Positions 1 to 64,000 of a stretch of DNA of 64,000 nucleotides are shown piece by piece. Each line of letters starts with the position of its first letter. Position 1 is the stretch's first letter. Under the pieces are notes generated by a model, which saw only the letters and a list, made by a program, of their open reading frames with translations, was not told where the DNA came from and ran no database searches. Origin of the DNA: Muribaculaceae bacterium (GTDB taxonomy: Bacteria; Bacteroidota; Bacteroidia; Bacteroidales; Muribaculaceae). Position numbers and translations under genes: made by a program. Location: NCBI GenBank assembly GCA_017473615.1, contig JAFUKL010000004.1, positions 1 to 64,000 on the forward strand, read 5' to 3'.

Positions 1-351
1 CGATTGTGGCAGGTCGCCCATTTCACGATATACACGTCCGCCATAATAATAAGCCTCGGCTCTCTCGGAGTGTGTGCCATTGTCATCGAAGTAGCGAATC
101 AATTCGGTGATTGCCGTATCACCCTTGATGTCTTGATAGGATTTATCGCGCAACTTTATCGACATAAGGTCATAATACCGGCGATTATGCTCACTAAGGC
201 TGTCTGCTACAATATTATGTAATACTATTGCCGCACTATCCACCTCACCACAGTCGGAAAGATGGCTCACTTGCACAAGACGGCTATCCACAGAGTGAAC
301 ACACCCTGCACACATCATAAGTAGAAATATATATGGAATAAGTTTTTTCAT
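1..351 (-). CDS. Lipoprotein with TPR-like helices, 3' part missing (partial)
   Basis: The reading frame starts at 351 and runs off the left edge of the window after 117 codons. The product begins with a lipoprotein signal peptide (MKKLIPYIFLLMMCAGC, predicted lipid-modified Cys17), so it should be membrane anchored and face the periplasm. The rest is helical, and its last visible part (SERAEAYYYGGRVYREMGD) reads like the first helices of a tetratricopeptide repeat. Lipoproteins of this shape in Bacteroidales are often the sensor half of TPR-HTH regulators, but the diagnostic C-terminal part lies outside the window, so function is open. The start lies 20 bases beyond the stop codon of the next minus-strand gene upstream, so the two may be cotranscribed. 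Confidence 0.75.
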   Translation of the reverse strand, partial: MKKLIPYIFLLMMCAGCVHSVDSRLVQVSHLSDCGEVDSAAIVLHNIVADSLSEHNRRYYDLMSIKLRDKSYQDIKGDTAITELIRYFDDNGTHSERAEAYYYGGRVYREMGDLPQS

Positions 352-371
352 TATAAAGCAAGATACATTTT

Positions 372-1004
372 TTATAGAGTTCCTTGTTCTATGCGTATGC
401 AAATACGTTCTATCATGGCATCATCTTTATTTTTTTCGGGTTCATAGCCCGATTTCATGTTTACGCCGAAAAAGCGACCAAAAGTATGCCAAAATCCTGC
501 TCTGAAACTGCCGAGAAATGCTTTTACTATGTTATAACTTGACTGATTGGTTTCCCTGTTAATAAGTTTAAGCAGCATTTTACCTTGGCTTTTAGTCATT
601 TTTTTCATTATTGGCTTATACTGCTCAAATATAGCTTTTTCAAATTGTTTTAGATATTCTTCTTTTTCTTTCTTAGTAGAAAAGGTCTCTAAATATTCGT
701 ATGTTTCTAATAATGTAGTACATATTAGTTTAGCATAAGGAAGTGTTTTTTTTACATCTCTTACGGTTTTCCAATAGAATTGTTCTTCTTTCTTATTTTT
801 GAATTTTTCATGCGGATATACCGTAATAGGATAAAAAACGAGCATAAGTACGGTATCTCCCGTTTCTTCTTCTATGAAGTGATATTTTCCTTCAAATACT
901 TTTCTTAATGGTGAAAGTTGTTCAGGTGAAATATCAAGTAATTGTGCCGATATATTGATTATACCGGTAAACAATAAAATTAATATAATCACCAATTTTT
1001 TCAT
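372..1004 (-). CDS. DUF4294 family secreted protein
   Basis: 210 residues beginning with a cleavable signal peptide (about residues 1-20, ending ISAQ). The body matches my memory of the DUF4294 family of Bacteroidota: a YPHEKF segment near the N-terminus, a run of helices in the middle, a QGKMLLKLINRET motif around residue 140, and a FWHTFGRFFG stretch near residue 170 ending in an acidic DDAMIERI segment. No enzymatic function is established for this family, and I see no catalytic motif. It probably acts in the periplasm or at the outer membrane. It is transcribed leftward, 20 bases ahead of the truncated lipoprotein gene. The gene is AT-rich relative to the next plus-strand gene. Confidence 0.8.
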   Translation of the reverse strand: MKKLVIILILLFTGIINISAQLLDISPEQLSPLRKVFEGKYHFIEEETGDTVLMLVFYPITVYPHEKFKNKKEEQFYWKTVRDVKKTLPYAKLICTTLLETYEYLETFSTKKEKEEYLKQFEKAIFEQYKPIMKKMTKSQGKMLLKLINRETNQSSYNIVKAFLGSFRAGFWHTFGRFFGVNMKSGYEPEKNKDDAMIERICIRIEQGTL

Positions 1005-1262
1005 TATCCTTTATATAAAAGTATAGGTGAAACAAAAGTAAAATAAACATTTCAAAAACTTTCCATAAATCTCATTAAAATATGCAATGATAGATAAAAA
1101 AAGCATTATTTCACTTTTGTTTACCGTTTATGACTATCTCTATTATATCATGTGTGTTTTAGTAAGATGTTATTCTACTTGTTTTAATAATTATAAACCG
1201 CTTTTTAATTCACAAGAAAAATTCGTAACTTGGCTCCCTGAAAAATAAAATTAACGCATATT

Positions 1263-2216
1263 ATGAGAAGTTTTATAAATGTAGATGATATAGGCGACCT
1301 GAACATCGCTGTCAAAGAGGCACTTGAACTGAAATCCAACCGTTTCGGCTATAAGCACCTCGGTGAGAATAAGACCTTGCTTATGGTGTTCTTCAATTCA
1401 TCGTTGCGCACACGGTTAAGTACGCAGAAAGCGGCTATGAATCTTGGGATGAATGTGATAGTGCTTGATGTAAACCAAGGTGCATGGAAACTTGAGACAG
1501 AGCGCGGTGTGGTGATGGATGGAGACAAGAGTGAGCATTTGCTTGAGGCAATACCGGTAATGGGCAGTTATTGCGATGTTATAGGTGTGCGTTCTTTTGC
1601 TCGGTTCGAAAACAAGGCAGATGATTATGAAGAAAAAATACTTCATCAGTTTATAAAATATTCGGGAAAGCCGGTTTTTGCGATGGAAACAGCCACCGTG
1701 CATCCATTGCAGGCTTTTGCCGACTTGATAACGATAGAGGAGTTTAAAAAGGTGGAACGTCCCAAAGTGGTGCTTACTTGGGCACCTCATCCCAAGGCAT
1801 TACCTCAAGCTGTACCTAACTCTTTTGCACAATGGATGAATGCTGCCGAATATGACTTTGTGATAACTCACCCTGAAGGATATGAGCTTGACCCTAAGTT
1901 TTCGGGTAACGCGCACATTGAATACAACCAAGATAAAGCTCTTGCCGAGGCAGATTTTGTGTATGCAAAGAACTGGAGCGCATACACCGACCCTAATTAT
2001 GGCAAAATCCTAAGCAAGGATATGTCGTGGACTGTCACCACCGAGAAAATGTCACTCACCAATAATGCCCACTTCATGCATTGCCTGCCGGTGCGTCGTA
2101 ATATGATTGTGAGCGATGACGTGATAGAGAGCGAACGATCTTTGGTGATTCCGGAGGCTGCCAACCGTGAGATTTCGGCTCAAGTTGTGCTGAAACGCAT
2201 ACTTGAGAGTTTATAA
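1263..2216 (+). CDS. argF': N-succinylornithine carbamoyltransferase
   Basis: 317 residues, full length for the Bacteroides-type transcarbamylase that makes N-succinylcitrulline from succinylornithine and carbamoyl phosphate in arginine synthesis; a cytosolic trimer in the family. The carbamoyl-phosphate loop is SLRTRLST (residues 47-54, the STRTR equivalent), and the C-terminal FMHCLPVRR motif carries the HCLP signature. The long WKLETERG segment is typical of the acetyl/succinyl-ornithine subfamily rather than ordinary OTCases. One oddity: position 90, which in the Bacteroides fragilis enzyme as I remember it is the specificity-determining Pro90, is Ser here (see findings). It stands alone downstream of an AT-rich 258-base gap; no other arg gene is visible. 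Confidence 0.93.
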   Translation: MRSFINVDDIGDLNIAVKEALELKSNRFGYKHLGENKTLLMVFFNSSLRTRLSTQKAAMNLGMNVIVLDVNQGAWKLETERGVVMDGDKSEHLLEAIPVMGSYCDVIGVRSFARFENKADDYEEKILHQFIKYSGKPVFAMETATVHPLQAFADLITIEEFKKVERPKVVLTWAPHPKALPQAVPNSFAQWMNAAEYDFVITHPEGYELDPKFSGNAHIEYNQDKALAEADFVYAKNWSAYTDPNYGKILSKDMSWTVTTEKMSLTNNAHFMHCLPVRRNMIVSDDVIESERSLVIPEAANREISAQVVLKRILESL

Positions 2217-2242
2217 TAATAATAATGAAAAAATAGTTGAAT

Positions 2243-3427
2243 ATGAAACGAATAATAACTATAATAGCGGCAATTTTAGTCCCTGTAATGATTGTATCGG
2301 CTCAAAGTAGAGACCTGAAAACATGGGAGAGCGGACCGTTATCATGGAATGATTTTAAGGGTAATATGGTGATGAAAGGAGTGCCATCGGCATTGAAGTT
2401 GTCGTTAAATACAAATTCTTCAGAAGAGTTAAAAGGAAAGAGAATACAATATAGAATTTCTGCCGAGGCAGTAATGGATAGAAATGCGTCCTATGCCGAC
2501 ACTGCGGCTATGACTGAGCAGCGTTTACGTTATCATCAGCTGCAATTTGACCAGCTTGAATTATTCCGTCGCCGTTTGCAGAGCGATTTGAATACAGGTA
2601 TGAACGGAATAGAGGCAGATAAGCGATTGGCTTATTATCGCAATCTTTATAAAGATCAGGTAGCGGCTATAAGAGAGGAAACCGAAGACGGCAATAATGA
2701 CAAGAAATTGCAGGAATGGGAATATTATACCCGGAAGAATTTGGAAGAGATAGGATTGCCGGCAGCTCCTGAATTTGAACCTAACGACTGGTGTTATGGA
2801 ATTTATTTGGGAGTGGGAGGTGTGTTCAATACATCCCGCATAAAGGAATATTTCAGTGATTGTTTTACTTTCACAGCCGGACTTACCGGAGGATATAAAA
2901 GATTGAAATTGAAAGCTGATATTTCATACGGACAGGTGGATTTTAAGAAACCGAATGTGTTTGATAAGTTTGATGAGCAGCAAAGACCATCACAAGGACC
3001 GATGAACGAAAGTGCCACATATCTTTCCGTAGCTACAACACTGGGCTTCAGTTTTATTAGTACCAAGCGTATAGCAGTAACGCCTTTTGTGGGTGTACAC
3101 TGGAGCGGATATTCATGGAATATGGCCAACTTAAAATGGGAGGAAAATCCCGAAACTCATGAATATGTAAGTAAAGTGGTAAGCACCGAAGATTGTAAGC
3201 TTAAAGATGTGAGTTGGACTGCCGGAATCGATTTGGATTTCAAGGTGCATAAGTATGTTTCGAGTACTCCGTTTTTCCTCACCGGACAACGCGAGCAATT
3301 CACATCATCAATACGTGTAACACCATTCGTCTCATACGCTAAGTACAATGATATAGGGGCAAAGGGTTATCACATCGGGGTTACGGTGTCTTATGCCGGT
3401 ATTGCCCGCTCCCTAAGAATGAAATAA
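2243..3427 (+). CDS. Secreted protein with DUF922-like N-terminal part and beta-rich C-terminus
   Basis: 394 residues from ATG 2243; a TTG six bases upstream is in frame but the ATG gives a normal signal peptide (cleavage near VSAQS). The N-terminal part has a W-x(4)-LSWNDFKG stretch and, near residue 95, an EQRLRYHQLQFDQ helix. Both resemble DUF922 proteins, putative secreted metalloproteases, but I do not see a clean HExxH, so activity is doubtful. From about residue 180 onward the sequence alternates hydrophobic and polar residues with many aromatics (GIYLGVGGVF, VTPFVGVHWSG) as in outer-membrane beta-barrels, and it ends in such a strand. Periplasmic or outer-membrane location is inferred. 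It lies 26 bases after argF' and may be cotranscribed. Confidence 0.6.
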   Translation: MKRIITIIAAILVPVMIVSAQSRDLKTWESGPLSWNDFKGNMVMKGVPSALKLSLNTNSSEELKGKRIQYRISAEAVMDRNASYADTAAMTEQRLRYHQLQFDQLELFRRRLQSDLNTGMNGIEADKRLAYYRNLYKDQVAAIREETEDGNNDKKLQEWEYYTRKNLEEIGLPAAPEFEPNDWCYGIYLGVGGVFNTSRIKEYFSDCFTFTAGLTGGYKRLKLKADISYGQVDFKKPNVFDKFDEQQRPSQGPMNESATYLSVATTLGFSFISTKRIAVTPFVGVHWSGYSWNMANLKWEENPETHEYVSKVVSTEDCKLKDVSWTAGIDLDFKVHKYVSSTPFFLTGQREQFTSSIRVTPFVSYAKYNDIGAKGYHIGVTVSYAGIARSLRMK

Positions 3428-3435
3428 CCCCTTGT

Positions 3436-3466
3436 TTTGCGGGAACGATTGTTTTTAGTAATTTTG
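3436..3466 (+). promoter_or_regulatory. Bacteroides-type promoter for the acyltransferase-secG operon
   Basis: TTTG at 3436-3439, a 19-base spacer and TAATTTTG at 3459-3466 match the Bacteroides primary sigma factor consensus exactly. Transcription would start near 3473, about 45 bases before the ATG at 3520, and well downstream of the previous stop codon at 3427. Confidence 0.7.
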
Positions 3467-3519
3467 CAGTGAATATGTAATTTACCCGTAGAGTGCGGGA
3501 TAATAGAAAAAGCTGTTTA

Positions 3520-4356
3520 ATGGAAGAATCTACGATAAAACCGAAAGTTCTCGATTATGATGATATATGTGAACTTGCTCCGTTTTTCAAGGGGAAAAGG
3601 AAACTTGTGAATTTCCTTTTCAAACTCCTGAAAATGGATAAAGTGAATTGGTTACATGAAAATAATTATAAAACTCCGGGAGCACCTTTTACCAAGGGTG
3701 CTTTGAAAGACCTTGGAATTACGGTGGAAGTGGAGAATAGGGAAGTTCTTGACAATCTTCCGGAGGGTGCATTCATAACCGTATCCAATCATCCTTTCGG
3801 AGCTCTTGACGGTATTATATTGATTAGCGAACTTGCTTCACGCAGAAAAGACTTCAAAGTGATGGTGAACCTGATACTTAATTATATCACAGCCATGCGT
3901 GAGAATTTTATTGCGGTAGATCCGATAGCCACCGATGACCCGGAGAAAAGAGCGGTTACGATGCGCGGTATACGTGAGGCTATGATGCACGTTAAGAAAG
4001 GACATCCATTGGGTTTTTTCCCGGCGGGAGCTGTTGCTAAGATAAATGGAAAATTTAAAATAGACGACCAAGAGTGGCAACCATCGATAATAAGGCTTAT
4101 TCAGCAACTTAAAGTACCTGTGATACCTATATATTTTCATGGATATAATTCCGTGATGTCTTATATTTTGGGTTGGCTTTATTGGCCTTTGCGTTCGGTT
4201 CTTCTGCCTTCGGAAGTTTTCCGTAAACGGGGAGCCACATTGAAAGTTTCGGTAGGTGAACCTATAAGCGTGGAGGAACTTTCAAAATACAAAGAAGTAG
4301 AGGAACTTTCAAAATATTTAAGAGATACTACATTCTCATTGAAGAATAAGAAATGA
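3520..4356 (+). CDS. PlsC-like acyltransferase
   Basis: 278 residues from ATG 3520; an in-frame GTG at 3493 exists but lies in the promoter leader, so the ATG is preferred. The acyltransferase block I motif NHPFGALD (NHx4D) lies near residue 95, followed by a GFFPAGAV block around residue 165 and a PVIPIYFHG block around residue 205, the usual order in lysophospholipid acyltransferases. It should transfer an acyl chain to a lipid acceptor at the inner membrane. Bacteroidales use such enzymes for phosphatidic acid and for glycine/ornithine lipids (GlsA/GlsB); I cannot tell which substrate this one takes. Its stop overlaps the next start (ATGA), so it is translationally coupled to the sigma-54 activator. 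Confidence 0.8.
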   Translation: MEESTIKPKVLDYDDICELAPFFKGKRKLVNFLFKLLKMDKVNWLHENNYKTPGAPFTKGALKDLGITVEVENREVLDNLPEGAFITVSNHPFGALDGIILISELASRRKDFKVMVNLILNYITAMRENFIAVDPIATDDPEKRAVTMRGIREAMMHVKKGHPLGFFPAGAVAKINGKFKIDDQEWQPSIIRLIQQLKVPVIPIYFHGYNSVMSYILGWLYWPLRSVLLPSEVFRKRGATLKVSVGEPISVEELSKYKEVEELSKYLRDTTFSLKNKK

Positions 4357-5633
4357 ATGATATTTCTCCCGACATATTAAAAGCTAAGCAACGCTATTCG
4401 ATAATAGGTAATGCGTCAGCTTTGGTGAATGCTGTAGGCAGGGCTATACAAGTTGCGCCTATCGACCTCTCGGTGCTTATAATAGGAGAGAGCGGTACGG
4501 GTAAGGAATTTTTTCCGAATATCATACATGATTATAGTTCCCGAAAACATAACCGTTATATTGCGGTAAACTGCGGTGCAATTCCGGAGGGTACTATCGA
4601 TTCAGAACTTTTCGGGCATGAGAAAGGTGCATTTACCGGAGCTATATCTTCCCGAAAAGGTTATTTTGAGGAGGCTGACGGAGGAACTATATTTCTTGAC
4701 GAGGTTGCAGAACTGCCATTGACAACTCAAGCAAGACTATTGCGTGTGCTTGAAAGCGGTGAATACATAAAAGTAGGTTCATCGGTTGTACAGAAGACGA
4801 ATATAAGGGTGGTTGCAGCCACGAATAAAGATATGTTGCAGGCAGTGAGTGAGGGCAAATTCCGAGAGGATTTGTACTACCGCTTGTCGACTATTCTGAT
4901 ACAAGTACCGCCTTTGCGGGCAAGAGGTAACGATATATTGTTACTCACCCGTAAGTTTGCCGGAGATTTTGCCGAAAAATACCGTATGCCGAGCGTGAAA
5001 CTGCTTGACGATGCCAAAGACGCCTTGCTGAGCTACCGTTGGCCCGGTAACGTGCGTCAGTTAAAGAATATAGTAGAGCAAATGTCACTTTTTGAGGCAG
5101 GAAACACTGTTGATGCCGAGCAGGTGAAGAAATACCTTCCTCAATATGGCGGTGAATACAAGCCGGCTGTGGCTTCGGCATCATCATTCAGCTATAATCA
5201 GGAGAGAGAATTACTTTTTAAGATGCTCTTCAAGATGCAGAATGACATTGATGAATTGCGTACACAATTGGAGCATGAGCGGCAACATTCCGATGTATCA
5301 CATCATATTGAAAACTCCGGAAAAGAGCTTGCGGTAAGGCATTCACATTCGCTTATGCGTTATCCATCAGCATACGACAAAACTTCTGCCACAAATGAAG
5401 TGGAATATAGCGAGGTGACCGGAGAGGACAGGGAAGAAGTGCCGGTTGAGCATACATCGACCGGAAAAGGTCAGGAAAAAAGGCAGCCGATGATGACTTT
5501 GGAGGATACCGAACGGGAAACTATACGTCGTTCGCTTGAAAGGAACGGAGGAAAGAGACGTCGTGCCGCAGAAGAACTGAATATTTCGGAACGAACTCTG
5601 TACAGAAAAATTAAGGAATACGGATTGGAATGA
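4353..5633 (+). CDS. Sigma-54 interaction-domain transcriptional activator
   Basis: 426 residues. An AAA+ domain of the NtrC family starts almost at the N-terminus: Walker A GESGTGKE at 45-52, the sigma-54 contact loop GAFTGA at 92-97, Walker B GGTIFLDE near 110-117, and a Fis-type helix-turn-helix at the extreme C-terminus (RRRAAEELNISERTLYRKI). There is no receiver or other sensory domain in front, so activity is presumably set by expression or by a partner. The linker of about 110 residues between AAA+ and HTH (270-380) is low in complexity. It would remodel RNA polymerase carrying RpoN at -24/-12 promoters. It overlaps the acyltransferase by 4 bases and lptE follows after 18 bases, a gene order I recall as common in Bacteroidales. 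Confidence 0.92.
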   Translation: MNDISPDILKAKQRYSIIGNASALVNAVGRAIQVAPIDLSVLIIGESGTGKEFFPNIIHDYSSRKHNRYIAVNCGAIPEGTIDSELFGHEKGAFTGAISSRKGYFEEADGGTIFLDEVAELPLTTQARLLRVLESGEYIKVGSSVVQKTNIRVVAATNKDMLQAVSEGKFREDLYYRLSTILIQVPPLRARGNDILLLTRKFAGDFAEKYRMPSVKLLDDAKDALLSYRWPGNVRQLKNIVEQMSLFEAGNTVDAEQVKKYLPQYGGEYKPAVASASSFSYNQERELLFKMLFKMQNDIDELRTQLEHERQHSDVSHHIENSGKELAVRHSHSLMRYPSAYDKTSATNEVEYSEVTGEDREEVPVEHTSTGKGQEKRQPMMTLEDTERETIRRSLERNGGKRRRAAEELNISERTLYRKIKEYGLE

Positions 5634-5651
5634 TAAAATAAAGCTGAAAAG

Positions 5652-6161
5652 ATGTTTAAACGAGTATTTTCTTTCATATCGATGTTGGTTGTTCTCAATG
5701 CTTGCAGCATAAGCTACAAGTTCAATGGTGCTGCATTGGATTATGATATTTATAAGACCATTGCTATTTCACAATTCCCTATACGTGCTGCATTGGTTTA
5801 TCCTCCTTTGCAACAAACGTTTGAAAATCAATTGAATGATATGATTACTCGCCAGACACGGTTGCGTGTAGTGGACTCCAATAATTCCGATTTGCGGCTT
5901 GAAGGAGAAATCACAGGCTATAGTTTAAGCCCTCAAGCTGTAAATGAGGATGCATACGCATCGCAAACGCGGCTTACAATCACCGTTCGTGTAAAATATA
6001 TCGACAATAAGAAGGAAGGACAGGATATAGACCAGACTTTCTCGGCTTACCGCGACTTTTCAAGTAATGAGCTTTTGACTGACGTGCAGGATGAATTATG
6101 TACACAAATAAGTAAGGAACTTGCCGACCTTATTTTCAATGCAACAATAGGAAACTGGTAA
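5652..6161 (+). CDS. lptE: LptE-family outer-membrane lipoprotein
   Basis: 169 residues with a lipoprotein signal (VVLNAC, predicted lipidated Cys18). The SISYKFNGAALDY segment right after the Cys and the spacing of the beta-strands (KTIAISQFPIRA, LRLEGEITGYSLSP, RLTITVRVKY) fit the LptE family of Bacteroidota. LptE sits in the outer membrane inside the LptD barrel and helps insert lipopolysaccharide. Its position between a sigma-54 activator and secG supports the assignment. Length is normal. Confidence 0.85.
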   Translation: MFKRVFSFISMLVVLNACSISYKFNGAALDYDIYKTIAISQFPIRAALVYPPLQQTFENQLNDMITRQTRLRVVDSNNSDLRLEGEITGYSLSPQAVNEDAYASQTRLTITVRVKYIDNKKEGQDIDQTFSAYRDFSSNELLTDVQDELCTQISKELADLIFNATIGNW

Positions 6162-6177
6162 AAGACGGTGTGTGAAT

Positions 6178-6933
6178 ATGGATATAGCTCAAGATATACG
6201 CAAATTGATTTCCGGAAAGGAAAGGGTGAGTAAGGAATGGCTTGACGAGGCTGCAAAAAAATATCCTTACTTTACCTTACCGGCTTTGCTGTATCTTCGC
6301 AACAATAAGGATTTTGAGGGGCTTGATGAGGACGTCTTGGGACGACTTGCTATATCATCTCCCGATCGCAAAGCACTTTATGACATACTCGGTGAAAATG
6401 CCGAAAAATTCTTGTCTTTTTATCCTCCCGAGCCCGAACCTAAGCAACTTGACACCGATTCTACGCTGGAAACGTTTATTTCCACTTATGGGAATACCGA
6501 CGAGAAGGAATTGGAAATACTCAATAAGATGATTTTTAACCCGGTTCCTGACTACGCTCAAATGCTTGCAGCCGAGGAGGAACGCAGTAAACCTACTGAA
6601 GGGGATTCGCATGATGATAAGGACGAACTTATCAATCGGTTTATTTTGAAGTCAAAAGAGCGTCCCGGATATTTCCCCACAGAGGCATCGGAAAATGAAA
6701 TTGTGGAGCAGGAAGTAAAGAGCGAGCCTATAGACGCTCCGGTGGTGACCGATGACTCCATGTTGAGTGAAAGTCTTGCCAAAATTTACATAAAACAGCG
6801 TAAATATTCTAAGGCTCTTGAAATTATTAAAACCATAAGTTTGAAATTTCCAGAAAAAAGTATTTACTTTGCAGACCAAATTCGTTTTTTACGAAAATTA
6901 ATTAAAACAGAAAACATAAAAAACAATAAATAA
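6178..6933 (+). CDS. Conserved hypothetical protein upstream of secG
   Basis: 251 residues from ATG 6178 (an in-frame GTG six bases upstream is less likely). No signal peptide or membrane segment, so it is probably cytosolic. The N-terminal 80 residues are helical; the middle is acidic and low in complexity; the last 60 residues form a predicted helical hairpin (SLAKIYIKQRKYSKALEII) that looks like one tetratricopeptide repeat. I recognise it only as the protein of unknown function that sits between LptE and SecG in Bacteroidales. It is spaced 16 bases from lptE and 3 bases from secG, so all belong to one transcript. Confidence 0.75.
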   Translation: MDIAQDIRKLISGKERVSKEWLDEAAKKYPYFTLPALLYLRNNKDFEGLDEDVLGRLAISSPDRKALYDILGENAEKFLSFYPPEPEPKQLDTDSTLETFISTYGNTDEKELEILNKMIFNPVPDYAQMLAAEEERSKPTEGDSHDDKDELINRFILKSKERPGYFPTEASENEIVEQEVKSEPIDAPVVTDDSMLSESLAKIYIKQRKYSKALEIIKTISLKFPEKSIYFADQIRFLRKLIKTENIKNNK

Positions 6934-6936
6934 GTC

Positions 6937-7275
6937 ATGTACATTTTTTTAAGTATTCTTATTCTACTTGCATCACTATTATTGATTGGTGTGGTTCTTA
7001 TTCAAAAGTCTAAAGGCGGCGGTTTGGCGTCTAATTTTTCCGGTGCAAACCAGGTAATGGGTGTGCGCAAGTCTACTGATTTCATTGAGAAAGCAACATG
7101 GACTCTCGCTATATTCATTGTCGTGTGCAGCATCGTTTCGGCTTTCTTTATTCCTAACACATTAGTGCAGGGCAGCCGTATCGTTCAACAGCCGGTACAG
7201 CAAGAACAGAGTACTCCTTTTGCTACGGAAAAGGCTATTCCGGCAGCAGAGACTCCTGCTGAACCTGCTAAATAA
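6937..7275 (+). CDS. secG: Preprotein translocase subunit SecG
   Basis: 112 residues with the two membrane helices of SecG (about 1-20 and 50-72). Between them is the conserved cytosolic loop IQKSKGGGLASNFSG followed by GVRKSTDFIEKATW. SecG assists SecYE during protein export across the inner membrane. A Gln/Pro/Ala-rich tail of about 35 residues follows helix 2, as is usual in Bacteroidota. Last gene of the operon that begins at 3520. Confidence 0.95.
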   Translation: MYIFLSILILLASLLLIGVVLIQKSKGGGLASNFSGANQVMGVRKSTDFIEKATWTLAIFIVVCSIVSAFFIPNTLVQGSRIVQQPVQQEQSTPFATEKAIPAAETPAEPAK

Positions 7276-7378
7276 GCAGGCATAAAAACCATAAGATAAT
7301 AATAGCGGCAGTACAAACGGTGTAAATGTTGTGCGGTCGCTTTTGTCGTATCTATACATTTTCACAAATTATTCCTTA

Positions 7379-7413
7379 AAATAATCTTGAAATAAAATTA
7401 AAACAACTTCTAA
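7379..7413 (+). repeat. Dispersed AT-rich element, copy 1
   Basis: A stretch of about 35 bases with core AAATAAAATTAAAACAACTT followed by CTAAG, directly before the serine deaminase gene. A copy of close similarity lies at 15758-15792 and a more diverged one at 20883-20912. Function unknown; it may be a leader or a small dispersed repeat. Confidence 0.45.
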
Positions 7414-7422
7414 GTCATTACT

Positions 7423-8628
7423 ATGGAATCTATAAGTGAAATATTCAGAATAGGCACGGGACCTTCGAGCAGTCACACGATGGGACCGCGTAAGGCAGCG
7501 CAGCAATTTCTCGAATGCTGCAAAGGTGCAGTGCGATTTGAAGTGGATTTATATGGCTCTCTGGCGGCGACCGGAAAAGGACACTTGACCGATAAGGCTA
7601 TAGAAGACGTATTGTCACCTGAGGGGGACGTGAAAATAAATTGGCTTGCGGAAACGGTTCTTGATTATCATACCAACGGAATGAGGTTCGTTGCCTATAA
7701 CGCATCGGGCAATCGGATAAGCGAGAAAACGGTGTATTCGGTTGGAGGTGGAAAGATAGTGTGGGAAGATGAAATAAATAGCGGGAACACCGAGAGTAAA
7801 TCGGTTTATCCCATGAAACGCATATCCGATATCCTGCTTTGGTGCGAAAAAACCGGTAAGAGTTATTGGGAGTATGTGGACGAGTATGAAGAGGAGGGTA
7901 TATGGGATTATCTTCATGAGGTATGGGAAGTAATGAAAGCGTCGGTAAAACGCGGACTTGAGGCTGAAGGAGTATTGCCCGGAGGGCTGGGTGTTCGTCG
8001 TAAAGCTATAAGCTATTATATGAAGTCAAGCGGGTATTCAAGTAACTTAAAGAGTCGCGGTCTTGTATATTCTTATGCTTTGGCTGTAAGCGAGGAAAAT
8101 GCCTCGGGAGGAGTGATTGTCACAGCTCCTACATGTGGCTCTTGCGGAGTTCTACCTGCTGTGCTGTATCATCTTTACTTGTCTCGTGAATTTTCGGAGA
8201 AACGTATTCTGCGGGCACTTGCTACTGCGGGCATCTTTGGAAACGTGGTGAAGACCAATGCGTCTATATCGGGTGCGGAGGTAGGATGCCAAGGTGAAGT
8301 GGGAGTGGCTTGCGCTATGGCTGCAGCTGCAGCAAGCCAACTTTTTGGAGGGTCGCCGGCTCAGATTGAGTATGCAGCTGAAATGGGGCTTGAGCATCAT
8401 TTGGGCTTGACGTGCGATCCCGTGTGCGGGCTGGTACAGATTCCTTGTATCGAGCGTAATGCTTATGCTGCGGCAAGAGCGTTGGATTCCAATTTATATG
8501 CGTCTTTTTCCGATGGTGTACATAGTGTGAGCTTTGACCGTGTGGTTGAGGTGATGAAACAGACAGGTCATGACCTGCCGAGTGTCTATAAGGAGACTTC
8601 TCAAGGTGGTCTTGCCAAAATAGACTGA
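7423..8628 (+). CDS. sdaA: L-serine ammonia-lyase (iron-sulfur type)
   Basis: 401 residues, the single-chain form with beta and alpha domains. It deaminates L-serine to pyruvate and ammonia through a [4Fe-4S] cluster in the cytosol. Family motifs: GTGPSSSHTMGPRKAA at residues 11-26 in the beta domain; TCGSCGVLPAVLYH, EVGCQGEVGVACAMAA and LTCDPVCGLVQIPC in the alpha domain, which hold the cluster Cys residues. The gene stands alone: 147 bases separate it from secG, and a clear terminator follows at 8657. Confidence 0.95.
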   Translation: MESISEIFRIGTGPSSSHTMGPRKAAQQFLECCKGAVRFEVDLYGSLAATGKGHLTDKAIEDVLSPEGDVKINWLAETVLDYHTNGMRFVAYNASGNRISEKTVYSVGGGKIVWEDEINSGNTESKSVYPMKRISDILLWCEKTGKSYWEYVDEYEEEGIWDYLHEVWEVMKASVKRGLEAEGVLPGGLGVRRKAISYYMKSSGYSSNLKSRGLVYSYALAVSEENASGGVIVTAPTCGSCGVLPAVLYHLYLSREFSEKRILRALATAGIFGNVVKTNASISGAEVGCQGEVGVACAMAAAAASQLFGGSPAQIEYAAEMGLEHHLGLTCDPVCGLVQIPCIERNAYAAARALDSNLYASFSDGVHSVSFDRVVEVMKQTGHDLPSVYKETSQGGLAKID

Positions 8629-8656
8629 CAGACTGATTTTACAATAAAAGAAAAAA

Positions 8657-8694
8657 GTGGAGACTTCGGAATCGTGGTCTCCACTGTGTTTTTT
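8657..8694 (+). terminator. Intrinsic terminator after sdaA
   Basis: Perfect 8-base stem GTGGAGAC (8657-8664) / GTCTCCAC (8677-8684) followed by TGTGTTTTTT, starting 28 bases after the sdaA stop codon. Confidence 0.85.
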
Positions 8695-8967
8695 GCCGGA
8701 TATTAAATAATCAACTACAAACTTAAGATAGATATTTTCACACACATAAATATTGTATTAATAAATTGTAGATTTTGCTTATGAGTGTGCTGATTAGTAA
8801 TTAATGATTAGTGTTGCAAAGGTAATGATAAAAATGTTATTAGAACAATAGTTTTGTGGTAAATTTTAAGTGTTTTGAGTTTTTTTCTTTAGATTTGTTA
8901 CTTGATGATTGAATTTTGTGATAAAATAACACTTTCAAGCTTTGCTTGGTCAATCTTTTGGTTGCTG

Positions 8968-8998
8968 TTGACAGAAAAGGATAAAAGAATTATCTTTG
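8968..8998 (+). promoter_or_regulatory. recF promoter
   Basis: TTG at 8968-8970, 20 bases, TATCTTTG at 8991-8998. This matches the Bacteroides consensus and places the transcript start at or within a few bases of the GTG start of recF at 9003, implying a leaderless or nearly leaderless message. Confidence 0.65.
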
Positions 8999-9002
8999 CA
9001 AT

Positions 9003-10133
9003 GTGATACTCAACAGCATATCAATATTGAATTTCAAGAATATAGGAGAAGCTGCCATGCGCTTTTCTCCTAAGGTGAATTGTTTTATCGGAAATAACGG
9101 TATGGGCAAAACCAATATTCTTGATGCAATATATTACCTTAGTTTTAGTAAAAGTTATGTAAATCAGGGGGATAGTACAGTGATTCGTCACGGAGAAGAG
9201 TTTATGCTGCTTAAAGGCGGTTATCTTCGCCGAGGAGAACCTGAAGAAATTGCGCTTTCATTGCAACGAGGAAAACGAAAAACGCTGAAACGCAATGGGA
9301 AGGAGTATAAGAAACTAAGTCTGCATATAGGTTTGTTGCCTGTGGTGATGGTGTCCCCGATGGATTGGGAACTTATCAGGGGTGCAGGAGAGGAACGCCG
9401 TAGGCTTATGGATGTGATAATTTCCCAAAGTAATCCTGAATACTTGGCTGCTCTCATAAAATACGGTAAGGCGGTAGAGAACAGGAATGCCATGATAAGG
9501 CAAGGCTACCGTGATCCGCTTTTATATGAAACGGTCGAAGAACAGATAAGTGTTTCGGCGGAATATATACATAAGTGTCGCAGTGAATGGGTGAAGGATT
9601 TTTCGCCGATATTCATGGATTATTATCGGTGTATTTCAGGAAGTGCCGAGAGTGTGCGACTTTCTTATAAGAGCCATTTGAACGAAATGGATATGAGAGA
9701 TCTGCTTTCTGTATGTAGAGAGCGGGATATGGTGATAGGTTATACCACACGGGGTGTTCATAGGGATGATATAGAGTTGCTGCTTGGGGAGCATTCGATG
9801 CGTAAGACGGGCTCACAAGGGCAATGTAAGACCTATACCGTGGCATTGCGTCTTGCCCAGTATGATTTCCTGAAAAGAGAGAGCGGAGTTACCCCGATTT
9901 TATTGCTTGACGATATTTTTGACAAACTTGACGCAAGTAGGGTGGAGAATATAATCACAATGGTTAGTAACGGGCATGGGTTCGGTCAGATTTTTATCAC
10001 TGATACTAACCGTACTCATCTTGATGAGATAATATCACGGGTTGGAGGCGATTACAGTATTTTTGTCGTTAATAAGGGCTGTATAACCCCGACTGATTCC
10101 GTAGAAAAAGAGGAAAAAGATGAAACGGAGTAA
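9003..10133 (+). CDS. recF: DNA repair and replication protein RecF
   Basis: 376 residues. A cytosolic SMC-like ATPase that loads RecA at gaps. Walker A is GNNGMGKTN near residue 30, preceded by the family start ILNSISILNFKNI. The ABC signature region SQGQCKTY is near residue 264 and Walker B ILLLDDIFDKLD near 299. The start is GTG: an ATG two bases upstream is out of frame and the next internal ATG would remove the first beta-strand of the ATPase fold. The gene overlaps the DUF721 gene by 14 bases, an arrangement I recall as usual in Bacteroidales. Confidence 0.94.
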   Translation: MILNSISILNFKNIGEAAMRFSPKVNCFIGNNGMGKTNILDAIYYLSFSKSYVNQGDSTVIRHGEEFMLLKGGYLRRGEPEEIALSLQRGKRKTLKRNGKEYKKLSLHIGLLPVVMVSPMDWELIRGAGEERRRLMDVIISQSNPEYLAALIKYGKAVENRNAMIRQGYRDPLLYETVEEQISVSAEYIHKCRSEWVKDFSPIFMDYYRCISGSAESVRLSYKSHLNEMDMRDLLSVCRERDMVIGYTTRGVHRDDIELLLGEHSMRKTGSQGQCKTYTVALRLAQYDFLKRESGVTPILLLDDIFDKLDASRVENIITMVSNGHGFGQIFITDTNRTHLDEIISRVGGDYSIFVVNKGCITPTDSVEKEEKDETE

Positions 10134-10410
10134 TGCTGAGACCATAGGGCAGATTATACAGAGTTATCTCGAATCGGAAAATCTTGACAGCAAGATGTAT
10201 GAATTGAGGGCGGCTGAATTGTGGGCTGATGTGGTGGGTTCCGGAGTAAATCGATATACGGTCAACCGATATGTGAAAAACGGATGCCTTTTTGTGAGAT
10301 TGTCTTCAGCAGCTCTACGTAACGAACTTATGCTTGGGCGTTCCATATTGGTTAAAAGAATCAATGAGGCGTTAGGCAGAGAGATTATAAAAGATATAAT
10401 ATTCAGATGA
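10120..10410 (+). CDS. DUF721 (DciA-like) protein
   Basis: 96 residues with the DUF721 pattern: helices around AELWADVVG at about 30-40, then YTVNRYVKNGCLFVRLSSAALRNEL style strands and a helix ending in IKDIIFR. Proteins of this family bind nucleic acid; the family includes DciA, which helps load the replicative helicase in bacteria lacking DnaC, though the Bacteroidota versions are short and their role is unproven. It overlaps the end of recF by 14 bases and is followed one base later by the thioesterase gene. Confidence 0.85.
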   Translation: MKRSNAETIGQIIQSYLESENLDSKMYELRAAELWADVVGSGVNRYTVNRYVKNGCLFVRLSSAALRNELMLGRSILVKRINEALGREIIKDIIFR

Positions 10411-10411
10411 T

Positions 10412-10873
10412 ATGGAGAAAACAAAAAATCCCTTTTATATAGAACCTGTTGCACCATTCAGGCACACACTTGAGGTGCAAATAAGATTCAATGACATAGA
10501 TGCTCTCGGGCATGTGAATAACGCGGTGTACATGGAGTTCTTTGATTTAGGTAAAGCCAAGTATTTTACGGCAGCCAATAATGGACCGGTGGACTGGCGC
10601 ACGGCTAATATTGTGGTTGCTAATGTAAATTGTAATTATTTGGCTCCGATTTATTTCAATGAGGCTGTTGCCGTTCAGACGCAGTGCATCTATGTGCATG
10701 ACCGCAGTGTCAAATTGCTGCAGCAACTCATAAATGTGGCTACAGGTGAAGTCAAGTGCCAGTGTGTGGTGATAATGGTAGGCTTTGATGTTAAAAACGG
10801 TGTTTCAGCTCCTATTTCCGATGAATGGAAAATGCGCTTAGCGGAATATGAATGCCGCCGTCTCGATGAATAA
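10412..10873 (+). CDS. Acyl-CoA thioesterase, hotdog fold
   Basis: 153 residues, a single hotdog domain of the 4-hydroxybenzoyl-CoA thioesterase/YbgC group. The motif RFNDIDALGHVNNAVYMEFF around residues 25-45 contains the catalytic Asp and the HVNNA helix. It would hydrolyse a cytosolic acyl-CoA; the physiological substrate cannot be read from sequence. Cotranscribed with recF and DUF721. Confidence 0.88.
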   Translation: MEKTKNPFYIEPVAPFRHTLEVQIRFNDIDALGHVNNAVYMEFFDLGKAKYFTAANNGPVDWRTANIVVANVNCNYLAPIYFNEAVAVQTQCIYVHDRSVKLLQQLINVATGEVKCQCVVIMVGFDVKNGVSAPISDEWKMRLAEYECRRLDE

Positions 10874-10914
10874 CAGAAATAAAGTACAATAAATAAAAAT
10901 CAACCCTTGATTGC

Positions 10915-11889
10915 ATGAAACCTTTATCCTATGAGATGTCTTTCCCCGAAGTTTGTTCTGACATAAGCAAATGGAAAGAGCTGATAATGGAAACCGGAAA
11001 CCTCCCGGCGGAACTTATGAGTGGGGAAGAGAGTATTGATGTCGGCAGGTGGTATATACTGTATCTTCTGCAAGAGGGGTTAAATGAGAAAGCAGAGCAG
11101 GCATTGGCGTCATTGGACAGGGGTATTTATGCCGATACTTTAGGGGGGGCATGGTTGTATTTGACCGATATGTCGCTGCTGATAGAAAGGAAAGACTTCT
11201 CAGAAGCAATGATAGCCGGAGAGCAATCGCTGAGAATGCTCGCCGCAATGGATACCGATAGGTCTCATGTCGATTATATCGCTATTGTTGCCGTTATTAT
11301 ATATAATCTTGCCAGAATACATCATTCCGTAGGAGAAAACCTGAGAGCCGAGAAAGAATTGATGAAAGCCCAGAAACTGCTGGAGAAATTGGCAAAAAAG
11401 AATAAATCGCGTTTCGGTGCATCTATTGTAAATGCCATCGAGGCATCTACAACCATATTCAATTCCCGAATAAAGCAGATGAATATACTTGCCCATTATC
11501 AGGTTGCCACCGACCTGTATTTGGATAAAGCCCACAAAGGCATAACGCAGGCAATACATGACTTGGTGGACTCTTTGCAAAAGGAGGGGGATTTACACTT
11601 GAAAATAGGAAATTATCGTGATGCGGTGAAATATTATACCAAGGCTTTACGCTATCAGAAAAAAGTGACGCCTAAGATGGGTGAGCGGGAGTTGAGACTA
11701 TCCATCAATATGGGGAGAGCGCTTTTGCGTATAGCCGCGCGACAATCTACGGGAGAACAGTTGTTACGCTCTTTATTACCATTGGCAGAGCGTTTGGATG
11801 CTGCAAACGAAAAGAATGAAATACAGGCATTGCTTGAACATAAAGGAAAATCTTTTGACTTTATGGGCTTCCTGAAAAAAATCTTCTGA
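10915..11889 (+). CDS. TPR-containing hypothetical protein
   Basis: 324 residues, almost entirely helical, no signal peptide or membrane segment. At least one convincing tetratricopeptide hairpin lies near residues 220-250 (LKIGNYRDAVKYYTKALRYQ), and degenerate ones are likely around 40-75 and 110-150 (YNLARIHHSVGENLRAEKEL). Probably a cytosolic protein-interaction module. No enzymatic motif. It follows the thioesterase after 41 bases and may be the last gene of the recF transcript; a 180-base gap separates it from the tRNAs. Confidence 0.7.
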   Translation: MKPLSYEMSFPEVCSDISKWKELIMETGNLPAELMSGEESIDVGRWYILYLLQEGLNEKAEQALASLDRGIYADTLGGAWLYLTDMSLLIERKDFSEAMIAGEQSLRMLAAMDTDRSHVDYIAIVAVIIYNLARIHHSVGENLRAEKELMKAQKLLEKLAKKNKSRFGASIVNAIEASTTIFNSRIKQMNILAHYQVATDLYLDKAHKGITQAIHDLVDSLQKEGDLHLKIGNYRDAVKYYTKALRYQKKVTPKMGERELRLSINMGRALLRIAARQSTGEQLLRSLLPLAERLDAANEKNEIQALLEHKGKSFDFMGFLKKIF

Positions 11890-12023
11890 TTCCATATCAC
11901 AGCAGATTTATTCACATATTCATTAAATCTGCCATATATCAACAAGAATAGGGTTCGTTCTTATTTATACAGCCCGGGGATTGTTGAAATTTTGAAAATA
12001 AATATCTCATAATGGAGGAATAA

Positions 12024-12054
12024 TTTGTGATTTCAGAAAAAAATTGTACCTTTG
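12024..12054 (+). promoter_or_regulatory. tRNA-Tyr/tRNA-Gly promoter
   Basis: TTTG at 12024-12027, 19 bases, TACCTTTG at 12047-12054, an exact consensus match; the tRNA begins 16 bases further on. Confidence 0.75.
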
Positions 12055-12070
12055 CAACGCATTTATGCAA

Positions 12071-12153
12071 GGGTAGGTAGGTAAGTGGTTAAAACGGGCA
12101 GACTGTAAATCTGTTGGCTGACGCCTTCGGCGGTTCGAATCCGTCCCTGCCCA
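12071..12153 (+). tRNA. tRNA-Tyr (GTA)
   Basis: 83 nucleotides. Acceptor GGGTAGG pairs with CCTGCCC at the 3' end; the anticodon loop CTGTAAA carries GTA; the long variable arm (GCTGACGCCTTCGGC region) is the class II arm expected of bacterial tRNA-Tyr; T-loop TTCGAAT. No CCA is encoded. Confidence 0.95.
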
Positions 12154-12161
12154 CTTGATTT

Positions 12162-12234
12162 GCGGAAGTAGCTCAGTTGATAGAGCATCAGCCTTCCAAG
12201 CTGAGGGTCGCGAGTTTGAGCCTCGTCTTCCGCT
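12162..12234 (+). tRNA. tRNA-Gly (TCC)
   Basis: 73 nucleotides. Acceptor GCGGAAG pairs with CTTCCGC; anticodon loop CTTCCAA carries TCC. It follows tRNA-Tyr after 8 bases and shares its promoter and terminator. Confidence 0.95.
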
Positions 12235-12239
12235 CAATA

Positions 12240-12281
12240 GGAAAACGGTTCTATATCACATAGAATCGTTTTCCTTTTTTT
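12240..12281 (+). terminator. Intrinsic terminator of the tRNA-Tyr/Gly operon
   Basis: Stem of 15 positions, 12240-12254 with 12260-12274 (GGAAAACG paired with CGTTTTCC plus an inner TTCTAT/ATAGAA), followed by seven T. Confidence 0.9.
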
Positions 12282-12303
12282 CGGGCAAAGTCCGGCAAAA
12301 ATG

Positions 12304-12350
12304 TAAAAGAAAAATCGCTAAGGGTTGAGATTTCAACTACTTAGCGATTT
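12304..12350 (-). terminator. Terminator of the CAT tRNA (minus strand)
   Basis: AAATCGCTAAG (12312-12322) pairs with CTTAGCGATTT (12340-12350), with an inner GTTGA/TCAAC stem. Read on minus it ends in TTCTTTT, just downstream of the minus-strand tRNA. Confidence 0.75.
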
Positions 12351-12356
12351 GTTGTG

Positions 12357-12430
12357 TGGTCCCACTTGGGCTTGAACCAAGGACCCCCTGATTATGAGTC
12401 AGATGCTCTAACCAACTGAGCTATAGGACC
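12357..12430 (-). tRNA. tRNA with CAT anticodon, probably tRNA-Ile2 (lysidine type)
   Basis: 74 nucleotides. On minus, acceptor GGTCCTA pairs with TGGGACC; the anticodon loop is CTCATAA. CAT could be elongator Met or Ile2. The acceptor has C4-G69 and C5-G68, the pairs known to be read by TilS when it makes lysidine in Escherichia coli, which favours tRNA-Ile(k2CAU). The D-arm lacks initiator features. A minus-strand promoter lies at 12462-12492. Confidence 0.85.
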
Positions 12431-12461
12431 TGCTTTTTATTGTTGCCTCAAAAAGCGAGTA

Positions 12462-12492
12462 CAAAGGTATGGCTTTTATTTTAAAAATGCAA
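12462..12492 (-). promoter_or_regulatory. Promoter of the CAT tRNA
   Basis: On minus: TTG at 12492-12490, 20 bases, TACCTTTG at 12469-12462. The tRNA begins about 30 bases downstream at 12430. Confidence 0.7.
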
Positions 12493-12651
12493 GCATAATC
12501 ATGAATGTTTTGTTGAAAAAACAAAAATATGCCTTAAAAGGTCTTTAAATTGTCTTGTTGTGCTGTGATTCTTATGAAATTTCTTAAATAATCCGAAACA
12601 TGAACCAAGAAAAATTATAATGGCATTTTTAATAAAATTCAAGACGGTGTC

Positions 12652-14022
12652 TTATTCTTTGGGTAAAGTTGAAACCAATTTATTTAGCTTGCGCATTTGA
12701 TATGTTATCATTATTCCGGTTATAAGTGTTGCAATGAAATCGGATACTGAATAGGCTATCCATATACCTGTGAGACCGAAAATTTGTGACATAATGTATA
12801 TCAACGGCAACAGGAACAATATTTGCCTTGTAAGGCTGAGGAATATTGATTGTCCTGCAAGTCCTAAAGATTGGAACATGGTGGTGGAAACAATCTGGAA
12901 TCCAACTGCCCAAAATATAACTGTTCCTATTCGCAGTGCGATTGATGTGTTGGCTATCAATTCGGGATCGGTGGTGAACGCTCTGGCAATCCACTGCGGT
13001 GCAAATTGTGCGCCCAATGTTCCGATGAATGTTACTGCCGATGCGGCTGCCACAGAGAGCCAGTAGGCTTTTTTCAGACGATTGAATTTCCTTGCTCCAT
13101 AGTTGAAACCTATAATAGGCTGCATACCTTGTGTTATACCTATCACAATCATACATAACAGTTGGGCGTAAGTCATGAGTATGCCCAATGCACCCACAGC
13201 GGAATCTCCTCCATATTGGTGCAGCAGATTGTTGACTATGCCGTTTACTGCGCTACCTGCCATGTTTACGACGAACGGGGCTGCTCCTATGGCTGTAATA
13301 GAGGTGAAAATCGACCATTTGAGCTTGTATATTCCAGGCTTGAAATGCAACTCGCTTTTCTTGGAAACGAAGTGCGACATTACAAACAGCATGGATATAG
13401 TCATTGCTATGTCGGTGGCAATAGCTGCTCCTTTAATCCCCCATTCAAATAAGAATATGAAAGTTGGAGCAAGAACCACGTTAAGCCCTGCTCCGATAAA
13501 CATAGTTACCATTGCTCGCGAGGGGTAGCCTGATGCGCGCATAATGTTGTTGAATGAAAAGCACAGGTTCATTATGAGCATTCCGGGAAGGATATATGCC
13601 ATGAAATCATGTGCATAAGGCAGTGTTGTCTCGCTTGCCCCGAACAATCTTAGGATATCGTCCAAAAAGATTGAGAACAGCATTATATAGATGAAACCGA
13701 ACAGCAGGGTTAGGACAAGACTGTTTCCCAGAATCAGTTCTGCCTTACGCTTGTCGTTCTGTCCTAATACTATGGAAATTCTTGCAGCTGCTCCTGCTCC
13801 GATAAGAGTGCCTACTGCAGCCGACAGGTTCATTACCGGGAAAGTTATAGCCAATCCGGCAATGGCATCGCTGCCTACTCCCTGACCGATAAAAATGCGG
13901 TCGACAATATTGTAAAGGGACATTACAACTATACCTACTATGGCGGGCAGACTATATTGCCATAGCAACTTACCCACCGGCTCATTTCCGAGACGGTATA
14001 TGTTGTTTTCTTTCTCCTCCAT
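12652..14022 (-). CDS. MATE-family multidrug/cation exporter
   Basis: 456 residues, twelve predicted membrane helices in two similar halves, the full length for MATE transporters. Start EENNIYRLGNEPVGKLLWQYSLPAIVGIVVMSLYNIVDRIFIGQ style is the MepA/DinF-like bacterial branch; each half begins with a P-x-x-x-x-x-x-x-LYNIVD or VNGIVNNLL segment. It should export cationic compounds against a sodium or proton gradient through the inner membrane. It stands alone on minus, between the CAT tRNA and nadB; a TACCTTTG -7 element lies at 14057-14050. Confidence 0.92.
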   Translation of the reverse strand: MEEKENNIYRLGNEPVGKLLWQYSLPAIVGIVVMSLYNIVDRIFIGQGVGSDAIAGLAITFPVMNLSAAVGTLIGAGAAARISIVLGQNDKRKAELILGNSLVLTLLFGFIYIMLFSIFLDDILRLFGASETTLPYAHDFMAYILPGMLIMNLCFSFNNIMRASGYPSRAMVTMFIGAGLNVVLAPTFIFLFEWGIKGAAIATDIAMTISMLFVMSHFVSKKSELHFKPGIYKLKWSIFTSITAIGAAPFVVNMAGSAVNGIVNNLLHQYGGDSAVGALGILMTYAQLLCMIVIGITQGMQPIIGFNYGARKFNRLKKAYWLSVAAASAVTFIGTLGAQFAPQWIARAFTTDPELIANTSIALRIGTVIFWAVGFQIVSTTMFQSLGLAGQSIFLSLTRQILFLLPLIYIMSQIFGLTGIWIAYSVSDFIATLITGIMITYQMRKLNKLVSTLPKE

Positions 14023-14179
14023 AAATCTTTTTTACCTTTTTCCGAGGTGCAAAGGTACTGAATAATTGCATATTTTTTGAATTTGCAAGTTAAAAAAGTA
14101 TCGTTTTCATGGTTTTTTGTCAATTTTAATTTAAGTTTGTACTCTGATTCATTTAAATGAATGATAAAACATAATCGCG

Positions 14180-15748
14180 ATGGTATACAAGTATGATTAT
14201 CTCGTTATCGGTTCGGGTATAGCCGGAATGAGTTTTGCTCTGAAAGTAGCAAAAACGGGTAAAGTCGCTTTAGTGTGCAAATCCACTCTTGATGAGGCTA
14301 ATACTGCTTTAGCGCAGGGTGGTGTGGCGTCGGTAACCAATAAGCTTGTCGATAATTTCGATAAGCACATTGAGGATACAATGATAGCCGGCGACCGGCT
14401 TAGTGACAGGGCGGCAGTGGAAAAGGTTGTGACTGAAGCGCCGTCACAAATACAAGAACTTATTCGTTGGGGTGTGGACTTTGACAAAAATGAGAACGGA
14501 GAATTTGACTTGCATCGTGAGGGCGGGCATTCCGAGTTTCGTATTTTGCATCATCGGGACAATACCGGATTTGAGATTCAGGAAAGTTTGATAAAGGCAG
14601 TCAGAGCAAATCCCAATATAGATATATTCGAAAAGCACTTTGCCGTGGAGATTTGTACTCAGCATCACCTTGGCAAGATTGTTACTCGTCGCACGCCGGA
14701 TATAACGTGCTATGGGGCATACGTGCTTGATGAGGCTACCGGTAATGTCAATACGTTCCTGTCGAAAGTGACGCTGATGGCTACCGGTGGCTGTGGTGCG
14801 GTGTACCGCACAACCACTAATCCGCTTGTGGCTACCGGTGACGGCATAGCTATGGTGTATCGTGCCAAGGGAACGGTACAGGATATGGAATTTGTCCAGT
14901 TTCACCCTACGGCTCTGTATCATCCCGGTGATCGTCCGTCGTTCCTTATAACCGAAGCTATGCGAGGCTATGGGGCAGTACTGCGCACGCTTGATGGCAA
15001 GGAATTCATGCACAAGTATGACAAACGATTGTCGCTTGCGCCTCGTGATATTGTGGCACGTGCCATCGACAATGAAATGAAAATGCGTGGCGAAGATCAT
15101 GTTTATCTTGACGTTACCCATAAGAATCCGGAAGAGACCAAACGCCATTTTCCTAATATATACAAGAAGTGTATGAGCCTTGGCATTGATATTACCAAGG
15201 ATTATATTCCTGTGGCTCCTGCTGCGCATTATCTTTGCGGCGGAATCAAGGTGGACTTGAACGCATGTTCTTCCATTCACAGACTTTATGCCGTGGGTGA
15301 ATGTTCTTGTACCGGACTGCACGGGGGAAATCGTCTTGCATCAAATTCGCTTATAGAGGCTGTTGTTTATGCCGATGCGGCGGCAAAGCATTCTATGGCT
15401 CACATCTATGAATATTCTTATCGTGAAGATATCCCGGAATGGAATGATGACGGTACTCAGCATCCTGAAGAGATGGTGCTTATCACGCAGAGCGAAAAAG
15501 AAGTGGGACAGATAATGGGTACTTATGTAGGCATAGTGCGCAGCAATTTACGTCTCGACCGTGCTTGGAATAGGTTGGATATACTATATGAAGAAACAGA
15601 GAAACTGTTTAAATCGAGCAAAGTATCTCGTAAAATATGCGAGTTACGCAATATAATAAACGTTGGATACCTGATAATGCGTCAGGCGAAGGAACGACAT
15701 GAATCCCGCGGACTTCACTACACTATCGACTATCCCCCGAAGAAATAA
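14180..15748 (+). CDS. nadB: L-aspartate oxidase
   Basis: 522 residues. A flavoenzyme that oxidises L-aspartate to iminoaspartate, the first step of NAD synthesis, in the cytosol. FAD-binding VIGSGIAGMSFALKVA lies at the N-terminus; the HREGGHSEFRILHHRD segment (about residues 113-128) is diagnostic, and the active-site region GGCGAVYRTTTNP and the C-terminal LHGGNRLASNSLIEA follow in normal order. A divergently transcribed MATE gene lies upstream. nadA and nadC are not in this window. Confidence 0.95.
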   Translation: MVYKYDYLVIGSGIAGMSFALKVAKTGKVALVCKSTLDEANTALAQGGVASVTNKLVDNFDKHIEDTMIAGDRLSDRAAVEKVVTEAPSQIQELIRWGVDFDKNENGEFDLHREGGHSEFRILHHRDNTGFEIQESLIKAVRANPNIDIFEKHFAVEICTQHHLGKIVTRRTPDITCYGAYVLDEATGNVNTFLSKVTLMATGGCGAVYRTTTNPLVATGDGIAMVYRAKGTVQDMEFVQFHPTALYHPGDRPSFLITEAMRGYGAVLRTLDGKEFMHKYDKRLSLAPRDIVARAIDNEMKMRGEDHVYLDVTHKNPEETKRHFPNIYKKCMSLGIDITKDYIPVAPAAHYLCGGIKVDLNACSSIHRLYAVGECSCTGLHGGNRLASNSLIEAVVYADAAAKHSMAHIYEYSYREDIPEWNDDGTQHPEEMVLITQSEKEVGQIMGTYVGIVRSNLRLDRAWNRLDILYEETEKLFKSSKVSRKICELRNIINVGYLIMRQAKERHESRGLHYTIDYPPKK

Positions 15749-15757
15749 GAGCTGTTC

Positions 15758-15792
15758 TTAAAATATACTCGAAATAAAATCAAAACAACTTT
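15758..15792 (+). repeat. Dispersed AT-rich element, copy 2
   Basis: Core GAAATAAAATCAAAACAACTT; shares most positions over about 40 bases with the copy at 7379-7413. Here it lies just after nadB and before the terminator. Confidence 0.45.
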
Positions 15793-15810
15793 TAATAACT
15801 TGAAAAATAA

Positions 15811-15857
15811 AATATAGGGCATCGGATTAATATTTTCCGATGCCCTATATTTTTTAT
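15811..15857. terminator. Bidirectional terminator between nadB and the amidase gene
   Basis: Perfect 15-base stem AATATAGGGCATCGG (15811-15825) / CCGATGCCCTATATT (15837-15851). T-rich on plus (TTTTTTAT) and A-rich before it for use on minus, so it can serve both convergent genes. Confidence 0.85.
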
Positions 15858-15908
15858 ATTATTCAGGTCTTCAGAGTTTTAATATAACCAAAGACCTGAA
15901 TCGTCAGC

Positions 15909-18900
15909 TTATAGTACAACCTTAGTTGTTCTGTTGCCTTGTTTCTTGATGAAGATACCCTTTTCAGGATTAGCAACTTTCACACCCTGCAAGTTGTAGT
16001 ATTCAACAGGAGCGTTAGCATCTTCTATTTCCACATCCTCGATTGCGATAGAAGTGTTAGTACCTGTAATAGTCAAGTCTGCCTTAGCCGGAGTAACAGC
16101 CTTCGGTGTTTCTTGTGGCAATGAATATACCGCAAGACCAACGGTACGACCATATACATACATATTGTTTGCAGCATCGAAACAAATTTCGTTAACTTCA
16201 GTTGCTCCGCTTATAGTCACTTCATACAAGAAGTTGAATGTTGGAATACCGTCAACGAACTCAAATTCATAAATGTTAACATTGGCATTACCGTTAGCGC
16301 ATGCAAACAAGGTCTTGTCTTTGTTCAATGAAAGACCGGCTCCGTTGCATCCGTCAAGTTCTTTTAAGCTTTCTCCTGAGTTGAACAGCACGTTGCCGTC
16401 ATAGTCAGCAAACAAGAATCCCGGAACTCCGGCTGAATTGTTTCCTGAACCGCGAACTTGTGACCAGAATATACCTTCTTCGTAAGCTCTGACTTCCACG
16501 TTGGTGTTAGCGAGGTAACCCTTGAAATTGTCATAAATGTATGTAGGTGCTTTATCCCAAGAGTCAGCTGCGCCTAAATCATAACCTACCGGAGTTTGTC
16601 CGTTGGCAGAAGGATAATCTTCACAGAACATGAACATCTTACGATCTTCACCATTACCTATCAAAGATACGCCGGTTGTACCGCCACCGGTTATCACTTC
16701 ATCTGCGTTTTTGAATTCGCCATCGGGTTGACGTGTTGATTCGTCGAAGATGTTAGTTACCTCATCAGTCTTAGCAGGATCGAATACCCAAATACCAGAA
16801 TATCCGTCGCTCCAGTCAGAAATATAAACTTTTCCTTCGCTTGTAGCGCAGCGGAAAGGAGACGAAGAGTTTCCAGAATTGAATTTATCGGTCAAGTATC
16901 GTCCTTCTGATACTAAGTTTTGGTTAACGACTTGTATACCCATTGAGTTACCACCGGTTACATAAACTTTACCGTAGTTATCACTTTCTGGATCGTTGTC
17001 AATTGCAACACCACCGCGGTTATTACCTTTGATAATAGTATTGTCTACATGGATGCGGTTAGCTGTTGCGATAGCTTTACCATTAACCTCTACAGCCCAA
17101 GAGTAAGTACCTTCCGCAATTTCAGCACCGTCAATAGTTTGGGTGTTAGTTCCTTTATTCACAACACCAACCGGAACTATAGTCTCTTCTCCGGTTTCTT
17201 TGTTTGTCAAGATGATGTTAGCATCTGTAGCGTCATCACCGGTTACATCAAAAGTCAATGTGTAAACCCCATCAGTCTCGGTCATAGCAAGATTGTATGC
17301 GTATTCTCCTCGTACGATAGGTTGTTCAACCGACTTGGTTGTCAACTTGGTGATAGCCCCATTATTTACAAGGAACAACTCAATCCAGCTGTCGGTAAGT
17401 GTTCCCTCTGCGTCACGTTCCACGATAGTGCGACCGTTAACAGATGCATTGGCGAGAGTACCAAGGTCGGTAGCTTCGGTAACTACTACATCCACAAGTT
17501 TAGCCTTGTCAAAGCCTTCTGTAACATTGATTAGTTTAACAACAGCCTTTCCATCAACTTCATCAGCTGCTACCATAAATGATGCACCTGCATATTTGAA
17601 GAATTCCACTTTAGCAAACGGCTTGTTTAAAAGACCTTCTGCAAGAACTGTGTTGGTAGTTTCGGAGTCGCTTAGGATGATTTCCATTGGCAATTTACCG
17701 GTACCTGACACTACATAATAATTTTCATCAAGTGGTGAAAGATTCCATGTGTAGTCTGTTTCATATTCAGTACTTGAGTGCATATCAGGGCGTGCGAATG
17801 CGTCACCGGCAACAGCTCCATCAATAATAGAGATAACAATATTCCAGATTTGTGTAGAAGAACCTGTTGTTTCGGCTGTAACCACAACACTACCCTTTTC
17901 TATGGTTCCTTGATAATAGAAAGAATTTCCTACAAGAGCACGGTAGAAGTTACCGGTCTTTTGGGTATAGAACCATTCTACTGCTTCTCCTGTTGCTACT
18001 CCGTTTTCATCATTTTCCCACTTATAGAAATATACTTTACCTCTTTCTTCTCCGTCTTCAGAAGATTGTGTTGAGCTATAGTGATTCTTTCCCTTCGCAC
18101 AACCTACAAGAACTCCGTCGGCTGTAAGTTGAATATCAGACAAAGCCAATCTTGTACCTTGGCAAACGGTGGTTCCAAGTTGAGAAATGACACTCTTGTT
18201 TACAAGGTCATATACAAGAAGAACGGGTGTGTTGTCTTCTTTAATAGCAAGGATATACATTACATCGTCTTTTATTTGTGTACGACGAATTGTTGTTCCT
18301 TCCAATTCTTCTATTGCTTGAGCAGCATATTCTTCCACTACGTTGTATGAAGAAGCTGCCTTAATACCGCCTTCGATGATTTCGTCCGGATAATCCACAT
18401 AAACAATTGCCGGTGGAACATAAGCGATATTTTCCAAGAATACTTCAGGTAAAGCATTCTTTCCAACTTCTACTGTAACGGCTACCGGCTCTTCAAGAGG
18501 CTTGTAGTCAGCATGTGTACATTCTATTGTATAATTTCCCGGTTCTACACCATTGAATACGAAAGCACCGTTGTATTCATCATCGGTAGTGTAAGTTGCC
18601 ACTTCTGTACCGTCTTTTTTCAAGGTTACCACTACGTTGTTAAGTGGCATAAGCAAGTCGTTGGTGCTTGCATTAGCTTTATAGTAGTCATGAGAGAAGT
18701 GCTCATGCTTATCGCGAACGATACCGTAGATTGTACCGGTGGTTTCTTTTTTGTCCCATCCGAAATAATCGGCGATACCACGAGCGTAAGCCACGCCTTC
18801 AAGATGACACACGTCCCAGTTCATATAGCGGTGACGTGCCGGCTGATAAGTGTGGAAATAGCCTTCTGCAAGGAATCCCGGAACACCATGCTTGATTACG

Positions 18901-19730
18901 CCGAGGTATCCTGTATAAGCCACTGTATCGGGTACGGTTTCATCAGCTCCCGGAAGAAATTCCGAGAAGTTATCGGTTTCATCAAATACGTAATCCGGGT
19001 CTGTGATAGGATAGTATGCAGTTCCCGGACTTCCATAGAAACTGTGGTCTCCGCGTATATTAGTACCGTTCTTGTATGCACTCCATTGCTGGTGTCCCAC
19101 ATTATAAAGATATGACCAGCATGCTTTACTTACCGCAATACTGCCCGCATTACCTTCTTGTGCGTCGGTACCGCGATATAAGAACAATGGGAAGTTTACA
19201 TTATCCCCATCTGTATTTGCGTTTGAGTGAATGGAAACAAACAAATCGAAATCATTGAATTCCACTTCTGCAGAAATTTCAGACAAAGAACGGTTGTAAT
19301 AGTCATTTTCTGGGTTTTCCTTATGAGTAGTATAGTCAAGGTAAGGAGCCCAACTACCACATTTAACATGACTCATAACGATATTTTGTGACATGTCGAG
19401 AGCGGCACCCACACGGTGAGGGTTGTCATTGGTTTGGTTTTTGGTTCTGTCGAACGGAACACCAAAACTTACTAATTTTTCCAATAAAGCCAGACCTTTT
19501 TGAAGGTTGGTGTTTGATTCAAAGAAGTTTGTTGTATCGTTGTTGGCGTCGCTATAGGCATTGTTTGCTCCATGCTTAACAGTACCCATTGGGCGATCTC
19601 CTGCTGTCCAAGAACCATGTCCCGGATTGATATATATACGGACATCTTCAACAGTCGGGTTTTGAGCGTTTGCGCTTGCGCCCATTAGGAACGCCATAGC
19701 TGTTGTTGCTAAAAGTTTTCTTAGTTTCAT
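15909..19730 (-). CDS. Large secreted N-acetylmuramoyl-L-alanine amidase with propeller-like repeats
   Basis: 1273 residues with a signal peptide (cleavage near ANAQ). Residues about 28-325 form an Amidase_3 zinc amidase: INPGHG gives the first zinc His, E71 lies in a FFESNTNL segment, SIHSNAN gives the second His, and LAEGYFH gives the catalytic Glu. It should cleave the stem peptide from muramic acid in peptidoglycan. A carboxypeptidase-regulatory-like beta-sandwich follows (about 335-430), then several hundred residues rich in short beta-strands of propeller or surface-repeat type. The last 30 residues (YYNLQGVKVANPEKG, then IFIKKQGNRTTKV) resemble a C-terminal domain found on secreted Bacteroidales proteins. 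Start preceded 14 bases upstream by the propeller gene, so the two are one transcript. Confidence 0.82.
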   Translation of the reverse strand: MKLRKLLATTAMAFLMGASANAQNPTVEDVRIYINPGHGSWTAGDRPMGTVKHGANNAYSDANNDTTNFFESNTNLQKGLALLEKLVSFGVPFDRTKNQTNDNPHRVGAALDMSQNIVMSHVKCGSWAPYLDYTTHKENPENDYYNRSLSEISAEVEFNDFDLFVSIHSNANTDGDNVNFPLFLYRGTDAQEGNAGSIAVSKACWSYLYNVGHQQWSAYKNGTNIRGDHSFYGSPGTAYYPITDPDYVFDETDNFSEFLPGADETVPDTVAYTGYLGVIKHGVPGFLAEGYFHTYQPARHRYMNWDVCHLEGVAYARGIADYFGWDKKETTGTIYGIVRDKHEHFSHDYYKANASTNDLLMPLNNVVVTLKKDGTEVATYTTDDEYNGAFVFNGVEPGNYTIECTHADYKPLEEPVAVTVEVGKNALPEVFLENIAYVPPAIVYVDYPDEIIEGGIKAASSYNVVEEYAAQAIEELEGTTIRRTQIKDDVMYILAIKEDNTPVLLVYDLVNKSVISQLGTTVCQGTRLALSDIQLTADGVLVGCAKGKNHYSSTQSSEDGEERGKVYFYKWENDENGVATGEAVEWFYTQKTGNFYRALVGNSFYYQGTIEKGSVVVTAETTGSSTQIWNIVISIIDGAVAGDAFARPDMHSSTEYETDYTWNLSPLDENYYVVSGTGKLPMEIILSDSETTNTVLAEGLLNKPFAKVEFFKYAGASFMVAADEVDGKAVVKLINVTEGFDKAKLVDVVVTEATDLGTLANASVNGRTIVERDAEGTLTDSWIELFLVNNGAITKLTTKSVEQPIVRGEYAYNLAMTETDGVYTLTFDVTGDDATDANIILTNKETGEETIVPVGVVNKGTNTQTIDGAEIAEGTYSWAVEVNGKAIATANRIHVDNTIIKGNNRGGVAIDNDPESDNYGKVYVTGGNSMGIQVVNQNLVSEGRYLTDKFNSGNSSSPFRCATSEGKVYISDWSDGYSGIWVFDPAKTDEVTNIFDESTRQPDGEFKNADEVITGGGTTGVSLIGNGEDRKMFMFCEDYPSANGQTPVGYDLGAADSWDKAPTYIYDNFKGYLANTNVEVRAYEEGIFWSQVRGSGNNSAGVPGFLFADYDGNVLFNSGESLKELDGCNGAGLSLNKDKTLFACANGNANVNIYEFEFVDGIPTFNFLYEVTISGATEVNEICFDAANNMYVYGRTVGLAVYSLPQETPKAVTPAKADLTITGTNTSIAIEDVEIEDANAPVEYYNLQGVKVANPEKGIFIKKQGNRTTKVVL

Positions 19731-19744
19731 AGCTTTGCCTCCTT

Positions 19745-20647
19745 TTATTGGTTAATATTAATTACGAACAATTGTCCATTCGGTGTAACATATGACAATT
19801 TGTTGCCCTTACCTGATACGGCAGGATACATTGCCATAGATGAAGCTTGTGTCAAGTCTTGGTGTACGCTGCCGTCAATCTTAGACGCTACAATCTTAGA
19901 TGAAGTAACAATTTCGCCGTTGTCTCTGTCAAGCATACCCACAACCACTTCGTTGTTGTACCATTGTGGAGCGCGAATTACGCCAAGTGATACCGGGTTG
20001 CTTCCGTCAAGGTTGCACACGTATGCACCGCGTCCCGCCAAATAATAAAGTACTTTTGTTCCATCGGGTGAAACAGATGGCCATAGATAGCTTTGTCCTT
20101 CTGTACCTTGTGGTGAGATATTGCGTGTTACTCCGTTTACGGTCACGTTCAATGCTCCGCGGTTGATAGAGGCAACCGGAGCCGATGCTGCAGTTGCAGT
20201 AGCGTTTAATGCCTTGGTGGAAATTTTCCCTTTGTTGATAGCGTTGACACGATTCCCAACAACGTTGAAACCTTGCAAATTACGAGAAGGTGCCACAAGG
20301 GTAACTTCTTTGCCATTGCTAAGGTTCACGCTCTTCAATGCTGTGTAGCGCAATCTGTTTTGATAAGATGATTGTTTGAATACAACGGTTGAACCGTCTT
20401 CGCTGATTTCAATTCCTTGCAATGAAGCATTTTTTGCTATTTGCACTGTTGCTCCTGTAGCAAGGTCAACTTTTACAAGACCGCCGTTTCCGTTGATAAC
20501 GGCAAACGAACCGTCATGGCTCATTGCTGACTGAACAGCCGTTACTCCTTCAGGAAGGTTTACCTTTTCGGTAGAACCAACATTCAGAAGTTGAGCCGAT
20601 GCCGCAGAACTGATCAGAACTGCGATAGAAAGTAAGATTTTTCTCAT
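19745..20647 (-). CDS. Secreted TolB/PD40-like propeller protein
   Basis: 300 residues with a signal peptide (ISSAASAQ). The sequence is a run of beta-propeller blades with the PD40 pattern SPDGTKVLYYLAG (residue 208 onward), plus SEDGSTVVFK and SGKGNKLSYVT equivalents earlier and later. It lacks any catalytic motif and is likely a periplasmic or surface binding protein. It is the first gene of a two-gene minus-strand operon with the large amidase, so a role in cell-wall binding or hydrolase control is a reasonable inference only. Confidence 0.75.
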   Translation of the reverse strand: MRKILLSIAVLISSAASAQLLNVGSTEKVNLPEGVTAVQSAMSHDGSFAVINGNGGLVKVDLATGATVQIAKNASLQGIEISEDGSTVVFKQSSYQNRLRYTALKSVNLSNGKEVTLVAPSRNLQGFNVVGNRVNAINKGKISTKALNATATAASAPVASINRGALNVTVNGVTRNISPQGTEGQSYLWPSVSPDGTKVLYYLAGRGAYVCNLDGSNPVSLGVIRAPQWYNNEVVVGMLDRDNGEIVTSSKIVASKIDGSVHQDLTQASSMAMYPAVSGKGNKLSYVTPNGQLFVININQ

Positions 20648-20706
20648 TTTCTGTTGGTTTTTAGGTTAATATTTAATGATACTTTTAAAGTAATAGTTTC
20701 TCTAAT

Positions 20707-20872
20707 TTTATATATTAGGGATTTGTGCTCTCTAATTCTTTATATGAGAATATCCTTTTTGATTGTAAAAATACAAAATATTTCGGTAAATTATTAAAAT
20801 AAATGTGAGAAAATTGAGAGTATGTCGATGTTAACAATGTTTAAAGATAAAAAGTTGTCCCTAATATATAAA
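20707..20872. repeat. 15-base perfect inverted repeat with 136-base spacer
   Basis: Arms 20707-20721 and 20858-20872 are exact reverse complements (TTTATATATTAGGGA). They lie between the minus-strand propeller/amidase genes and plus-strand namZ, so they could be operator sites or recombination sites. Confidence 0.6.
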
Positions 20873-20882
20873 TTTCGGGATT

Positions 20883-20912
20883 ATTTTAAGAAAATTCAAA
20901 ACAGCTTCTTAG
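20883..20912 (+). repeat. Dispersed AT-rich element, copy 3 (diverged)
   Basis: ATTTTAAGAAAATTCAAAAC followed by AGCTTCTTAG; about four fifths of the core positions agree with the copies at 7379 and 15758. Confidence 0.35.
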
Positions 20913-20986
20913 ATGTTTTTTTATCTGTTGGGACTGCATGTATGGCTTCAGTGATATATTTTTTATAACAATTCTCGGCTAAACGC

Positions 20987-21017
20987 TTTGTTATTGAGTT
21001 GATTTAAGCTACTTTTG
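20987..21017 (+). promoter_or_regulatory. namZ promoter
   Basis: TTTG at 20987-20990, 19 bases, TACTTTTG at 21010-21017, an exact consensus match. The ATG at 21063 lies about 40 bases after the predicted start of transcription. Confidence 0.75.
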
Positions 21018-21062
21018 CAGAAATTACCTATTTAACAGAAATCAAAAACAACTAAAATTCAC

Positions 21063-22244
21063 ATGAAAATCTTTAAAAGACTTTTTGTTGCCGTTTTTAT
21101 GGCTTTAGTTACAATGAACGTGTACGCGGCTAAACCGGTGGAAGTGGGTGCGGCTCAAGTAAATGAGTATGTACCGCTACTCAAAGGTAAGCGTGTGGCG
21201 TTGTTAAGCAACCACACCGGAATGGTGGGGGATAAGCATACTCTTGACATTATGCTTGAAAACGGTGTAAATGTTACCACTATTTTCTCTCCGGAGCACG
21301 GATTCAGAGGTAATGCCGATGCCGGCGAACATGTAAACAGTGGTGTCGACCAGAAAACAGGTATTCCTATCGCATCGCTTTATGACGGTAAAAGCTCTAT
21401 GCCGAGCAAAAAGACTATGGCGAAATTTGATGTGCTTGTAGTGGATATTCAAGATGTGGGTTTACGTTACTACACATATTATATCACTATGATGAAACTT
21501 ATGGAGGCTGCGGCAACCTATGGAAAGGAATTTATTGTCCTTGACCGTCCTAATCCTAATGGAATGTATGTGGATGGTCCTATATTAGACATGAAGTACA
21601 AGTCGGGTGTGGGATATGCTCCTATTCCTGTGGTTCATGGGCTGACTATGGGTGAGATAGCGAAAATGGCTAATGGTGAAGGCTGGTTGAAGGACGGATT
21701 GAAGCTTTCCGATGGCAAATTGCATGTGGTGACTTGCAAAAACTATACGCACCAAACCCGTTACCGTCTTCCTATAGCTCCGTCTCCTAATTTGAGAACC
21801 ATGCAGGCAGTTTATCTTTATCCTTCTACATGCTATTTTGAAGCTACTCCGGTGAGTCTCGGGCGCGGAACCGATAAGCCGTTCTTGTGCTACGGGCATC
21901 CTAATATGAAAGGGTATGATTATAAATTCACTCCTCGCAGTGTCGATGGAGCGAAGAATCCTCCACAGCTCAATCGTGAATGTTATGGTGTGGATTTGTC
22001 AGGTGTTTCTGAAGACGAGGCAATAGCTATGGGTATAAATCTCGAGTATGTCATAGATGCTTATAGGAACCTGAATCTTGACGATCATTTCTTCCGCAGT
22101 TTCTTTGAACTGCTTATAGGGGACAAAGACGTTCGTAAAATGATAAAAGAAGGAAAAAGTGCTGCCGAAATAAAGGCGACTTGGGCAGATGACGTGGAAA
22201 GTTTCAAGCATCAGCGTCGTCCTTATCTTCTCTATGCAGAATAA
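21063..22244 (+). CDS. namZ: Exo-beta-N-acetylmuramidase NamZ (DUF1343)
   Basis: 393 residues with a signal peptide (cleavage near VYAA). The DUF1343/YbbC pattern is complete: LSNHTGMVG, FSPEHGFRG near residue 78, DVQDVGLRYYTY-like IQDVGLRYYTYY near 140, LDRPNPNG near 162, and SLGRGTDKPF near 270. NamZ removes MurNAc from the non-reducing end of peptidoglycan fragments in the periplasm. A sodium symporter gene follows after 35 bases, which suggests uptake of the released sugar or peptide. Confidence 0.93.
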   Translation: MKIFKRLFVAVFMALVTMNVYAAKPVEVGAAQVNEYVPLLKGKRVALLSNHTGMVGDKHTLDIMLENGVNVTTIFSPEHGFRGNADAGEHVNSGVDQKTGIPIASLYDGKSSMPSKKTMAKFDVLVVDIQDVGLRYYTYYITMMKLMEAAATYGKEFIVLDRPNPNGMYVDGPILDMKYKSGVGYAPIPVVHGLTMGEIAKMANGEGWLKDGLKLSDGKLHVVTCKNYTHQTRYRLPIAPSPNLRTMQAVYLYPSTCYFEATPVSLGRGTDKPFLCYGHPNMKGYDYKFTPRSVDGAKNPPQLNRECYGVDLSGVSEDEAIAMGINLEYVIDAYRNLNLDDHFFRSFFELLIGDKDVRKMIKEGKSAAEIKATWADDVESFKHQRRPYLLYAE

Positions 22245-22279
22245 AAGAATATAAACCATAAAATAAATATAAAAATAAC

Positions 22280-23740
22280 ATGACACCTTGGGTAGTTTTA
22301 GCAACAATTGTCGGGTATTTTTGCCTGTTGTTTCTTATAACATTCTTGGCTAACCGCAAAAGTAAGAATGCCGGTTTTTATGCCGATAGTGTGAAAGCTC
22401 CGTGGTATATCGTATCGTTTGCTACGATGGGAGCGGCAATTTCGGGAGTGACTTTTGTTTCGGTTCCCGGAATGGTTGAGGCTAAGGGTTTCTCTTATCT
22501 TCAAATGCAATTCGGCTTTATTATAGGTTATGCCGTAATAGCATTTATGCTTGTGCCTATGTTCTACAAGCGTAATCTTGTTTCTATTTATGGTTATTTG
22601 GCTCAACGTTTCGGCTCAAGCACACACAAGAGCGGCGCATGGTTCTTTTTTGTATCCAAGATGCTTGGTGCTGCTGTACGTTTCTATGTGGTGTGCGTCA
22701 CTTTGCAGGCTTTGGTGTTTGAACCGTTGAATATACCGTTTGAAGTGAATGTGCTGTTTACTGTGGCTCTTATATGGCTGTATACAAAGCAAGGCGGAGT
22801 GAAGACGGTAATATGGACCGACACTCTGAAGTCATTCTGTTTGGTGGCTTCGGTTGTTCTTTGTATAATTTTGATAGCTGATAGTCTCGGATACGGTTTC
22901 AGTGGAATATTCGGAGCTATTGCTGATGATCCGCACAGCAAATTGTTCTATTTCGATAATCCTAAAGAAGGTACATATTTTTGGAAACAATTCATTGCGG
23001 GTATTTTCATGGTGATTGCGACATGTGGTCTTGATCAAGACATGATGCAACGCAATCTTGCCTGCAAGAATTTTAAGGAATCGCAAAAGAATATGCTTGT
23101 GAGTGCGGTTACGCAAGTGTTCGTTGTGGGATTGTTCCTTTGTCTCGGCGTTCTTTTGTATCAATATGCCGGCAAGATGAACATTGTAGCCGAGAAATCG
23201 GATGATTTGTTCGGTCTTATTGCTGCGGGCGGTACTATGCCTATATTTGTGGGAATATTGTTTATCGTGGGCTTGTGTGCAGCGGCATATTCGGCTGCTG
23301 GCTCGGCTCTTACGGCTCTTACCACATCGTTTACCGTGGATATACTGAAAACTCAGGATAAGGAAGATAAAAGCAAGGAAAAGACTAAGCGTGAAATGGT
23401 TCACGTGGCAATGGCGGTCGTAATGGCAATTGTCATTATAGTGTTCTACTATTTGAACAGTCAAGATGCTATCAGTGCCGTATACTCTATTGCAAGCTAC
23501 ACTTACGGTCCTATCCTCGGTCTGTTTGTGTTCGGAATGTTCATCAAGAATAAAGTGCGTGATGGGCTTGTTCCGTTTGTGTGTATCGCATCACCTGTAG
23601 TATGCTACTTTGTACAGGATTGGCTTTTCAATGCATTCGGTTATGTGATGAGCTTTGAACTTCTGTTGCTGAATGCATTCGTAACGGTGTTAGGTCTTGC
23701 CTCGATTGCAAAGAAAGACAAGGTGAAAGAAACGGCATAA
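22280..23740 (+). CDS. Sodium:solute symporter (SSS family)
   Basis: 486 residues, about thirteen membrane helices with the LeuT-like SSS fold. The GAAISGVTFVSVPGMV segment (residues about 52-67) is the conserved helix 1-2 region, and SAAGSALTALTTSFTVDIL around 345 contains the SSS signature that holds the second sodium site. It imports a small solute using the sodium gradient across the inner membrane. Downstream of namZ, a substrate from peptidoglycan turnover such as MurNAc is likely by context; in Tannerella a transporter for MurNAc is part of a comparable locus. The WYL regulator follows within ten bases. Confidence 0.88.
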   Translation: MTPWVVLATIVGYFCLLFLITFLANRKSKNAGFYADSVKAPWYIVSFATMGAAISGVTFVSVPGMVEAKGFSYLQMQFGFIIGYAVIAFMLVPMFYKRNLVSIYGYLAQRFGSSTHKSGAWFFFVSKMLGAAVRFYVVCVTLQALVFEPLNIPFEVNVLFTVALIWLYTKQGGVKTVIWTDTLKSFCLVASVVLCIILIADSLGYGFSGIFGAIADDPHSKLFYFDNPKEGTYFWKQFIAGIFMVIATCGLDQDMMQRNLACKNFKESQKNMLVSAVTQVFVVGLFLCLGVLLYQYAGKMNIVAEKSDDLFGLIAAGGTMPIFVGILFIVGLCAAAYSAAGSALTALTTSFTVDILKTQDKEDKSKEKTKREMVHVAMAVVMAIVIIVFYYLNSQDAISAVYSIASYTYGPILGLFVFGMFIKNKVRDGLVPFVCIASPVVCYFVQDWLFNAFGYVMSFELLLLNAFVTVLGLASIAKKDKVKETA

Positions 23741-23749
23741 TTGCTATTG

Positions 23750-24643
23750 ATGGCAAAAAATGTAGTAAATAAATATATTTGGATAGTTGATACTATCCAA
23801 CGTTATGGAAGAATCACCCGCGAGGAATTAAACAACTTGTGGGTGAATTCTTCTTTCTCGGACGGTATTCCAATGTCGCGCCGCACGTTCTACAATTACC
23901 GTCAAGGCATTGCCGATATGTTCAATATAGATATTGAGAATGATTCCTCTACCTATGAATACTATATTACGGGGGAGAACGGCGGACAGTCTTCAAAATT
24001 ACTTAATCTACTGCTTGATACAGCTTCTATGAGCGGAATGTTGCGTGATTCTCATGATGTGAGCGACCGTATTATATTGGAAGATGTACCCTCTGCCCGT
24101 GTCAACCTGCCTATTGTGATGCAGTCGTTGAAATCATGTAACCGCATAGTATTCTCTTATTGCAGTTATAACAGGGTGAACACGTCGCATGGCGTAACGA
24201 TAGAGCCTTATTGCGTGAGACTTTTCAAGCAATTGTGGTATGTAATAGGCTACAATCTTAAAGATCGTAAGATTAAAACATATTCGCTTGACCGCATGAG
24301 CGATGTGGTAATTAATCAAGAAACGTTTGAAATGCCTGCCGATTTTGATGGTACTACATATTTCAACGATTGTTTCGGTGTGATGACCAGTCGTGGCAAT
24401 GCGAGGGACGTCGTTCTGCGTGTATCGTTGAATAAGGCAAAATATCTGCGTGCTTTACCGTTGCATCATAGTCAGCGGGAAGAAATACATGACCATTATT
24501 CATTATTCTCTTATCATTTATTCCTTACGAATGACTTTGTATCCGAAATTCTTTCGCATGGAGCTGATGTTGAGGTGGTCTCTCCACCCGAACTCCGGGC
24601 GATAGTAATCTCCCAACTTCGCTCCGCACTCAACCAATATTAA
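23750..24643 (+). CDS. WYL-domain transcriptional regulator
   Basis: 297 residues from ATG 23750; an in-frame TTG at 23741 abuts the previous stop. The N-terminal 75 residues look like a helix-turn-helix region (SRRTFYNYRQGIADMF). The WYL domain spans about 115-205 with WYVIGYNLKDRKIKTYSLDR, where the usual W-Y-L triad reads W-Y-V. A WCX-like C-terminal extension follows. WYL domains sense small or nucleic-acid ligands. By context it may control the namZ-symporter genes, with which it is cotranscribed. Confidence 0.85.
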   Translation: MAKNVVNKYIWIVDTIQRYGRITREELNNLWVNSSFSDGIPMSRRTFYNYRQGIADMFNIDIENDSSTYEYYITGENGGQSSKLLNLLLDTASMSGMLRDSHDVSDRIILEDVPSARVNLPIVMQSLKSCNRIVFSYCSYNRVNTSHGVTIEPYCVRLFKQLWYVIGYNLKDRKIKTYSLDRMSDVVINQETFEMPADFDGTTYFNDCFGVMTSRGNARDVVLRVSLNKAKYLRALPLHHSQREEIHDHYSLFSYHLFLTNDFVSEILSHGADVEVVSPPELRAIVISQLRSALNQY

Positions 24644-24651
24644 AAAAACTT

Positions 24652-26400
24652 CTAAGCTAAGGCGAGGTCGAAGTCGGTGATAAACTTGTCGAAGTAGGTG
24701 TTACTTTCCTTTATTGATGCCACTATCTCTTGCGGTGTCCAGAATTTAGGCTTTTCAATATTCGGGTTAAGCTTTATGTCTATTGCCAGCATATCGTTCT
24801 GCACGTGGTTGCGTAAATATGAAATGATATTCATTTTGTGAGCGTTAAACGATTCTACTTGGACTTGATTTTCAACTTCGATTTCATATAATGTGTCGTT
24901 GATTTTTCTCGGAAGAGAACAACGCATGGTGTTAATGATAATCTGTTCGCGCGGATGCTCGTCAATGAATTGTTGCCAAGCTTTTAGTAGTGCGTGTTCG
25001 TCGAAAGGCGTTGTTCGTCGTTGTGAAATGTTTCTTTGCGTTTGTGTACCTTGTTCGGCTGCCTCCTTATTGTTAATCAGTATTCGTGGAGTATTTCCAA
25101 CGGTTCGTTTCACTGTGTTTGTCGATTGTTGTGCCGGAGACGGTGCTATTGGCGGAACTGCGGTCGAAACCACAGTTGCCGTAGCTTGTTTTGATGTTGC
25201 CGGCGCTACTGTTGCAGGAGTAGCCGTTGCAGCCTGTTGTCGTATGGGCTGAACTTTGCGTAACGCATCTGTACCGCCATCGCCGCCGGCGGGCAATGGG
25301 GTAGATTTATCAAAAAGCTGACATAGTTTTATAAGAGTAAGCTCCACAAGCAATTGCTTATTGGTGGCTGTGCGATAATCCAAGTCGCACTTGTTGCACA
25401 AATCGAGTGCGCGGTAGAAGAATTGCGGCGTGAGTTTTGCTCCTTGTACCACAAATTGATTGGCGACCTCTTCGGTAGTTTCAAGTAAGCATTTTGTGGC
25501 GGGAGTTGCAGCTACCATCAGGTTTCTGATATGTTCTGCAAGTCCGTTGATGAAGAAAAGAGAGTCAAACCCTTTGTCTCTTATGTCTTTGTATATAAGC
25601 AAGGCTTGTGGGACATCTACAGCCATGAATGCCTCGATAAGCTTGAAATAATAATCGTGGTCGAGAACGTTCAGATTATCGATGGCAGACCGATATGTTA
25701 TATTGCCTTGTGATGAAGCTGCTACTTGGTCGAAAATGGAAAGGGCATCACGCATAGCCCCATCTGCTTTCTGTGCTATGACATTCAGAGCGGTAGTCTC
25801 AGCCGTAATGTTCTCTTGTGATGCGATATAAGTAAGTTGGTCTACGATGTCTTGTACTGTGATGCGGGAGAAGTCGTAAATTTGGCAACGTGAAAGAATT
25901 GTGGGTATAACCTTGTGCTTCTCGGTGGTCGCAAGAATGAAAATTGCGTGAGCCGGTGGTTCTTCCAGCGTTTTCAAGAACGCATTGAAAGCGGCTTGGG
26001 ACAACATGTGAACCTCGTCGATAATAAACACGCGGTATTTACCTATTTGCGGCGGAATACGCACTTGTTCGGTAAGGGTGCGTATATCATCCACAGAATT
26101 ATTGGATGCCGCATCCAGTTCTACTATATTATAGGAACGTTGCTCATTGAGAGCGATGCATGATTCACACTCATTGCAAGCCTCTCCGTCGGGAGTAGGC
26201 TTTAGGCAGTTGATAGTTTTTGCGAAAATACGTGCACATGACGTTTTGCCCACACCGCGAGGACCGCAGAACAAGTAAGCATGTGCCAGTCTTCCCGAGT
26301 CTATCGCCGTCTTGAGCGTGTGTGTAAGAGCTTGCTGTCCCACCACACTGCGGAATGTACTTGGTCGGTATTTTCTTGCCGATACGATATAATTTTCCAT
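24652..26400 (-). CDS. dnaX: DNA polymerase III subunit gamma/tau
   Basis: 582 residues. The clamp-loader ATPase of the replisome. Walker A GPRGVGKTS is near residue 46, the zinc module CLKPTPDGEACNECESC follows, Walker B is FIIDEVHML near 127, and sensor 1 LATTEKHKV near 157. A Thr/Ala/Pro-rich linker (about 370-440) leads to a C-terminal tau-like domain of about 140 residues. It is convergent with the WYL gene and divergent from the LOG gene. A consensus promoter lies 22 bases upstream of the start. Confidence 0.95.
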   Translation of the reverse strand: MENYIVSARKYRPSTFRSVVGQQALTHTLKTAIDSGRLAHAYLFCGPRGVGKTSCARIFAKTINCLKPTPDGEACNECESCIALNEQRSYNIVELDAASNNSVDDIRTLTEQVRIPPQIGKYRVFIIDEVHMLSQAAFNAFLKTLEEPPAHAIFILATTEKHKVIPTILSRCQIYDFSRITVQDIVDQLTYIASQENITAETTALNVIAQKADGAMRDALSIFDQVAASSQGNITYRSAIDNLNVLDHDYYFKLIEAFMAVDVPQALLIYKDIRDKGFDSLFFINGLAEHIRNLMVAATPATKCLLETTEEVANQFVVQGAKLTPQFFYRALDLCNKCDLDYRTATNKQLLVELTLIKLCQLFDKSTPLPAGGDGGTDALRKVQPIRQQAATATPATVAPATSKQATATVVSTAVPPIAPSPAQQSTNTVKRTVGNTPRILINNKEAAEQGTQTQRNISQRRTTPFDEHALLKAWQQFIDEHPREQIIINTMRCSLPRKINDTLYEIEVENQVQVESFNAHKMNIISYLRNHVQNDMLAIDIKLNPNIEKPKFWTPQEIVASIKESNTYFDKFITDFDLALA

Positions 26401-26421
26401 CGTTAAAATACAAATTTATCA

Positions 26422-26453
26422 CAAAGATAACTTAAAGTTAAGAGCAATACAAA
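26422..26453 (-). promoter_or_regulatory. dnaX promoter
   Basis: On minus: TTTG at 26453-26450, 20 bases, TATCTTTG at 26429-26422. Predicted transcript start near 26415 leaves a leader of about 15 bases before the ATG at 26400. Confidence 0.75.
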
Positions 26454-26463
26454 ATTTTCTCTG

Positions 26464-26471
26464 TAACTTTG
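26464..26471 (+). promoter_or_regulatory. Putative -7 element for the LOG gene
   Basis: TAACTTTG at 26464-26471 matches the -7 consensus, but no good TTTG lies 19-21 bases upstream, where the sequence is AT-rich and shared with the divergent dnaX promoter. Confidence 0.4.
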
Positions 26472-26479
26472 CTGCTGAA

Positions 26480-27085
26480 ATGAATTGTAGAGTGATGTCG
26501 GAGCGTAAATATAATAAAATTACTGTGTTCTGCGCGTCGAGCGCATTGGTTGACAAGGCATATAGTGATGCCGCTTATCGTCTCGGTGAATTATTTGCAC
26601 AACGGGGGATTACCTGTGTGTGCGGTGCCGGTAATTGCGGACTTATGCGTGCTGTTGCCGATGGTACGCTTGACCACGGAGGAGCAGTAACAGGTGTGAT
26701 ACCTCAATTTATGGTAGATAACGGTTGGTGTCATACCAGACTTACAGAGACTATTATTACTGCAGATATGCATGAGCGGAAAGAGACAATGAGCCGTCTT
26801 GCCGATGCTGTAATAGCTCTTCCGGGTGGTTGTGGTACTCTTGAAGAACTGCTCGAAATTATAACATGGAAACAGCTTGGGCTTTATAAGGGAGTTATCG
26901 TTATTCTAAATATCAATGGGTATTACGATAATCTTATTGCCATGTTATGCCATTGTATAGAAGAAAAGTTTATGAAAAGTTCGCATGCTTGTTTATGGCA
27001 TGTGGCTGAAACTCCTGAAGGGGCTATGTCTCTGTTGGAAACTATTGATATTGATGCTGAAATGTCGGTTGAATCTAAATATTAA
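26480..27085 (+). CDS. LOG-family (TIGR00730) nucleoside-phosphate ribohydrolase-like protein
   Basis: 201 residues, or 196 if the second ATG at 26495 is used; the second is more natural because the first would lie only a few bases past the predicted transcript start. The family motif PGGCGTLEELLEIITW (residues about 116-131, the PGGxGTxxE loop) is intact, and the Rossmann start ITVFCASSALVDKAY is typical. LOG proteins cleave cytokinin-type or other nucleoside monophosphates to base and ribose phosphate; the bacterial role is often unknown. Cytosolic. First gene of a cluster with DUF4271 and hemD. Confidence 0.85.
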   Translation: MNCRVMSERKYNKITVFCASSALVDKAYSDAAYRLGELFAQRGITCVCGAGNCGLMRAVADGTLDHGGAVTGVIPQFMVDNGWCHTRLTETIITADMHERKETMSRLADAVIALPGGCGTLEELLEIITWKQLGLYKGVIVILNINGYYDNLIAMLCHCIEEKFMKSSHACLWHVAETPEGAMSLLETIDIDAEMSVESKY

Positions 27086-27094
27086 TACGCTCTC

Positions 27095-27841
27095 ATGCAA
27101 TCAGAACAGGTTCAACAAGTACAACCGCGCATAATCGCTGTTCCGGAGAGTCGGGAAGGGATAGCTTTTGAGAATACGCCGCTTAATGATACCGGCACGA
27201 TGGGCATTGTTATGCTTGTATTTTTCCTTATGGCTGTGATTTTCCGACGCGGATACAAATATGTTTCAGATTTTTCACATCACATGTTTTCGGTGCGAAA
27301 GCGTCAGAACGCTTTTGAAGATCACACAATGAATGAGACTCTGATGATGGTGGTAATGCTGGTGAATACCTGTATTATGGTGGGGATTATGCTGCATATA
27401 GGCATTAACTATTATTATCCTGAATTTGAAATGTCCAAGAACGTGTTTAAGTCGGTGGGATACTTGTCATTGCTCATGGGAGTATATCTCTCGTTACAGC
27501 TATTGATGTACCGTGTGCTTGGTTATGTATTTTCCACAGATGCCGAAGATACACGCTTATGGATTGACGGATTCAATGCTTCTCAGTCTATGTTAGGACT
27601 GTTGTTGTTCCCTATTGTGTTCATAGGGATGCTCATCCCCGGTAGTATATCGTTTATGCCGAAAGTTGCGGTGTTGATGTATGTGTGCGCACGTTTAGTG
27701 TTTGTTAGTAAGGGATTTAGGATTTTTTTTAACAATATTTCCTCTTGTGTCTATTTTATTTTGTATCTTTGCACCGTTGAAATTGTTCCTGTTTTTATGA
27801 TTTATAAAGGAGCAATTTATTTGAGTGGAACTATAGTATAA
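27095..27841 (+). CDS. DUF4271 membrane protein
   Basis: 248 residues with five or six membrane helices (about 31-50, 85-107, 125-145, 165-185, 190-208, 222-245). I recognise DUF4271, a Bacteroidota family of unknown function that regularly precedes the uroporphyrinogen-III synthase gene. No catalytic residues stand out. It begins 9 bases after the LOG gene and ends 14 bases before hemD. Confidence 0.8.
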   Translation: MQSEQVQQVQPRIIAVPESREGIAFENTPLNDTGTMGIVMLVFFLMAVIFRRGYKYVSDFSHHMFSVRKRQNAFEDHTMNETLMMVVMLVNTCIMVGIMLHIGINYYYPEFEMSKNVFKSVGYLSLLMGVYLSLQLLMYRVLGYVFSTDAEDTRLWIDGFNASQSMLGLLLFPIVFIGMLIPGSISFMPKVAVLMYVCARLVFVSKGFRIFFNNISSCVYFILYLCTVEIVPVFMIYKGAIYLSGTIV

Positions 27842-27855
27842 AAAACAGTATTATC

Positions 27856-28608
27856 GTGAATATTAAGAAAATACTGGTTTCTCAACCGAAACCTTCATCT
27901 GAAAAATCCCCATACTATGATATTGCAGCTAAATATGGAGTGGAAATCGTGTTTCGTCCGTTCATAAAAGTTGAGGGGCTGAGCGCAAAGGAATTCCGTC
28001 AACAGAAAGTTTCCATATCCGATTATACCGCAATTATTTTCACGGCAAGAACAGCAATAGATCATTTTTTCCGTTTATGTGAAGAGACGAGAGTGACTAT
28101 ACCCGATACGATGAAATACTTCTGTACAACCGAAGCCATTGCATTGTATTTACAGAAATATATTGTGTATCGCAAGCGAAAAATTTTCTTTGGCAAATCG
28201 GGAAAATTGGATGATCTCATACCATCGCTCACCAAGCATATCAAGGAGAATTTCCTACTGCCTGTTGCCGATGTACATAAAGATACTCTATCGGTATTGA
28301 ATGACAATAAGATTCCTTATACCACTGCTGTGATGTATCGCACTGTGAGCAATGATTTTGAGGACGGTGAGGCTTTCGATTATGATATGCTGATGTTCTT
28401 CAGTCCTTCAGGTATAGATTCGTTGAAAAAGAATTTCCCTGACTTTGTGCAAGGTGACATAAAAATAAGTGCATTCGGTCTTGCTACGGCAAAAGCTGTT
28501 AAGGATGGAGGTCTGCGTTTGGATTTGGAAGCGCCTACAGCTGAATGTCCTTCTATGACAAGTGCATTGGATATGTTTTTGAAGAAAAACAACAAAGCAA
28601 AAAAATAA
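27856..28608 (+). CDS. hemD: Uroporphyrinogen-III synthase
   Basis: 250 residues. Converts hydroxymethylbilane to uroporphyrinogen III in haem/sirohaem synthesis, cytosolic. The start is GTG at 27856 (NIKKILVSQPKP). Family marks are weak as always in HemD, but the two-domain pattern, an FTARTAIDHFFR segment near 60 and FFSPSGIDSLKKNF near 185, both forms of the HemD F-S/T-S motif, are clear. A strong terminator follows at 28670. Confidence 0.88.
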   Translation: MNIKKILVSQPKPSSEKSPYYDIAAKYGVEIVFRPFIKVEGLSAKEFRQQKVSISDYTAIIFTARTAIDHFFRLCEETRVTIPDTMKYFCTTEAIALYLQKYIVYRKRKIFFGKSGKLDDLIPSLTKHIKENFLLPVADVHKDTLSVLNDNKIPYTTAVMYRTVSNDFEDGEAFDYDMLMFFSPSGIDSLKKNFPDFVQGDIKISAFGLATAKAVKDGGLRLDLEAPTAECPSMTSALDMFLKKNNKAKK

Positions 28609-28669
28609 TGTAAAAATGAATCTGTTTAAATTTTAAACAGATTAGAAAAATACCCTTTAAAGGACAAAA

Positions 28670-28702
28670 AAGAGATGAAAACCACATTTCATCTCTTTTT
28701 TT
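28670..28702 (+). terminator. Intrinsic terminator after hemD
   Basis: AAGAGATGAAA (28670-28680) pairs with TTTCATCTCTT (28687-28697), followed by T residues. An in-frame upstream ATG of the next frame (28675) lies inside this stem, which argues against its use. Confidence 0.85.
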
Positions 28703-28734
28703 CGTATTTTTGCAACAAGATAAATATCGAAGGA

Positions 28735-29154
28735 ATGACAGGTAACAGATTATACAAGTTTGAAAAACTATGCAGTCGCACGATGATCAATAATATGTTT
28801 CATGGTGGCAAGTCTGCTATTTGTTATCCTTTGCGAGCAGTGTTCAGTGTAACGGATAAAGAATCGACGCCGGCTCAATTCCTTATAACCGTACCTAAAA
28901 AAAAGATACGAAAGGCTGTTAACCGCGTCTTGCTGCGTCGCAGGATACGTGAAGCTTATCGCCTTAATCGTAATTTACTCATACCATGCCTTGAGGATAA
29001 TGATTGTTCATTGAAAATAGCTTTTGTATATCTTAGTGATGAAATAGTCGATTATGGTGTAGTGAACGAGAAAATGCAGGCTCTTATGAATAAGATTTCG
29101 GGTATGGTATCCAAGGATAGAAGTCAGGGTGATGTAACACAAGCAGAGCCATGA
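28735..29154 (+). CDS. rnpA: Ribonuclease P protein component
   Basis: 139 residues from ATG 28735, preceded by AAGGA; an in-frame ATG at 28675 falls in the hemD terminator stem and would add an implausible hydrophobic leader. The RNR motif is present as [22 protein letters not shown] (positions about 54-75), the RNA-binding core. RnpA assists RNase P RNA in 5' maturation of tRNAs. The stop overlaps the yidD start (ATGA). Confidence 0.93.
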
Positions 29155-29372
29155 GAAAAATATGTATATTCATATTGATTCTTCCTATACGATTTTATCA
29201 GTGTTGTATTTCTCCGCTGTTTCCGCCTATGTGCCGCTTTACGCCTACTTGCAGTGAGTATGCCATACAGGCTATACGTAAGCATGGGGCGATAAAGGGG
29301 GTGTTGCTTGCCATTAAGCGTATTTGCCGTTGTCATCCTTTTGGTGGCGGTGGTTATGACCCTGTTCCCTAA
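29151..29372 (+). CDS. yidD: Membrane protein insertion efficiency factor YidD
   Basis: 73 residues with the family core [20 protein letters not shown] and [13 protein letters not shown] at the end. An amphipathic membrane-associated protein that supports YidC-dependent insertion. It overlaps rnpA by 4 bases, the usual neighbourhood. Confidence 0.94.
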
Positions 29373-29379
29373 GCAGCCT

Positions 29380-30045
29380 ATGATAACAGATGCGCATACA
29401 CATCACCAAGAGCGTATGGGGGCTGTCATAAACTCTTCTTTTCAAGATTTCAAGCCTCAAGCAGGTTTGTTTTATTCTTTGGGGATACATCCTTGGGATA
29501 TTATAGCCGGATGTGATTTAGAAAAGAATCTTAAAGCGGTGGAAACTTTGGCAGCAGAATGTGAACAAGTGGTTGCTATAGGCGAATGTGGGGTAGATTC
29601 TCTGACAACCGCTCCGATAGAGGTACAGTTAAAGGTGTTTGAACGTCATATTGAATTGTCGGAACGGTTAAGAAAACCTCTCATAATACACAGTGTGCGC
29701 AGCAGTAATGATATAATGGCATCATACCGAAAGCATAAGCCCGTCATGCCTTGGGTAATACATGGTTTCCGCTCGAATGTGAATGTTTTAAGAACCTTTC
29801 TTTCCGGGGAGAATATTTATATATCTGTTGGAGAAAAATTCTGTGAAGAAGCCGTAAAATCCATTCCCGAAGAGCGTCTTTTGATAGAAACCGATGAATC
29901 ACTTTTACCGATAGAATCTATAGCCGAGCGTGTTGCCAAAGTACGCAATCAATCTGTAGAGGGCATAATGAACCTTATATTAAAAAATTTAGGGCGTTGT
30001 GTCATGATTAACAATCTGCCCGTTATTATCGATATTAGATCTTAG
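29380..30045 (+). CDS. TatD-family metal-dependent hydrolase (short form)
   Basis: 221 residues from ATG 29380; a longer frame overlapping yidD would add a hydrophobic stretch and is rejected. Metal ligands follow the TatD order: DAHTHH at residues 4-9, GECGVD near 75, IHSVR near 110, IHGFR near 132 and ETDES near 180. TatD enzymes are cytosolic nucleases/hydrolases. This copy is about 35 residues shorter than E. coli TatD, as I recall is common in Bacteroidales. Confidence 0.85.
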   Translation: MITDAHTHHQERMGAVINSSFQDFKPQAGLFYSLGIHPWDIIAGCDLEKNLKAVETLAAECEQVVAIGECGVDSLTTAPIEVQLKVFERHIELSERLRKPLIIHSVRSSNDIMASYRKHKPVMPWVIHGFRSNVNVLRTFLSGENIYISVGEKFCEEAVKSIPEERLLIETDESLLPIESIAERVAKVRNQSVEGIMNLILKNLGRCVMINNLPVIIDIRS

Positions 30046-30116
30046 TCATGTACTTCAGTACACTCCAATTGAGCTAAAAATCAATGCCTTGCGTCTTGTC
30101 AATTCTTACAAACCTA

Positions 30117-30155
30117 AAGGAGCTGAGCCAAAAATAAATTTTGACACAGCTCCTT
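30117..30155. terminator. Stem-loop between tatD and the GHL10 gene
   Basis: AAGGAGCTG (30117-30125) pairs with CAGCTCCTT (30147-30155), with an inner AAAA/TTTT pairing. Poor T-tract, so a weak bidirectional terminator at best. Confidence 0.5.
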
Positions 30156-30197
30156 GTTACAGATGATTTTCCTTAAAGAGGGAAAAGTATTTTCTTC

Positions 30198-33100
30198 TTA
30201 TTTTATTATAATCTTTTGAGTGTGAACGTTTCCGTTAACTGTTGCAGACACAATATAGATGCCTGATGCCAGATTTACGGTCATTTCGGCTGTGTTTACA
30301 GCATGTGCCACTTGTGCTCCTGTCAGATCATAAACCGATACCGATTGTGCCGTATCGCTCATAATGATATTGTTGCCTCTTGCCTTTATGGTGAAATGAG
30401 TATCCTCACTCATAGTGCTTTCAATGCCTGAAATGCTTGTATCGGTAATGTCATAAGCGCAAAGTCCGCATCCCGGTACATACATGAATATTCTCACTGT
30501 ATTGTCGTCGATATTGGCGTAATCGACCGGAGCATGCATGGTTCCGCTATATACGTTTCCAAGTCCTTTCTTCGGCAAAGTCCAAAGTAGTTGCATTGAA
30601 GAGAATGACATATTGTCATCGGTAGATACTACGTTAAATGTCCAAGGCACATCGGTTCCGTCATCACCGTATGAATACAATACATACTTTTTATTGTTGA
30701 GAGTAAAGAATGTACAACCGTTGCCTTCGGTCTGTTCCGGTGCTAAAGCTGTATTGTTCTTGAAAGAGTCTTCCATTGCCCCGGTCGAGAAGTTGTAACG
30801 TGTCATCGGTGTAGCAGCACCGTCTATAAGTATCGAATTCTCATCGATTACGGTAACGGTAGGAGCTGTACCGAAGTGAGAGCCGGAATAAACATCCTTA
30901 ACTGTAGTGGTCTCTTCCTTTGTCTGTGAACCGTTTTCAAAAGTCCAGCGTACAACATTCAATGATTCGCGGATAGCTGCGTAAATCTTGAAATTGCCGG
31001 TACTTACATCGCCCCATAATGCAACATGATCCAAACGAACACTTTTGGATGTGGCAACCGATGCAACTTGTGTTACCGCTCCTGTTTCAAGGTTTACCAA
31101 GAATATTTTCAATGGTGTGGAATTTGCGCCCAAAGTAAGGTTTGTGACACACACATTGCCTTTGCTGTCCTTAATAACATCGTTGCAAGGATAATATCCT
31201 ATTGAAACTTCTTCACCAAGTTTCAAGTCTCCCATGTGTTCACCGGTATTGATATTGTATTTACGCAGGTAGGTATTTGCTCCCGATGAATTTTCGCTTC
31301 TGCCTGATACATATACATAATCACCGGATACGCACATACCGCGATTAAATGAGCCGTTGCTTTCAAAGACGATATTATTGTAATCGCTCAAGATAGAACG
31401 CATCCACACATTTTCCACTTTTAATGAGCCTGCATCGCTGTAGCTGTCGTTGTCATATTTGATTTCATATCCCGGTTCAAAATTGCCTACGCTAAGTTTC
31501 GTAATGGTGAAAGAGCGCGATTCCGAGACACCTGTATTGAAGTGAGAACCTTTGGTCAATACTCTCCAATGGAAAGTACCCTTACCGAGCAGAGATGCCG
31601 GAATTGTGTGAGACACGCTTTCTTCTTCAAGCACAGCGTCTATATCACCACTGTATTTTAATGTTGAGAAATCACTTGATGCTGTTATTTCAATAGTATA
31701 TTTCTCTACATCAGCATTGCCTGCGCCTTTCCATACGAAGAAACATTCATCCTCGATTTCGGCACCGTTCACAGGAGATGTAAGAGTTACTACAGGTCCG
31801 GCGGTACGTGTTGGAGCTTTGAATGTTGCTGTTTCGCTCACAGATTCTAATTTTTCCGGTTGTGAGGTGCGCACATGCCAATAATAAGTCTTTGCATCTG
31901 AAAGGAACCCTAAATCTATAGTGGTTGAATTCTCTTTAATGTTTTTCTCTTGATAGATTATTTTAGAGAAAGTATTGTCTTCAGCAATTTCAATGGTGAA
32001 AGTAGCGTTGTCAATTTTATTCCATGAGAATGTTGTTACCCATTCGGCTGTTGTTCCACCTATAGGAGATACCGGCACAGCTGTCTCAGATTCTCCGTTA
32101 GGATAGTTGAGTATAGTGGCTGTATGTTCTTTGCCATATCCGTCAAATACATGTACTGCATACCAGTAATTACCCTGTTTTTCTGGTGCTAATGTATAGG
32201 ATGTTCCATAAACCACCTTTTGCAAGTATTGTACGTCGAAACCATCGCCGTCGGCAGCTTGAGCCTTCTCATAAGAAACAGCGTGAGGTACGGCATATAC
32301 GGTATAGCGTATAATCGCATTGCCGTTTTTTGTTGCATCCCAAGATAGAGTTCCGTCATTGTAAGCGAGGTTTGCAACTTCTCCGTAATTTGTGCCTGAT
32401 TTCCATGTAATCTCCGGTGTCAATGCAGGAGTTGAATAAACATCGTTTGCAAGAGACTTTAAATAACTCTTGAAGGTGTTTGTGTTGTAGAAAATACTGC
32501 CGCAATTATTATTTTTAGCGTAAGTGCGGTTATGCTTTATTTGTTTGGCTATTTCTGTTGCACCCCAACCGGAATTGTTGACCTTATAAGAAGCCTGACT
32601 TGCATAGTAGTGGCATTTGAGCTTTTCGGCAGCATCGCTCCACCAGTGGGTTAATTCCTCATATCCGTTGGTTGAGTGTGTGGTTTCCCAATAAAGCTGA
32701 GGAGAGATGAAATCTACAGAACCTTCTGCCATCCAAGCCAATGGATCGGAATAAATTTGTGCGTATTGCCAGTCACTTGCGGATGATCCGTAAGAAGAAA
32801 CCGACGGAAGACCGTATTTGCTTGCCGATTTGTGTGCTACACCTGCAGGACCTATTCCAAAACGTACATCAGGACGCAATTCTTTAATAGCATTATAGCA
32901 ATCGGCAACCATATCGTTTACATTACGGCGACGCCAGTCTCCTATCGACATTGTTGTTCCGCTTGCCTTATAGTGACTGTAATCCGGTGCGGAAGAAGAT
33001 TCTGTAGTTCCGCCGCCGGGATAGAAATAATCATCAAACAGAATACCGTCGATAGCGTAGTTGTTTAGGATTTCTTTTATAACGTTTACAATTAATTCGC

Positions 33101-33620
33101 GTGTTTCTTTAAGCGCAGGATTAAATGTTACATAAGTTCCGTTGTCTCCGGCAATAAGCATATCTTTCTCTTTCCATTCGTTGTCTATATCTGTTGACCA
33201 CGTATTCCATCCTCCTGAACTCCAGCGGTAAGGATTGAGCCAAACATAAGCCTCAATGCCGCGTTTGTGCGCTTCTTCAACGAAATATGCCAATGGATCC
33301 CATCCCGGATCTACTCCTCTTGTACCTGAAACGTAGCTCGACCATGGTGCGTATTGTGACGGATATAAAGCGTCACCCATAGTGCGCACGTGTAAGCATG
33401 TAGAAGTCATGTTTAATGCTTCAAGATTGTCAAGATATGCCAATAATTCTTTTTTCTGAGCGGCTTGAGCTGAAGCAGACGCACCTTTGGTAGAGGGCCA
33501 GTCAATATTAGACACAGCAGTGAGCCATGTGGAGCGCATTTCTCGTTTTGGATTTGCGGCAAACATAGTTCCCGCTGTTACCGTAATAGCCAATAGGGCT
33601 GTAAAGATTTTCTTTGTCAT
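30198..33620 (-). CDS. Secreted GHL10 (DUF187) glycoside-hydrolase-like protein with T9SS-type sorting domain
   Basis: 1140 residues with a signal peptide (cleavage near MFAANP). Residues about 25-400 form the GHL10/DUF187 barrel: REMRSTWLTAVSNIDWP at the start, then GIEAYVWLNPYRW and AIDGILFDDYFYPGG, which hold the predicted acidic active-site residues. The E. coli relative DigH cleaves denuded peptidoglycan glycans. Fibronectin-III-like domains follow (about 420-720), then a beta-propeller-like section, and the last 75 residues (QSVSVYDLTGAQV to the end) match the type A sorting domain of type IX secretion. It is probably delivered to the cell surface. It stands alone on minus. Confidence 0.85.
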   Translation of the reverse strand: MTKKIFTALLAITVTAGTMFAANPKREMRSTWLTAVSNIDWPSTKGASASAQAAQKKELLAYLDNLEALNMTSTCLHVRTMGDALYPSQYAPWSSYVSGTRGVDPGWDPLAYFVEEAHKRGIEAYVWLNPYRWSSGGWNTWSTDIDNEWKEKDMLIAGDNGTYVTFNPALKETRELIVNVIKEILNNYAIDGILFDDYFYPGGGTTESSSAPDYSHYKASGTTMSIGDWRRRNVNDMVADCYNAIKELRPDVRFGIGPAGVAHKSASKYGLPSVSSYGSSASDWQYAQIYSDPLAWMAEGSVDFISPQLYWETTHSTNGYEELTHWWSDAAEKLKCHYYASQASYKVNNSGWGATEIAKQIKHNRTYAKNNNCGSIFYNTNTFKSYLKSLANDVYSTPALTPEITWKSGTNYGEVANLAYNDGTLSWDATKNGNAIIRYTVYAVPHAVSYEKAQAADGDGFDVQYLQKVVYGTSYTLAPEKQGNYWYAVHVFDGYGKEHTATILNYPNGESETAVPVSPIGGTTAEWVTTFSWNKIDNATFTIEIAEDNTFSKIIYQEKNIKENSTTIDLGFLSDAKTYYWHVRTSQPEKLESVSETATFKAPTRTAGPVVTLTSPVNGAEIEDECFFVWKGAGNADVEKYTIEITASSDFSTLKYSGDIDAVLEEESVSHTIPASLLGKGTFHWRVLTKGSHFNTGVSESRSFTITKLSVGNFEPGYEIKYDNDSYSDAGSLKVENVWMRSILSDYNNIVFESNGSFNRGMCVSGDYVYVSGRSENSSGANTYLRKYNINTGEHMGDLKLGEEVSIGYYPCNDVIKDSKGNVCVTNLTLGANSTPLKIFLVNLETGAVTQVASVATSKSVRLDHVALWGDVSTGNFKIYAAIRESLNVVRWTFENGSQTKEETTTVKDVYSGSHFGTAPTVTVIDENSILIDGAATPMTRYNFSTGAMEDSFKNNTALAPEQTEGNGCTFFTLNNKKYVLYSYGDDGTDVPWTFNVVSTDDNMSFSSMQLLWTLPKKGLGNVYSGTMHAPVDYANIDDNTVRIFMYVPGCGLCAYDITDTSISGIESTMSEDTHFTIKARGNNIIMSDTAQSVSVYDLTGAQVAHAVNTAEMTVNLASGIYIVSATVNGNVHTQKIIIK

Positions 33621-33655
33621 GTTTATTATGTAATTGTTAGTTTCTTATTTTTGTG

Positions 33656-33663
33656 CAAAAATA
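33656..33663 (-). promoter_or_regulatory. Putative -7 element for the GHL10 gene
   Basis: TATTTTTG on minus (33663-33656), 36 bases before the start codon; no clear -33 partner. Confidence 0.4.
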
Positions 33664-33703
33664 GTATAATTCAATTAAATACACATGTTTTTTTGAATTT
33701 AAA

Positions 33704-33745
33704 TAAAAAAACAATGGCGATGAGTTTTGTTCTCACCGCCATTGT
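33704..33745 (-). terminator. Intrinsic terminator after pgi
   Basis: ACAATGGCG (33711-33719) pairs with CGCCATTGT (33737-33745); on minus the stem is followed by seven T, 22 bases after the pgi stop. Confidence 0.85.
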
Positions 33746-33766
33746 TGTAATCCCTGATAAGGATGA

Positions 33767-35101
33767 TTATTTGATTTTTGCCTGAATGGCTTTGCTTTCT
33801 TCTTCGTAACCCGGTTTGTTGAGTAAAGCAAACATATTGCGCTTGTAGTCTTCTACTCCCGGCTGATTGAACGGATTTACATCAAGGATGTATCCGCTTA
33901 TACCGCATGCGATTTCAAAGAAATAAATCAATCCGCCAAGATTCTTTTCATCAAGGCGAGGAAGGGTGATAAGCATGTTAGGCACACCGCCATCCACGTG
34001 TGCAATACGTGTTCCGAGTTCTGCCATTTTATTTACTTCATCTATACGTTTGCCGGCTATGTAGTTAAGCCCATCGAGGTTGTCTTTGTCGGCAGGTATA
34101 GTGATTTCGTGGGATTGTTCCTCTACGGTGATGACTGTTTCAAATATTGTGCGTTCTCCGTCCTGAATCCATTGCCCCATAGAATGAAGGTCGGTAGTGA
34201 AGTCGACCGATGCAGGGAAAATGCCTTTTTTGTCCTTGCCTTCGCTTTCTCCGTAAAGTTGTTTCCACCATTCGGCGAAGTAGTGAAGTTTAGGATTATA
34301 GTTTACAAGGATTTCGATTTTTTTACCTGCCTGATAAAGCGCATTGCGGGTAGTAGCATATTTAACAGCTATGTTTTCATCGTCTGCTTGTGCCGTAGCC
34401 GCCTGCATGGCTCTTGCTCCTTCAACGAGAGCCTTGATGTCGTATCCTGCTGCTGCAATAGGCAGAAGTCCCACCGGAGTAAGAACAGAGAAACGGCCTC
34501 CTACGTTGTCGGCTATAACGAATGTCTTGTATCCTTCTTCGGTTGCAAGTTTGCGTAGCGCACCTTTTTTTGCATCGGTAATAGCAACAATGAGTTTGGA
34601 TGCTACAGCTTTCCCCTCCTGTGATTCAAGCAGTTCCTTTAAAATGCGAAAAGCAATGGCAGGTTCTGTTGTTGTACCCGACTTGGAGATTACGATGATA
34701 CCGAATTTTTTACCTTTCAACAAATCAACAAGTTCGTATGTGTAATCTTCTCCGATATTTTGTCCGGCGAACAGGATGCGCGGACCTTTCGCCGGCTTGT
34801 ATTCGGCAAAAGCATCACTTAAAGCCGAAATCACGGCTTTTGCGCCAAGGTAGCTGCCGCCAATACCGATGGCAACTACATATTCGCAGCCGTTAAAGGC
34901 TTTTGCTGCATCGTTGATTTCATCAAGTAGGGCATCCGGTGTTTCGGCGGGTAATTTCACCCAACCTAAAAAATCATTGCCTGCTCCTGTTCCTTTGTCC
35001 AATTTTTCAATGGCATCGGCTGCGGCGCAGTTAAGAGCCTTAATGACATCTTCGCTCACCGAACCAAGTACGTTTTGATTGTTTATGCTAATCTTTTTCA
35101 T
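33767..35101 (-). CDS. pgi: Glucose-6-phosphate isomerase
   Basis: 444 residues, the usual length in Bacteroides. Interconverts glucose-6-phosphate and fructose-6-phosphate in the cytosol. The phosphosugar signature [17 protein letters not shown] lies near residue 137 and the second signature with the catalytic Glu/His around 285-385. Third gene of the lysS-gpsA-pgi operon; 39 bases separate it from gpsA. Confidence 0.95.
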
Positions 35102-35140
35102 TCTATTGTTTTATTAAAACATTTTTTAAATTTCGATTGT

Positions 35141-36148
35141 TTACACCAATTGTGTTGCGATTTTGCTCATTGCTACAGCAGGTGATACTTTTTCATATAG
35201 GATAGAGTACACCCCTTCAAGTATAGGCATATATACGCCGTATTTCTTGTTGATTTCATATATGCACTTTGTCCCGTAGTATCCTTCCACAACCATTTCC
35301 ATCTCCATCATAGCCGATTTTACCGAATATCCTTTACCTACCATGGCTCCGAAATTGTGATTTCGGCTGAATTTGGAATAGCAGGTGACAAGCAGGTCGC
35401 CAAGGTATACGGAGTCACATATATTGCGTTCGCATGGATTCACTTTATTTAGGAATCTGCCCATTTCCTTAATGGCATTGCTCACCATCATGGCTTGGAA
35501 ATTGTCCCCGTTTTTCATCCCGTGAAGTATTCCCGATGCTATAGCGTACACGTTTTTCAGTACAGCACCGTATTCAATGCCTGTGACGTCTTTTGAAAGC
35601 GCGGTTTTCATTTTCGGACCGTTGAGACGTTCTCCAAAAAGGCGGCTCAACTCTTCGTCAACAGAACCTACAGTAAGATAGGACATGCGTTCGAGAGCGA
35701 CTTCTTCGGCATGGCAAGCACCGCTCACTACAAGAATGTTCTCTTGTTTCACATGATAAAAATCACGCATGTATTCTGTGATTACCACGTTTTCGTCAGG
35801 AACAATTCCTTTTATGGCTGTTACTACATATTTGTTGCTTATGTCGGCTGTGATTTTCTTAAGATGTTCTTTCATATAAGGTGAAGGCATTGCCAGTAGC
35901 AACGTGTCGGCTTGTCGGCATACCTCATTTATATCGCTGGAGAATTCTATTCTGTCGGTATCGAAACGAACATCACTCAGATAGGCGGGATTGTGTCCCG
36001 TCCTTAGAAAGTCGGCTATGCGGTCATCGCGCCGCATATACCACATTATCTTTTCATCCCTATTGTTGGTTAACAACAGCTTTGCGAGAGCGGTAGCCCA
36101 GCTACCGCCTCCCATAACTGCTATTTTACCGGGGAAAACATTATTCAT
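35141..36148 (-). CDS. gpsA: Glycerol-3-phosphate dehydrogenase [NAD(P)+]
   Basis: 335 residues. Reduces dihydroxyacetone phosphate to glycerol-3-phosphate for phospholipid synthesis. The dinucleotide fold starts VMGGGSWATALAKLL; the catalytic Lys lies in the segment DVTGIEYGAVLKNVYAI (near residue 195), and GNNHNFGAM-type SRNHNFGAMVGKG follows. Cotranscribed with lysS and pgi. Confidence 0.95.
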   Translation of the reverse strand: MNNVFPGKIAVMGGGSWATALAKLLLTNNRDEKIMWYMRRDDRIADFLRTGHNPAYLSDVRFDTDRIEFSSDINEVCRQADTLLLAMPSPYMKEHLKKITADISNKYVVTAIKGIVPDENVVITEYMRDFYHVKQENILVVSGACHAEEVALERMSYLTVGSVDEELSRLFGERLNGPKMKTALSKDVTGIEYGAVLKNVYAIASGILHGMKNGDNFQAMMVSNAIKEMGRFLNKVNPCERNICDSVYLGDLLVTCYSKFSRNHNFGAMVGKGYSVKSAMMEMEMVVEGYYGTKCIYEINKKYGVYMPILEGVYSILYEKVSPAVAMSKIATQLV

Positions 36149-36185
36149 AATCCCTCTGTTTCGTTGATTGTTCTATTGTTGTAGT

Positions 36186-37916
36186 TCAATTTGCGGCATT
36201 TGCAATCCAGCCTGCAATTTCTTCGTTGCCCGGATTTTTCAAACCCAGTTTATGTTTCTTGTTCAATCCGCATATTTCCTGCATCAGTTTGCCCGGATTG
36301 GCTTCTTTCAAGCTATCCACAGTCAAGTAGCCTGCTTTCTGGATTACTTCCACCCATTCTTCGGGTACTCCTATCTCTGTGTACTTGCTTGCTGCATCAC
36401 GCTTAGCCACTTTTTCCGGTCGCATCTGCGGGAACAGCAGAACTTCCTGAATGGTGCTTTGTCCGGTCATGAGCATAACGAGACGATCCATTCCTATTCC
36501 CATTCCTGATGTTGGAGGCATACCGTATTCCAATGCACGGACGAAGTCCTGATCGATGAACATTGCTTCATCGTCGCCCTTTTCAGATAGACGTAATTGT
36601 TCTTTGAAACGTTCTGCTTGGTCGATAGGGTCGTTCAACTCGGAGTATGCGTTACACAATTCCTTACCGTTAACCATAAGTTCGAAACGTTCGGTAAGGT
36701 CGGGATTTGAGCGGTGACGCTTGGTGAGCGGTGACATTTCCACAGGATAGTCGGTGATGAATGTAGGCTGTATATAGTTGCCTTCGCAGAACTCGCCGAA
36801 TATTTCGTCGATAAGTTTGCCCTTACCCATTGTTTCGTCTACCTCCATCTTCAATTCCTTGCAAATGGCGCGTATTTCATCTTCGCTCTTGCCTGTCAAG
36901 TCATATCCTGTAAATTCCTTGATACTGTCAAGCATCGTGACGCGCTTGAACGGTGCTTTGAAACTTATCATGTTTTCACCTACTTTCACTTCATGTGTTC
37001 CGTTTACGTCCATACACACTTTTTCAAGCATCTTTTCGGTGAAGTCCATCATCCAGTTGTAATCTTTGTAGGAAACATAGATTTCCATGCAGGTGAACTC
37101 GGGATTGTGAGTGCGATCCATACCTTCGTTACGGAAATTCTTGCCGAATTCATATACGCCCTCAAAACCGCCCACGATAAGACGTTTCAAGTATAGCTCA
37201 TCGGCAATGCGCAAGTATAGCGGTATGTCAAGCGCATTGTGGTGGGTGATGAAAGGGCGAGCGGCTGCTCCTCCCGGTATAGACTGTAAGATAGGAGTTT
37301 CTACTTCAAGATAGCCTTTGCTGTTGAAATATTCGCGCATGGAGCTGTACACCTTGGTGCGCTTGATGAAAATCTCTTTTACTCCCTCGTTTACCACCAA
37401 GTCTACATAACGCTGGCGATAGCGAAGTTCGGGGTCATCGAAAGCGTCATATACAACGCCGTCTTTCATCTTTACTATAGGAAGAGGGCGAAGTGATTTG
37501 CTTAATACCGTGAGTTCTTTGGCATGGACGGTAATTTCCCCCATTTGAGTGCGGAATACAAATCCTTTTATGCCTACGAAATCTCCTATGTCGAGCAACT
37601 TTTTGAATACGACATTGTACATGTCTTTGTTTTCATCGGGACAGATGTCGTCGCGGCTTATATACACCTGAATTCTGCCTTTTGAATCTTGTAATTCCAT
37701 AAAAGACGCTTTACCCATGATGCGGCGGCTCATGACACGTCCGGCTATGCTGACTTCACGTTCCGGTTCGTCATCTTTAAACTCTGCCTTTATATCGGTT
37801 GTATGTGCAGTAACGTTGTACTCGGCAGCGGGGTATGGCTCGATACCCAAATTTCTCATTTCGGCAAGACTGTTGCGTCTCACGATTTCTTGTTCGCTCA
37901 AATCTAATAAGCCCAT
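36186..37916 (-). CDS. lysS: Lysyl-tRNA synthetase (class II)
   Basis: 576 residues: an OB-fold anticodon-binding domain (about 50-150) and a class II catalytic core with motif 1 in [19 protein letters not shown], motif 2 in [14 protein letters not shown] near 267, and motif 3 [11 protein letters not shown] near 490. A C-terminal extension of about 70 residues is typical of Bacteroidota. First gene of the minus-strand operon lysS-gpsA-pgi. A TACTTTTG -7 element lies at 37988-37981. Confidence 0.96.
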
Positions 37917-38201
37917 TCGATTCAGTATTTTAATATGTTATTATTATCGTTAAATCAAGGCATACTTTGCCATTATCTTGCAAAAGTACAAAAAAACGCA
38001 CATTCTCCGCTCTTTATCCTCAAATTATTGTTGTTTTTCCGGTTTCATGGATGCGTATGGGTGAAAATGCAATGTTTTTTTTACTTCATAAAACATCGTT
38101 TTTAATGGAAGAGCCTTTTGAATAAAAATGATATAGCACCTAAAAACAAGAATCTGTTTAATTTTATTCCGATAAAAATCATCGCATATAAATCAGGTAT
38201 A

Positions 38202-39404
38202 ATGACATCAATAAAACTTAAATTCAGGAAACCGACTGCAGATAAGTCTCTCGGTACGCTTTATTATTCTCTCATTCATAATCGTGTGGTGTGTAATATA
38301 ACCACCTCCTACCATATTGCTCAAGATGAATGGGACGGAGGCAATGTAGTGGCATCGATGCCTGTCGGCAGAGAACGAAAAGCGTATCTGAAGAAAACGA
38401 GAACTCGTACTATAATAGAGCAGTGTCGCTTGGAACGAATCGTAAGACGACTTAAAGACAGTCCATTGTTTTCTCTTGATGCCGTAGTAGACGAGTTCAG
38501 GCGTATAGAACGAGAGGGGACACTCCATCGTTTTATGAATGGGATAATTGCGGCTCTTATGGCTTTGGGCAAGAGCCGTACGGCAGAAACCTATATTTCG
38601 GCTCTATGCAGCTTTGAAAAATTCACTGAGGACAAGGATATGATGCTGGAAGAAATCACATCCGATATGATGAAACGTTATCAGGCTTTCTTACTCGATA
38701 ACGGTGCATCGATGAATACGGTATCTTTTTACATGCGCATACTTCGTGCTGTATATAACAGGGCGGTGGAAAAAGAGATAATTGAACAGAAACATCCGTT
38801 CAGGCAGGTGTATACCGGAGTGGGGAAAACTGTGAAACGTGCTGTTTCTCTGCAAAGCATACGGCGTATAAAGCAGCTCAACCTGTCGGGTCAGCCGACT
38901 ATGGAATTTGCTCGCGATATGTTTCTGTTCAGTTTTTACACAAGAGGTATGTCTTTCGTCGACATATCGTTTCTTAAAAAATCCAACCTCAAGCATGGCA
39001 TGCTTGTTTATAGGAGACGTAAAACGGGACAATTGTTGTCAATCAAATGGGAGCGGTGCATGCAAGACATCGTTGACCGATATGGTAAGCCATGCTCGGA
39101 ATACATGTTCCCGATAATAACAACCAAGGATATGGAGCAGGCGCGTTCACAATATAAGAACAAACTTTATATCATCAACAGGAAATTGAAACGCATAGCC
39201 GAAATGGCAGGAATCACCGTGCCGCTCACCACTTACGTGGCTCGCCATTCTTGGGCAAGTATAGCCCATAGTAAGAACATACCGGTTTCGGTAATAAGCG
39301 AAGGTATGGGACACGATTCGGAAAAGACGACAAGGATATATCTTGCTTCGCTCGACACCACGACCATAGACCGAGCCAACAGCCTCATCCTCCGCTCATT
39401 GTAA
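38202..39404 (+). CDS. Tyrosine recombinase of the Bacteroidales Tsr/integrase type
   Basis: 400 residues from ATG 38202; a longer in-frame TTG frame from 38118 lacks support. Arm-binding N-terminal domain (about 1-85), SAM-like core-binding domain (about 105-200), catalytic domain to the end. Catalytic residues: R248 (YTRGMSF), K284 (RRRKTG), R348-H349 (TYVARHSWA), H371 (GMGHDS) and nucleophile Y380 (TRIYLASLD). The first box II His is Tyr, as I recall for this family. Relatives include recombinases that invert promoters or shuffle genes in Bacteroides. It lies beside a candidate invertible promoter and not beside a tRNA, so local inversion is more likely than element integration. 285 bases separate it from lysS. 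Confidence 0.9.
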   Translation: MTSIKLKFRKPTADKSLGTLYYSLIHNRVVCNITTSYHIAQDEWDGGNVVASMPVGRERKAYLKKTRTRTIIEQCRLERIVRRLKDSPLFSLDAVVDEFRRIEREGTLHRFMNGIIAALMALGKSRTAETYISALCSFEKFTEDKDMMLEEITSDMMKRYQAFLLDNGASMNTVSFYMRILRAVYNRAVEKEIIEQKHPFRQVYTGVGKTVKRAVSLQSIRRIKQLNLSGQPTMEFARDMFLFSFYTRGMSFVDISFLKKSNLKHGMLVYRRRKTGQLLSIKWERCMQDIVDRYGKPCSEYMFPIITTKDMEQARSQYKNKLYIINRKLKRIAEMAGITVPLTTYVARHSWASIAHSKNIPVSVISEGMGHDSEKTTRIYLASLDTTTIDRANSLILRSL

Positions 39405-39410
39405 AAAAGA

Positions 39411-39443
39411 ATGTTACGCCACAAGACAAACATGACGTAACAT
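39411..39443 (+). terminator. Stem-loop after the recombinase gene
   Basis: ATGTTACG (39411-39418) pairs with CGTAACAT (39436-39443); weak T-tract. Possible terminator. Confidence 0.45.
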
Positions 39444-39482
39444 CTTATAGTAGCTTTAATACACTAAAAATCGCCCGGTCAA

Positions 39483-39671
39483 TCTCTTGTGAAGAGATAC
39501 TTAATAAGTTGCAAATTTATAAAAAAATATTGATTATCAACCTATTTACTCCGCAGAAAACAAAAATCTGTAAAAAATAAGTCCTATTTGTTGAAAATTC
39601 GTAATCATTTGTTTGAAATTTTTCACCATTAGTTCCTTTGTATGAGGACTGTATCCTCTCTTCACAAGAGA
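39483..39671. repeat. Inverted repeat flanking the promoter segment (possible inversion sites)
   Basis: TCTCTTGTGAAGAGA at 39483-39497 and its exact reverse complement TCTCTTCACAAGAGA at 39657-39671. Each arm is itself a palindrome around an asymmetric centre (GTG or CAC), the architecture of a tyrosine-recombinase crossover site. The segment is 189 bases, similar in size to known invertible promoters of Bacteroides. Confidence 0.6.
39608..39640 (+). promoter_or_regulatory. Candidate promoter of the 16-gene operon
   Basis: TTTG at 39608-39611, 21 bases, TTCCTTTG at 39633-39640 (one mismatch to TAnnTTTG). Transcription would start near 39646, at the foot of the hairpin 39648-39680. Confidence 0.5.
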
Positions 39672-39684
39672 GGATACAGTTTTT
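39648..39684 (+). promoter_or_regulatory. 15-base-pair leader hairpin
   Basis: ACTGTATCCTCTCTT (39648-39662) and AAGAGAGGATACAGT (39666-39680) pair perfectly around the loop CAC, followed by TTTTT. It contains the right inverted-repeat arm. It may stabilise the operon message, stop read-through from upstream, or be a recombinase site. Confidence 0.6.
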
Positions 39685-39706
39685 AACCCCAAAAAGCTAT
39701 AATATT

Positions 39707-40465
39707 ATGTCACAAAACAAAACAGTTTTTCCGGGAGCTGAATCAAATGGCAACATGAATCGCTCCAATCGCCAACAGCAGTCTTTTGGTAATAAACCCC
39801 ATTCAGGAACAAGACGCAGAGCCACGCTATGCGGAGATGTTAATGATTCTCAAAAAGATAATGGCTCGATAGATCAAAAGAATACAGGAAACAGTAAACC
39901 TATTGCCGGTTTCCTATATTCGATTTCTCGTACCTCTATAGGAGAATTCTGGCCTCTTTATGTAGGTCAAAACAAAATAGGCACTAATGACGATTGTGAT
40001 ATTGTACTGAGAGAAGCTACGGTATCGGGTCACCATGCCATCCTACATATCAATAAGATGAAAAGACCGGAAAAGACGGAGGCTACAATTATAGATTGTC
40101 AATCTACCAACGGAACAATGATTAATGGTAATAGTGTTTCGGTAGCTCGTCCTGAATTATGTAATATGGGAGATGTTATCACTATCGGTAATAGTTATGA
40201 GCTACTTGTGATACTTATTGATACTAAGGCTTGCGGTCTTTCAGTTGCTGAAAACTTCATATCTACTGATGATGAGCAATATGATATTCCGGAACCAATG
40301 CCTTTTAATTCCGGCGGTACTCGAAAAACCCGTCCCGGAACAGATGAACCATACTTTGTTAATCCGGATCAGCAAATGGATTCCCCAACTGAACCCGGTA
40401 CGGTTGGAATAGATCCTACTACAAATAGAGGATTCACAAAAGGCAAAACAGAATACGGTATTTAG
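39707..40465 (+). CDS. Cytosolic FHA-domain protein, first gene of the signalling operon
   Basis: 252 residues from ATG 39707. No signal peptide or membrane helix. N-terminal 60 residues are polar and disordered and carry two Thr sites in regulatory-looking contexts, NKTVFPG (T6) and RRRATLCGD (T40). The FHA domain spans about 64-172: IGTNDDCDIVL, then SGHHA (107-111), then STNGTMING (123-131), the phosphothreonine-binding loops. The C-terminal 70 residues are disordered and Pro/Thr rich. It is likely a substrate of the adjacent kinases and a reader of phosphothreonine, as GarA-type proteins are in actinobacteria; that role is inferred. Confidence 0.85.
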   Translation: MSQNKTVFPGAESNGNMNRSNRQQQSFGNKPHSGTRRRATLCGDVNDSQKDNGSIDQKNTGNSKPIAGFLYSISRTSIGEFWPLYVGQNKIGTNDDCDIVLREATVSGHHAILHINKMKRPEKTEATIIDCQSTNGTMINGNSVSVARPELCNMGDVITIGNSYELLVILIDTKACGLSVAENFISTDDEQYDIPEPMPFNSGGTRKTRPGTDEPYFVNPDQQMDSPTEPGTVGIDPTTNRGFTKGKTEYGI

Positions 40466-40482
40466 TCTTAACGTTAACGGAG

Positions 40483-42063
40483 ATGCCTATAATCAAAATA
40501 CAAAGTGACTTAAATAGGAAACAAAGGGTCTATTATGAGTATAATTCCTCCGACGCACCTTTAGGTGAAGGCGGAATGGGCAAAGTATATAAGGGCCGAT
40601 GTCGTCATGAGATAACAGGACAAGAGCGTGAAGTTGCAATAAAATGCCTTCATAGCGACTTGCCCCCTCATGTAATTGCCCGTGCTAAACGAGAGGCATC
40701 GGTTAAGCTCCGGAATGATAATCTTATCGAAATGATTGAGTTCATCGAAATCAGCGGGCAAACTGAGATTGGCGAACCGGTGGTGAGATATTATGTCGTG
40801 AGTGAATATTTGCATGGTGTAACTCTTGAACAATTGCTCTCAGGGAAAGTTACCGATTATAGAGGTGATACTATTTCATTTTTGCAAAGATTATATGAAC
40901 GGTGGCAGAGAGATCCATATCATTTTGCTTTGGAAATAATACGCAATTTGCTTTCGGGTTTGTCGGCTCTTCATGATAACGGATATATACATCGTGATAT
41001 AGATCCGTCTAATATAATGATTACCTCAAACGGTAAAATAAAACTGATTGATTTCGGTATCGCCAAGGATTTAAGAAACAGAAGGCGGGAGTTCTCTGTA
41101 CATGGGCAATTTATAGGTAGACCTAAATATGCTGCACCGGAACTTGTGAAAGGTCTTGTCGGAGACCAAAACCAACCTACCGATTTATATGCTGTAGGCA
41201 TATTGTTGTATTACCTTGTAGTAGGCACGGTTCCGTTTGACGGAGAAATGGCTGAAGTGCTTGAGCAGCAACTAACGAAAAAAGTTCCGTTAAAAAACAT
41301 CAAGCAAAACCTGCTTAAATCGGTTATTAAAAAGGCTACACAAAAAAAGAAAGCCGACAGGTATCAAAGCTGTGCCGAATTCCGATTGGAGATAGATAAA
41401 CTTATGTTGCGTCCTTATCCTGATGATTCTAAGCCTATATTTAAGTCTCTTGCAATAGGAGTGTCGGTGGCAGCGGTTGTCTTTGTATTGATTGTAGCTA
41501 TGGATTATTATTTTAGAGTGCAAGAACAAAAAGATGTTGAAAAAAAACAGGCATATAAAGAGAAACATTTAAATGACTCTATACCTCTAAATCCGATTGT
41601 TACTTATGAGGAGGCGTTGGCTCTTCTGAAGGATAATGCTACAGCAAAGAAAGGCTTTGAGGAGATGCAGAAGTTGGCGAATAGCAAAGACCACCCTGAC
41701 TCGGATGCGTTGTTATTGTTAAGCGGGCTGTATTTTCAGAGTGAAGAAAAGGAGGATAAGAACAATGTGGATTCTTTGAAGGATATTCGTGACAGGCTCA
41801 ATATAGAGATTGACAATAAAAAGGCTCACGCTTTATTGATTGAAGCTGTAAAACTTAATCCAAGTAATTATAAAGCGCAGTATGAGTTGGGCTGTAATTA
41901 CAAATCGGGAGCAAAAAGAGGTACTGAGAGGGATGGAGATTCTGCTTATATACATTTTAAGGCAGCTCTTGATAGTGCCGATTCTGTAGGAGACAAGAAG
42001 TTCAGTGAAATAATCAGAGAGAAGATGTCTAATGTGAAACCTAAAAAATATAACCTAAAATGA
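40483..42063 (+). CDS. Transmembrane Ser/Thr protein kinase with periplasmic TPR-like domain
   Basis: 526 residues. Kinase domain about 15-310: glycine loop LGEGGMGKV (27-35), VAIK Lys54, helix-C Glu71, catalytic HRDIDPSN (170-177), DFG 190-192, activation segment ending GRPKYAAPE. In the catalytic loop the usual Lys after HRDx is Asp174, a variant. One membrane helix at about 322-344, then a periplasmic part with TPR/Sel1-like helices (NKKAHALLIEAVKLNPSNYKAQYELG). Topology therefore couples a periplasmic interaction domain to a cytosolic kinase. The stop overlaps the second kinase start (ATGA). Confidence 0.93.
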   Translation: MPIIKIQSDLNRKQRVYYEYNSSDAPLGEGGMGKVYKGRCRHEITGQEREVAIKCLHSDLPPHVIARAKREASVKLRNDNLIEMIEFIEISGQTEIGEPVVRYYVVSEYLHGVTLEQLLSGKVTDYRGDTISFLQRLYERWQRDPYHFALEIIRNLLSGLSALHDNGYIHRDIDPSNIMITSNGKIKLIDFGIAKDLRNRRREFSVHGQFIGRPKYAAPELVKGLVGDQNQPTDLYAVGILLYYLVVGTVPFDGEMAEVLEQQLTKKVPLKNIKQNLLKSVIKKATQKKKADRYQSCAEFRLEIDKLMLRPYPDDSKPIFKSLAIGVSVAAVVFVLIVAMDYYFRVQEQKDVEKKQAYKEKHLNDSIPLNPIVTYEEALALLKDNATAKKGFEEMQKLANSKDHPDSDALLLLSGLYFQSEEKEDKNNVDSLKDIRDRLNIEIDNKKAHALLIEAVKLNPSNYKAQYELGCNYKSGAKRGTERDGDSAYIHFKAALDSADSVGDKKFSEIIREKMSNVKPKKYNLK

Positions 42064-42971
42064 GCGTATTTCAGCGTCAAGGTGATCCGTACCTGTATCT
42101 GAAAGTTATGGGTAGATGGTATTGTTATGATGTAAATAGTGAACCGTTAGGCAGCGGAGCTATGGGCAGGGTATATTTGGGATATAATGTAGATACAAAA
42201 GAAAGAATAGCTGTAAAACGAGTTATAGACCAATATTCCAATAACCCAACCATAAGGGAACGTGCTCGCCAGGAAGCATCGCTTGCATTCCGTCATCATA
42301 ATTTAGTGGAGATGATAGGGTATTGCGAATATGCTCCTGATAGTGGTCCTATATTCCTGATTAGCAAATACGTTGACGGTATGGATATAGATAAATATGT
42401 CCAAACTCGTTTACAAGTGCATGATCGTACTGAAAAGATTTGTAATGCGATGTGTCAGGTTTTGGATGCTTTGGAATACCTGCATTCAAGAGGTGTCGTG
42501 CATAGGGATATAAAGCCCTCTAATATAATGGTGGAAAATGATTCCAACGTAAGGCTGATGGATCTCGGTATTGCGAGATTGAATGGTGGAAATAGTTTCT
42601 CAGCGTACGGATTTATAGGTACACCTCAATATGCAGCACCTGAACAAATTCTGCGCGACAGAACGGGCAGTGTACAGTTGAATGCTGCTACCGATATATA
42701 TGCTTTAGGTGTAACATTCTATGAATTGCTCACAGGAATTAATCCTTTTGATTGCGATACAGAAGCAGATACGCTCACGCGACAAATGAGAGAGCCGTTA
42801 CCTGATAGCAGGGATGTCCCCAAGAGATTGATGACCGTGCTATGGAAAGCAACGGAAAAAGAGTCATTAAAACGCTATCAAAGAGCCGCAGAGTTCAGAG
42901 AAGCCATAAAAGAGGCTATGTTACCGCCTAAGTCTTTATTTACAAGAATCAAAGAATGGTTTTTAGATTAA
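42060..42971 (+). CDS. Soluble Ser/Thr protein kinase
   Basis: 303 residues, one kinase domain and no membrane helix. Glycine loop LGSGAMGRV (30-38), AVKR Lys53, HRDIKPSN (148-155), DLG (168-170) in place of DFG, and GTPQYAAPEQ in the P+1 region. It should phosphorylate Ser/Thr in the cytosol. Overlaps the membrane kinase gene by 4 bases, so the two are made together; 22 bases separate it from the phosphatase. Having one classical HRDxK kinase and one HRDxD kinase suggests different targets or a cascade. Confidence 0.93.
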   Translation: MSVFQRQGDPYLYLKVMGRWYCYDVNSEPLGSGAMGRVYLGYNVDTKERIAVKRVIDQYSNNPTIRERARQEASLAFRHHNLVEMIGYCEYAPDSGPIFLISKYVDGMDIDKYVQTRLQVHDRTEKICNAMCQVLDALEYLHSRGVVHRDIKPSNIMVENDSNVRLMDLGIARLNGGNSFSAYGFIGTPQYAAPEQILRDRTGSVQLNAATDIYALGVTFYELLTGINPFDCDTEADTLTRQMREPLPDSRDVPKRLMTVLWKATEKESLKRYQRAAEFREAIKEAMLPPKSLFTRIKEWFLD

Positions 42972-42993
42972 TTAGAATTCAAAAAGTGTCAAT

Positions 42994-44025
42994 ATGGAGG
43001 ATTTAATTCAGATACCTACCCCCAAATATATAAAGGCATACGCCGAATCGAGAATAGGAGGTAGGTCGGAAAATCAAGATAGTTTCGGTTATGCCGAAAC
43101 TCCTTATGGCTTTCTTGTGACCGTTTGTGACGGAATGGGGGGCGGTCCGGGTGGGAAAACAGCCTCATCAATAGCTGTAGAAGAAATCATCAATGGCGTA
43201 AAAGAAGGAAATATAGAAGATACTGTGCCAAACATCCTGATAAAGGCAATTCGCAGAGCCAATATGGCTATAATCAATTACGGTATGGAGAAACCGGAAC
43301 TTAAAGGAATGGGGTCTACGTGTACAGTTTTGATTATCAGTGAGAAGTGCGCTACGGTAGCACATGTGGGTGATAGCAGAGTATATCAATTGCGTGGTAA
43401 AAGCAAGGTATTCCGCACTTTCGATCATTCCATGGTATTTGACCTTGTGAAACAAGGGGTTATTTCAGAGGAACAAGCACGTCTTTCGGCTCAGTCAAAT
43501 GTGATTACACGTGCCTTGGGTGTAAAATTAGATGTGGAAGTTGACGTTGTGGAATTGTCTTATGAGACGGGTGACCGTTTTCTGTTGTGTACCGATGGAA
43601 TTCACGGTACTATGCCCGAAACCCAGCTGATTGCAGCCGTCAGTGATCGTAAATTACAGCTTGGTGCGATAACCGATACCTTGGCTACAACGGTTGATGG
43701 AACAGGCCGTTCTGAAGGTGGTGGTCATGACAACCTTACTTTAGCAATAGTAGAAACCAATATTAATTCAAAATTAAAACAGACTATGAGCAAGAATATG
43801 AAAATATCCTTTTTGATTTTGTGTGTCGTGTGTGCAATAAGCCTTATCGTAAATGTCTTTGCTGTTTCAAGTAAATCGGAGGTTGAGTTCAAGGATGGGT
43901 TCCTGACAATGGACTCTGTAACGTATGATAAAAACTTTAAGGATTCTGTGCAAATTAAAGTAGACAACGATACTACTACTATTACATATTATAATCAAAA
44001 CGTCACTAAAAAAGAAAATAAATAA
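42994..44025 (+). CDS. PP2C-family protein phosphatase with C-terminal membrane helix
   Basis: 343 residues. PP2C domain about 12-255 with RSENQDS (24-30), CDGMGGGPGG (45-54, metal Asp46), AHVGDSR (123-129), CTDGIHG (199-205, Asp201) and GHDNLT (244-249, metal Asp246). A membrane helix at about 271-291 anchors it, leaving 50 residues in the periplasm. It should reverse the phosphorylation made by the two kinases at the inner membrane. Confidence 0.94.
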   Translation: MEDLIQIPTPKYIKAYAESRIGGRSENQDSFGYAETPYGFLVTVCDGMGGGPGGKTASSIAVEEIINGVKEGNIEDTVPNILIKAIRRANMAIINYGMEKPELKGMGSTCTVLIISEKCATVAHVGDSRVYQLRGKSKVFRTFDHSMVFDLVKQGVISEEQARLSAQSNVITRALGVKLDVEVDVVELSYETGDRFLLCTDGIHGTMPETQLIAAVSDRKLQLGAITDTLATTVDGTGRSEGGGHDNLTLAIVETNINSKLKQTMSKNMKISFLILCVVCAISLIVNVFAVSSKSEVEFKDGFLTMDSVTYDKNFKDSVQIKVDNDTTTITYYNQNVTKKENK

Positions 44026-44034
44026 AAATACAAT

Positions 44035-44655
44035 ATGAAAACTTATTCTATAGGTCGCGAATTAGGTTGCGACATCGTAATTAATGACTCAACCGATGTG
44101 GTGAGCCGTCGTCATGCCATATTGAATGTGACACCTACCGGTTCTATGACTATCATAGACCAAAGTAGCAATGGAACGTATGTTAATGGTATACGAATCA
44201 ATTCAAATGTTCCGGTACCGGTTACTCGCAAGGATATAATATCATTTGCCCATGTTGCTAAACTTGATTGGAACATGGTACCTCGTTCTAATGCTTGGGT
44301 TAAATATGCCGTGAGTGCTGTGGTTGCGGTAGCTATTGTTGCATTCTTGGCATTTGGCTTGGATTATTTCAAGAATACAGATGTAGAACCGGTAACACCT
44401 CAAGATAGGACCGCTTTAATCGATTCTGTAAAGAAAGCTGAAATGGCTAAGCAGGATTCTTTGCATAAAATCGAAAAGGCTAAGCAAGATTCCATAAAGA
44501 AAGCCGAAAAAGGAAAACAAGATTCTATAAGGAAAGCAAAGAAAGCTGAAGAAGCCAAGAAAAAGAAAGCAGAGGAGTCCTCAAAGAAAAAGTCAAAAAA
44601 GAATAAAGAAAAAGAAGATTCAACAAAACAGAGAAGTGAAAGAGTTATAGGATAA
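44035..44655 (+). CDS. FHA protein with one membrane helix and Lys-rich periplasmic tail
   Basis: 206 residues. FHA domain 1-80 (SIGRELGCDIVI, VSRRHAIL at 23-30, SSNGTYVNG at 44-52); membrane helix about 90-110; then about 95 residues made of Lys/Glu/Ala-rich repeats in which K-x-QDS recurs at an 11-residue pitch (AKQDSLHKIEK, AKQDSIKKAEK, GKQDSIRKAKK). The tail should be a long charged helix or coiled coil in the periplasm, perhaps binding peptidoglycan or another helix. It is 9 bases after the phosphatase gene. Confidence 0.85.
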   Translation: MKTYSIGRELGCDIVINDSTDVVSRRHAILNVTPTGSMTIIDQSSNGTYVNGIRINSNVPVPVTRKDIISFAHVAKLDWNMVPRSNAWVKYAVSAVVAVAIVAFLAFGLDYFKNTDVEPVTPQDRTALIDSVKKAEMAKQDSLHKIEKAKQDSIKKAEKGKQDSIRKAKKAEEAKKKKAEESSKKKSKKNKEKEDSTKQRSERVIG

Positions 44656-44680
44656 AAACAACCCTAAAAATACTATCATT

Positions 44681-46252
44681 ATGAGATTACTTAAAATAGG
44701 TAGAGATACTGCATGTGATATAGTTTTACACAGCAGTAAAGTGAGTTCACTTCATGCCGAAATTACATTGCTAAACAACGGTGACATTTTGCTTGAAGAC
44801 AAGAACAGCACCAATGGAACTTATGTAATGAACCGCCCTATCAAGCCGGGTACACAAGTAACCATTAAACATGGCGATGCCATACGTTTCGCCGATGTGG
44901 AATTACTATGGAGCCAGATTCCAATGCCTGAGGATAATTCCGGTTATAAGGCTGTATTTGGCATCGGTTCCAATTTCCGTAACGAAATACAACTTTCAGG
45001 AAATACTGTGAGTCGTTTTCATGCTACATTGAAAATCGATAAGAAAGGAAAAGCATTCTTGCAGGATCACAGTAAGAACGGTTCTACGGTAAATGGAATG
45101 CCGGTGAAAAACGGTCAAACTGTGAGGGTGAAACGTTCCGATTCTATTGTCTGTGGTGGCGTTCCGGTAAATATATCTCAATATATCCCCGGCAATATGG
45201 CAGCTAAGGCAATGCGTATAGCTGCTTCTCTCATTATCCTTATAGGTTGTGCGTATGGAATTTATAAATACTTTTTTGATAGTGTTACTCCTATAACTAC
45301 AGAAGCTATGCAGAATGCTACGGCATGTGTATATGGAGGATACTATTTCACAGTTGAAATAAAAGATGATCCATTTAATGGTAAATTCAAAGATTGGCCA
45401 ACCGTATGGACGTTTGGTCATGATGGCTCACGCAGATTAGTAAACAAAAATTTCAATATATATTGTGATGAACTAGATATGTATAGAGGAGAAGTAAAAG
45501 CTTTTAATTATACGGGAACAGCATTCTTTATTTCAGAAGATGGAGAAATGGGAACTAACCGCCATGTAGCCGTTCCTTGGGAATATGACAAAAAAGATTA
45601 TGAAGAAGTTATACGAAATTTTATCGGAATGATGAAAACGTATTTTGCAGGTAAGTTGGCTTCCAAAATCACTTCAGATTCTATTAAGAAAACGGTAATA
45701 TCAGAGCGATATAATAAGTCAGATATAGAAATAGGTGGAATATTTGAATTTTTGGGTATTGGTTTAACAGGAACAAAAGTTAATAGTGTACTTGATATAC
45801 ATCACTGCCAAGTCATCGCTGAGTCAGGTGACAAAGATAAGGATGTTGCACTTATTCGACTAAATACTCGTAAAACTCCGGAATATCTTGTGAAGATGAA
45901 AGCAGTTTATGATATTACAAAGGCGCGTGTAGATGAAACCTCGTTGAAACCACAAGAAGATGAATTTTTAATCACAGGTTATCCTTTAGGTGAATGGATT
46001 GGAACAAAGCTGTTTAATGGAGCCGAGCTACGTCCAACAATGCACAAAGCAACATTAAGTAATATCCCGGATGATAATTGTATTCAAATACAGGTTGTAG
46101 GAACCGGAGGACAGAGCGGATCTCCTGTAATAGACAAGAAACATCGTCTTGTGGGTGTGTTGTGCAGTGGATTCGGAGGTACTGAAGTTACCTACTGCTG
46201 CAATATTAAGCATCTTGTGGAACTTTATAACAAGCACAAGGTTAGAAAATGA
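44681..46252 (+). CDS. Double-FHA transmembrane trypsin-like serine protease
   Basis: 523 residues. Two tandem FHA domains: 1-78 (KIGRDTACDIVL, SSLHAEI, NSTNGTYV) and 88-170 (GIGSNFRNEI, VSRFHATL, SKNGSTVNG). A membrane helix follows at about 181-199. Residues about 275-515 form a chymotrypsin/HtrA-fold protease with the triad H295 (TNRHVA), D388 (DKDVALI) and S479 (GGQSGSPV). FHA domains would be cytosolic and the protease periplasmic, so phosphorylation inside could control proteolysis outside. The stop overlaps the WG-repeat gene (ATGA). Confidence 0.92.
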   Translation: MRLLKIGRDTACDIVLHSSKVSSLHAEITLLNNGDILLEDKNSTNGTYVMNRPIKPGTQVTIKHGDAIRFADVELLWSQIPMPEDNSGYKAVFGIGSNFRNEIQLSGNTVSRFHATLKIDKKGKAFLQDHSKNGSTVNGMPVKNGQTVRVKRSDSIVCGGVPVNISQYIPGNMAAKAMRIAASLIILIGCAYGIYKYFFDSVTPITTEAMQNATACVYGGYYFTVEIKDDPFNGKFKDWPTVWTFGHDGSRRLVNKNFNIYCDELDMYRGEVKAFNYTGTAFFISEDGEMGTNRHVAVPWEYDKKDYEEVIRNFIGMMKTYFAGKLASKITSDSIKKTVISERYNKSDIEIGGIFEFLGIGLTGTKVNSVLDIHHCQVIAESGDKDKDVALIRLNTRKTPEYLVKMKAVYDITKARVDETSLKPQEDEFLITGYPLGEWIGTKLFNGAELRPTMHKATLSNIPDDNCIQIQVVGTGGQSGSPVIDKKHRLVGVLCSGFGGTEVTYCCNIKHLVELYNKHKVRK

Positions 46253-47793
46253 GATTAAAGCGTTTTGTTATAGCAATATTGTGCGTGATATCGTCACTCT
46301 ATGGTTCTGCCAGAATCATAGAGTGGTGTGTTGCGCCAGAATATGATGAAATAAAACCATACGCAGCCGGTTTGTATATGTGCAGTAATAACGGCAAGTG
46401 GGGATTGATTTCGTCAGTTGGGAAATTGCTGCAACAGCCTCAATATGACTTTATTATGCCGCTTCAAGGCGGATATGCAATAGCCGGAATAGGTGACGGA
46501 TATGATTATCGTATAACCGGTATAATAGATAAGGAAGGACGAATAGTATCGGTAAACGGACAATATTATATAGCCAATAATAACTATACTTATTTTTCTG
46601 AAGGTCTCTTGCCGGTAAAAGATAGTTCCGGCAAGCAGGGCTTTATTAACACGCAAGGATTTCTTGTTGTAAAATGCAAATTTGGAGAAGTTCATCCGTT
46701 CAGTTATGGATTGGCTTCAGTAAAAGATAAAAAAGGAAGAGCCGGTTATATAAAAAAGAATGATCCTAAAAGTGTTAGATACAAACCGGAATTGAACAAC
46801 GGTTTCATTGCTTTTGCTTCAACGTTTCATGAGGGGAAAGCCGTTGTGTCAGTTAATGGTAAAGCTGAAGAAATTAATACACAGTTAAAAAAGATTTCTT
46901 CATATAACGGAGATTTGACGACTAATGAATTGAATCATAAACTAAAGAGTGTTGACAGTGAATCTGCTCAGGCACAATATTTTGTGCCTAAAGAGGATAC
47001 TCTTATTGAATCTTTTGCTGAGAACGGGCTATACGGCTATAAGGACACCTATGGTATTGCTGTATATCCTTACTTTTCGTTGGCAAAGCCTTTTAATCAA
47101 GACGGATGTGCTATTGTATCGGTAAATGGAAAAATGGGACTTCTGAAACAGTCTTCAGGTGGAACTTATTCTTCTTTTATCGCCAAGAAAGACGAAAGTA
47201 CTTCATTAAAAACATCGCTTGACATATCTCGAAAAGGAGTAATAGAAGCATGTGACTATATAATTTCAGTACCTACTGCTATAGATGCGTCAAAGCTTGA
47301 AGTGAGAATGACCTGCGGTGACGGTGTTATGAAAAAATGTGACTTTGAGAATATTGGTAACGGTAATCTGAAAATATCCTTTACGCCGCATGCTGAGTCT
47401 AAAGCTGATGTTTTCGCGGTAAAAGCCGATGTGGAATATGACGGTTTGCCGGTATATAAATTTTCTCAATCCATAGGATTGAAGTATCCTAAAGCACTTG
47501 TGGTATCTGTTCCTAATACAGTGACAGATAAAGCAGATAGTAACGATCGTCAAGTAATAAGTGCTGTGATAAAAAATGACTCAAATGAGGATGTTACGCT
47601 TACTGCTACACTTGAAATTCCGAGTAAACTCGATAAATCGGTATCAAAACGCATCACAGTGCCTGCTTGGGGAAGTAAGTCAATCTCGGCTGAGGTGAAT
47701 GTAACAGAGGAACAACGAGTTACAGCAAAAGTGTCGTTAAGTACCGGAGAGACTGAAACCAATGGAAACGTGATATTGAGACCTTATTATTAA
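46249..47793 (+). CDS. Secreted WG-repeat protein
   Basis: 514 residues with a signal peptide (cleavage near YGSA). WG repeats occupy about 25-320: NGKWGLISSVGKLL, SGKQGFINTQGFLVV, KGRAGYIKKN, NGKMGLLKQ. These are beta-rich binding repeats. The C-terminal 180 residues look like one or two beta-sandwich domains (VPTAIDASKLEVRMTCGDGV, YPKALVVSVPN). No catalytic motif. A periplasmic interaction partner of the preceding protease is a natural inference because the genes are translationally coupled. Confidence 0.82.
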   Translation: MRLKRFVIAILCVISSLYGSARIIEWCVAPEYDEIKPYAAGLYMCSNNGKWGLISSVGKLLQQPQYDFIMPLQGGYAIAGIGDGYDYRITGIIDKEGRIVSVNGQYYIANNNYTYFSEGLLPVKDSSGKQGFINTQGFLVVKCKFGEVHPFSYGLASVKDKKGRAGYIKKNDPKSVRYKPELNNGFIAFASTFHEGKAVVSVNGKAEEINTQLKKISSYNGDLTTNELNHKLKSVDSESAQAQYFVPKEDTLIESFAENGLYGYKDTYGIAVYPYFSLAKPFNQDGCAIVSVNGKMGLLKQSSGGTYSSFIAKKDESTSLKTSLDISRKGVIEACDYIISVPTAIDASKLEVRMTCGDGVMKKCDFENIGNGNLKISFTPHAESKADVFAVKADVEYDGLPVYKFSQSIGLKYPKALVVSVPNTVTDKADSNDRQVISAVIKNDSNEDVTLTATLEIPSKLDKSVSKRITVPAWGSKSISAEVNVTEEQRVTAKVSLSTGETETNGNVILRPYY

Positions 47794-47817
47794 CAATAAT
47801 AAAACATTAAATAGAAA

Positions 47818-48534
47818 ATGAAAAAAACATTATTATGCGCAATAGTCGCAATTACAACATTTTGCGCCCAAGCACAAATGGTGCGTATTGAGGAGCCGGA
47901 AATACAATCGGCAGATTCTATTAAAATAGAGGAAAAAATAAAAAGTACAGACTTTGCGGAACAGGAAGTATTTGAAATTTACAGAGACTATGTACTTTCC
48001 ATAGGTCCTAAAGTGGGAGCAAGTTATGTGATGGCAGGAGATCCTGATGGTATGGGGGATCTTGGCATGAGCGGTAATATAGGTTTCTCTGCCGGTGTTG
48101 CTGCTAATCTTCGTTTCGCTCGTCCTGAAGGAGATCCGTTGGGAACTGAGCGTTTCGGAGTGCAGGTTGAGGCGTTATATTCTATGCGTACACTGAAGAA
48201 CGATGTGGAAGACCTTAAATTGAATTGTTTTGAAATTCCGGTGCTTTTCCAATGGTATGCGTTACCTGCATTATGCGTTGAGGCAGGACCTACATTTACA
48301 GGGGTACTATCAGCATCTCCCGACAATCTCAAATATAACAACACAGTATACCAAACAAGTGAAATCAAGGGGTATGACGTGATGTTGACTATTGGAGCAG
48401 AATATAAGGCTAAGAATGGATTTACAGCCGGAATACGCTATAATATGGGTAACAGCGAACTTGCCGACAATTTCAAGACCAAAGTAAGTTCCCTTTCCGT
48501 AAGCATAGGATGGATGTTTACACTTGTGAAATAA
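47818..48534 (+). CDS. Outer-membrane beta-barrel protein
   Basis: 238 residues with a signal peptide (FCAQAQ). A short N-terminal segment (about 20-60) is followed by alternating strands of the PorT/OmpX-like barrel type (SIGPKVGASYVMAG, FGVQVEALYSMRTL, FTAGIRYNMG) and a final strand SLSVSIGWMFTLVK ending near an aromatic residue. One of three barrel proteins in this operon. Confidence 0.82.
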   Translation: MKKTLLCAIVAITTFCAQAQMVRIEEPEIQSADSIKIEEKIKSTDFAEQEVFEIYRDYVLSIGPKVGASYVMAGDPDGMGDLGMSGNIGFSAGVAANLRFARPEGDPLGTERFGVQVEALYSMRTLKNDVEDLKLNCFEIPVLFQWYALPALCVEAGPTFTGVLSASPDNLKYNNTVYQTSEIKGYDVMLTIGAEYKAKNGFTAGIRYNMGNSELADNFKTKVSSLSVSIGWMFTLVK

Positions 48535-48584
48535 TCAGTTATAGTGTGATAAAATTAATTATCAATTTAAAATAAGAAACAGAT

Positions 48585-49616
48585 ATGAAAAAATATATAT
48601 TGATGCTTGCTGTAGCATTTGCAGCCGTTTTTTCATCTTGTACCAATGATGAAATACCCGTTCAACAATCAACCTCTTTCAAAATCAACCTGGCAACAGT
48701 TGTAGATGGTTTCGCTTCAATTGAACTTAGTCCAGGTGAATTGACAACACCTCCTTTTAACTCAAGGTTAAGAGTTTGTCTGTTGGTATATAACAAAGCC
48801 GGTGTCCTTGTAAATAAAGAGATACAATATGCTCAAAGTTATTCTCAAATAATAAGTTCAAAAATGGATTTATCTGAAGGAGATTATACAATACTTGTTA
48901 TCACAGATGTGGATTTAACGGATGAAATATATAATCGTTGGAAACTTGAAGGTGAAGAAAATTTAGCTACAACTAAAATAGTAGGAACCGGTTATATAAA
49001 GAATGAATTAGCGATTCTTGGTATTAAATCCCAACAAATAAAAATAAATAGCAATGACAATATTGAATATAAAATTAACGTTGAACCTGCCGGTGCTATA
49101 ATAAGAGTTGATTATTATAATTGTAATAAATGGGATTTTGTTGAATCTTATGAATTAGCTGTAAAACAAATAAGTTCTGATATAAAATTTGATTCAAACG
49201 GGGAACCTCAATATTCTATAGAAACTTCTGATGTTTATAAATGGCGTATAAATAGCGTTGATACAAGGTATGAAGAATATTATAACGGACAAGTTTTAGC
49301 CGGAGAATATCGATATTCTTTCTCATTCCCTCAAAAGAATGCTTATTTTAGATTTGAAGAAAACGAAATAGATGGAGATGAGAGTTATAGTGATTTTTGT
49401 ATTTGTGATATTAATAAGGGCTGGGGATATATTTTTGAAATAGATACATACGATCTTACAACTCAGTGGTATTATTATGATCCGAGTGCTGATCGTTCAC
49501 CCGAAAATAAAGGACTATTGAAAGGTGATTTGAAATTACAAATGACTGATCGGAATTTGCAAAAGGTTGATTTGTCAAAGGTTGCAACTGCTACAAGCAT
49601 TTATGTAACGGATTAG
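48585..49616 (+). CDS. Lipoprotein, possibly FimB/Mfa2-like
   Basis: 343 residues with a lipoprotein signal (AAVFSSC, Cys19). The body is beta-rich, with an early GFASIELSPGELTTPPF segment and SEGDYTILVITDVD, a pattern seen in fimbrillin-associated lipoproteins of Bacteroidales, but I do not recognise it firmly. The coding sequence is clearly more AT-rich than its neighbours. Outer-membrane or surface-exposed location is inferred. It lies 50 bases after the barrel gene and 7 bases before the S41 protease gene. Confidence 0.7.
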   Translation: MKKYILMLAVAFAAVFSSCTNDEIPVQQSTSFKINLATVVDGFASIELSPGELTTPPFNSRLRVCLLVYNKAGVLVNKEIQYAQSYSQIISSKMDLSEGDYTILVITDVDLTDEIYNRWKLEGEENLATTKIVGTGYIKNELAILGIKSQQIKINSNDNIEYKINVEPAGAIIRVDYYNCNKWDFVESYELAVKQISSDIKFDSNGEPQYSIETSDVYKWRINSVDTRYEEYYNGQVLAGEYRYSFSFPQKNAYFRFEENEIDGDESYSDFCICDINKGWGYIFEIDTYDLTTQWYYYDPSADRSPENKGLLKGDLKLQMTDRNLQKVDLSKVATATSIYVTD

Positions 49617-49623
49617 ATTAAGA

Positions 49624-50994
49624 ATGAAAGGTAATCTATTATTGATATTATTTTTAATTACAATTTTTTGTAGCTGTTCATCCGACAAAGACGAACCGTC
49701 TTTGTCGGATGAACCGACTACTTCCATAGAAGGAGCATCTACTGATTTCAATCAATGGATTTATTCTCATATGAATCATTATTATCTGTGGCGTGAGGAT
49801 ATGCCGGACTCTTTGGAATGTGATTATACTATTGATCCGGTATCTTTTTATAAGAACTTGTTCTCTCCAAAAGATAGATTTTCATATTGTTCTTATAATA
49901 AAGGTTACAATCCTTCAAGGATACAAGACTTGTCCAAGTGGGGATTTGCTTATCAACTATATAAGGACAATAGTGGCAATACCTTATATCAGGTACTTTA
50001 TGTTCAATCACGGCAATTAAAAGCCCAAGGCTTGAAACGTGGAGACTTGCTTAAATTGAAAGAGAGTAATAGTATATCGACTACGTTCTATATTGTAGAA
50101 TATAGAAACAGAGAATTGCAAATAAAGAAAGAAATTATCACGGAAACATTAGGAACTGATTCCGAAAGCAACACGATTCTATTAGATTCCATTTACAATA
50201 TTAAAGATAAAAACATAGGATACCTTTGTTATCTTCAGTTTGACGGCAAGCAGGATCTTACTCGGGTGATAAACCAATTTTATGTGAACGGTATTGATGA
50301 ATTGGTTCTTGATCTTAGGTATAACCCGGGAGGTCTTGTTAGTACTTGTAGGTATTTATGTAATTGTATTGTTCCGGAGCAAGGGTATTGCAAAATATTT
50401 CAACAACATAGTTTCAATGAAGTCTATTCTGAAGAGGTCTATCGTGAAACCGGAGATTATCGGGAATATAGCTACTTTGAGAGACCGCCGGAATATACCG
50501 ATGATAAATTAGGAACAAAATTGTATCCGTTAAAGTTATCAAGAATTTATGTACTTACGTCGCAACACACGGCATCGGCAAGTGAGGCTACAATAAACAG
50601 TTTAAAACCTTATATGGATGTAGTCGTGATAGGGGAGCAAACTACCGGAAAAGGTGTAGGCATGTTTACTCTTTCAAGTCCGGAATATAAATATGCTTTA
50701 GTTCCTATAACTTTTCGCTATTACAATGCATTGGGAGAAACTGTACCCGATGAAGGGATTGTCCCCGACTATTATGTCCCCGATGGATATTCTACCCTGA
50801 AAAGAGAAATAGGCGATATAGAGGAACCTCTTTTGCGCCAAGCATTGACGCTGATCTGTCCCGACATTTTCGATTATATGCCAATGGGAAGAGCGTCACA
50901 CATTGAACAAGAAAACAATTATCTCACTCCGGTGGGAGAACCATCATATATAACAGAATTTAAACAAAAACAATATCTATATGAAAACAACTAA
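49624..50994 (+). CDS. S41-family C-terminal processing protease, lipoprotein
   Basis: 456 residues with a lipoprotein signal (ITIFCSC; Cys17 or Cys19). N-terminal cap with YYLWREDMPD and DRFSYCSYN, a PDZ-like middle (about 95-190), and the S41 core: ELVLDLRYNPGG near 225, catalytic Ser in QHTASASEATI near 320, and Lys in TTGKGVG near 343. It should cleave exposed C-termini in the periplasm or outer membrane. An unusual perfect hairpin sits in the coding sequence just after the lipid box (49679-49711). The end overlaps the next gene by 14 bases. Confidence 0.9.
   Translation: MKGNLLLILFLITIFCSCSSDKDEPSLSDEPTTSIEGASTDFNQWIYSHMNHYYLWREDMPDSLECDYTIDPVSFYKNLFSPKDRFSYCSYNKGYNPSRIQDLSKWGFAYQLYKDNSGNTLYQVLYVQSRQLKAQGLKRGDLLKLKESNSISTTFYIVEYRNRELQIKKEIITETLGTDSESNTILLDSIYNIKDKNIGYLCYLQFDGKQDLTRVINQFYVNGIDELVLDLRYNPGGLVSTCRYLCNCIVPEQGYCKIFQQHSFNEVYSEEVYRETGDYREYSYFERPPEYTDDKLGTKLYPLKLSRIYVLTSQHTASASEATINSLKPYMDVVVIGEQTTGKGVGMFTLSSPEYKYALVPITFRYYNALGETVPDEGIVPDYYVPDGYSTLKREIGDIEEPLLRQALTLICPDIFDYMPMGRASHIEQENNYLTPVGEPSYITEFKQKQYLYENN
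49679..49711 (+). repeat. Perfect 14-base inverted repeat inside the S41 gene
   Basis: CATCCGACAAAGAC (49679-49692) pairs with GTCTTTGTCGGATG (49698-49711) around GAACC. It encodes a SSDKDEPSLSDEPT linker. Confidence 0.8.
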
Positions 50995-52222
50995 ATGTAT
51001 TTTATTTTTGGCAGCTGCATTAGGCTGTTTTACACAACTAAACGCTCAGGAAGGACTGAAAATGGTTCTTAAGAACGGGTCTGAACTTAATGGTTATATC
51101 TCACGCCAGCGACCGGGTGAGAATTTCACATTTTCTTCAACGAGTGCGACAATAATCCTGCCGGCAACGGAGGTTTCAAGCATTACCGACAATCAAGTGA
51201 AATATACAAATTTGTCGGCTGAGTGGGCTGAATGGGCTGAAGAAAATAATGCTTTTATAGGAGAAGATGAAAATCGTGTGCTTGTATTAAGTAACATCAT
51301 AAAGAAAAACGGTACAGTGAACCAAGTGAGAATACTCGAACGCGGTGCTAAAATCAAGTACTATACCGTAGAAAGCGATACTCACACGTTAAATTGGGAC
51401 ACAATAAGTGTAGTAAAGGCTGAAACGCGTTCGAAAGAATTGCTATCGGGAGTGAACCGTTGTTATAAGTTGAAATCGGGAATAGAATATGAGGGAGAAT
51501 ATGTGGAAGAAGTTCCCGGAGAGACTGTAAGTTTGTTTAATAAAAACGGATATGTAGATGTGTTTAATACGGCCGAGGTGCTTAAAGATACTCGCGTAGG
51601 TGTTAATCCTAATCAAAGTCTGTTCGAACAGTCTTCGCTTCTTGATGTCGTTGAATTGAAGAAAGGCGGTACTTATAAAGGTATTATTTTTGAAAGAAAT
51701 TACTTTGAACAGCCAAGCGATGACTATCTCCTAATACAATTGGAGGATGAAAAGATCATGAGTGTTAAGCTTGATGATATCGCAGAATATCGAAAGGAAA
51801 CTAATGAGAAATATAATCCGTTAATAGATGTTTTCCTTGAGGAGAATGAATTCATGCTAAATCGTCATGAAGCCATAGGGTATGTTACTGAAGAAGTTAA
51901 GGGTGTTATTTGCTTTGTCCCGGATTCCGCAGTGGTAAAATTGCAAAAAGGATTGATTTCTCTTGAGACAAAATTGAAAAACCCGCTACAGAGCCAACAA
52001 TTGAAAGTGTTGAAAGCATATCAGTATAAGGATAAAAAGAAAAAGACCTCTTTCTACGGTTTCACTTATGAAGATATCGTTAAGTCTGCCATACAGCCGA
52101 TAAAGGTGGAAACAAGCGTTAACGGAACAACCAAGATGGATTATAACATTCCTGCTCCGGGCTTTTATGTGGTGTATAATCCGTTGACAAAGGTAGCGAT
52201 TCCGTTCCGTCTGCATAATTAA
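50981..52222 (+). CDS. Secreted protein with three SH3-like repeats
   Basis: 413 residues with a signal peptide (QLNAQ). Three related units are visible: VLKNGSELNGYISRQRPGE near 30, YKLKSGIEYEGEYVEEVPGE near 165, and VELKKGGTYKGIIFE near 225. Each is a small beta-barrel-like unit ending in a D/E-rich segment. The last 120 residues form a separate domain. No enzymatic motif; I do not recognise a named family. It overlaps the S41 protease gene by 14 bases, suggesting coupled synthesis of a protease and partner. Confidence 0.7.
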   Translation: MKTTKCILFLAAALGCFTQLNAQEGLKMVLKNGSELNGYISRQRPGENFTFSSTSATIILPATEVSSITDNQVKYTNLSAEWAEWAEENNAFIGEDENRVLVLSNIIKKNGTVNQVRILERGAKIKYYTVESDTHTLNWDTISVVKAETRSKELLSGVNRCYKLKSGIEYEGEYVEEVPGETVSLFNKNGYVDVFNTAEVLKDTRVGVNPNQSLFEQSSLLDVVELKKGGTYKGIIFERNYFEQPSDDYLLIQLEDEKIMSVKLDDIAEYRKETNEKYNPLIDVFLEENEFMLNRHEAIGYVTEEVKGVICFVPDSAVVKLQKGLISLETKLKNPLQSQQLKVLKAYQYKDKKKKTSFYGFTYEDIVKSAIQPIKVETSVNGTTKMDYNIPAPGFYVVYNPLTKVAIPFRLHN

Positions 52223-52268
52223 GAATAATATGTTAAGTCTTAGATAACAACTGAAAAAAAGACCGGAT

Positions 52269-53186
52269 ATGAAACGTTTTATTACAGTGATGTGTGTGGT
52301 TCTGCTATCGGTTTCGGTAGTTTTTGCACAAGAGATAACACATAAAGTGAAAAAGCACGAAACCATTGCCTCTATAGCAAAAACTTATGGAGTTTCGTCC
52401 GATGATTTGTTAAATGCCAATCCTACTCTAAAGTCGCGTATGTATGTGGGTATGGTTTTGAATATACCTGTGGCAAAGACGGCAGAAGTCAGTCAACCTA
52501 AAAAATCAGCTGAGCCTAAAATTAAGCAGAAAGAGAGTCGGCAAACCGTTACTCAAAAGAGCGAGCCGAAAATTGTTCAATCTGAAATAAGAGAAGACAA
52601 AATCAAGGTCAAAGATGAAAATAATGCGGTCGATGAGAATGAGGTTGAATCTGAATTTACTCGTAGAGCCGGTAAGGGTGGAGTAAATATGGAGATGTTT
52701 TGGGGATTTCTTGAAAATCCGCATGATATGTATGATTGGTTTGGTCATGGTTCTTTAATGGCTCATTTTAAGTATAAATACTATCTGCATGATAATATTT
52801 ATGCCGGAATCGGTTTGGGGTTTGGTTGGTCTGTCTTTGATACAGATGAAGATAAAATGGAATATGATATGAAACAAACATGTTGGTTTGTACCAATCCC
52901 GATAGAAATTGGTTTGGATTTAGCTCCCCAATCAAAAATTGCGTTAATACCAAGTTTGGGATTGAATGCGAATATTTGTGTTTCTGAAGAAACTGAAATT
53001 GACTCGAAAAAAAAGAAAAATAAAATGGGTGGTGAAGTCGGGCTTGAAGGACGAATTGGGTTAGCATTGCGTTTGAGTGAAGGCTTTGCTATAAAAGCGA
53101 GTTATAATACACCTTTCAGTGATGAAAACAAAGCGTTTTTTGGAGAGGATGGCTATCTTACAATTGGCTTTGTGTCAGGTTTTTAA
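52269..53186 (+). CDS. LysM outer-membrane barrel protein
   Basis: 305 residues. Signal peptide 1-20; LysM domain about 24-68 (HKVKKHETIASIAKTYGVS, ANPTLKSRMYVGMVLNIP), which binds peptidoglycan; a Lys/Glu/Gln-rich linker to about 130; then a C-terminal beta-barrel of about 170 residues ending LTIGFVSGF with the terminal aromatic residue typical of barrels. It would link the outer membrane to the cell wall. Middle of the operon, between secreted and cytosolic components. Confidence 0.85.
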   Translation: MKRFITVMCVVLLSVSVVFAQEITHKVKKHETIASIAKTYGVSSDDLLNANPTLKSRMYVGMVLNIPVAKTAEVSQPKKSAEPKIKQKESRQTVTQKSEPKIVQSEIREDKIKVKDENNAVDENEVESEFTRRAGKGGVNMEMFWGFLENPHDMYDWFGHGSLMAHFKYKYYLHDNIYAGIGLGFGWSVFDTDEDKMEYDMKQTCWFVPIPIEIGLDLAPQSKIALIPSLGLNANICVSEETEIDSKKKKNKMGGEVGLEGRIGLALRLSEGFAIKASYNTPFSDENKAFFGEDGYLTIGFVSGF

Positions 53187-53221
53187 AAGATTGGGAATAA
53201 AATAATAGAGTAATAATAAAT

Positions 53222-53794
53222 ATGAGAAAAATAACAATAGGGCGTGCTTCAGATAACACGATAGTGTTTTCATCACCAACGATAAGCGGTCATCATGCCG
53301 ATGTGTTAGTGTTTGACGATGGAAGAGTCGTTTATACCGATCACTCCTCAAACGGAACATGGGTTAATGGAAGCCGGTTGCATAATGAATCTTATGAAAT
53401 CAGGGAAAATGATAGAGTTATACTTCCCGGAAATGTGCTGCTTGATTGGTCTATGCTGCATATAAGAACTCCAAAAACTCATTTTGAAACATACAATTCC
53501 AACTCCGGGGGAGTAAAACAGGGATATTCCCATCAGTATGCGGGTCAAATTTTAAAAAATCGTCCAAAAACGAAAAAACCATTAAAGAATTTGTTATATG
53601 GACTAAAATTTATTTTGATTCCTTCTACTGTCTGGTTCGTTTTGCATTTTATTGAAGAAGGTACCGATTCAGATGGAATTACAAGTAGTGAAGCATGGAT
53701 AATGTATTCTGCTATTGGGCTTTTAACAGTAAATACTTGCTTATTTATATTTAATCGAAAATGGCAAAAATTAATAGATCATTGGTTACCATAA
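53222..53794 (+). CDS. FHA protein with two membrane helices
   Basis: 190 residues. FHA domain 1-78 (TIGRASDNTIVF, ISGHHADV at 21-28, SSNGTWVNG at 42-50). A polar linker leads to two membrane helices at about 125-143 and 157-176. The FHA faces the cytosol. It is 36 bases upstream of the ubiquitin-like gene, so it may bring that module to phosphorylated membrane proteins. Confidence 0.85.
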   Translation: MRKITIGRASDNTIVFSSPTISGHHADVLVFDDGRVVYTDHSSNGTWVNGSRLHNESYEIRENDRVILPGNVLLDWSMLHIRTPKTHFETYNSNSGGVKQGYSHQYAGQILKNRPKTKKPLKNLLYGLKFILIPSTVWFVLHFIEEGTDSDGITSSEAWIMYSAIGLLTVNTCLFIFNRKWQKLIDHWLP

Positions 53795-53830
53795 TAAAAA
53801 ATAATATTGTATTAAAATACCTATATTGAT

Positions 53831-54160
53831 ATGATGACAGACGAATTTTATAATAGTGATGAATTTATTATCTTTTTAACTATAGATGGAACTTCTTACG
53901 AAGAGGTAGAAGTAAGGGTATCAGACCCTTATAAGACCATCCGAGACCAAATAAACAGTATCGTGACGGTATTTGAACTGCCTAAGATAGACAACGGAGG
54001 CAATCCTATTCAGTACCTGATCGGTCAGATAATGGAGGACGGCGGCGAACCGGAGATTCTTGAATTTGAGGATGCCAACGGACGTGAACAGGCGTTGATT
54101 GATTATGACATTCAGTCGGGCGACCATCTGCATTTGATTTCAGTTCCGATTGCCGGATAA
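53831..54160 (+). CDS. Ubiquitin-like beta-grasp protein ending in Gly
   Basis: 109 residues. Two beta-strands (EFIIFLTIDG, YEEVEVRVS), a helix after DPYKTIRDQINSIV, further strands and a final strand HLHLISVPIAG give the beta-grasp order. The chain ends at Gly109 right before the stop codon, so a conjugation-ready C-terminal Gly is exposed without processing. The family match is my reading of fold and context; similarity to ubiquitin itself is low. The E2-like gene follows after 22 bases, which supports a conjugated ubiquitin-like protein and argues against a YukD/EsaB role. Confidence 0.85.
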   Translation: MMTDEFYNSDEFIIFLTIDGTSYEEVEVRVSDPYKTIRDQINSIVTVFELPKIDNGGNPIQYLIGQIMEDGGEPEILEFEDANGREQALIDYDIQSGDHLHLISVPIAG

Positions 54161-54182
54161 TACAGTAAAATTATAGCATGAG

Positions 54183-54839
54183 ATGAACGCAACTATCAAC
54201 GATTATAACCAAGAGGAACTCACCGGACGTGATGCACGCTTATGGAAGGAGTGGAAAGAGCTTGACATGTTATGTGCAAAGCGTAAAGCTACAGCCTCCA
54301 ATCCTCGCCGTCCATCGCTGTCGTATATAATCCGTAGGAAGAATGTTCTTGGGCTTCCTACGGAATATGAAATATGGTATCGAGTGAAATCTATCGTGGG
54401 AGTGAAAGGAGACACGACTCCTCGCGAGCCTGTATTCGGCTATCTACACAAGATGAGTATTGTGCTTCCCAACAATTATCCATCAGCCGACGGAAATCCT
54501 ATATTTACTTTCCGCACCGATATATGGCATCCCAATATCCGATCTTCAGGAGGTTTTAAAGGGCATGTATGTCTCACTATAAAGGAGATGGGCGTATTGG
54601 CATCGTTGAAGGACTTGGTGCTGCGTGTAGAGCAGTATTTGAAGTACCAGCTTTACCATGCGCAAAACACTTATCCTTATCCTGAAGACCAAAATGTGGC
54701 GGAATGGGTGCGAGAGGAAGGCGAACCTAACGGCTGGGTGAGATTCGGTCAGGACAAGCCTGAACAGGAAGATACTCCCCCCGTAGTAAGTAAAAAAGAT
54801 ACAGATAAAGGATTAACTATAAATTTAAAGACAATATGA
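54183..54839 (+). CDS. E2-like ubiquitin-conjugating (UBC-fold) enzyme
   Basis: 218 residues. N-terminal helix about 14-35 (GRDARLWKEWKELD), strand region to 96, then NNYPSADGNPIFTF with the conserved YP (99-100), the HPN triad at 116-118 (IWHPNI) and candidate active-site Cys130 in GHVCLTI. The HPN-to-Cys spacing is 11 residues instead of 7 in eukaryotic UbcH5-type enzymes. The C-terminal 50 residues are hydrophilic. It should receive the ubiquitin-like protein from the E1-like enzyme and pass it to a target. Its stop overlaps the next start (ATGA). Confidence 0.92.
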   Translation: MNATINDYNQEELTGRDARLWKEWKELDMLCAKRKATASNPRRPSLSYIIRRKNVLGLPTEYEIWYRVKSIVGVKGDTTPREPVFGYLHKMSIVLPNNYPSADGNPIFTFRTDIWHPNIRSSGGFKGHVCLTIKEMGVLASLKDLVLRVEQYLKYQLYHAQNTYPYPEDQNVAEWVREEGEPNGWVRFGQDKPEQEDTPPVVSKKDTDKGLTINLKTI

Positions 54840-55945
54840 AAAAAAGAATTTCAATATTATTTCTGTTGCTGTTGACAATGACTACAGTCTCTTTTGCTGA
54901 TGTGCAGAAACATGTAAAATTGGATAACGTTAAGAAGACAGGAGAACGTATAGTGTTTGATTATTTCGATATATGTTTGAAACTTACCGAAGATGCGAAT
55001 GATTATATAAAAGTTGATGTGGATATAGAAAACACCGATGAAGAGAAAGGTATATTGCTTTTTGGTAGAGCCTATTCGGAAGATGAACTGAAAAAAAGGC
55101 AACCAAAGATTAAGTTCCATAAGGATTTTTCAGGTTCTAAAGGCAAGAGAATTACTGACGCATACAGTCCTCATATCCGCAATAATATAGTTTATATAGA
55201 ACCGGGTGAAAAAACTGATTTATTGACAATGATCTTTGAAAATAAAGGAGGAGACGGAACATTGAATTTACCTGTTTATATGATTAATTATAAAGAGGGC
55301 AGGAATTCAGTGCCATTTGAAAAGAATGAGCTTGTTATATCAAAGGAAGAGAAAGTGGAGTTGGTAGTAGAGGTGGAAGTTAAACAAGAGCAAGGGCAAG
55401 AGCTGGAGCAGGAACAGGAAAAAGTTGATCCTAATATAGTCAGTGAATATAATAAGTTGAAAGCTGAATATGACACTGCATCTTTCTGTAACAACGAGGC
55501 TCATGAGCCTTCATTGGCTGAGCAAAAAATGGAATTTCAGAATAAGATAGATTCACTGAAAGAAAAAATAAACGATGAAATATCAGCCAAGACCCTTCTT
55601 ACTGGAAGTTCGTTGTATGATGAGTATGACGCATTGAAAAAGAGCTTGGATACGCTGGATCTATCCAAAAAAGAAAGTGATTGTGGCGAGCATGGAGAAC
55701 CTAATGTACACTCCTGTTGGTTATGCAGTTCTTCGTTAGAACAGATGTATAAAAGTTTGGATAAAATCTATCAGGAAATATATAGCAGTCATGGTCAAGA
55801 CCGTGAGGCTAAAAAAGAGAAGTATTATTATGATGTTCGTGGTATGTATAGATGTGCGCAACAACGTGAAGAATGGCAACATAGCGAATACAAGGATAAA
55901 ATCGAAAAATTTTATAACAAGACTATGGAGTTCTACAAAAAATGA
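54836..55945 (+). CDS. Secreted protein with coiled coil and a Cys/His zinc-like cluster
   Basis: 369 residues with a signal peptide (VSFADV). The N-terminal half (about 25-165) is a beta-sandwich-like domain; a Glu/Gln/Lys-rich stretch (EQGQELEQEQEK) leads to helices. A cluster C283-x2-H286-x5-H292-x-C294-x2-C297 could bind zinc, with C208 and H213 as possible extra ligands. The last 50 residues are charged and helical. Unknown family. It sits between the E2-like and JAMM genes and is translationally coupled to the E2, so it is likely part of the same system, although predicted to be exported. Confidence 0.7.
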   Translation: MKKRISILFLLLLTMTTVSFADVQKHVKLDNVKKTGERIVFDYFDICLKLTEDANDYIKVDVDIENTDEEKGILLFGRAYSEDELKKRQPKIKFHKDFSGSKGKRITDAYSPHIRNNIVYIEPGEKTDLLTMIFENKGGDGTLNLPVYMINYKEGRNSVPFEKNELVISKEEKVELVVEVEVKQEQGQELEQEQEKVDPNIVSEYNKLKAEYDTASFCNNEAHEPSLAEQKMEFQNKIDSLKEKINDEISAKTLLTGSSLYDEYDALKKSLDTLDLSKKESDCGEHGEPNVHSCWLCSSSLEQMYKSLDKIYQEIYSSHGQDREAKKEKYYYDVRGMYRCAQQREEWQHSEYKDKIEKFYNKTMEFYKK

Positions 55946-56007
55946 TTAACTGATTATGCATAATATTATTTTATCATATACCAATAAAAACGAAAAAACT
56001 ATCTGAT

Positions 56008-58098
56008 ATGGATATGAAAATTTTAGTCAGGAGATGCTTAATAAGTATTCTGATGATGAATGTTTTTGTGCCTCTCTTTGCGGATATAGATTGGAGGGAT
56101 GTAGTAATAGAAAAAGATTTAAAATCAGACTCTGTAATAAGAGTTAAGAGCATAAAAAATAATAGTGATAATGATATAAAAATAATATTAAGAGATCACA
56201 ATAACGATGTCTGCTATGAGGTTGAAATCCTCAAAGGTGAAAGTAAAACAATAAATAAGGAATGTAGCAGAATAGATGCTAATACATCAAGCGTTAACAC
56301 TTCCTTGTGGAATAAAAAAAAGACAAAGGAAGAATGGGATAAGGAACATCCTGTAGCTCGTGATGAGAAAATTAAAGAAAAGAAAGAAGCTGAAGAAAAA
56401 AAGGAGGAAGAGAAAAAAGAAAACCCGGTTGTTCCTATAGATCCAAATCCAGATCCGATAAAAGAGGAGGTAAGCGGGGAGGATGTTATCAAAGATTACA
56501 AGAATGAACTTGAAAAAGATTCTTTATTGTCTCTTTCAGCAATAGATAATGATAAGAATATAATTAATTCTATCGGTAAATCGGAAGATAAGGTTGCATA
56601 CATAGATCACCATAACCTAAAAGGTTACATTAAAGAAAAATCTGAGGAATTAACAAAGCAATATACGGATGAAGAGATAGAGACAAAAGCCGATCTTTTC
56701 TTAAAACGTTATGATTATAAGATAAAAAGCGATTTCAATTGTAAGGATAGTATAAAGAGTATCATAAAAGAACGGTTGGAAATGCGTAAAGCGACTATCG
56801 ATCAGTTAAAGAATTTGATTGATACCGTAGACCGAAACAAGGAAACAAATAATTATTTACCGATAGGTATCGGTGTCATAGTAGTTCTTGTGGGATTGAT
56901 TGCATGGATAATACTATTAGCCAAGAAGAAAAAAGATGGGCGTAAACAGGATAATATTCAGCAATCACCGGATACAGGCTTGTCACCGGCTATAGTTGTG
57001 AAAAAAACTACTTCAACGGTGTTGAAAGAGCAAAGTATCGAGAATGTCGTGAATAATAAAGCCTATTACAAAATCGAGTGTTCTGAATTTTGTGATGATT
57101 CGGCGGTAAAAAGCATATATATCAAGAATACGTGCATAAAGGCAATCTATAATATGTATGCCGATGATTTGAGAAATCCCAATAATCCCAAGGAAGACGG
57201 CTGTATGGTTCTCGGTCGCTGGATTTGCGATGAAGTGGAAAAAGAATATTACGTATCATTGGAAGAAATCGTATTGCCGGGCAATGATGCTGTATTCAAG
57301 GAATATGAATTGAACTTCGGAGGAAAAATCAAGTTGAGAGTTGCCGAAAAATTACGCAAGTTGCGTAAGGAATCCAATTTGCAATACGACTTGACCTGCT
57401 GGGTACACTCACATCCGGGATTAGGTGTTTTCTTCAGTAACTCCGACTCCGGTGTGCAGATGCAGCTCAAGCATCCCACACATCCTAATTTCCTTATTGC
57501 GATAGTGGTGGATATACTCACACCGCAACAGGAGTTCGGAATATTCACATTCAAGCACGACTCTACTATTAATTCCAAGAATGATTTGAAGAAGATGTAT
57601 TCTTTAGAGGAATTATATAAATGGGCAATAGAAAGCGAGCGATTCTCTTATAAACCGGAGGACTATTATAATTCATTGTCTAAGGCAGACCGGGTAAATG
57701 ACAATTGCCGGAGCATAATGCTAAGTAACGGTGCCATTATCGATATATCTTCACTTGTAACCGGAAGAAATACAGGATTATCGGGGTTGGCATACGGCTA
57801 TGAGTTGCGTAATAACGGAAAGACCGAATTGATAATCAACTCAATATCCAAGAGCGAGAATGCCAACGGCGATGATTTATTAGGATGCTTTGTTATTGGA
57901 ACACATTGCGACATGCAAACGATAAGAAATGTGATGTCGAAATATGCCGGAGAGATAAGATTTGTAATGTTCTATTCCATGCCGGAAGAAACCGTTACAC
58001 TCATTCCGGTGATAAACAATCAAATGAGCATGGATTCGAAATATTTTGCAGAAGAAAAATTAGAAGATTTAAAGATATGGACAAGACGAAAAAGATGA
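56008..58098 (+). CDS. Transmembrane JAMM (JAB/MPN+) isopeptidase-like protein
   Basis: 696 residues. Signal peptide or first membrane helix about 8-25; periplasmic part 26-282 with a Lys/Glu-rich stretch (about 103-140) and helices; membrane helix 283-305; cytosolic JAB domain about 355-560. The JAMM motif is complete: E396 (PKEDGCMVLG), H467 and H469 (HSHPG), S477 and D480 in HSHPGLGVFFSNSD, spacing identical to Rpn11/CSN5. A second domain follows (about 575-696, GCFVIGTHCDM) without the motif. It would remove or process the ubiquitin-like protein on the cytosolic side. It overlaps the RING gene. Confidence 0.92.
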   Translation: MDMKILVRRCLISILMMNVFVPLFADIDWRDVVIEKDLKSDSVIRVKSIKNNSDNDIKIILRDHNNDVCYEVEILKGESKTINKECSRIDANTSSVNTSLWNKKKTKEEWDKEHPVARDEKIKEKKEAEEKKEEEKKENPVVPIDPNPDPIKEEVSGEDVIKDYKNELEKDSLLSLSAIDNDKNIINSIGKSEDKVAYIDHHNLKGYIKEKSEELTKQYTDEEIETKADLFLKRYDYKIKSDFNCKDSIKSIIKERLEMRKATIDQLKNLIDTVDRNKETNNYLPIGIGVIVVLVGLIAWIILLAKKKKDGRKQDNIQQSPDTGLSPAIVVKKTTSTVLKEQSIENVVNNKAYYKIECSEFCDDSAVKSIYIKNTCIKAIYNMYADDLRNPNNPKEDGCMVLGRWICDEVEKEYYVSLEEIVLPGNDAVFKEYELNFGGKIKLRVAEKLRKLRKESNLQYDLTCWVHSHPGLGVFFSNSDSGVQMQLKHPTHPNFLIAIVVDILTPQQEFGIFTFKHDSTINSKNDLKKMYSLEELYKWAIESERFSYKPEDYYNSLSKADRVNDNCRSIMLSNGAIIDISSLVTGRNTGLSGLAYGYELRNNGKTELIINSISKSENANGDDLLGCFVIGTHCDMQTIRNVMSKYAGEIRFVMFYSMPEETVTLIPVINNQMSMDSKYFAEEKLEDLKIWTRRKR

Positions 58099-60485
58099 TT
58101 TCTAAAGTATTGGCGGTAATAGTGATGCTGTTAGGCGCAACCGGCATACTTCAGGCACAAAAAGTAGAAAAAATAGAGTTTTGTGACAAGCATTATGAGT
58201 ATAAACCCGGAAAGGACAGTATTACATTATTCTTTAACTTGCTGGATTCAACAGGCAACCATGTCAAAATATCAGGAAATGATATAAAATTAGGAGATAA
58301 TTTTGACATAAAAGAGGACGGAGAGTATATTAATCCGGAAAATTCCAAAATAACGGTTTTAAGTTCCGGACAACGTATTTCTGCCGAATATACCTTTTCT
58401 GTTCTTGTGGATTTGACAATACCGCAAAGCGGGAAAGATGATATTTATAAAACAATCAGGAAATTGGTTGACAGTGCTCCTGACAGTTGTGTGTATTTGT
58501 CGTTTTTCGGTGATGAAGTATCGGAAAGCCGTGTTGTGACTAAGGCTAACTATAAGGAATTTAAGAATAACTTTGAGAAAAAGGCTGAAAACAAATATTT
58601 TTATAGCGGATTGTATGCTAAATTGCTTGAGTTTGGTAAATCTGAAGTGTTTGAAGACAGCGTAAGAGCAGAGACCGGATACAAGAAAAACACAAAAATT
58701 GCCGATAGAGCTGAATCAAATAAAGAGAAGAATATACTGTTTGTGTTTACCGAGGGAGGGAATGATCCTACGGAAGAGGATTTGAGTTTTATTGAAGTGA
58801 CCGGTTTTCAGGGAGATTTGTCACATATAGCTCCCAAAGTCGTGGCTTTGTATTATACTGAAGAAAATGAAGAACCAAATATCAAGAAGACTTTAGAGGG
58901 TATATGCAAACCGCGAAATATTACGGGAGACATAATAAAGGAACGTGAGGGAAAATATCTGCCTGCTAATGAAATGGAGGATATTCTGAAAAACTTTGAG
59001 GAGGTCGTAAATGATGCTATGTATGATTATGCGTTTACCTATAAGGTGGTCGGTTCTAAGAATTATTCAGGTAAAGTCGGATATGAGGCTGAATGGAAAA
59101 ACAATATAATCGGTTCAGGTGAATTCTCGGTAGGTACAGCCGAAAGGTCATGGCCTATAAGAGTGGAGGATACCGGTGATATCGCATTAAAGTATCTTTA
59201 TGCTTTGCTTATCACGTTAGGAACCATTGCATTTTTCTTTATAGTAACAAAGATACTTGTACCGTATATACGGTTTAAGTCATTTTCTCTGAAATATTAC
59301 AAAAGGTACGTTCCTGAAGCAAATGTTTCAAGACGAATATGTCATTATTGCAAGCAGGATATTCAACCGGGTCAATATGTGGTAATGAAGTGTAAACACA
59401 TTATGCACGTATTTTGTTGGCAACAGAATGGTTATAAATGTGCCGAGTACGGGCAAAATTGTAAAACCGGGATTCAAAGTCACATAGAGTGGAGTGGTCT
59501 GTTCAGTCTTAATTCAATAAAAGATTGTGGACAATCCATTTCGGGTATCATAGCCGGATTTATCAGTTGGATTTGTTATGAGATTTTTGGAGGAGGCTTA
59601 TTGGATGTTATATCAACGCATATAGTAGAACTTTTTTATAGCAGTAAGATAGAAAACGGAACTTTATTTACTGATTGTGTGACTAAGACTTCTGCGTTTT
59701 TGATTATCGGAATATTGTTGGGATTCTTCTTATCACTGATTTTCAGAAGTAATGATGAATATAAGAAGAAAGATTTCAAGGTGTGGTGCAAGATACTCGG
59801 ATTGTCGATACTGACCGGTGTCATCGGAATGATTGCTTTTGCATTGGGTGCTAACATAATGTGTTTACTCTTGTCTGCAACAGAGATGACATACATCCCA
59901 TGGTATTGCTCATTGCCTGCTTATATATTGTTCTCTATAAGCGTATCATTGGCTTTGACAATAAAATCCACCATTCCTGTGAAGAGCGCATTGCTTGGCG
60001 GTTTATGCTCGGCACTGATAGGCTTTATCGTCTTATATTGCTCAAGCTATGCCGGTAACACAAGCGGTAGGATGAATATGCTGTTGGATTTCATTATATA
60101 TGGCGGCGGTCTGGGCGCTTCGTTGGTTACGGTAAGAATGCTCGCAGAAAAATATTTCTTGGTTATTCAAAACGGAGTCAGAGCCGGTCAAAAGATACCT
60201 ATACATAAATGGATGAATGCAACCGGCGGTGGAAACAAAGTCACAATAGGAATGACCGGGGAGTGTGAAATCCAAATGAATTGGGAGAAGAGTAATAAAG
60301 TAGCTAAGGAACACGCTCAATTATTTATCGATTACGATAAGCAATTGCCTATGCTGAAACCGTTGGCGGCAGGAGTGGTTTTCAATACCCGTGCCGAATT
60401 GCCTGTAGGTAAGCCGTCGGTATTGTCTAACGGAGACAATTTCAAGATAGGTGATACAATTTTCTTATATCAAGAAACCGAATAA
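58077..60485 (+). CDS. Multi-pass membrane RING-H2 protein with vWA-like and FHA-like domains
   Basis: 802 residues from ATG 58077, which gives a Lys-rich n-region; ATG 58095 (ATGA overlap with the JAMM stop) is equally possible. Signal peptide about 1-28; periplasmic vWA-like domain about 95-330 with a degenerate MIDAS (D112-L-T114); membrane helix about 371-398; RING-H2 module C422, C425, C439, H441, H444, C447, C455, C462; six further helices (about 487-512, 528-546, 563-589, 598-619, 628-649, 658-679); C-terminal FHA-like domain about 695-802 (VTIGMTGEC, AKEHAQL, LSNGDNFKIG). Helix count puts RING and FHA in the cytosol. A membrane E3 that reads phosphothreonine is the best guess. Confidence 0.85.
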   Translation: MDKTKKMISKVLAVIVMLLGATGILQAQKVEKIEFCDKHYEYKPGKDSITLFFNLLDSTGNHVKISGNDIKLGDNFDIKEDGEYINPENSKITVLSSGQRISAEYTFSVLVDLTIPQSGKDDIYKTIRKLVDSAPDSCVYLSFFGDEVSESRVVTKANYKEFKNNFEKKAENKYFYSGLYAKLLEFGKSEVFEDSVRAETGYKKNTKIADRAESNKEKNILFVFTEGGNDPTEEDLSFIEVTGFQGDLSHIAPKVVALYYTEENEEPNIKKTLEGICKPRNITGDIIKEREGKYLPANEMEDILKNFEEVVNDAMYDYAFTYKVVGSKNYSGKVGYEAEWKNNIIGSGEFSVGTAERSWPIRVEDTGDIALKYLYALLITLGTIAFFFIVTKILVPYIRFKSFSLKYYKRYVPEANVSRRICHYCKQDIQPGQYVVMKCKHIMHVFCWQQNGYKCAEYGQNCKTGIQSHIEWSGLFSLNSIKDCGQSISGIIAGFISWICYEIFGGGLLDVISTHIVELFYSSKIENGTLFTDCVTKTSAFLIIGILLGFFLSLIFRSNDEYKKKDFKVWCKILGLSILTGVIGMIAFALGANIMCLLLSATEMTYIPWYCSLPAYILFSISVSLALTIKSTIPVKSALLGGLCSALIGFIVLYCSSYAGNTSGRMNMLLDFIIYGGGLGASLVTVRMLAEKYFLVIQNGVRAGQKIPIHKWMNATGGGNKVTIGMTGECEIQMNWEKSNKVAKEHAQLFIDYDKQLPMLKPLAAGVVFNTRAELPVGKPSVLSNGDNFKIGDTIFLYQETE

Positions 60486-60509
60486 ATAACATAATTAAAA
60501 ATTATCAAA

Positions 60510-61265
60510 ATGAAAAAAATTATTTTATCAGCTATCCTGTTTGCAGCAGCAGTTGCCGGATATGCACAAAGACCAGACAAATTAGAAATAGGACCGTATG
60601 AAGTGGAATATTTTGGTGAAGGGGATTATAAAGCTCGTCTTCGCAAAGGCATAGACCTTTATAAGTATTTTGATTTGAAAAGGGATACGGTAATCAAAAA
60701 GAACGTAATCATGCCAAATCCTAAATCTGAATCCAACCCTGTAAAGTGTGGCATTCAAGCAAGTGTATTCATGAGTTTGCCGAGATTTGCCGTAAGCGGA
60801 AATTCTAATATGTTTGGTGTAAGCGGAAGCTGGAAACAACAATTCGGTAAAAAATACTATTGGAATGCCGGTTTATCATTGGGATATTTATATGGAGAAT
60901 ACAGCAGCCCGTCTTACAGAGAGGATGCCATGATAGAAGTAGGAATACCTCTTTCAGTGGAATTTGCCTGCTTGGATTACAAAAAATCATCGGTTTATGC
61001 AGGAATAGGGTTGACTCCTACATTTTACAGCACATTAAAAGCAGATGAAATTGACGAAAACGGTGCAACGGTCAATGGCGAGAAAGATTCTGGCTTTTTA
61101 ATCGCTCCGCGAGTGGATTTCGGTGGATATATACCGCTAAGCAAGCATATACTTCGTGTAGGTATATTCGCTGAATATAAGATAAATTGCTCAGGTGACG
61201 TGAATATTTATAAAGAAAGAATAGGCAGGGCATTTGTAGGAGCGAATGTCGGCATAATTTTCTGA
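60510..61265 (+). CDS. Outer-membrane beta-barrel protein
   Basis: 251 residues with a signal peptide (VAGYAQ). After a 60-residue N-terminal region come amphipathic strands (CGIQASVFMSLPRF, YYWNAGLSLGYLYG, SVYAGIGLTPTFY) and a last strand AFVGANVGIIF ending in Phe, the usual barrel terminus. It sits between the RING and E1-like genes, so the envelope and conjugation parts of the operon are interleaved. Confidence 0.82.
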   Translation: MKKIILSAILFAAAVAGYAQRPDKLEIGPYEVEYFGEGDYKARLRKGIDLYKYFDLKRDTVIKKNVIMPNPKSESNPVKCGIQASVFMSLPRFAVSGNSNMFGVSGSWKQQFGKKYYWNAGLSLGYLYGEYSSPSYREDAMIEVGIPLSVEFACLDYKKSSVYAGIGLTPTFYSTLKADEIDENGATVNGEKDSGFLIAPRVDFGGYIPLSKHILRVGIFAEYKINCSGDVNIYKERIGRAFVGANVGIIF

Positions 61266-61287
61266 TGCTGTAAAATAAAATTATCGG

Positions 61288-62499
61288 ATGCAGAAGAAAG
61301 AAACTTATGAATGGGGAGAAGGAGTGTACACACTCCTCTCCTGGTTCAAAAAAGAAAAAGTTAAAAACGCCCGGGTTTTGGTTGCCGGTGCGGGTGCTTT
61401 AGGCAACGAAGTTGTGAAAAATCTTGCATTATTCGGTATAGGTCATATCTATGTGGTGGACTTTGACCGAATAGAGATTTCAAACTTGACCCGTTCTGTC
61501 CTTTTCAGAGAAGAAGATGCGTATAACCATTCTTATAAATCGGAAATTGTAGCAAAACGGGCTATGGAAATTAACCCGCAGATAAAAGTTGTGCCGATAG
61601 TAGGCAACTTGTATTCCGAAGTAGGTTTTGGTCTGTATAAGTCGGTGGATGTTATTATAGGATGCCTTGACAGCCGTATTGCCCGGTATTATTTAAATAA
61701 ATTAGCTATGCGTGCAGGCAAAACATGGATAGACGGCAGCATTGAGAATATGATCGGTGTCGTCAGGGTTTTTACCCCCGGAGTAAGCTGCTATGAATGC
61801 GGACTTTCTCGAGAGGAGTTTAATAACATCATGCTTAGGTTAGGTTGTGCCGATGTTGTAAGGATGCAGGAGAATGCGGGGCGTGTAGCAACAACGCCTA
61901 TAAGTGCATCTATTATTGGAGCAATGCAGGTGCAGGAAGCAATGAAAATAATACATCTTTCCGCAGGTGAGACAGAGGAGGTTCCGTTCAAGACATTGCA
62001 AGGAAAGATGCTGAGATATGAGGGCATGACAAATTCCGTGAATATATATAAATATGCTTCTTGGAAGAGTATTTGTCCTGCTCATGAAGAATGGAGCAAT
62101 ATAGTGAAAGCAGAAAGTCTGTCGGCAGAGGATACCGTTGACACCGTATTAAAGACATTGAAAAGTATTCTTAATGTTAATGCCTTAGAAATTAACATGA
62201 GGAATAACAAATTTATAGATAAGATTGTATCGGATAAACCGGAAAAGGAATTTATGGTAAAAATTCCGGAGTCACAACTTGATGATTATATCGCAAATAA
62301 TGAAGAACTGAGGAAGTTAAGTTATAAAACCATCTTCCATAAAGATTTCATTGAGAATATAGATGAGACATTCCCATATAAGGATATGTCGCTTAAGGAT
62401 ATAGGCATTCCGTTATTTGATATAATGCAGGTTTCAACAGAAAAAGGTCAATATTTCGTAGAACTTACTAAGGACGCATCAGTATATAATTTGGCATAA
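61288..62499 (+). CDS. E1-like (ThiF/MoeB/Uba family) activating enzyme
   Basis: 403 residues. Rossmann ATP site GAGALGNE (34-41), D58 and D60, NLTR (66-69), D128 (GCLDSR), all as in ThiF/MoeB. Zinc ligands appear as C168/C171 (CYEC) and C263/H266 (CPAH), the latter CxxH rather than CxxC. C187 (LRLGCADV) is the candidate thioester Cys. The C-terminal 130 residues (270-403) are extra; the final stretch SLKDIGIPLFDIMQV looks like a small beta-grasp or E2-binding domain. It would adenylate the ubiquitin-like Gly109 and transfer it to the E2. Last gene of the operon. Confidence 0.93.
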   Translation: MQKKETYEWGEGVYTLLSWFKKEKVKNARVLVAGAGALGNEVVKNLALFGIGHIYVVDFDRIEISNLTRSVLFREEDAYNHSYKSEIVAKRAMEINPQIKVVPIVGNLYSEVGFGLYKSVDVIIGCLDSRIARYYLNKLAMRAGKTWIDGSIENMIGVVRVFTPGVSCYECGLSREEFNNIMLRLGCADVVRMQENAGRVATTPISASIIGAMQVQEAMKIIHLSAGETEEVPFKTLQGKMLRYEGMTNSVNIYKYASWKSICPAHEEWSNIVKAESLSAEDTVDTVLKTLKSILNVNALEINMRNNKFIDKIVSDKPEKEFMVKIPESQLDDYIANNEELRKLSYKTIFHKDFIENIDETFPYKDMSLKDIGIPLFDIMQVSTEKGQYFVELTKDASVYNLA

Positions 62500-62556
62500 T
62501 ATGTTAAAGTCATTTCCTAAAAAATAAATATGAGCTAAATAAAAGGGCTCTAATAG

Positions 62557-62597
62557 AATCAGCCACTTAGTTTTTATTACTATGTGGCTGATTTTAT
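62557..62597. terminator. Terminator at the end of the operon
   Basis: AATCAGCCAC (62557-62566) pairs with GTGGCTGATT (62584-62593), followed by TTATTG on plus. It separates the E1-like gene from the convergent alkaline phosphatase gene. Confidence 0.7.
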
Positions 62598-62622
62598 TGT
62601 TGAATACGTTTGTTTGGGGGGA

Positions 62623-64000
62623 TTAGAAGTTGAGGTGGGCGGCGGCGGCTATTTTCTTGGGGATGTCGATGTTGTTGTTTACCCCGTTGAAGATTTCTGC
62701 TCCTGCTCCTATGGCGAATACCGGGGTGAAATCTCCGGTGTGTCCGGTGGTGGTCCAGCCTATGCCTGTATAACGATTGAATACGCTGAATACGTCGGCA
62801 ATAAAATTGTTGTAGGTGGTATACAATGTCTTTACATCTTCAACATTCTTTTGGTTGAAGGTTTTATCGAAAGACTCTTTTATCATCTTGTCGTCTTTTT
62901 CATCGACCTCAATGGCACCGTACAGTCCTAAATTGTCTTTTATATAGGTTTTCATGTCTTCCCAAAGGATGCTTTCTCCTGTTTTTTGTAAATTCTTGCA
63001 ATATTCCTGAAATCTGGATATTGACACTTTTTGATAGTCAAGATTTTTCAGGGTTACGCGTTTGTTTCCTTTCACACCGAAGGTTAGTCCGCCGGTGTTA
63101 TGGTCGGCTGTGACTATTATAAGTGTTTCGTCGGGGTGTTGCTTGTAGAATTCATACGCAATTTTTACTCCGGCATCGAAGTCAAGGATGGATTTAACCA
63201 CGCCGGGGTCATTGGCGTGAGCAATCCAGTCGATGTTTCCGCCTTCTATCATCATGAAGAACTTGTTGGGAGAGACGCGTTGCAGATGGTTGAGGCATGT
63301 CTGCGTAAGGTAGGGAACATTAAAGTTCTCATTACCCAAACTGTCTACGGTATATCCGCAGTGTCCTTGTCCGTTAGGCTTATTAAGATATACAATCTTG
63401 TCGTGATTTTTTACAGTTTCAAATTCTTCTTTCCCGGTGGCGAATGTGTAACCTGCCTTTTTGATTCTGTCGTAAAGGTCGGTTTCTTCTCCTTTGTTGT
63501 TGTTTCTGCTAAGCAGATTGTATCCTGCAAAGAAATCGTATCCGCTATCTATGATTCCCTTACCGGTTTCGTAGTAATGCTTGCGACTTGGTGCATGCCC
63601 GTAGAAAGCAGCCGGGGTGGCATCGTTAAGAGTGACGGTTGTGGCTATTGCCACGCCATATCCATTTTCTTTAAGCAATTTAGCCACACTGAAAGTCGGA
63701 AGGCTGTCGGGGGTAACGCCAAGCATTGAGTTGTTGGTCTTGCTACCGGTGGAAAGAGCAGTGCCTGCTGCGGCCGAGTCGGTGATGTGCCTGTTTGCCG
63801 AGTAGGAAGTGGCAAGTGCTGTTACCGGGAATTGGAGCATTTGCAGATGCTCGGTGTTGTTGAGAACGGTGCGGTTATAAGCTTCTGTCACCATGATGGG
63901 ACCGAGACCCATGCCGTCGCCTATGAAATAGAAAATATACTTCGGAGTTGCTGCCCATGACTCTGTAACGGACATCAAGCAGATGACTAAGGATAGAATT
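62623..64000 (-). CDS. phoA: Alkaline phosphatase, 5' end outside the window (partial)
   Basis: At least 458 codons; the frame is open to the right edge (ILSLVICLMSVTESWA continues a signal peptide), so the start is not in the window. The mature part begins TPKYIFYFIGDGMGLG with the first metal Asp; the nucleophile motif is TDSAAAGTALSTG near residue 48 of the visible chain; later metal ligands are GGNIDWIAHANDPG, TADHNTGG and GWTTTGHTGD. A periplasmic phosphomonoesterase. It converges on the operon end and is probably the flanking core gene. Confidence 0.93.
   Translation of the reverse strand, partial: ILSLVICLMSVTESWAATPKYIFYFIGDGMGLGPIMVTEAYNRTVLNNTEHLQMLQFPVTALATSYSANRHITDSAAAGTALSTGSKTNNSMLGVTPDSLPTFSVAKLLKENGYGVAIATTVTLNDATPAAFYGHAPSRKHYYETGKGIIDSGYDFFAGYNLLSRNNNKGEETDLYDRIKKAGYTFATGKEEFETVKNHDKIVYLNKPNGQGHCGYTVDSLGNENFNVPYLTQTCLNHLQRVSPNKFFMMIEGGNIDWIAHANDPGVVKSILDFDAGVKIAYEFYKQHPDETLIIVTADHNTGGLTFGVKGNKRVTLKNLDYQKVSISRFQEYCKNLQKTGESILWEDMKTYIKDNLGLYGAIEVDEKDDKMIKESFDKTFNQKNVEDVKTLYTTYNNFIADVFSVFNRYTGIGWTTTGHTGDFTPVFAIGAGAEIFNGVNNNIDIPKKIAAAAHLNF

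What the first reader, a model, noticed from the sequence alone, without database searches (positions are those of the whole stretch)
53831..62499. Complete bacterial ubiquitin-like conjugation set: Ubl, E2, JAMM, RING, E1
Seen: a beta-grasp protein ending in Gly, a UBC-fold protein with HPN and a candidate Cys130, a JAMM protein with all metal and catalytic residues, a RING-H2 protein with eight ordered ligands, and a ThiF/Uba protein, in that order in one operon. Known: Iyer, Burroughs and Aravind predicted such bacterial operons, and Bil-type systems conjugate a Ubl to phage structural proteins. Inference: here the set is embedded in a much larger envelope and phospho-signalling operon, and JAMM and RING are membrane proteins, unlike the compact Bil layout. 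I see no nuclease or obvious killing effector, so defence is possible but not the default reading.
Basis: partly seen in the sequence, partly recalled or inferred. Interest (0 to 1): 0.95.

Follow-up and report, generated by a model that had tools for sequence, protein, structure and literature searches.

The report
Ubiquitin-like tagging kit of secretion harpoons
The stretch holds a full bacterial version of the ubiquitin tagging machinery, and in the close relatives found the same gene set sits inside the gene cluster for a cell-to-cell harpoon (type VI secretion), which suggests that bacteria use ubiquitin-like tagging to control this weapon; in this genome none of the harpoon genes looked for was found.

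Summary
A Ubl ending in Ala-Gly, a UBC-fold E2 (HPN, Cys130), a transmembrane JAMM protein, a transmembrane RING-H2 protein and a ThiF-type E1 lie in one 20-gene operon; key residues are invariant in 30-44 aligned sequences. New here: in 42 of 42 related Bacteroidota loci the E1 is followed by T6SS baseplate genes (TssG and TssK 42/42; the four-gene block 39/39 with enough sequence), and TssC is present in 21 of 21 such genomes tested. TssN and TssR were not recognised there. In a cousin lineage a PAAR gene is near the set and phage-type sheath genes lie 20-27 kb away. The window is an exception: the set lies behind a recombinase and an FHA/kinase/PP2C block, which itself heads a T6SS in G470; TssC and TssF were not found in this 78%-complete genome. 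Best reading: a membrane-anchored, reversible Ubl-conjugation module wired to phospho-signalling and evolved for contractile injection systems, here without its machine. Conjugation is inferred, not shown.

The parts
38118..39404 (+). Tyrosine recombinase, may invert the segment downstream
   Evidence: Pfam Phage_int_SAM_5 3.9e-20, Phage_integrase 5.9e-8; relatives stand before the same block in G012 (48%) and G470 (75% over 64 aa)
39483..39497 (.). Left arm of a 15-bp perfect inverted repeat (predicted invertible promoter)
   Evidence: 0 of 2000 mononucleotide shuffles of the 346-bp stretch gave such a pair
39657..39671 (.). Right arm of the inverted repeat
39707..40465 (+). FHA-domain protein (first operon gene; start chosen by homology to G012)
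   Evidence: Pfam FHA 6.5e-15
40483..42063 (+). Ser/Thr kinase 1
   Evidence: Pfam Pkinase 1.3e-35
42060..42971 (+). Ser/Thr kinase 2
   Evidence: Pfam Pkinase 2.2e-46; 60% to the G470 T6SS operon
42994..44025 (+). PP2C phosphatase
   Evidence: Pfam PP2C_2 9.6e-16
44035..44655 (+). FHA-domain protein
   Evidence: 55-62% to FHA proteins of G470 and G012; not scanned with Pfam
44681..46252 (+). Two FHA domains plus trypsin-like protease
   Evidence: Pfam FHA 1.5e-33 (2 stretches), Trypsin_2 6.6e-9
46249..47793 (+). WG-repeat protein
   Evidence: Pfam WG_beta_rep 4.3e-22
47818..53186 (+). Envelope-type genes: OMP-like, lipoprotein-like, S41 peptidase, 413-aa protein, LysM protein
   Evidence: S41 9.7e-24 and LysM 1.3e-8 by Pfam, the rest by eye; all but the LysM gene collinear in G012
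53222..53794 (+). FHA protein with a C-terminal hydrophobic stretch
   Evidence: Pfam FHA 3.7e-17
53831..54160 (+). Ubl, 109 aa, ends Ile-Ala-Gly
   Evidence: cousin Ubl matches YukD and ubiquitin under cut-off
54183..54839 (+). E2, UBC fold, HPN and Cys130
54836..55945 (+). Protein with signal-like start, unknown function, conserved in the set (c3)
56008..58098 (+). JAMM/JAB isopeptidase with N-terminal hydrophobic segment and one TM; JAB domain predicted cytoplasmic
58077..60485 (+). Predicted RING-H2 E3: exported vWA-like domain, TM, RING, more TMs, FHA-like C-terminus
   Evidence: vWA and FHA named from the cousin
60510..61265 (+). Protein that looks by eye like an outer-membrane protein (present in only part of the relatives)
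   Evidence: no Pfam hit under 0.08
61288..62499 (+). E1 (ThiF/Uba type), Cys187, predicted Zn site C168/C171/C263/H266, C-terminal extension
   Evidence: roles of the Cys residues inferred

Best explanation
This is a membrane-anchored, reversible ubiquitin-like conjugation pathway that evolved as the post-translational control (or licensing) unit of a contractile injection machine, in Bacteroidales a T6SSiii-type type VI secretion system. Proposed steps, all inferred from sequence: the E1 adenylates the C-terminal Gly of the free YukD/ubiquitin-like Ubl and passes it through Cys187 to Cys130 of the E2. The RING protein, held in the inner membrane with an exported vWA-like domain and cytoplasmic RING and FHA-like domains, docks the charged E2 where a kinase has phosphorylated the machine or its membrane proteins, and directs the Ubl onto a baseplate or membrane-complex protein. 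The membrane-bound JAMM protein removes it again. Kinases, PP2C and FHA proteins set the phospho-signal. In this genome the set has been joined to an FHA/kinase/PP2C operon that is probably phase-variable, and no T6SS gene sought was found, so here it is either left over from or re-used after loss of the T6SS, or the T6SS lies in the missing part of the assembly.
For: Set and residues. T6SS context: TssG and TssK after the E1 in 42/42 loci, the four-gene block in 39/39 with enough sequence, identified by TIGR03353/TIGR03357 (both under curated cut-off), GPW_gp25 2e-9 and hhalign to a canonical T6SSiii locus (TssG 91%, TssK 97%, TssE 93%, TssF 97%; the canonical TssF is itself named by size and position). 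Front half in Barnesiella An22: ClpB-type ATPase, TssC 1e-128, Hcp x2, VgrG, PAAR-like DUF4280, and a TssB named by position. TssC in 21/21 set-bearing genomes tested. In 99 genomes (own and 98 relatives) TssC occurs in 3, two of them the only two others with a 67-68% E1 (these two are the same genomes as loci L063 and L067). Deeper branches: G646 and G709 carry Ubl and E2 within about 10 kb of ClpV/TssB/TssC. Second machine type, looser: in G183 a PAAR gene is about 2 kb from the set and sheath, tube, spike and gp25 genes lie 20-27 kb off on the other strand. Regulation: kinase, WG and PP2C genes follow the baseplate genes in many loci, and the window's own FHA/kinase/PP2C block heads a T6SS in G470. 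Window E1 nests inside the T6SS-linked clade (sister L037, 99/93).
Against: No conjugation, target or secretion has been shown. In this genome neither TssC nor TssF was found, and none of 13 T6SS-locus proteins matches the 81-kb contig. G074 carries a distant set (E1 42%) without TssC, so the module can live without a T6SS. G470 has a T6SS of the same low-score TssC type without an E2 match, so the set is not needed by all such machines. The 42 loci were found by exact E1 peptide patterns, so they are close relatives, some near-duplicates, and not 42 independent cases.
Confidence: 0.6

Rival explanations
1. Structural replacement: c3, c4, JAMM, RING and the OMP-like protein of the set form the trans-envelope membrane complex of these T6SSs in place of TssNQOPR, and Ubl conjugation drives or locks its assembly.
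For: TssN over cut-off in 0 of 22 and TssR in 0 of 24 set-bearing genomes (own included), while the canonical G077 locus is positive for both; the set sits between the spike and baseplate genes and codes several exported or TM proteins; canonical TssR also has a vWA domain, and TssN an EccD-like, ubiquitin-like domain proposed to dock TssK (PMC10781749, passages).
Against: No profile similarity of c3, c4, JAMM, RING or Ubl to TssN/O/P/Q/R of one canonical locus. G470 shows neither the set nor TssN/TssR by tblastn in the 52 kb read. In G183 a TssR-like gene lies about 16 kb downstream of the set. TssO, TssP and TssQ were not searched genome-wide.
Confidence: 0.25
2. In the window genome the set is no longer tied to any injection machine and serves envelope phospho-signalling in its new operon.
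For: No match for 13 T6SS-locus proteins on the 81-kb contig, no TssC or TssF in the genome; most of the front block occurs in G012, which has no TssC; the window keeps all residues listed.
Against: The assembly is 78% complete; the front block heads a T6SS operon in G470, so both halves of the operon have T6SS ties. dS between window and L037 is saturated for six of seven genes, so selection could not be measured.
Confidence: 0.4
3. Anti-phage defence of the Bil or CBASS Cap2/Cap3 kind.
For: Ubl, E2, JAB and E1 are shared with Bil; PADLOC E1-E2 models hit the E1 (best 1.9e-15).
Against: The PADLOC hits shown cover only the ThiF core; the six other proteins of the set have none at 0.01. There is a RING protein and membrane anchoring, and T6SS neighbours in 42/42 loci. 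No match to the E2 in 50,697 phage records shows only that it is not a phage gene there.
Confidence: 0.06
4. The Ubl is a cargo or effector tag: it is conjugated to secreted T6SS parts or effectors, or itself delivered.
For: In relatives the set lies close to VgrG and PAAR-like genes; the nearest relative has a second Ubl-like gene without the terminal Ala-Gly.
Against: JAMM and RING catalytic domains are predicted cytoplasmic; the Ubl is highly conserved (54-84% identity to the window in A1), unlike most effectors.
Confidence: 0.1
5. Sulfur-carrier or cofactor pathway (ThiS/MoaD-like).
For: The E1 core is closest to ThiF/MoeB models.
Against: E2, RING and JAMM are conserved with full active-site residues; no cofactor genes seen beside the set.
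Confidence: 0.02

Closest known systems
Prokaryotic Ubl systems with RING E3s and YukD-like Ubls (Burroughs, Iyer and Aravind 2011, PMC5938088)
   Same: From recall: predicted operons with E1, E2, JAB, RING and YukD-like Ubls. The cousin Ubl here matches Pfam YukD, just under cut-off. Probably the same broad class.
   Different: The paper is not held, so I could not check whether these very operons or a T6SS link are in it.
Uncharacterised Ubl/JAB/E1/E2 operons of Iyer et al. 2006 (PMC1779556, passages)
   Same: Gene content Ubl, JAB, E1-like, E2-like; class 6d includes Bacteroides thetaiotaomicron.
   Different: 6d E2s lack the histidine of classical E2s; here HPN is invariant, and RING, vWA and FHA are added. 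The words FHA, PP2C and vWA were counted 0 times in that paper.
BilABCD (PMC11354881, passages)
   Same: Ubl, E2, JAB and E1 in one operon.
   Different: BilA has two Ubl domains and BilD an inactive plus an active adenylation domain and a Cys domain; here a single-domain-sized Ubl, an E1 of 403 aa, a membrane JAMM, a membrane RING and, in relatives, T6SS neighbours.
Caldiarchaeum subterraneum Ub operon (PMC5654768 and PMC6043591, listings and abstract starts)
   Same: E1, E2, RING, Rpn11-type JAMM and Ub in one operon; the best PDB match of the JAMM profile is an Rpn11-like protein (6fjv) that I take from recall to be this one.
   Different: No TM, vWA or FHA parts and no injection system there (from recall).
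T6SSiii of Bacteroidota with TssNQOPR membrane complex (PMC10781749, passages)
   Same: TssC (PF17541), TssD, baseplate genes.
   Different: TssN and TssR not recognised; instead the Ubl set lies between spike and baseplate genes. The paper states that the MC or part of it is found in all the T6SSiii it examined.
Threonine phosphorylation pathway of T6SS (PpkA, PppA, Fha; PMC3953482, PMC5995506, listing and abstract start)
   Same: Kinase, phosphatase and FHA proteins tied to a T6SS.
   Different: Here an FHA-like domain is fused to the predicted E3, which would join phosphorylation to Ubl conjugation.

Membership tests
Bacterial Ubl-conjugation system with E3 | Ubl with C-terminal Gly and beta-grasp fold | tested here: inconclusive
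   IAG in 30/30 extracted; window Ubl only weakly ubiquitin-like; cousin Ubl matches YukD 1.3e-5, under cut-off. Structure prediction off.
Bacterial Ubl-conjugation system with E3 | E2 with UBC fold, HPN and catalytic Cys | tested here: met
   UQ_con over cut-off, PDB UBC 8e-6, HPN and C130 40/40, kept in cousins L035, L107, L133, L134
Bacterial Ubl-conjugation system with E3 | JAMM with E, HxH, S, D | tested here: met
Bacterial Ubl-conjugation system with E3 | RING with eight ligands C3H2C3 | tested here: met
   ligands 40/40; profile match to RING folds weak
Bacterial Ubl-conjugation system with E3 | E1 with adenylation core and catalytic Cys | tested here: met
   ThiF 1.9e-49, C187 44/44; that C187 is the thioester Cys is inferred
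Bacterial Ubl-conjugation system with E3 | Covalent conjugates | not testable with these tools
   needs experiment
BilABCD defence | Two-domain Ubl and E1 with inactive plus active adenylation domains | tested here: not met
   Ubl 109 aa, E1 403 aa with one ThiF stretch; definition
T6SSiii (in relatives) | TssC PF17541 and baseplate genes | tested here: met
   TssC 21/21 genomes tested; TssG/K/E and the TssF-like gene; Hcp, VgrG, ClpB-type ATPase by Pfam in one locus, Barnesiella
T6SSiii (in relatives) | TssN and TssR of the membrane complex | tested here: not met
   0/22 and 0/24 over cut-off, G077 control positive. TssO/P/Q not searched genome-wide.
T6SS (window genome) | T6SS structural genes | tested here: inconclusive
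   TssC and TssF not found genome-wide, 13 queries not found on the contig; genome 78% complete
Recombinase-controlled invertible promoter | Recombinase gene beside a segment bounded by inverted repeats | tested here: met
   that a promoter lies inside was not tested
Recombinase-controlled invertible promoter | Both orientations found in a population | not testable with these tools
   no reads available

The most novel reading that the evidence does not exclude
A ubiquitin-like conjugation pathway is a built-in part of at least two kinds of contractile injection machine (a T6SSiii branch and a phage-sheath-type system). In the T6SS branch a covalently attached free Ubl takes over the baseplate-docking role proposed for the fused ubiquitin-like domain of TssN in canonical machines, with the RING/vWA/FHA protein as membrane hub, so that assembly is licensed by phosphorylation and reversed by the JAMM protein.
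Probability: 0.18. Interest if true: 0.96.

Novelty: new variant of a known kind. Interest (0 to 1): 0.87.

Why it matters
It gives a full E1-E2-RING-JAMM cascade in bacteria a concrete, testable job, control or building of contractile injection systems, in strain-named isolates (Barnesiella An22, Xylanibacter muris PMUR). It also points to a branch of Bacteroidales T6SS without recognised TssN or TssR, parts of a membrane complex that a recent survey reports, whole or in part, in all the systems it examined (PMC10781749, passages), and it would show ubiquitin-like conjugation and Ser/Thr phosphorylation wired together in one bacterial membrane protein, as in many eukaryotic pathways.

Tried and rejected
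Anti-phage reading: PADLOC finds only the E1 core, no phage record in the collection holds the E2, and the neighbours in relatives are secretion genes; put low. Mobile plasmid origin: tblastn of the E1 in 72,556 plasmid records gave 136 with a match but none covering 80% of it; the best is a Crinalium plasmid with a cousin set. PF05943 (VipB) as T6SS marker gave 0 of 8 and 0 of 1 and was shown to be blind to this TssC type; PF17541 was used instead. dN/dS between the window and its nearest relative could not be computed for six of seven genes, because synonymous sites are saturated; closer pairs of relatives gave ratios of 0 to 0.17. Pfam on the 26 Ubls gave no significant family. My idea that the set replaces the TssNQOPR complex is kept only as a rival, because G470 lacks both in the stretch read and G183 has a TssR-like gene as well as the set. 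The first clustering seemed to lack baseplate genes in five loci; a direct tblastn showed that wrong strand calls and contig ends were the cause.

Papers: PMC10781749, PMC11354881, PMC1779556, PMC4714493, PMC8213781, PMC7159879 and PMC3482391 were seen as passages only; the others named were seen as search listings with abstract starts. Among the rows listed in searches I saw no title or abstract start reporting Ubl conjugation genes in a T6SS or other contractile injection locus, and of these papers only the seven above were opened. The library is open-licence only and the 2011 RING paper is missing, so prior description is possible.

Full report
WHAT IS THERE. The operon runs on the + strand from an FHA gene (start 39707) to the E1 gene (end 62499): 20 genes with gaps of at most 62 nt. 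The last third holds Ubl, E2, a protein with a signal-like start (c3), JAMM, RING, a protein that looks like an outer-membrane protein, and E1. Profile searches place the E2 with UBC enzymes and the JAMM with Rpn11/CSN5. The RING match is weak. The Ubl of the window itself is hard to classify: profile hits are almost all ubiquitin, but single-domain E-values are 0.099 or worse. A more distant set helps: in G183 the Ubl at the same place matches YukD (1.3e-5) and ubiquitin (9e-4), both under cut-off, and the RING-equivalent protein has vWA (1.6e-7) and FHA (3.2e-8) domains over cut-off. In that cousin the zinc ligands of the RING are mostly gone and the stretch reads like a U-box (by eye).

TOPOLOGY. 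By hydropathy, the JAMM protein has an N-terminal hydrophobic segment and one TM at 286-304, so its JAB domain is predicted in the cytoplasm. The RING protein has an N-terminal segment, a TM at 377-395, the RING at 422-462 and further TMs before an FHA-like C-terminus; its vWA-like part is predicted to be exported. E1, E2 and Ubl have no predicted TM.

RELATIVES. A scan of species genomes with E1 peptide patterns gave 42 loci, all titled as Bacteroidota lineages and most of them as Bacteroidales, at 63-84% identity. Gene order is kept: Ubl, E2, c3, c4, JAMM, RING, in part of them the OMP-like gene, E1. After the E1 come four genes of about 295, 325-415, 165 and 595 aa. I read them as TssG, TssK, TssE and TssF: NCBIfam TssK 1.9e-13 and TssE 4.5e-6, both under the curated cut-off, Pfam gp25 2e-9, and profile alignments to a canonical T6SSiii locus at 91-97% probability. 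In that canonical locus TssG passes its Pfam cut-off and TssK is just under, while TssF is named by size and position only. TssG and TssK are found in 42/42 loci and all four in 39/39 that reach far enough (37; of the other five, two have all four and three end early). In Barnesiella An22 the other side of the Ubl operon holds a ClpB-type ATPase, a gene taken as TssB by position, TssC (PF17541, 1e-128), two Hcp, VgrG and a PAAR-like protein; a like order was read by eye in the nearest relative of the window (L085) and in Xylanibacter muris (L088). TssC was found in 21/21 set-bearing genomes tested. By the coordinates, in 20 of them it lies about 6-15 kb from the Ubl; contig identity was checked by sequence in three only. 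In 99 genomes (own and 98 relatives) TssC occurs in three, two of which are the only others with a close E1 (they are also loci L063 and L067); the third, G077, has a canonical T6SS and no close E1. The E1 of the window is sister to that of L037 and nests within this T6SS-linked clade.

NOT THE USUAL MEMBRANE COMPLEX. PF17555 (TssN) passes its cut-off in 0 of 22 genomes and PF17643 (TssR) in 0 of 24 (own included), while the G077 locus scores 6e-88 (TssN), 1.5e-35 (TssR) and 3e-90 (TssR_VWA). Two TssN hits below cut-off lie on contigs other than that of TssC. c3, c4, JAMM, RING and Ubl show no profile similarity to TssN/O/P/Q/R of that one locus. This allows, but does not show, that the Ubl set stands in for the membrane complex.

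WIDER SAMPLE. Among 393 Bacteroidales genomes, own included, TssC occurs in 17: 12 score 568 bits or more, one is a fragment at a contig edge, and four score 316-436. Of these four, Xylanibacter muris (already among the 42), G646 and G709 carry Ubl and E2 nearby, the last two at 30-47% identity but with the same HPN and Cys, and aligned to the final Ala-Gly. G470 does not, and has no E2 match in its genome. Its T6SS operon instead begins with genes like those of the window's operon: recombinase, FHA, kinase, PP2C, FHA, FHA-protease, 413-aa-like protein, kinase and WG, then the ClpB-type ATPase, TssB, TssC and the rest. So both halves of the window operon are T6SS-linked somewhere. But most of the front block also occurs in G012 without a close E1 and, as G012 lacks TssC, probably without T6SS, with a different tail that includes a radical-SAM-like gene. 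Of the canonical T6SS genomes only G077 was checked for the E1.

SECOND MACHINE TYPE. At E 1e-10 the E2 profile was found in 3 of 395 Bacteroidota genomes, the own included; more divergent sets would be missed. The other two, G183 and G277, belong to one genus and carry PAAR (other strand), an nSTAND1-type ATPase, E1, Ubl, E2, JAMM and the RING-equivalent in a row. In G183, 20-27 kb upstream of the E1 and on the other strand, lie gp25 (2.6e-24), spike, CIS_tube (3.5e-28), gp19-type tube and sheath genes, and about 16 kb downstream a TssR-like gene (4.1e-16). This is one further lineage and a looser link. G074 has a distant set with a Ubl that continues after Ala-Gly and no TssC.

THE WINDOW GENOME. 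No TssC, no TssF, and no match for 13 T6SS-locus proteins on the 81-kb contig, against 13/13 in the Barnesiella control. Other T6SS genes were not sought genome-wide, apart from TssN and TssR. The assembly is 78% complete, so loss is likely but unproven. c4 is absent from the contig. A 15-bp perfect inverted repeat bounds 159 nt between a tyrosine recombinase gene and the first FHA gene; G012 has like arms at the same place, and Barnesiella has a 30-nt, 87% repeat before its T6SS behind a gene that looks like a recombinase by eye. This is the layout of an invertible promoter; expression of the whole operon may be switched on and off.

HOW IT MAY WORK. Shown: gene content, order, conserved residues, context. 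Inferred: activation by E1, transfer by E2, ligation at the membrane by the RING protein, removal by the JAMM protein, reading of phospho-threonine by its FHA-like part, and a target in the injection machine. What is known from other T6SSs (kinase, phosphatase and FHA proteins controlling assembly; listings and abstract starts) makes a licensing role the most economical reading. Confidence that this is a working Ubl-conjugation pathway is about 0.85; that its main evolved role is with contractile injection systems about 0.7; that it serves such a machine in this very host about 0.3. The overall figure given is 0.6.

KNOWN OR NEW. Bacterial Ubl/E2/JAB/E1 operons are known (PMC1779556, PMC11354881, passages), and RING-bearing ones were predicted in 2011 (recalled; not held). 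A link to T6SS or other contractile injection loci was not met in the listings and passages seen. I therefore file it as a new variant of a known kind, with a bolder reading kept open.

Noticed in passing
window 39395-39740: 15-bp perfect inverted repeat, 159 nt apart, between a tyrosine recombinase gene and the operon: predicted invertible promoter; like arms in G012 and a longer repeat before the Barnesiella T6SS.
   Followed up: partly
L100/L101 (G012): Most of the FHA/kinase/PP2C block with another tail: SH3-type protein, CTSCANGSYNNGGSG-repeat protein and a radical-SAM-like gene (by eye); the block looks like a platform with exchangeable cargo.
   Followed up: no
L085 3605-3988: Nearest relative has a second Ubl-like gene that lacks the terminal Ala-Gly, with a radical-SAM-like gene (by eye) between the two.
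   Followed up: no
L107 12347-14728: RING of the cousin E3 has lost most zinc ligands and reads like a U-box (by eye).
   Followed up: no
L035 2783-3067: Distant Ubl in G074 ends IIAGYLVV: perhaps a precursor that the JAMM protein would have to trim.
   Followed up: no
L106 (Crinalium epipsammum plasmid NC_019754.1): Cousin set: ThiF protein, two small proteins that may be Ubls, E2, JAB, then a T4SS-type coupling protein.
   Followed up: no
L130-L132 (G470): T6SS operon with neither the Ubl set nor TssN/TssR detected in 52 kb; its membrane complex is unknown.
   Followed up: partly
L065 7472-9868: The RING gene reading contains one in-frame stop; broken gene, wrong start or assembly error.
   Followed up: no
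L065, L066, L072, L075 E1 genes: These E1 proteins are about 35-50 aa longer than the rest (436-452 aa).
   Followed up: no
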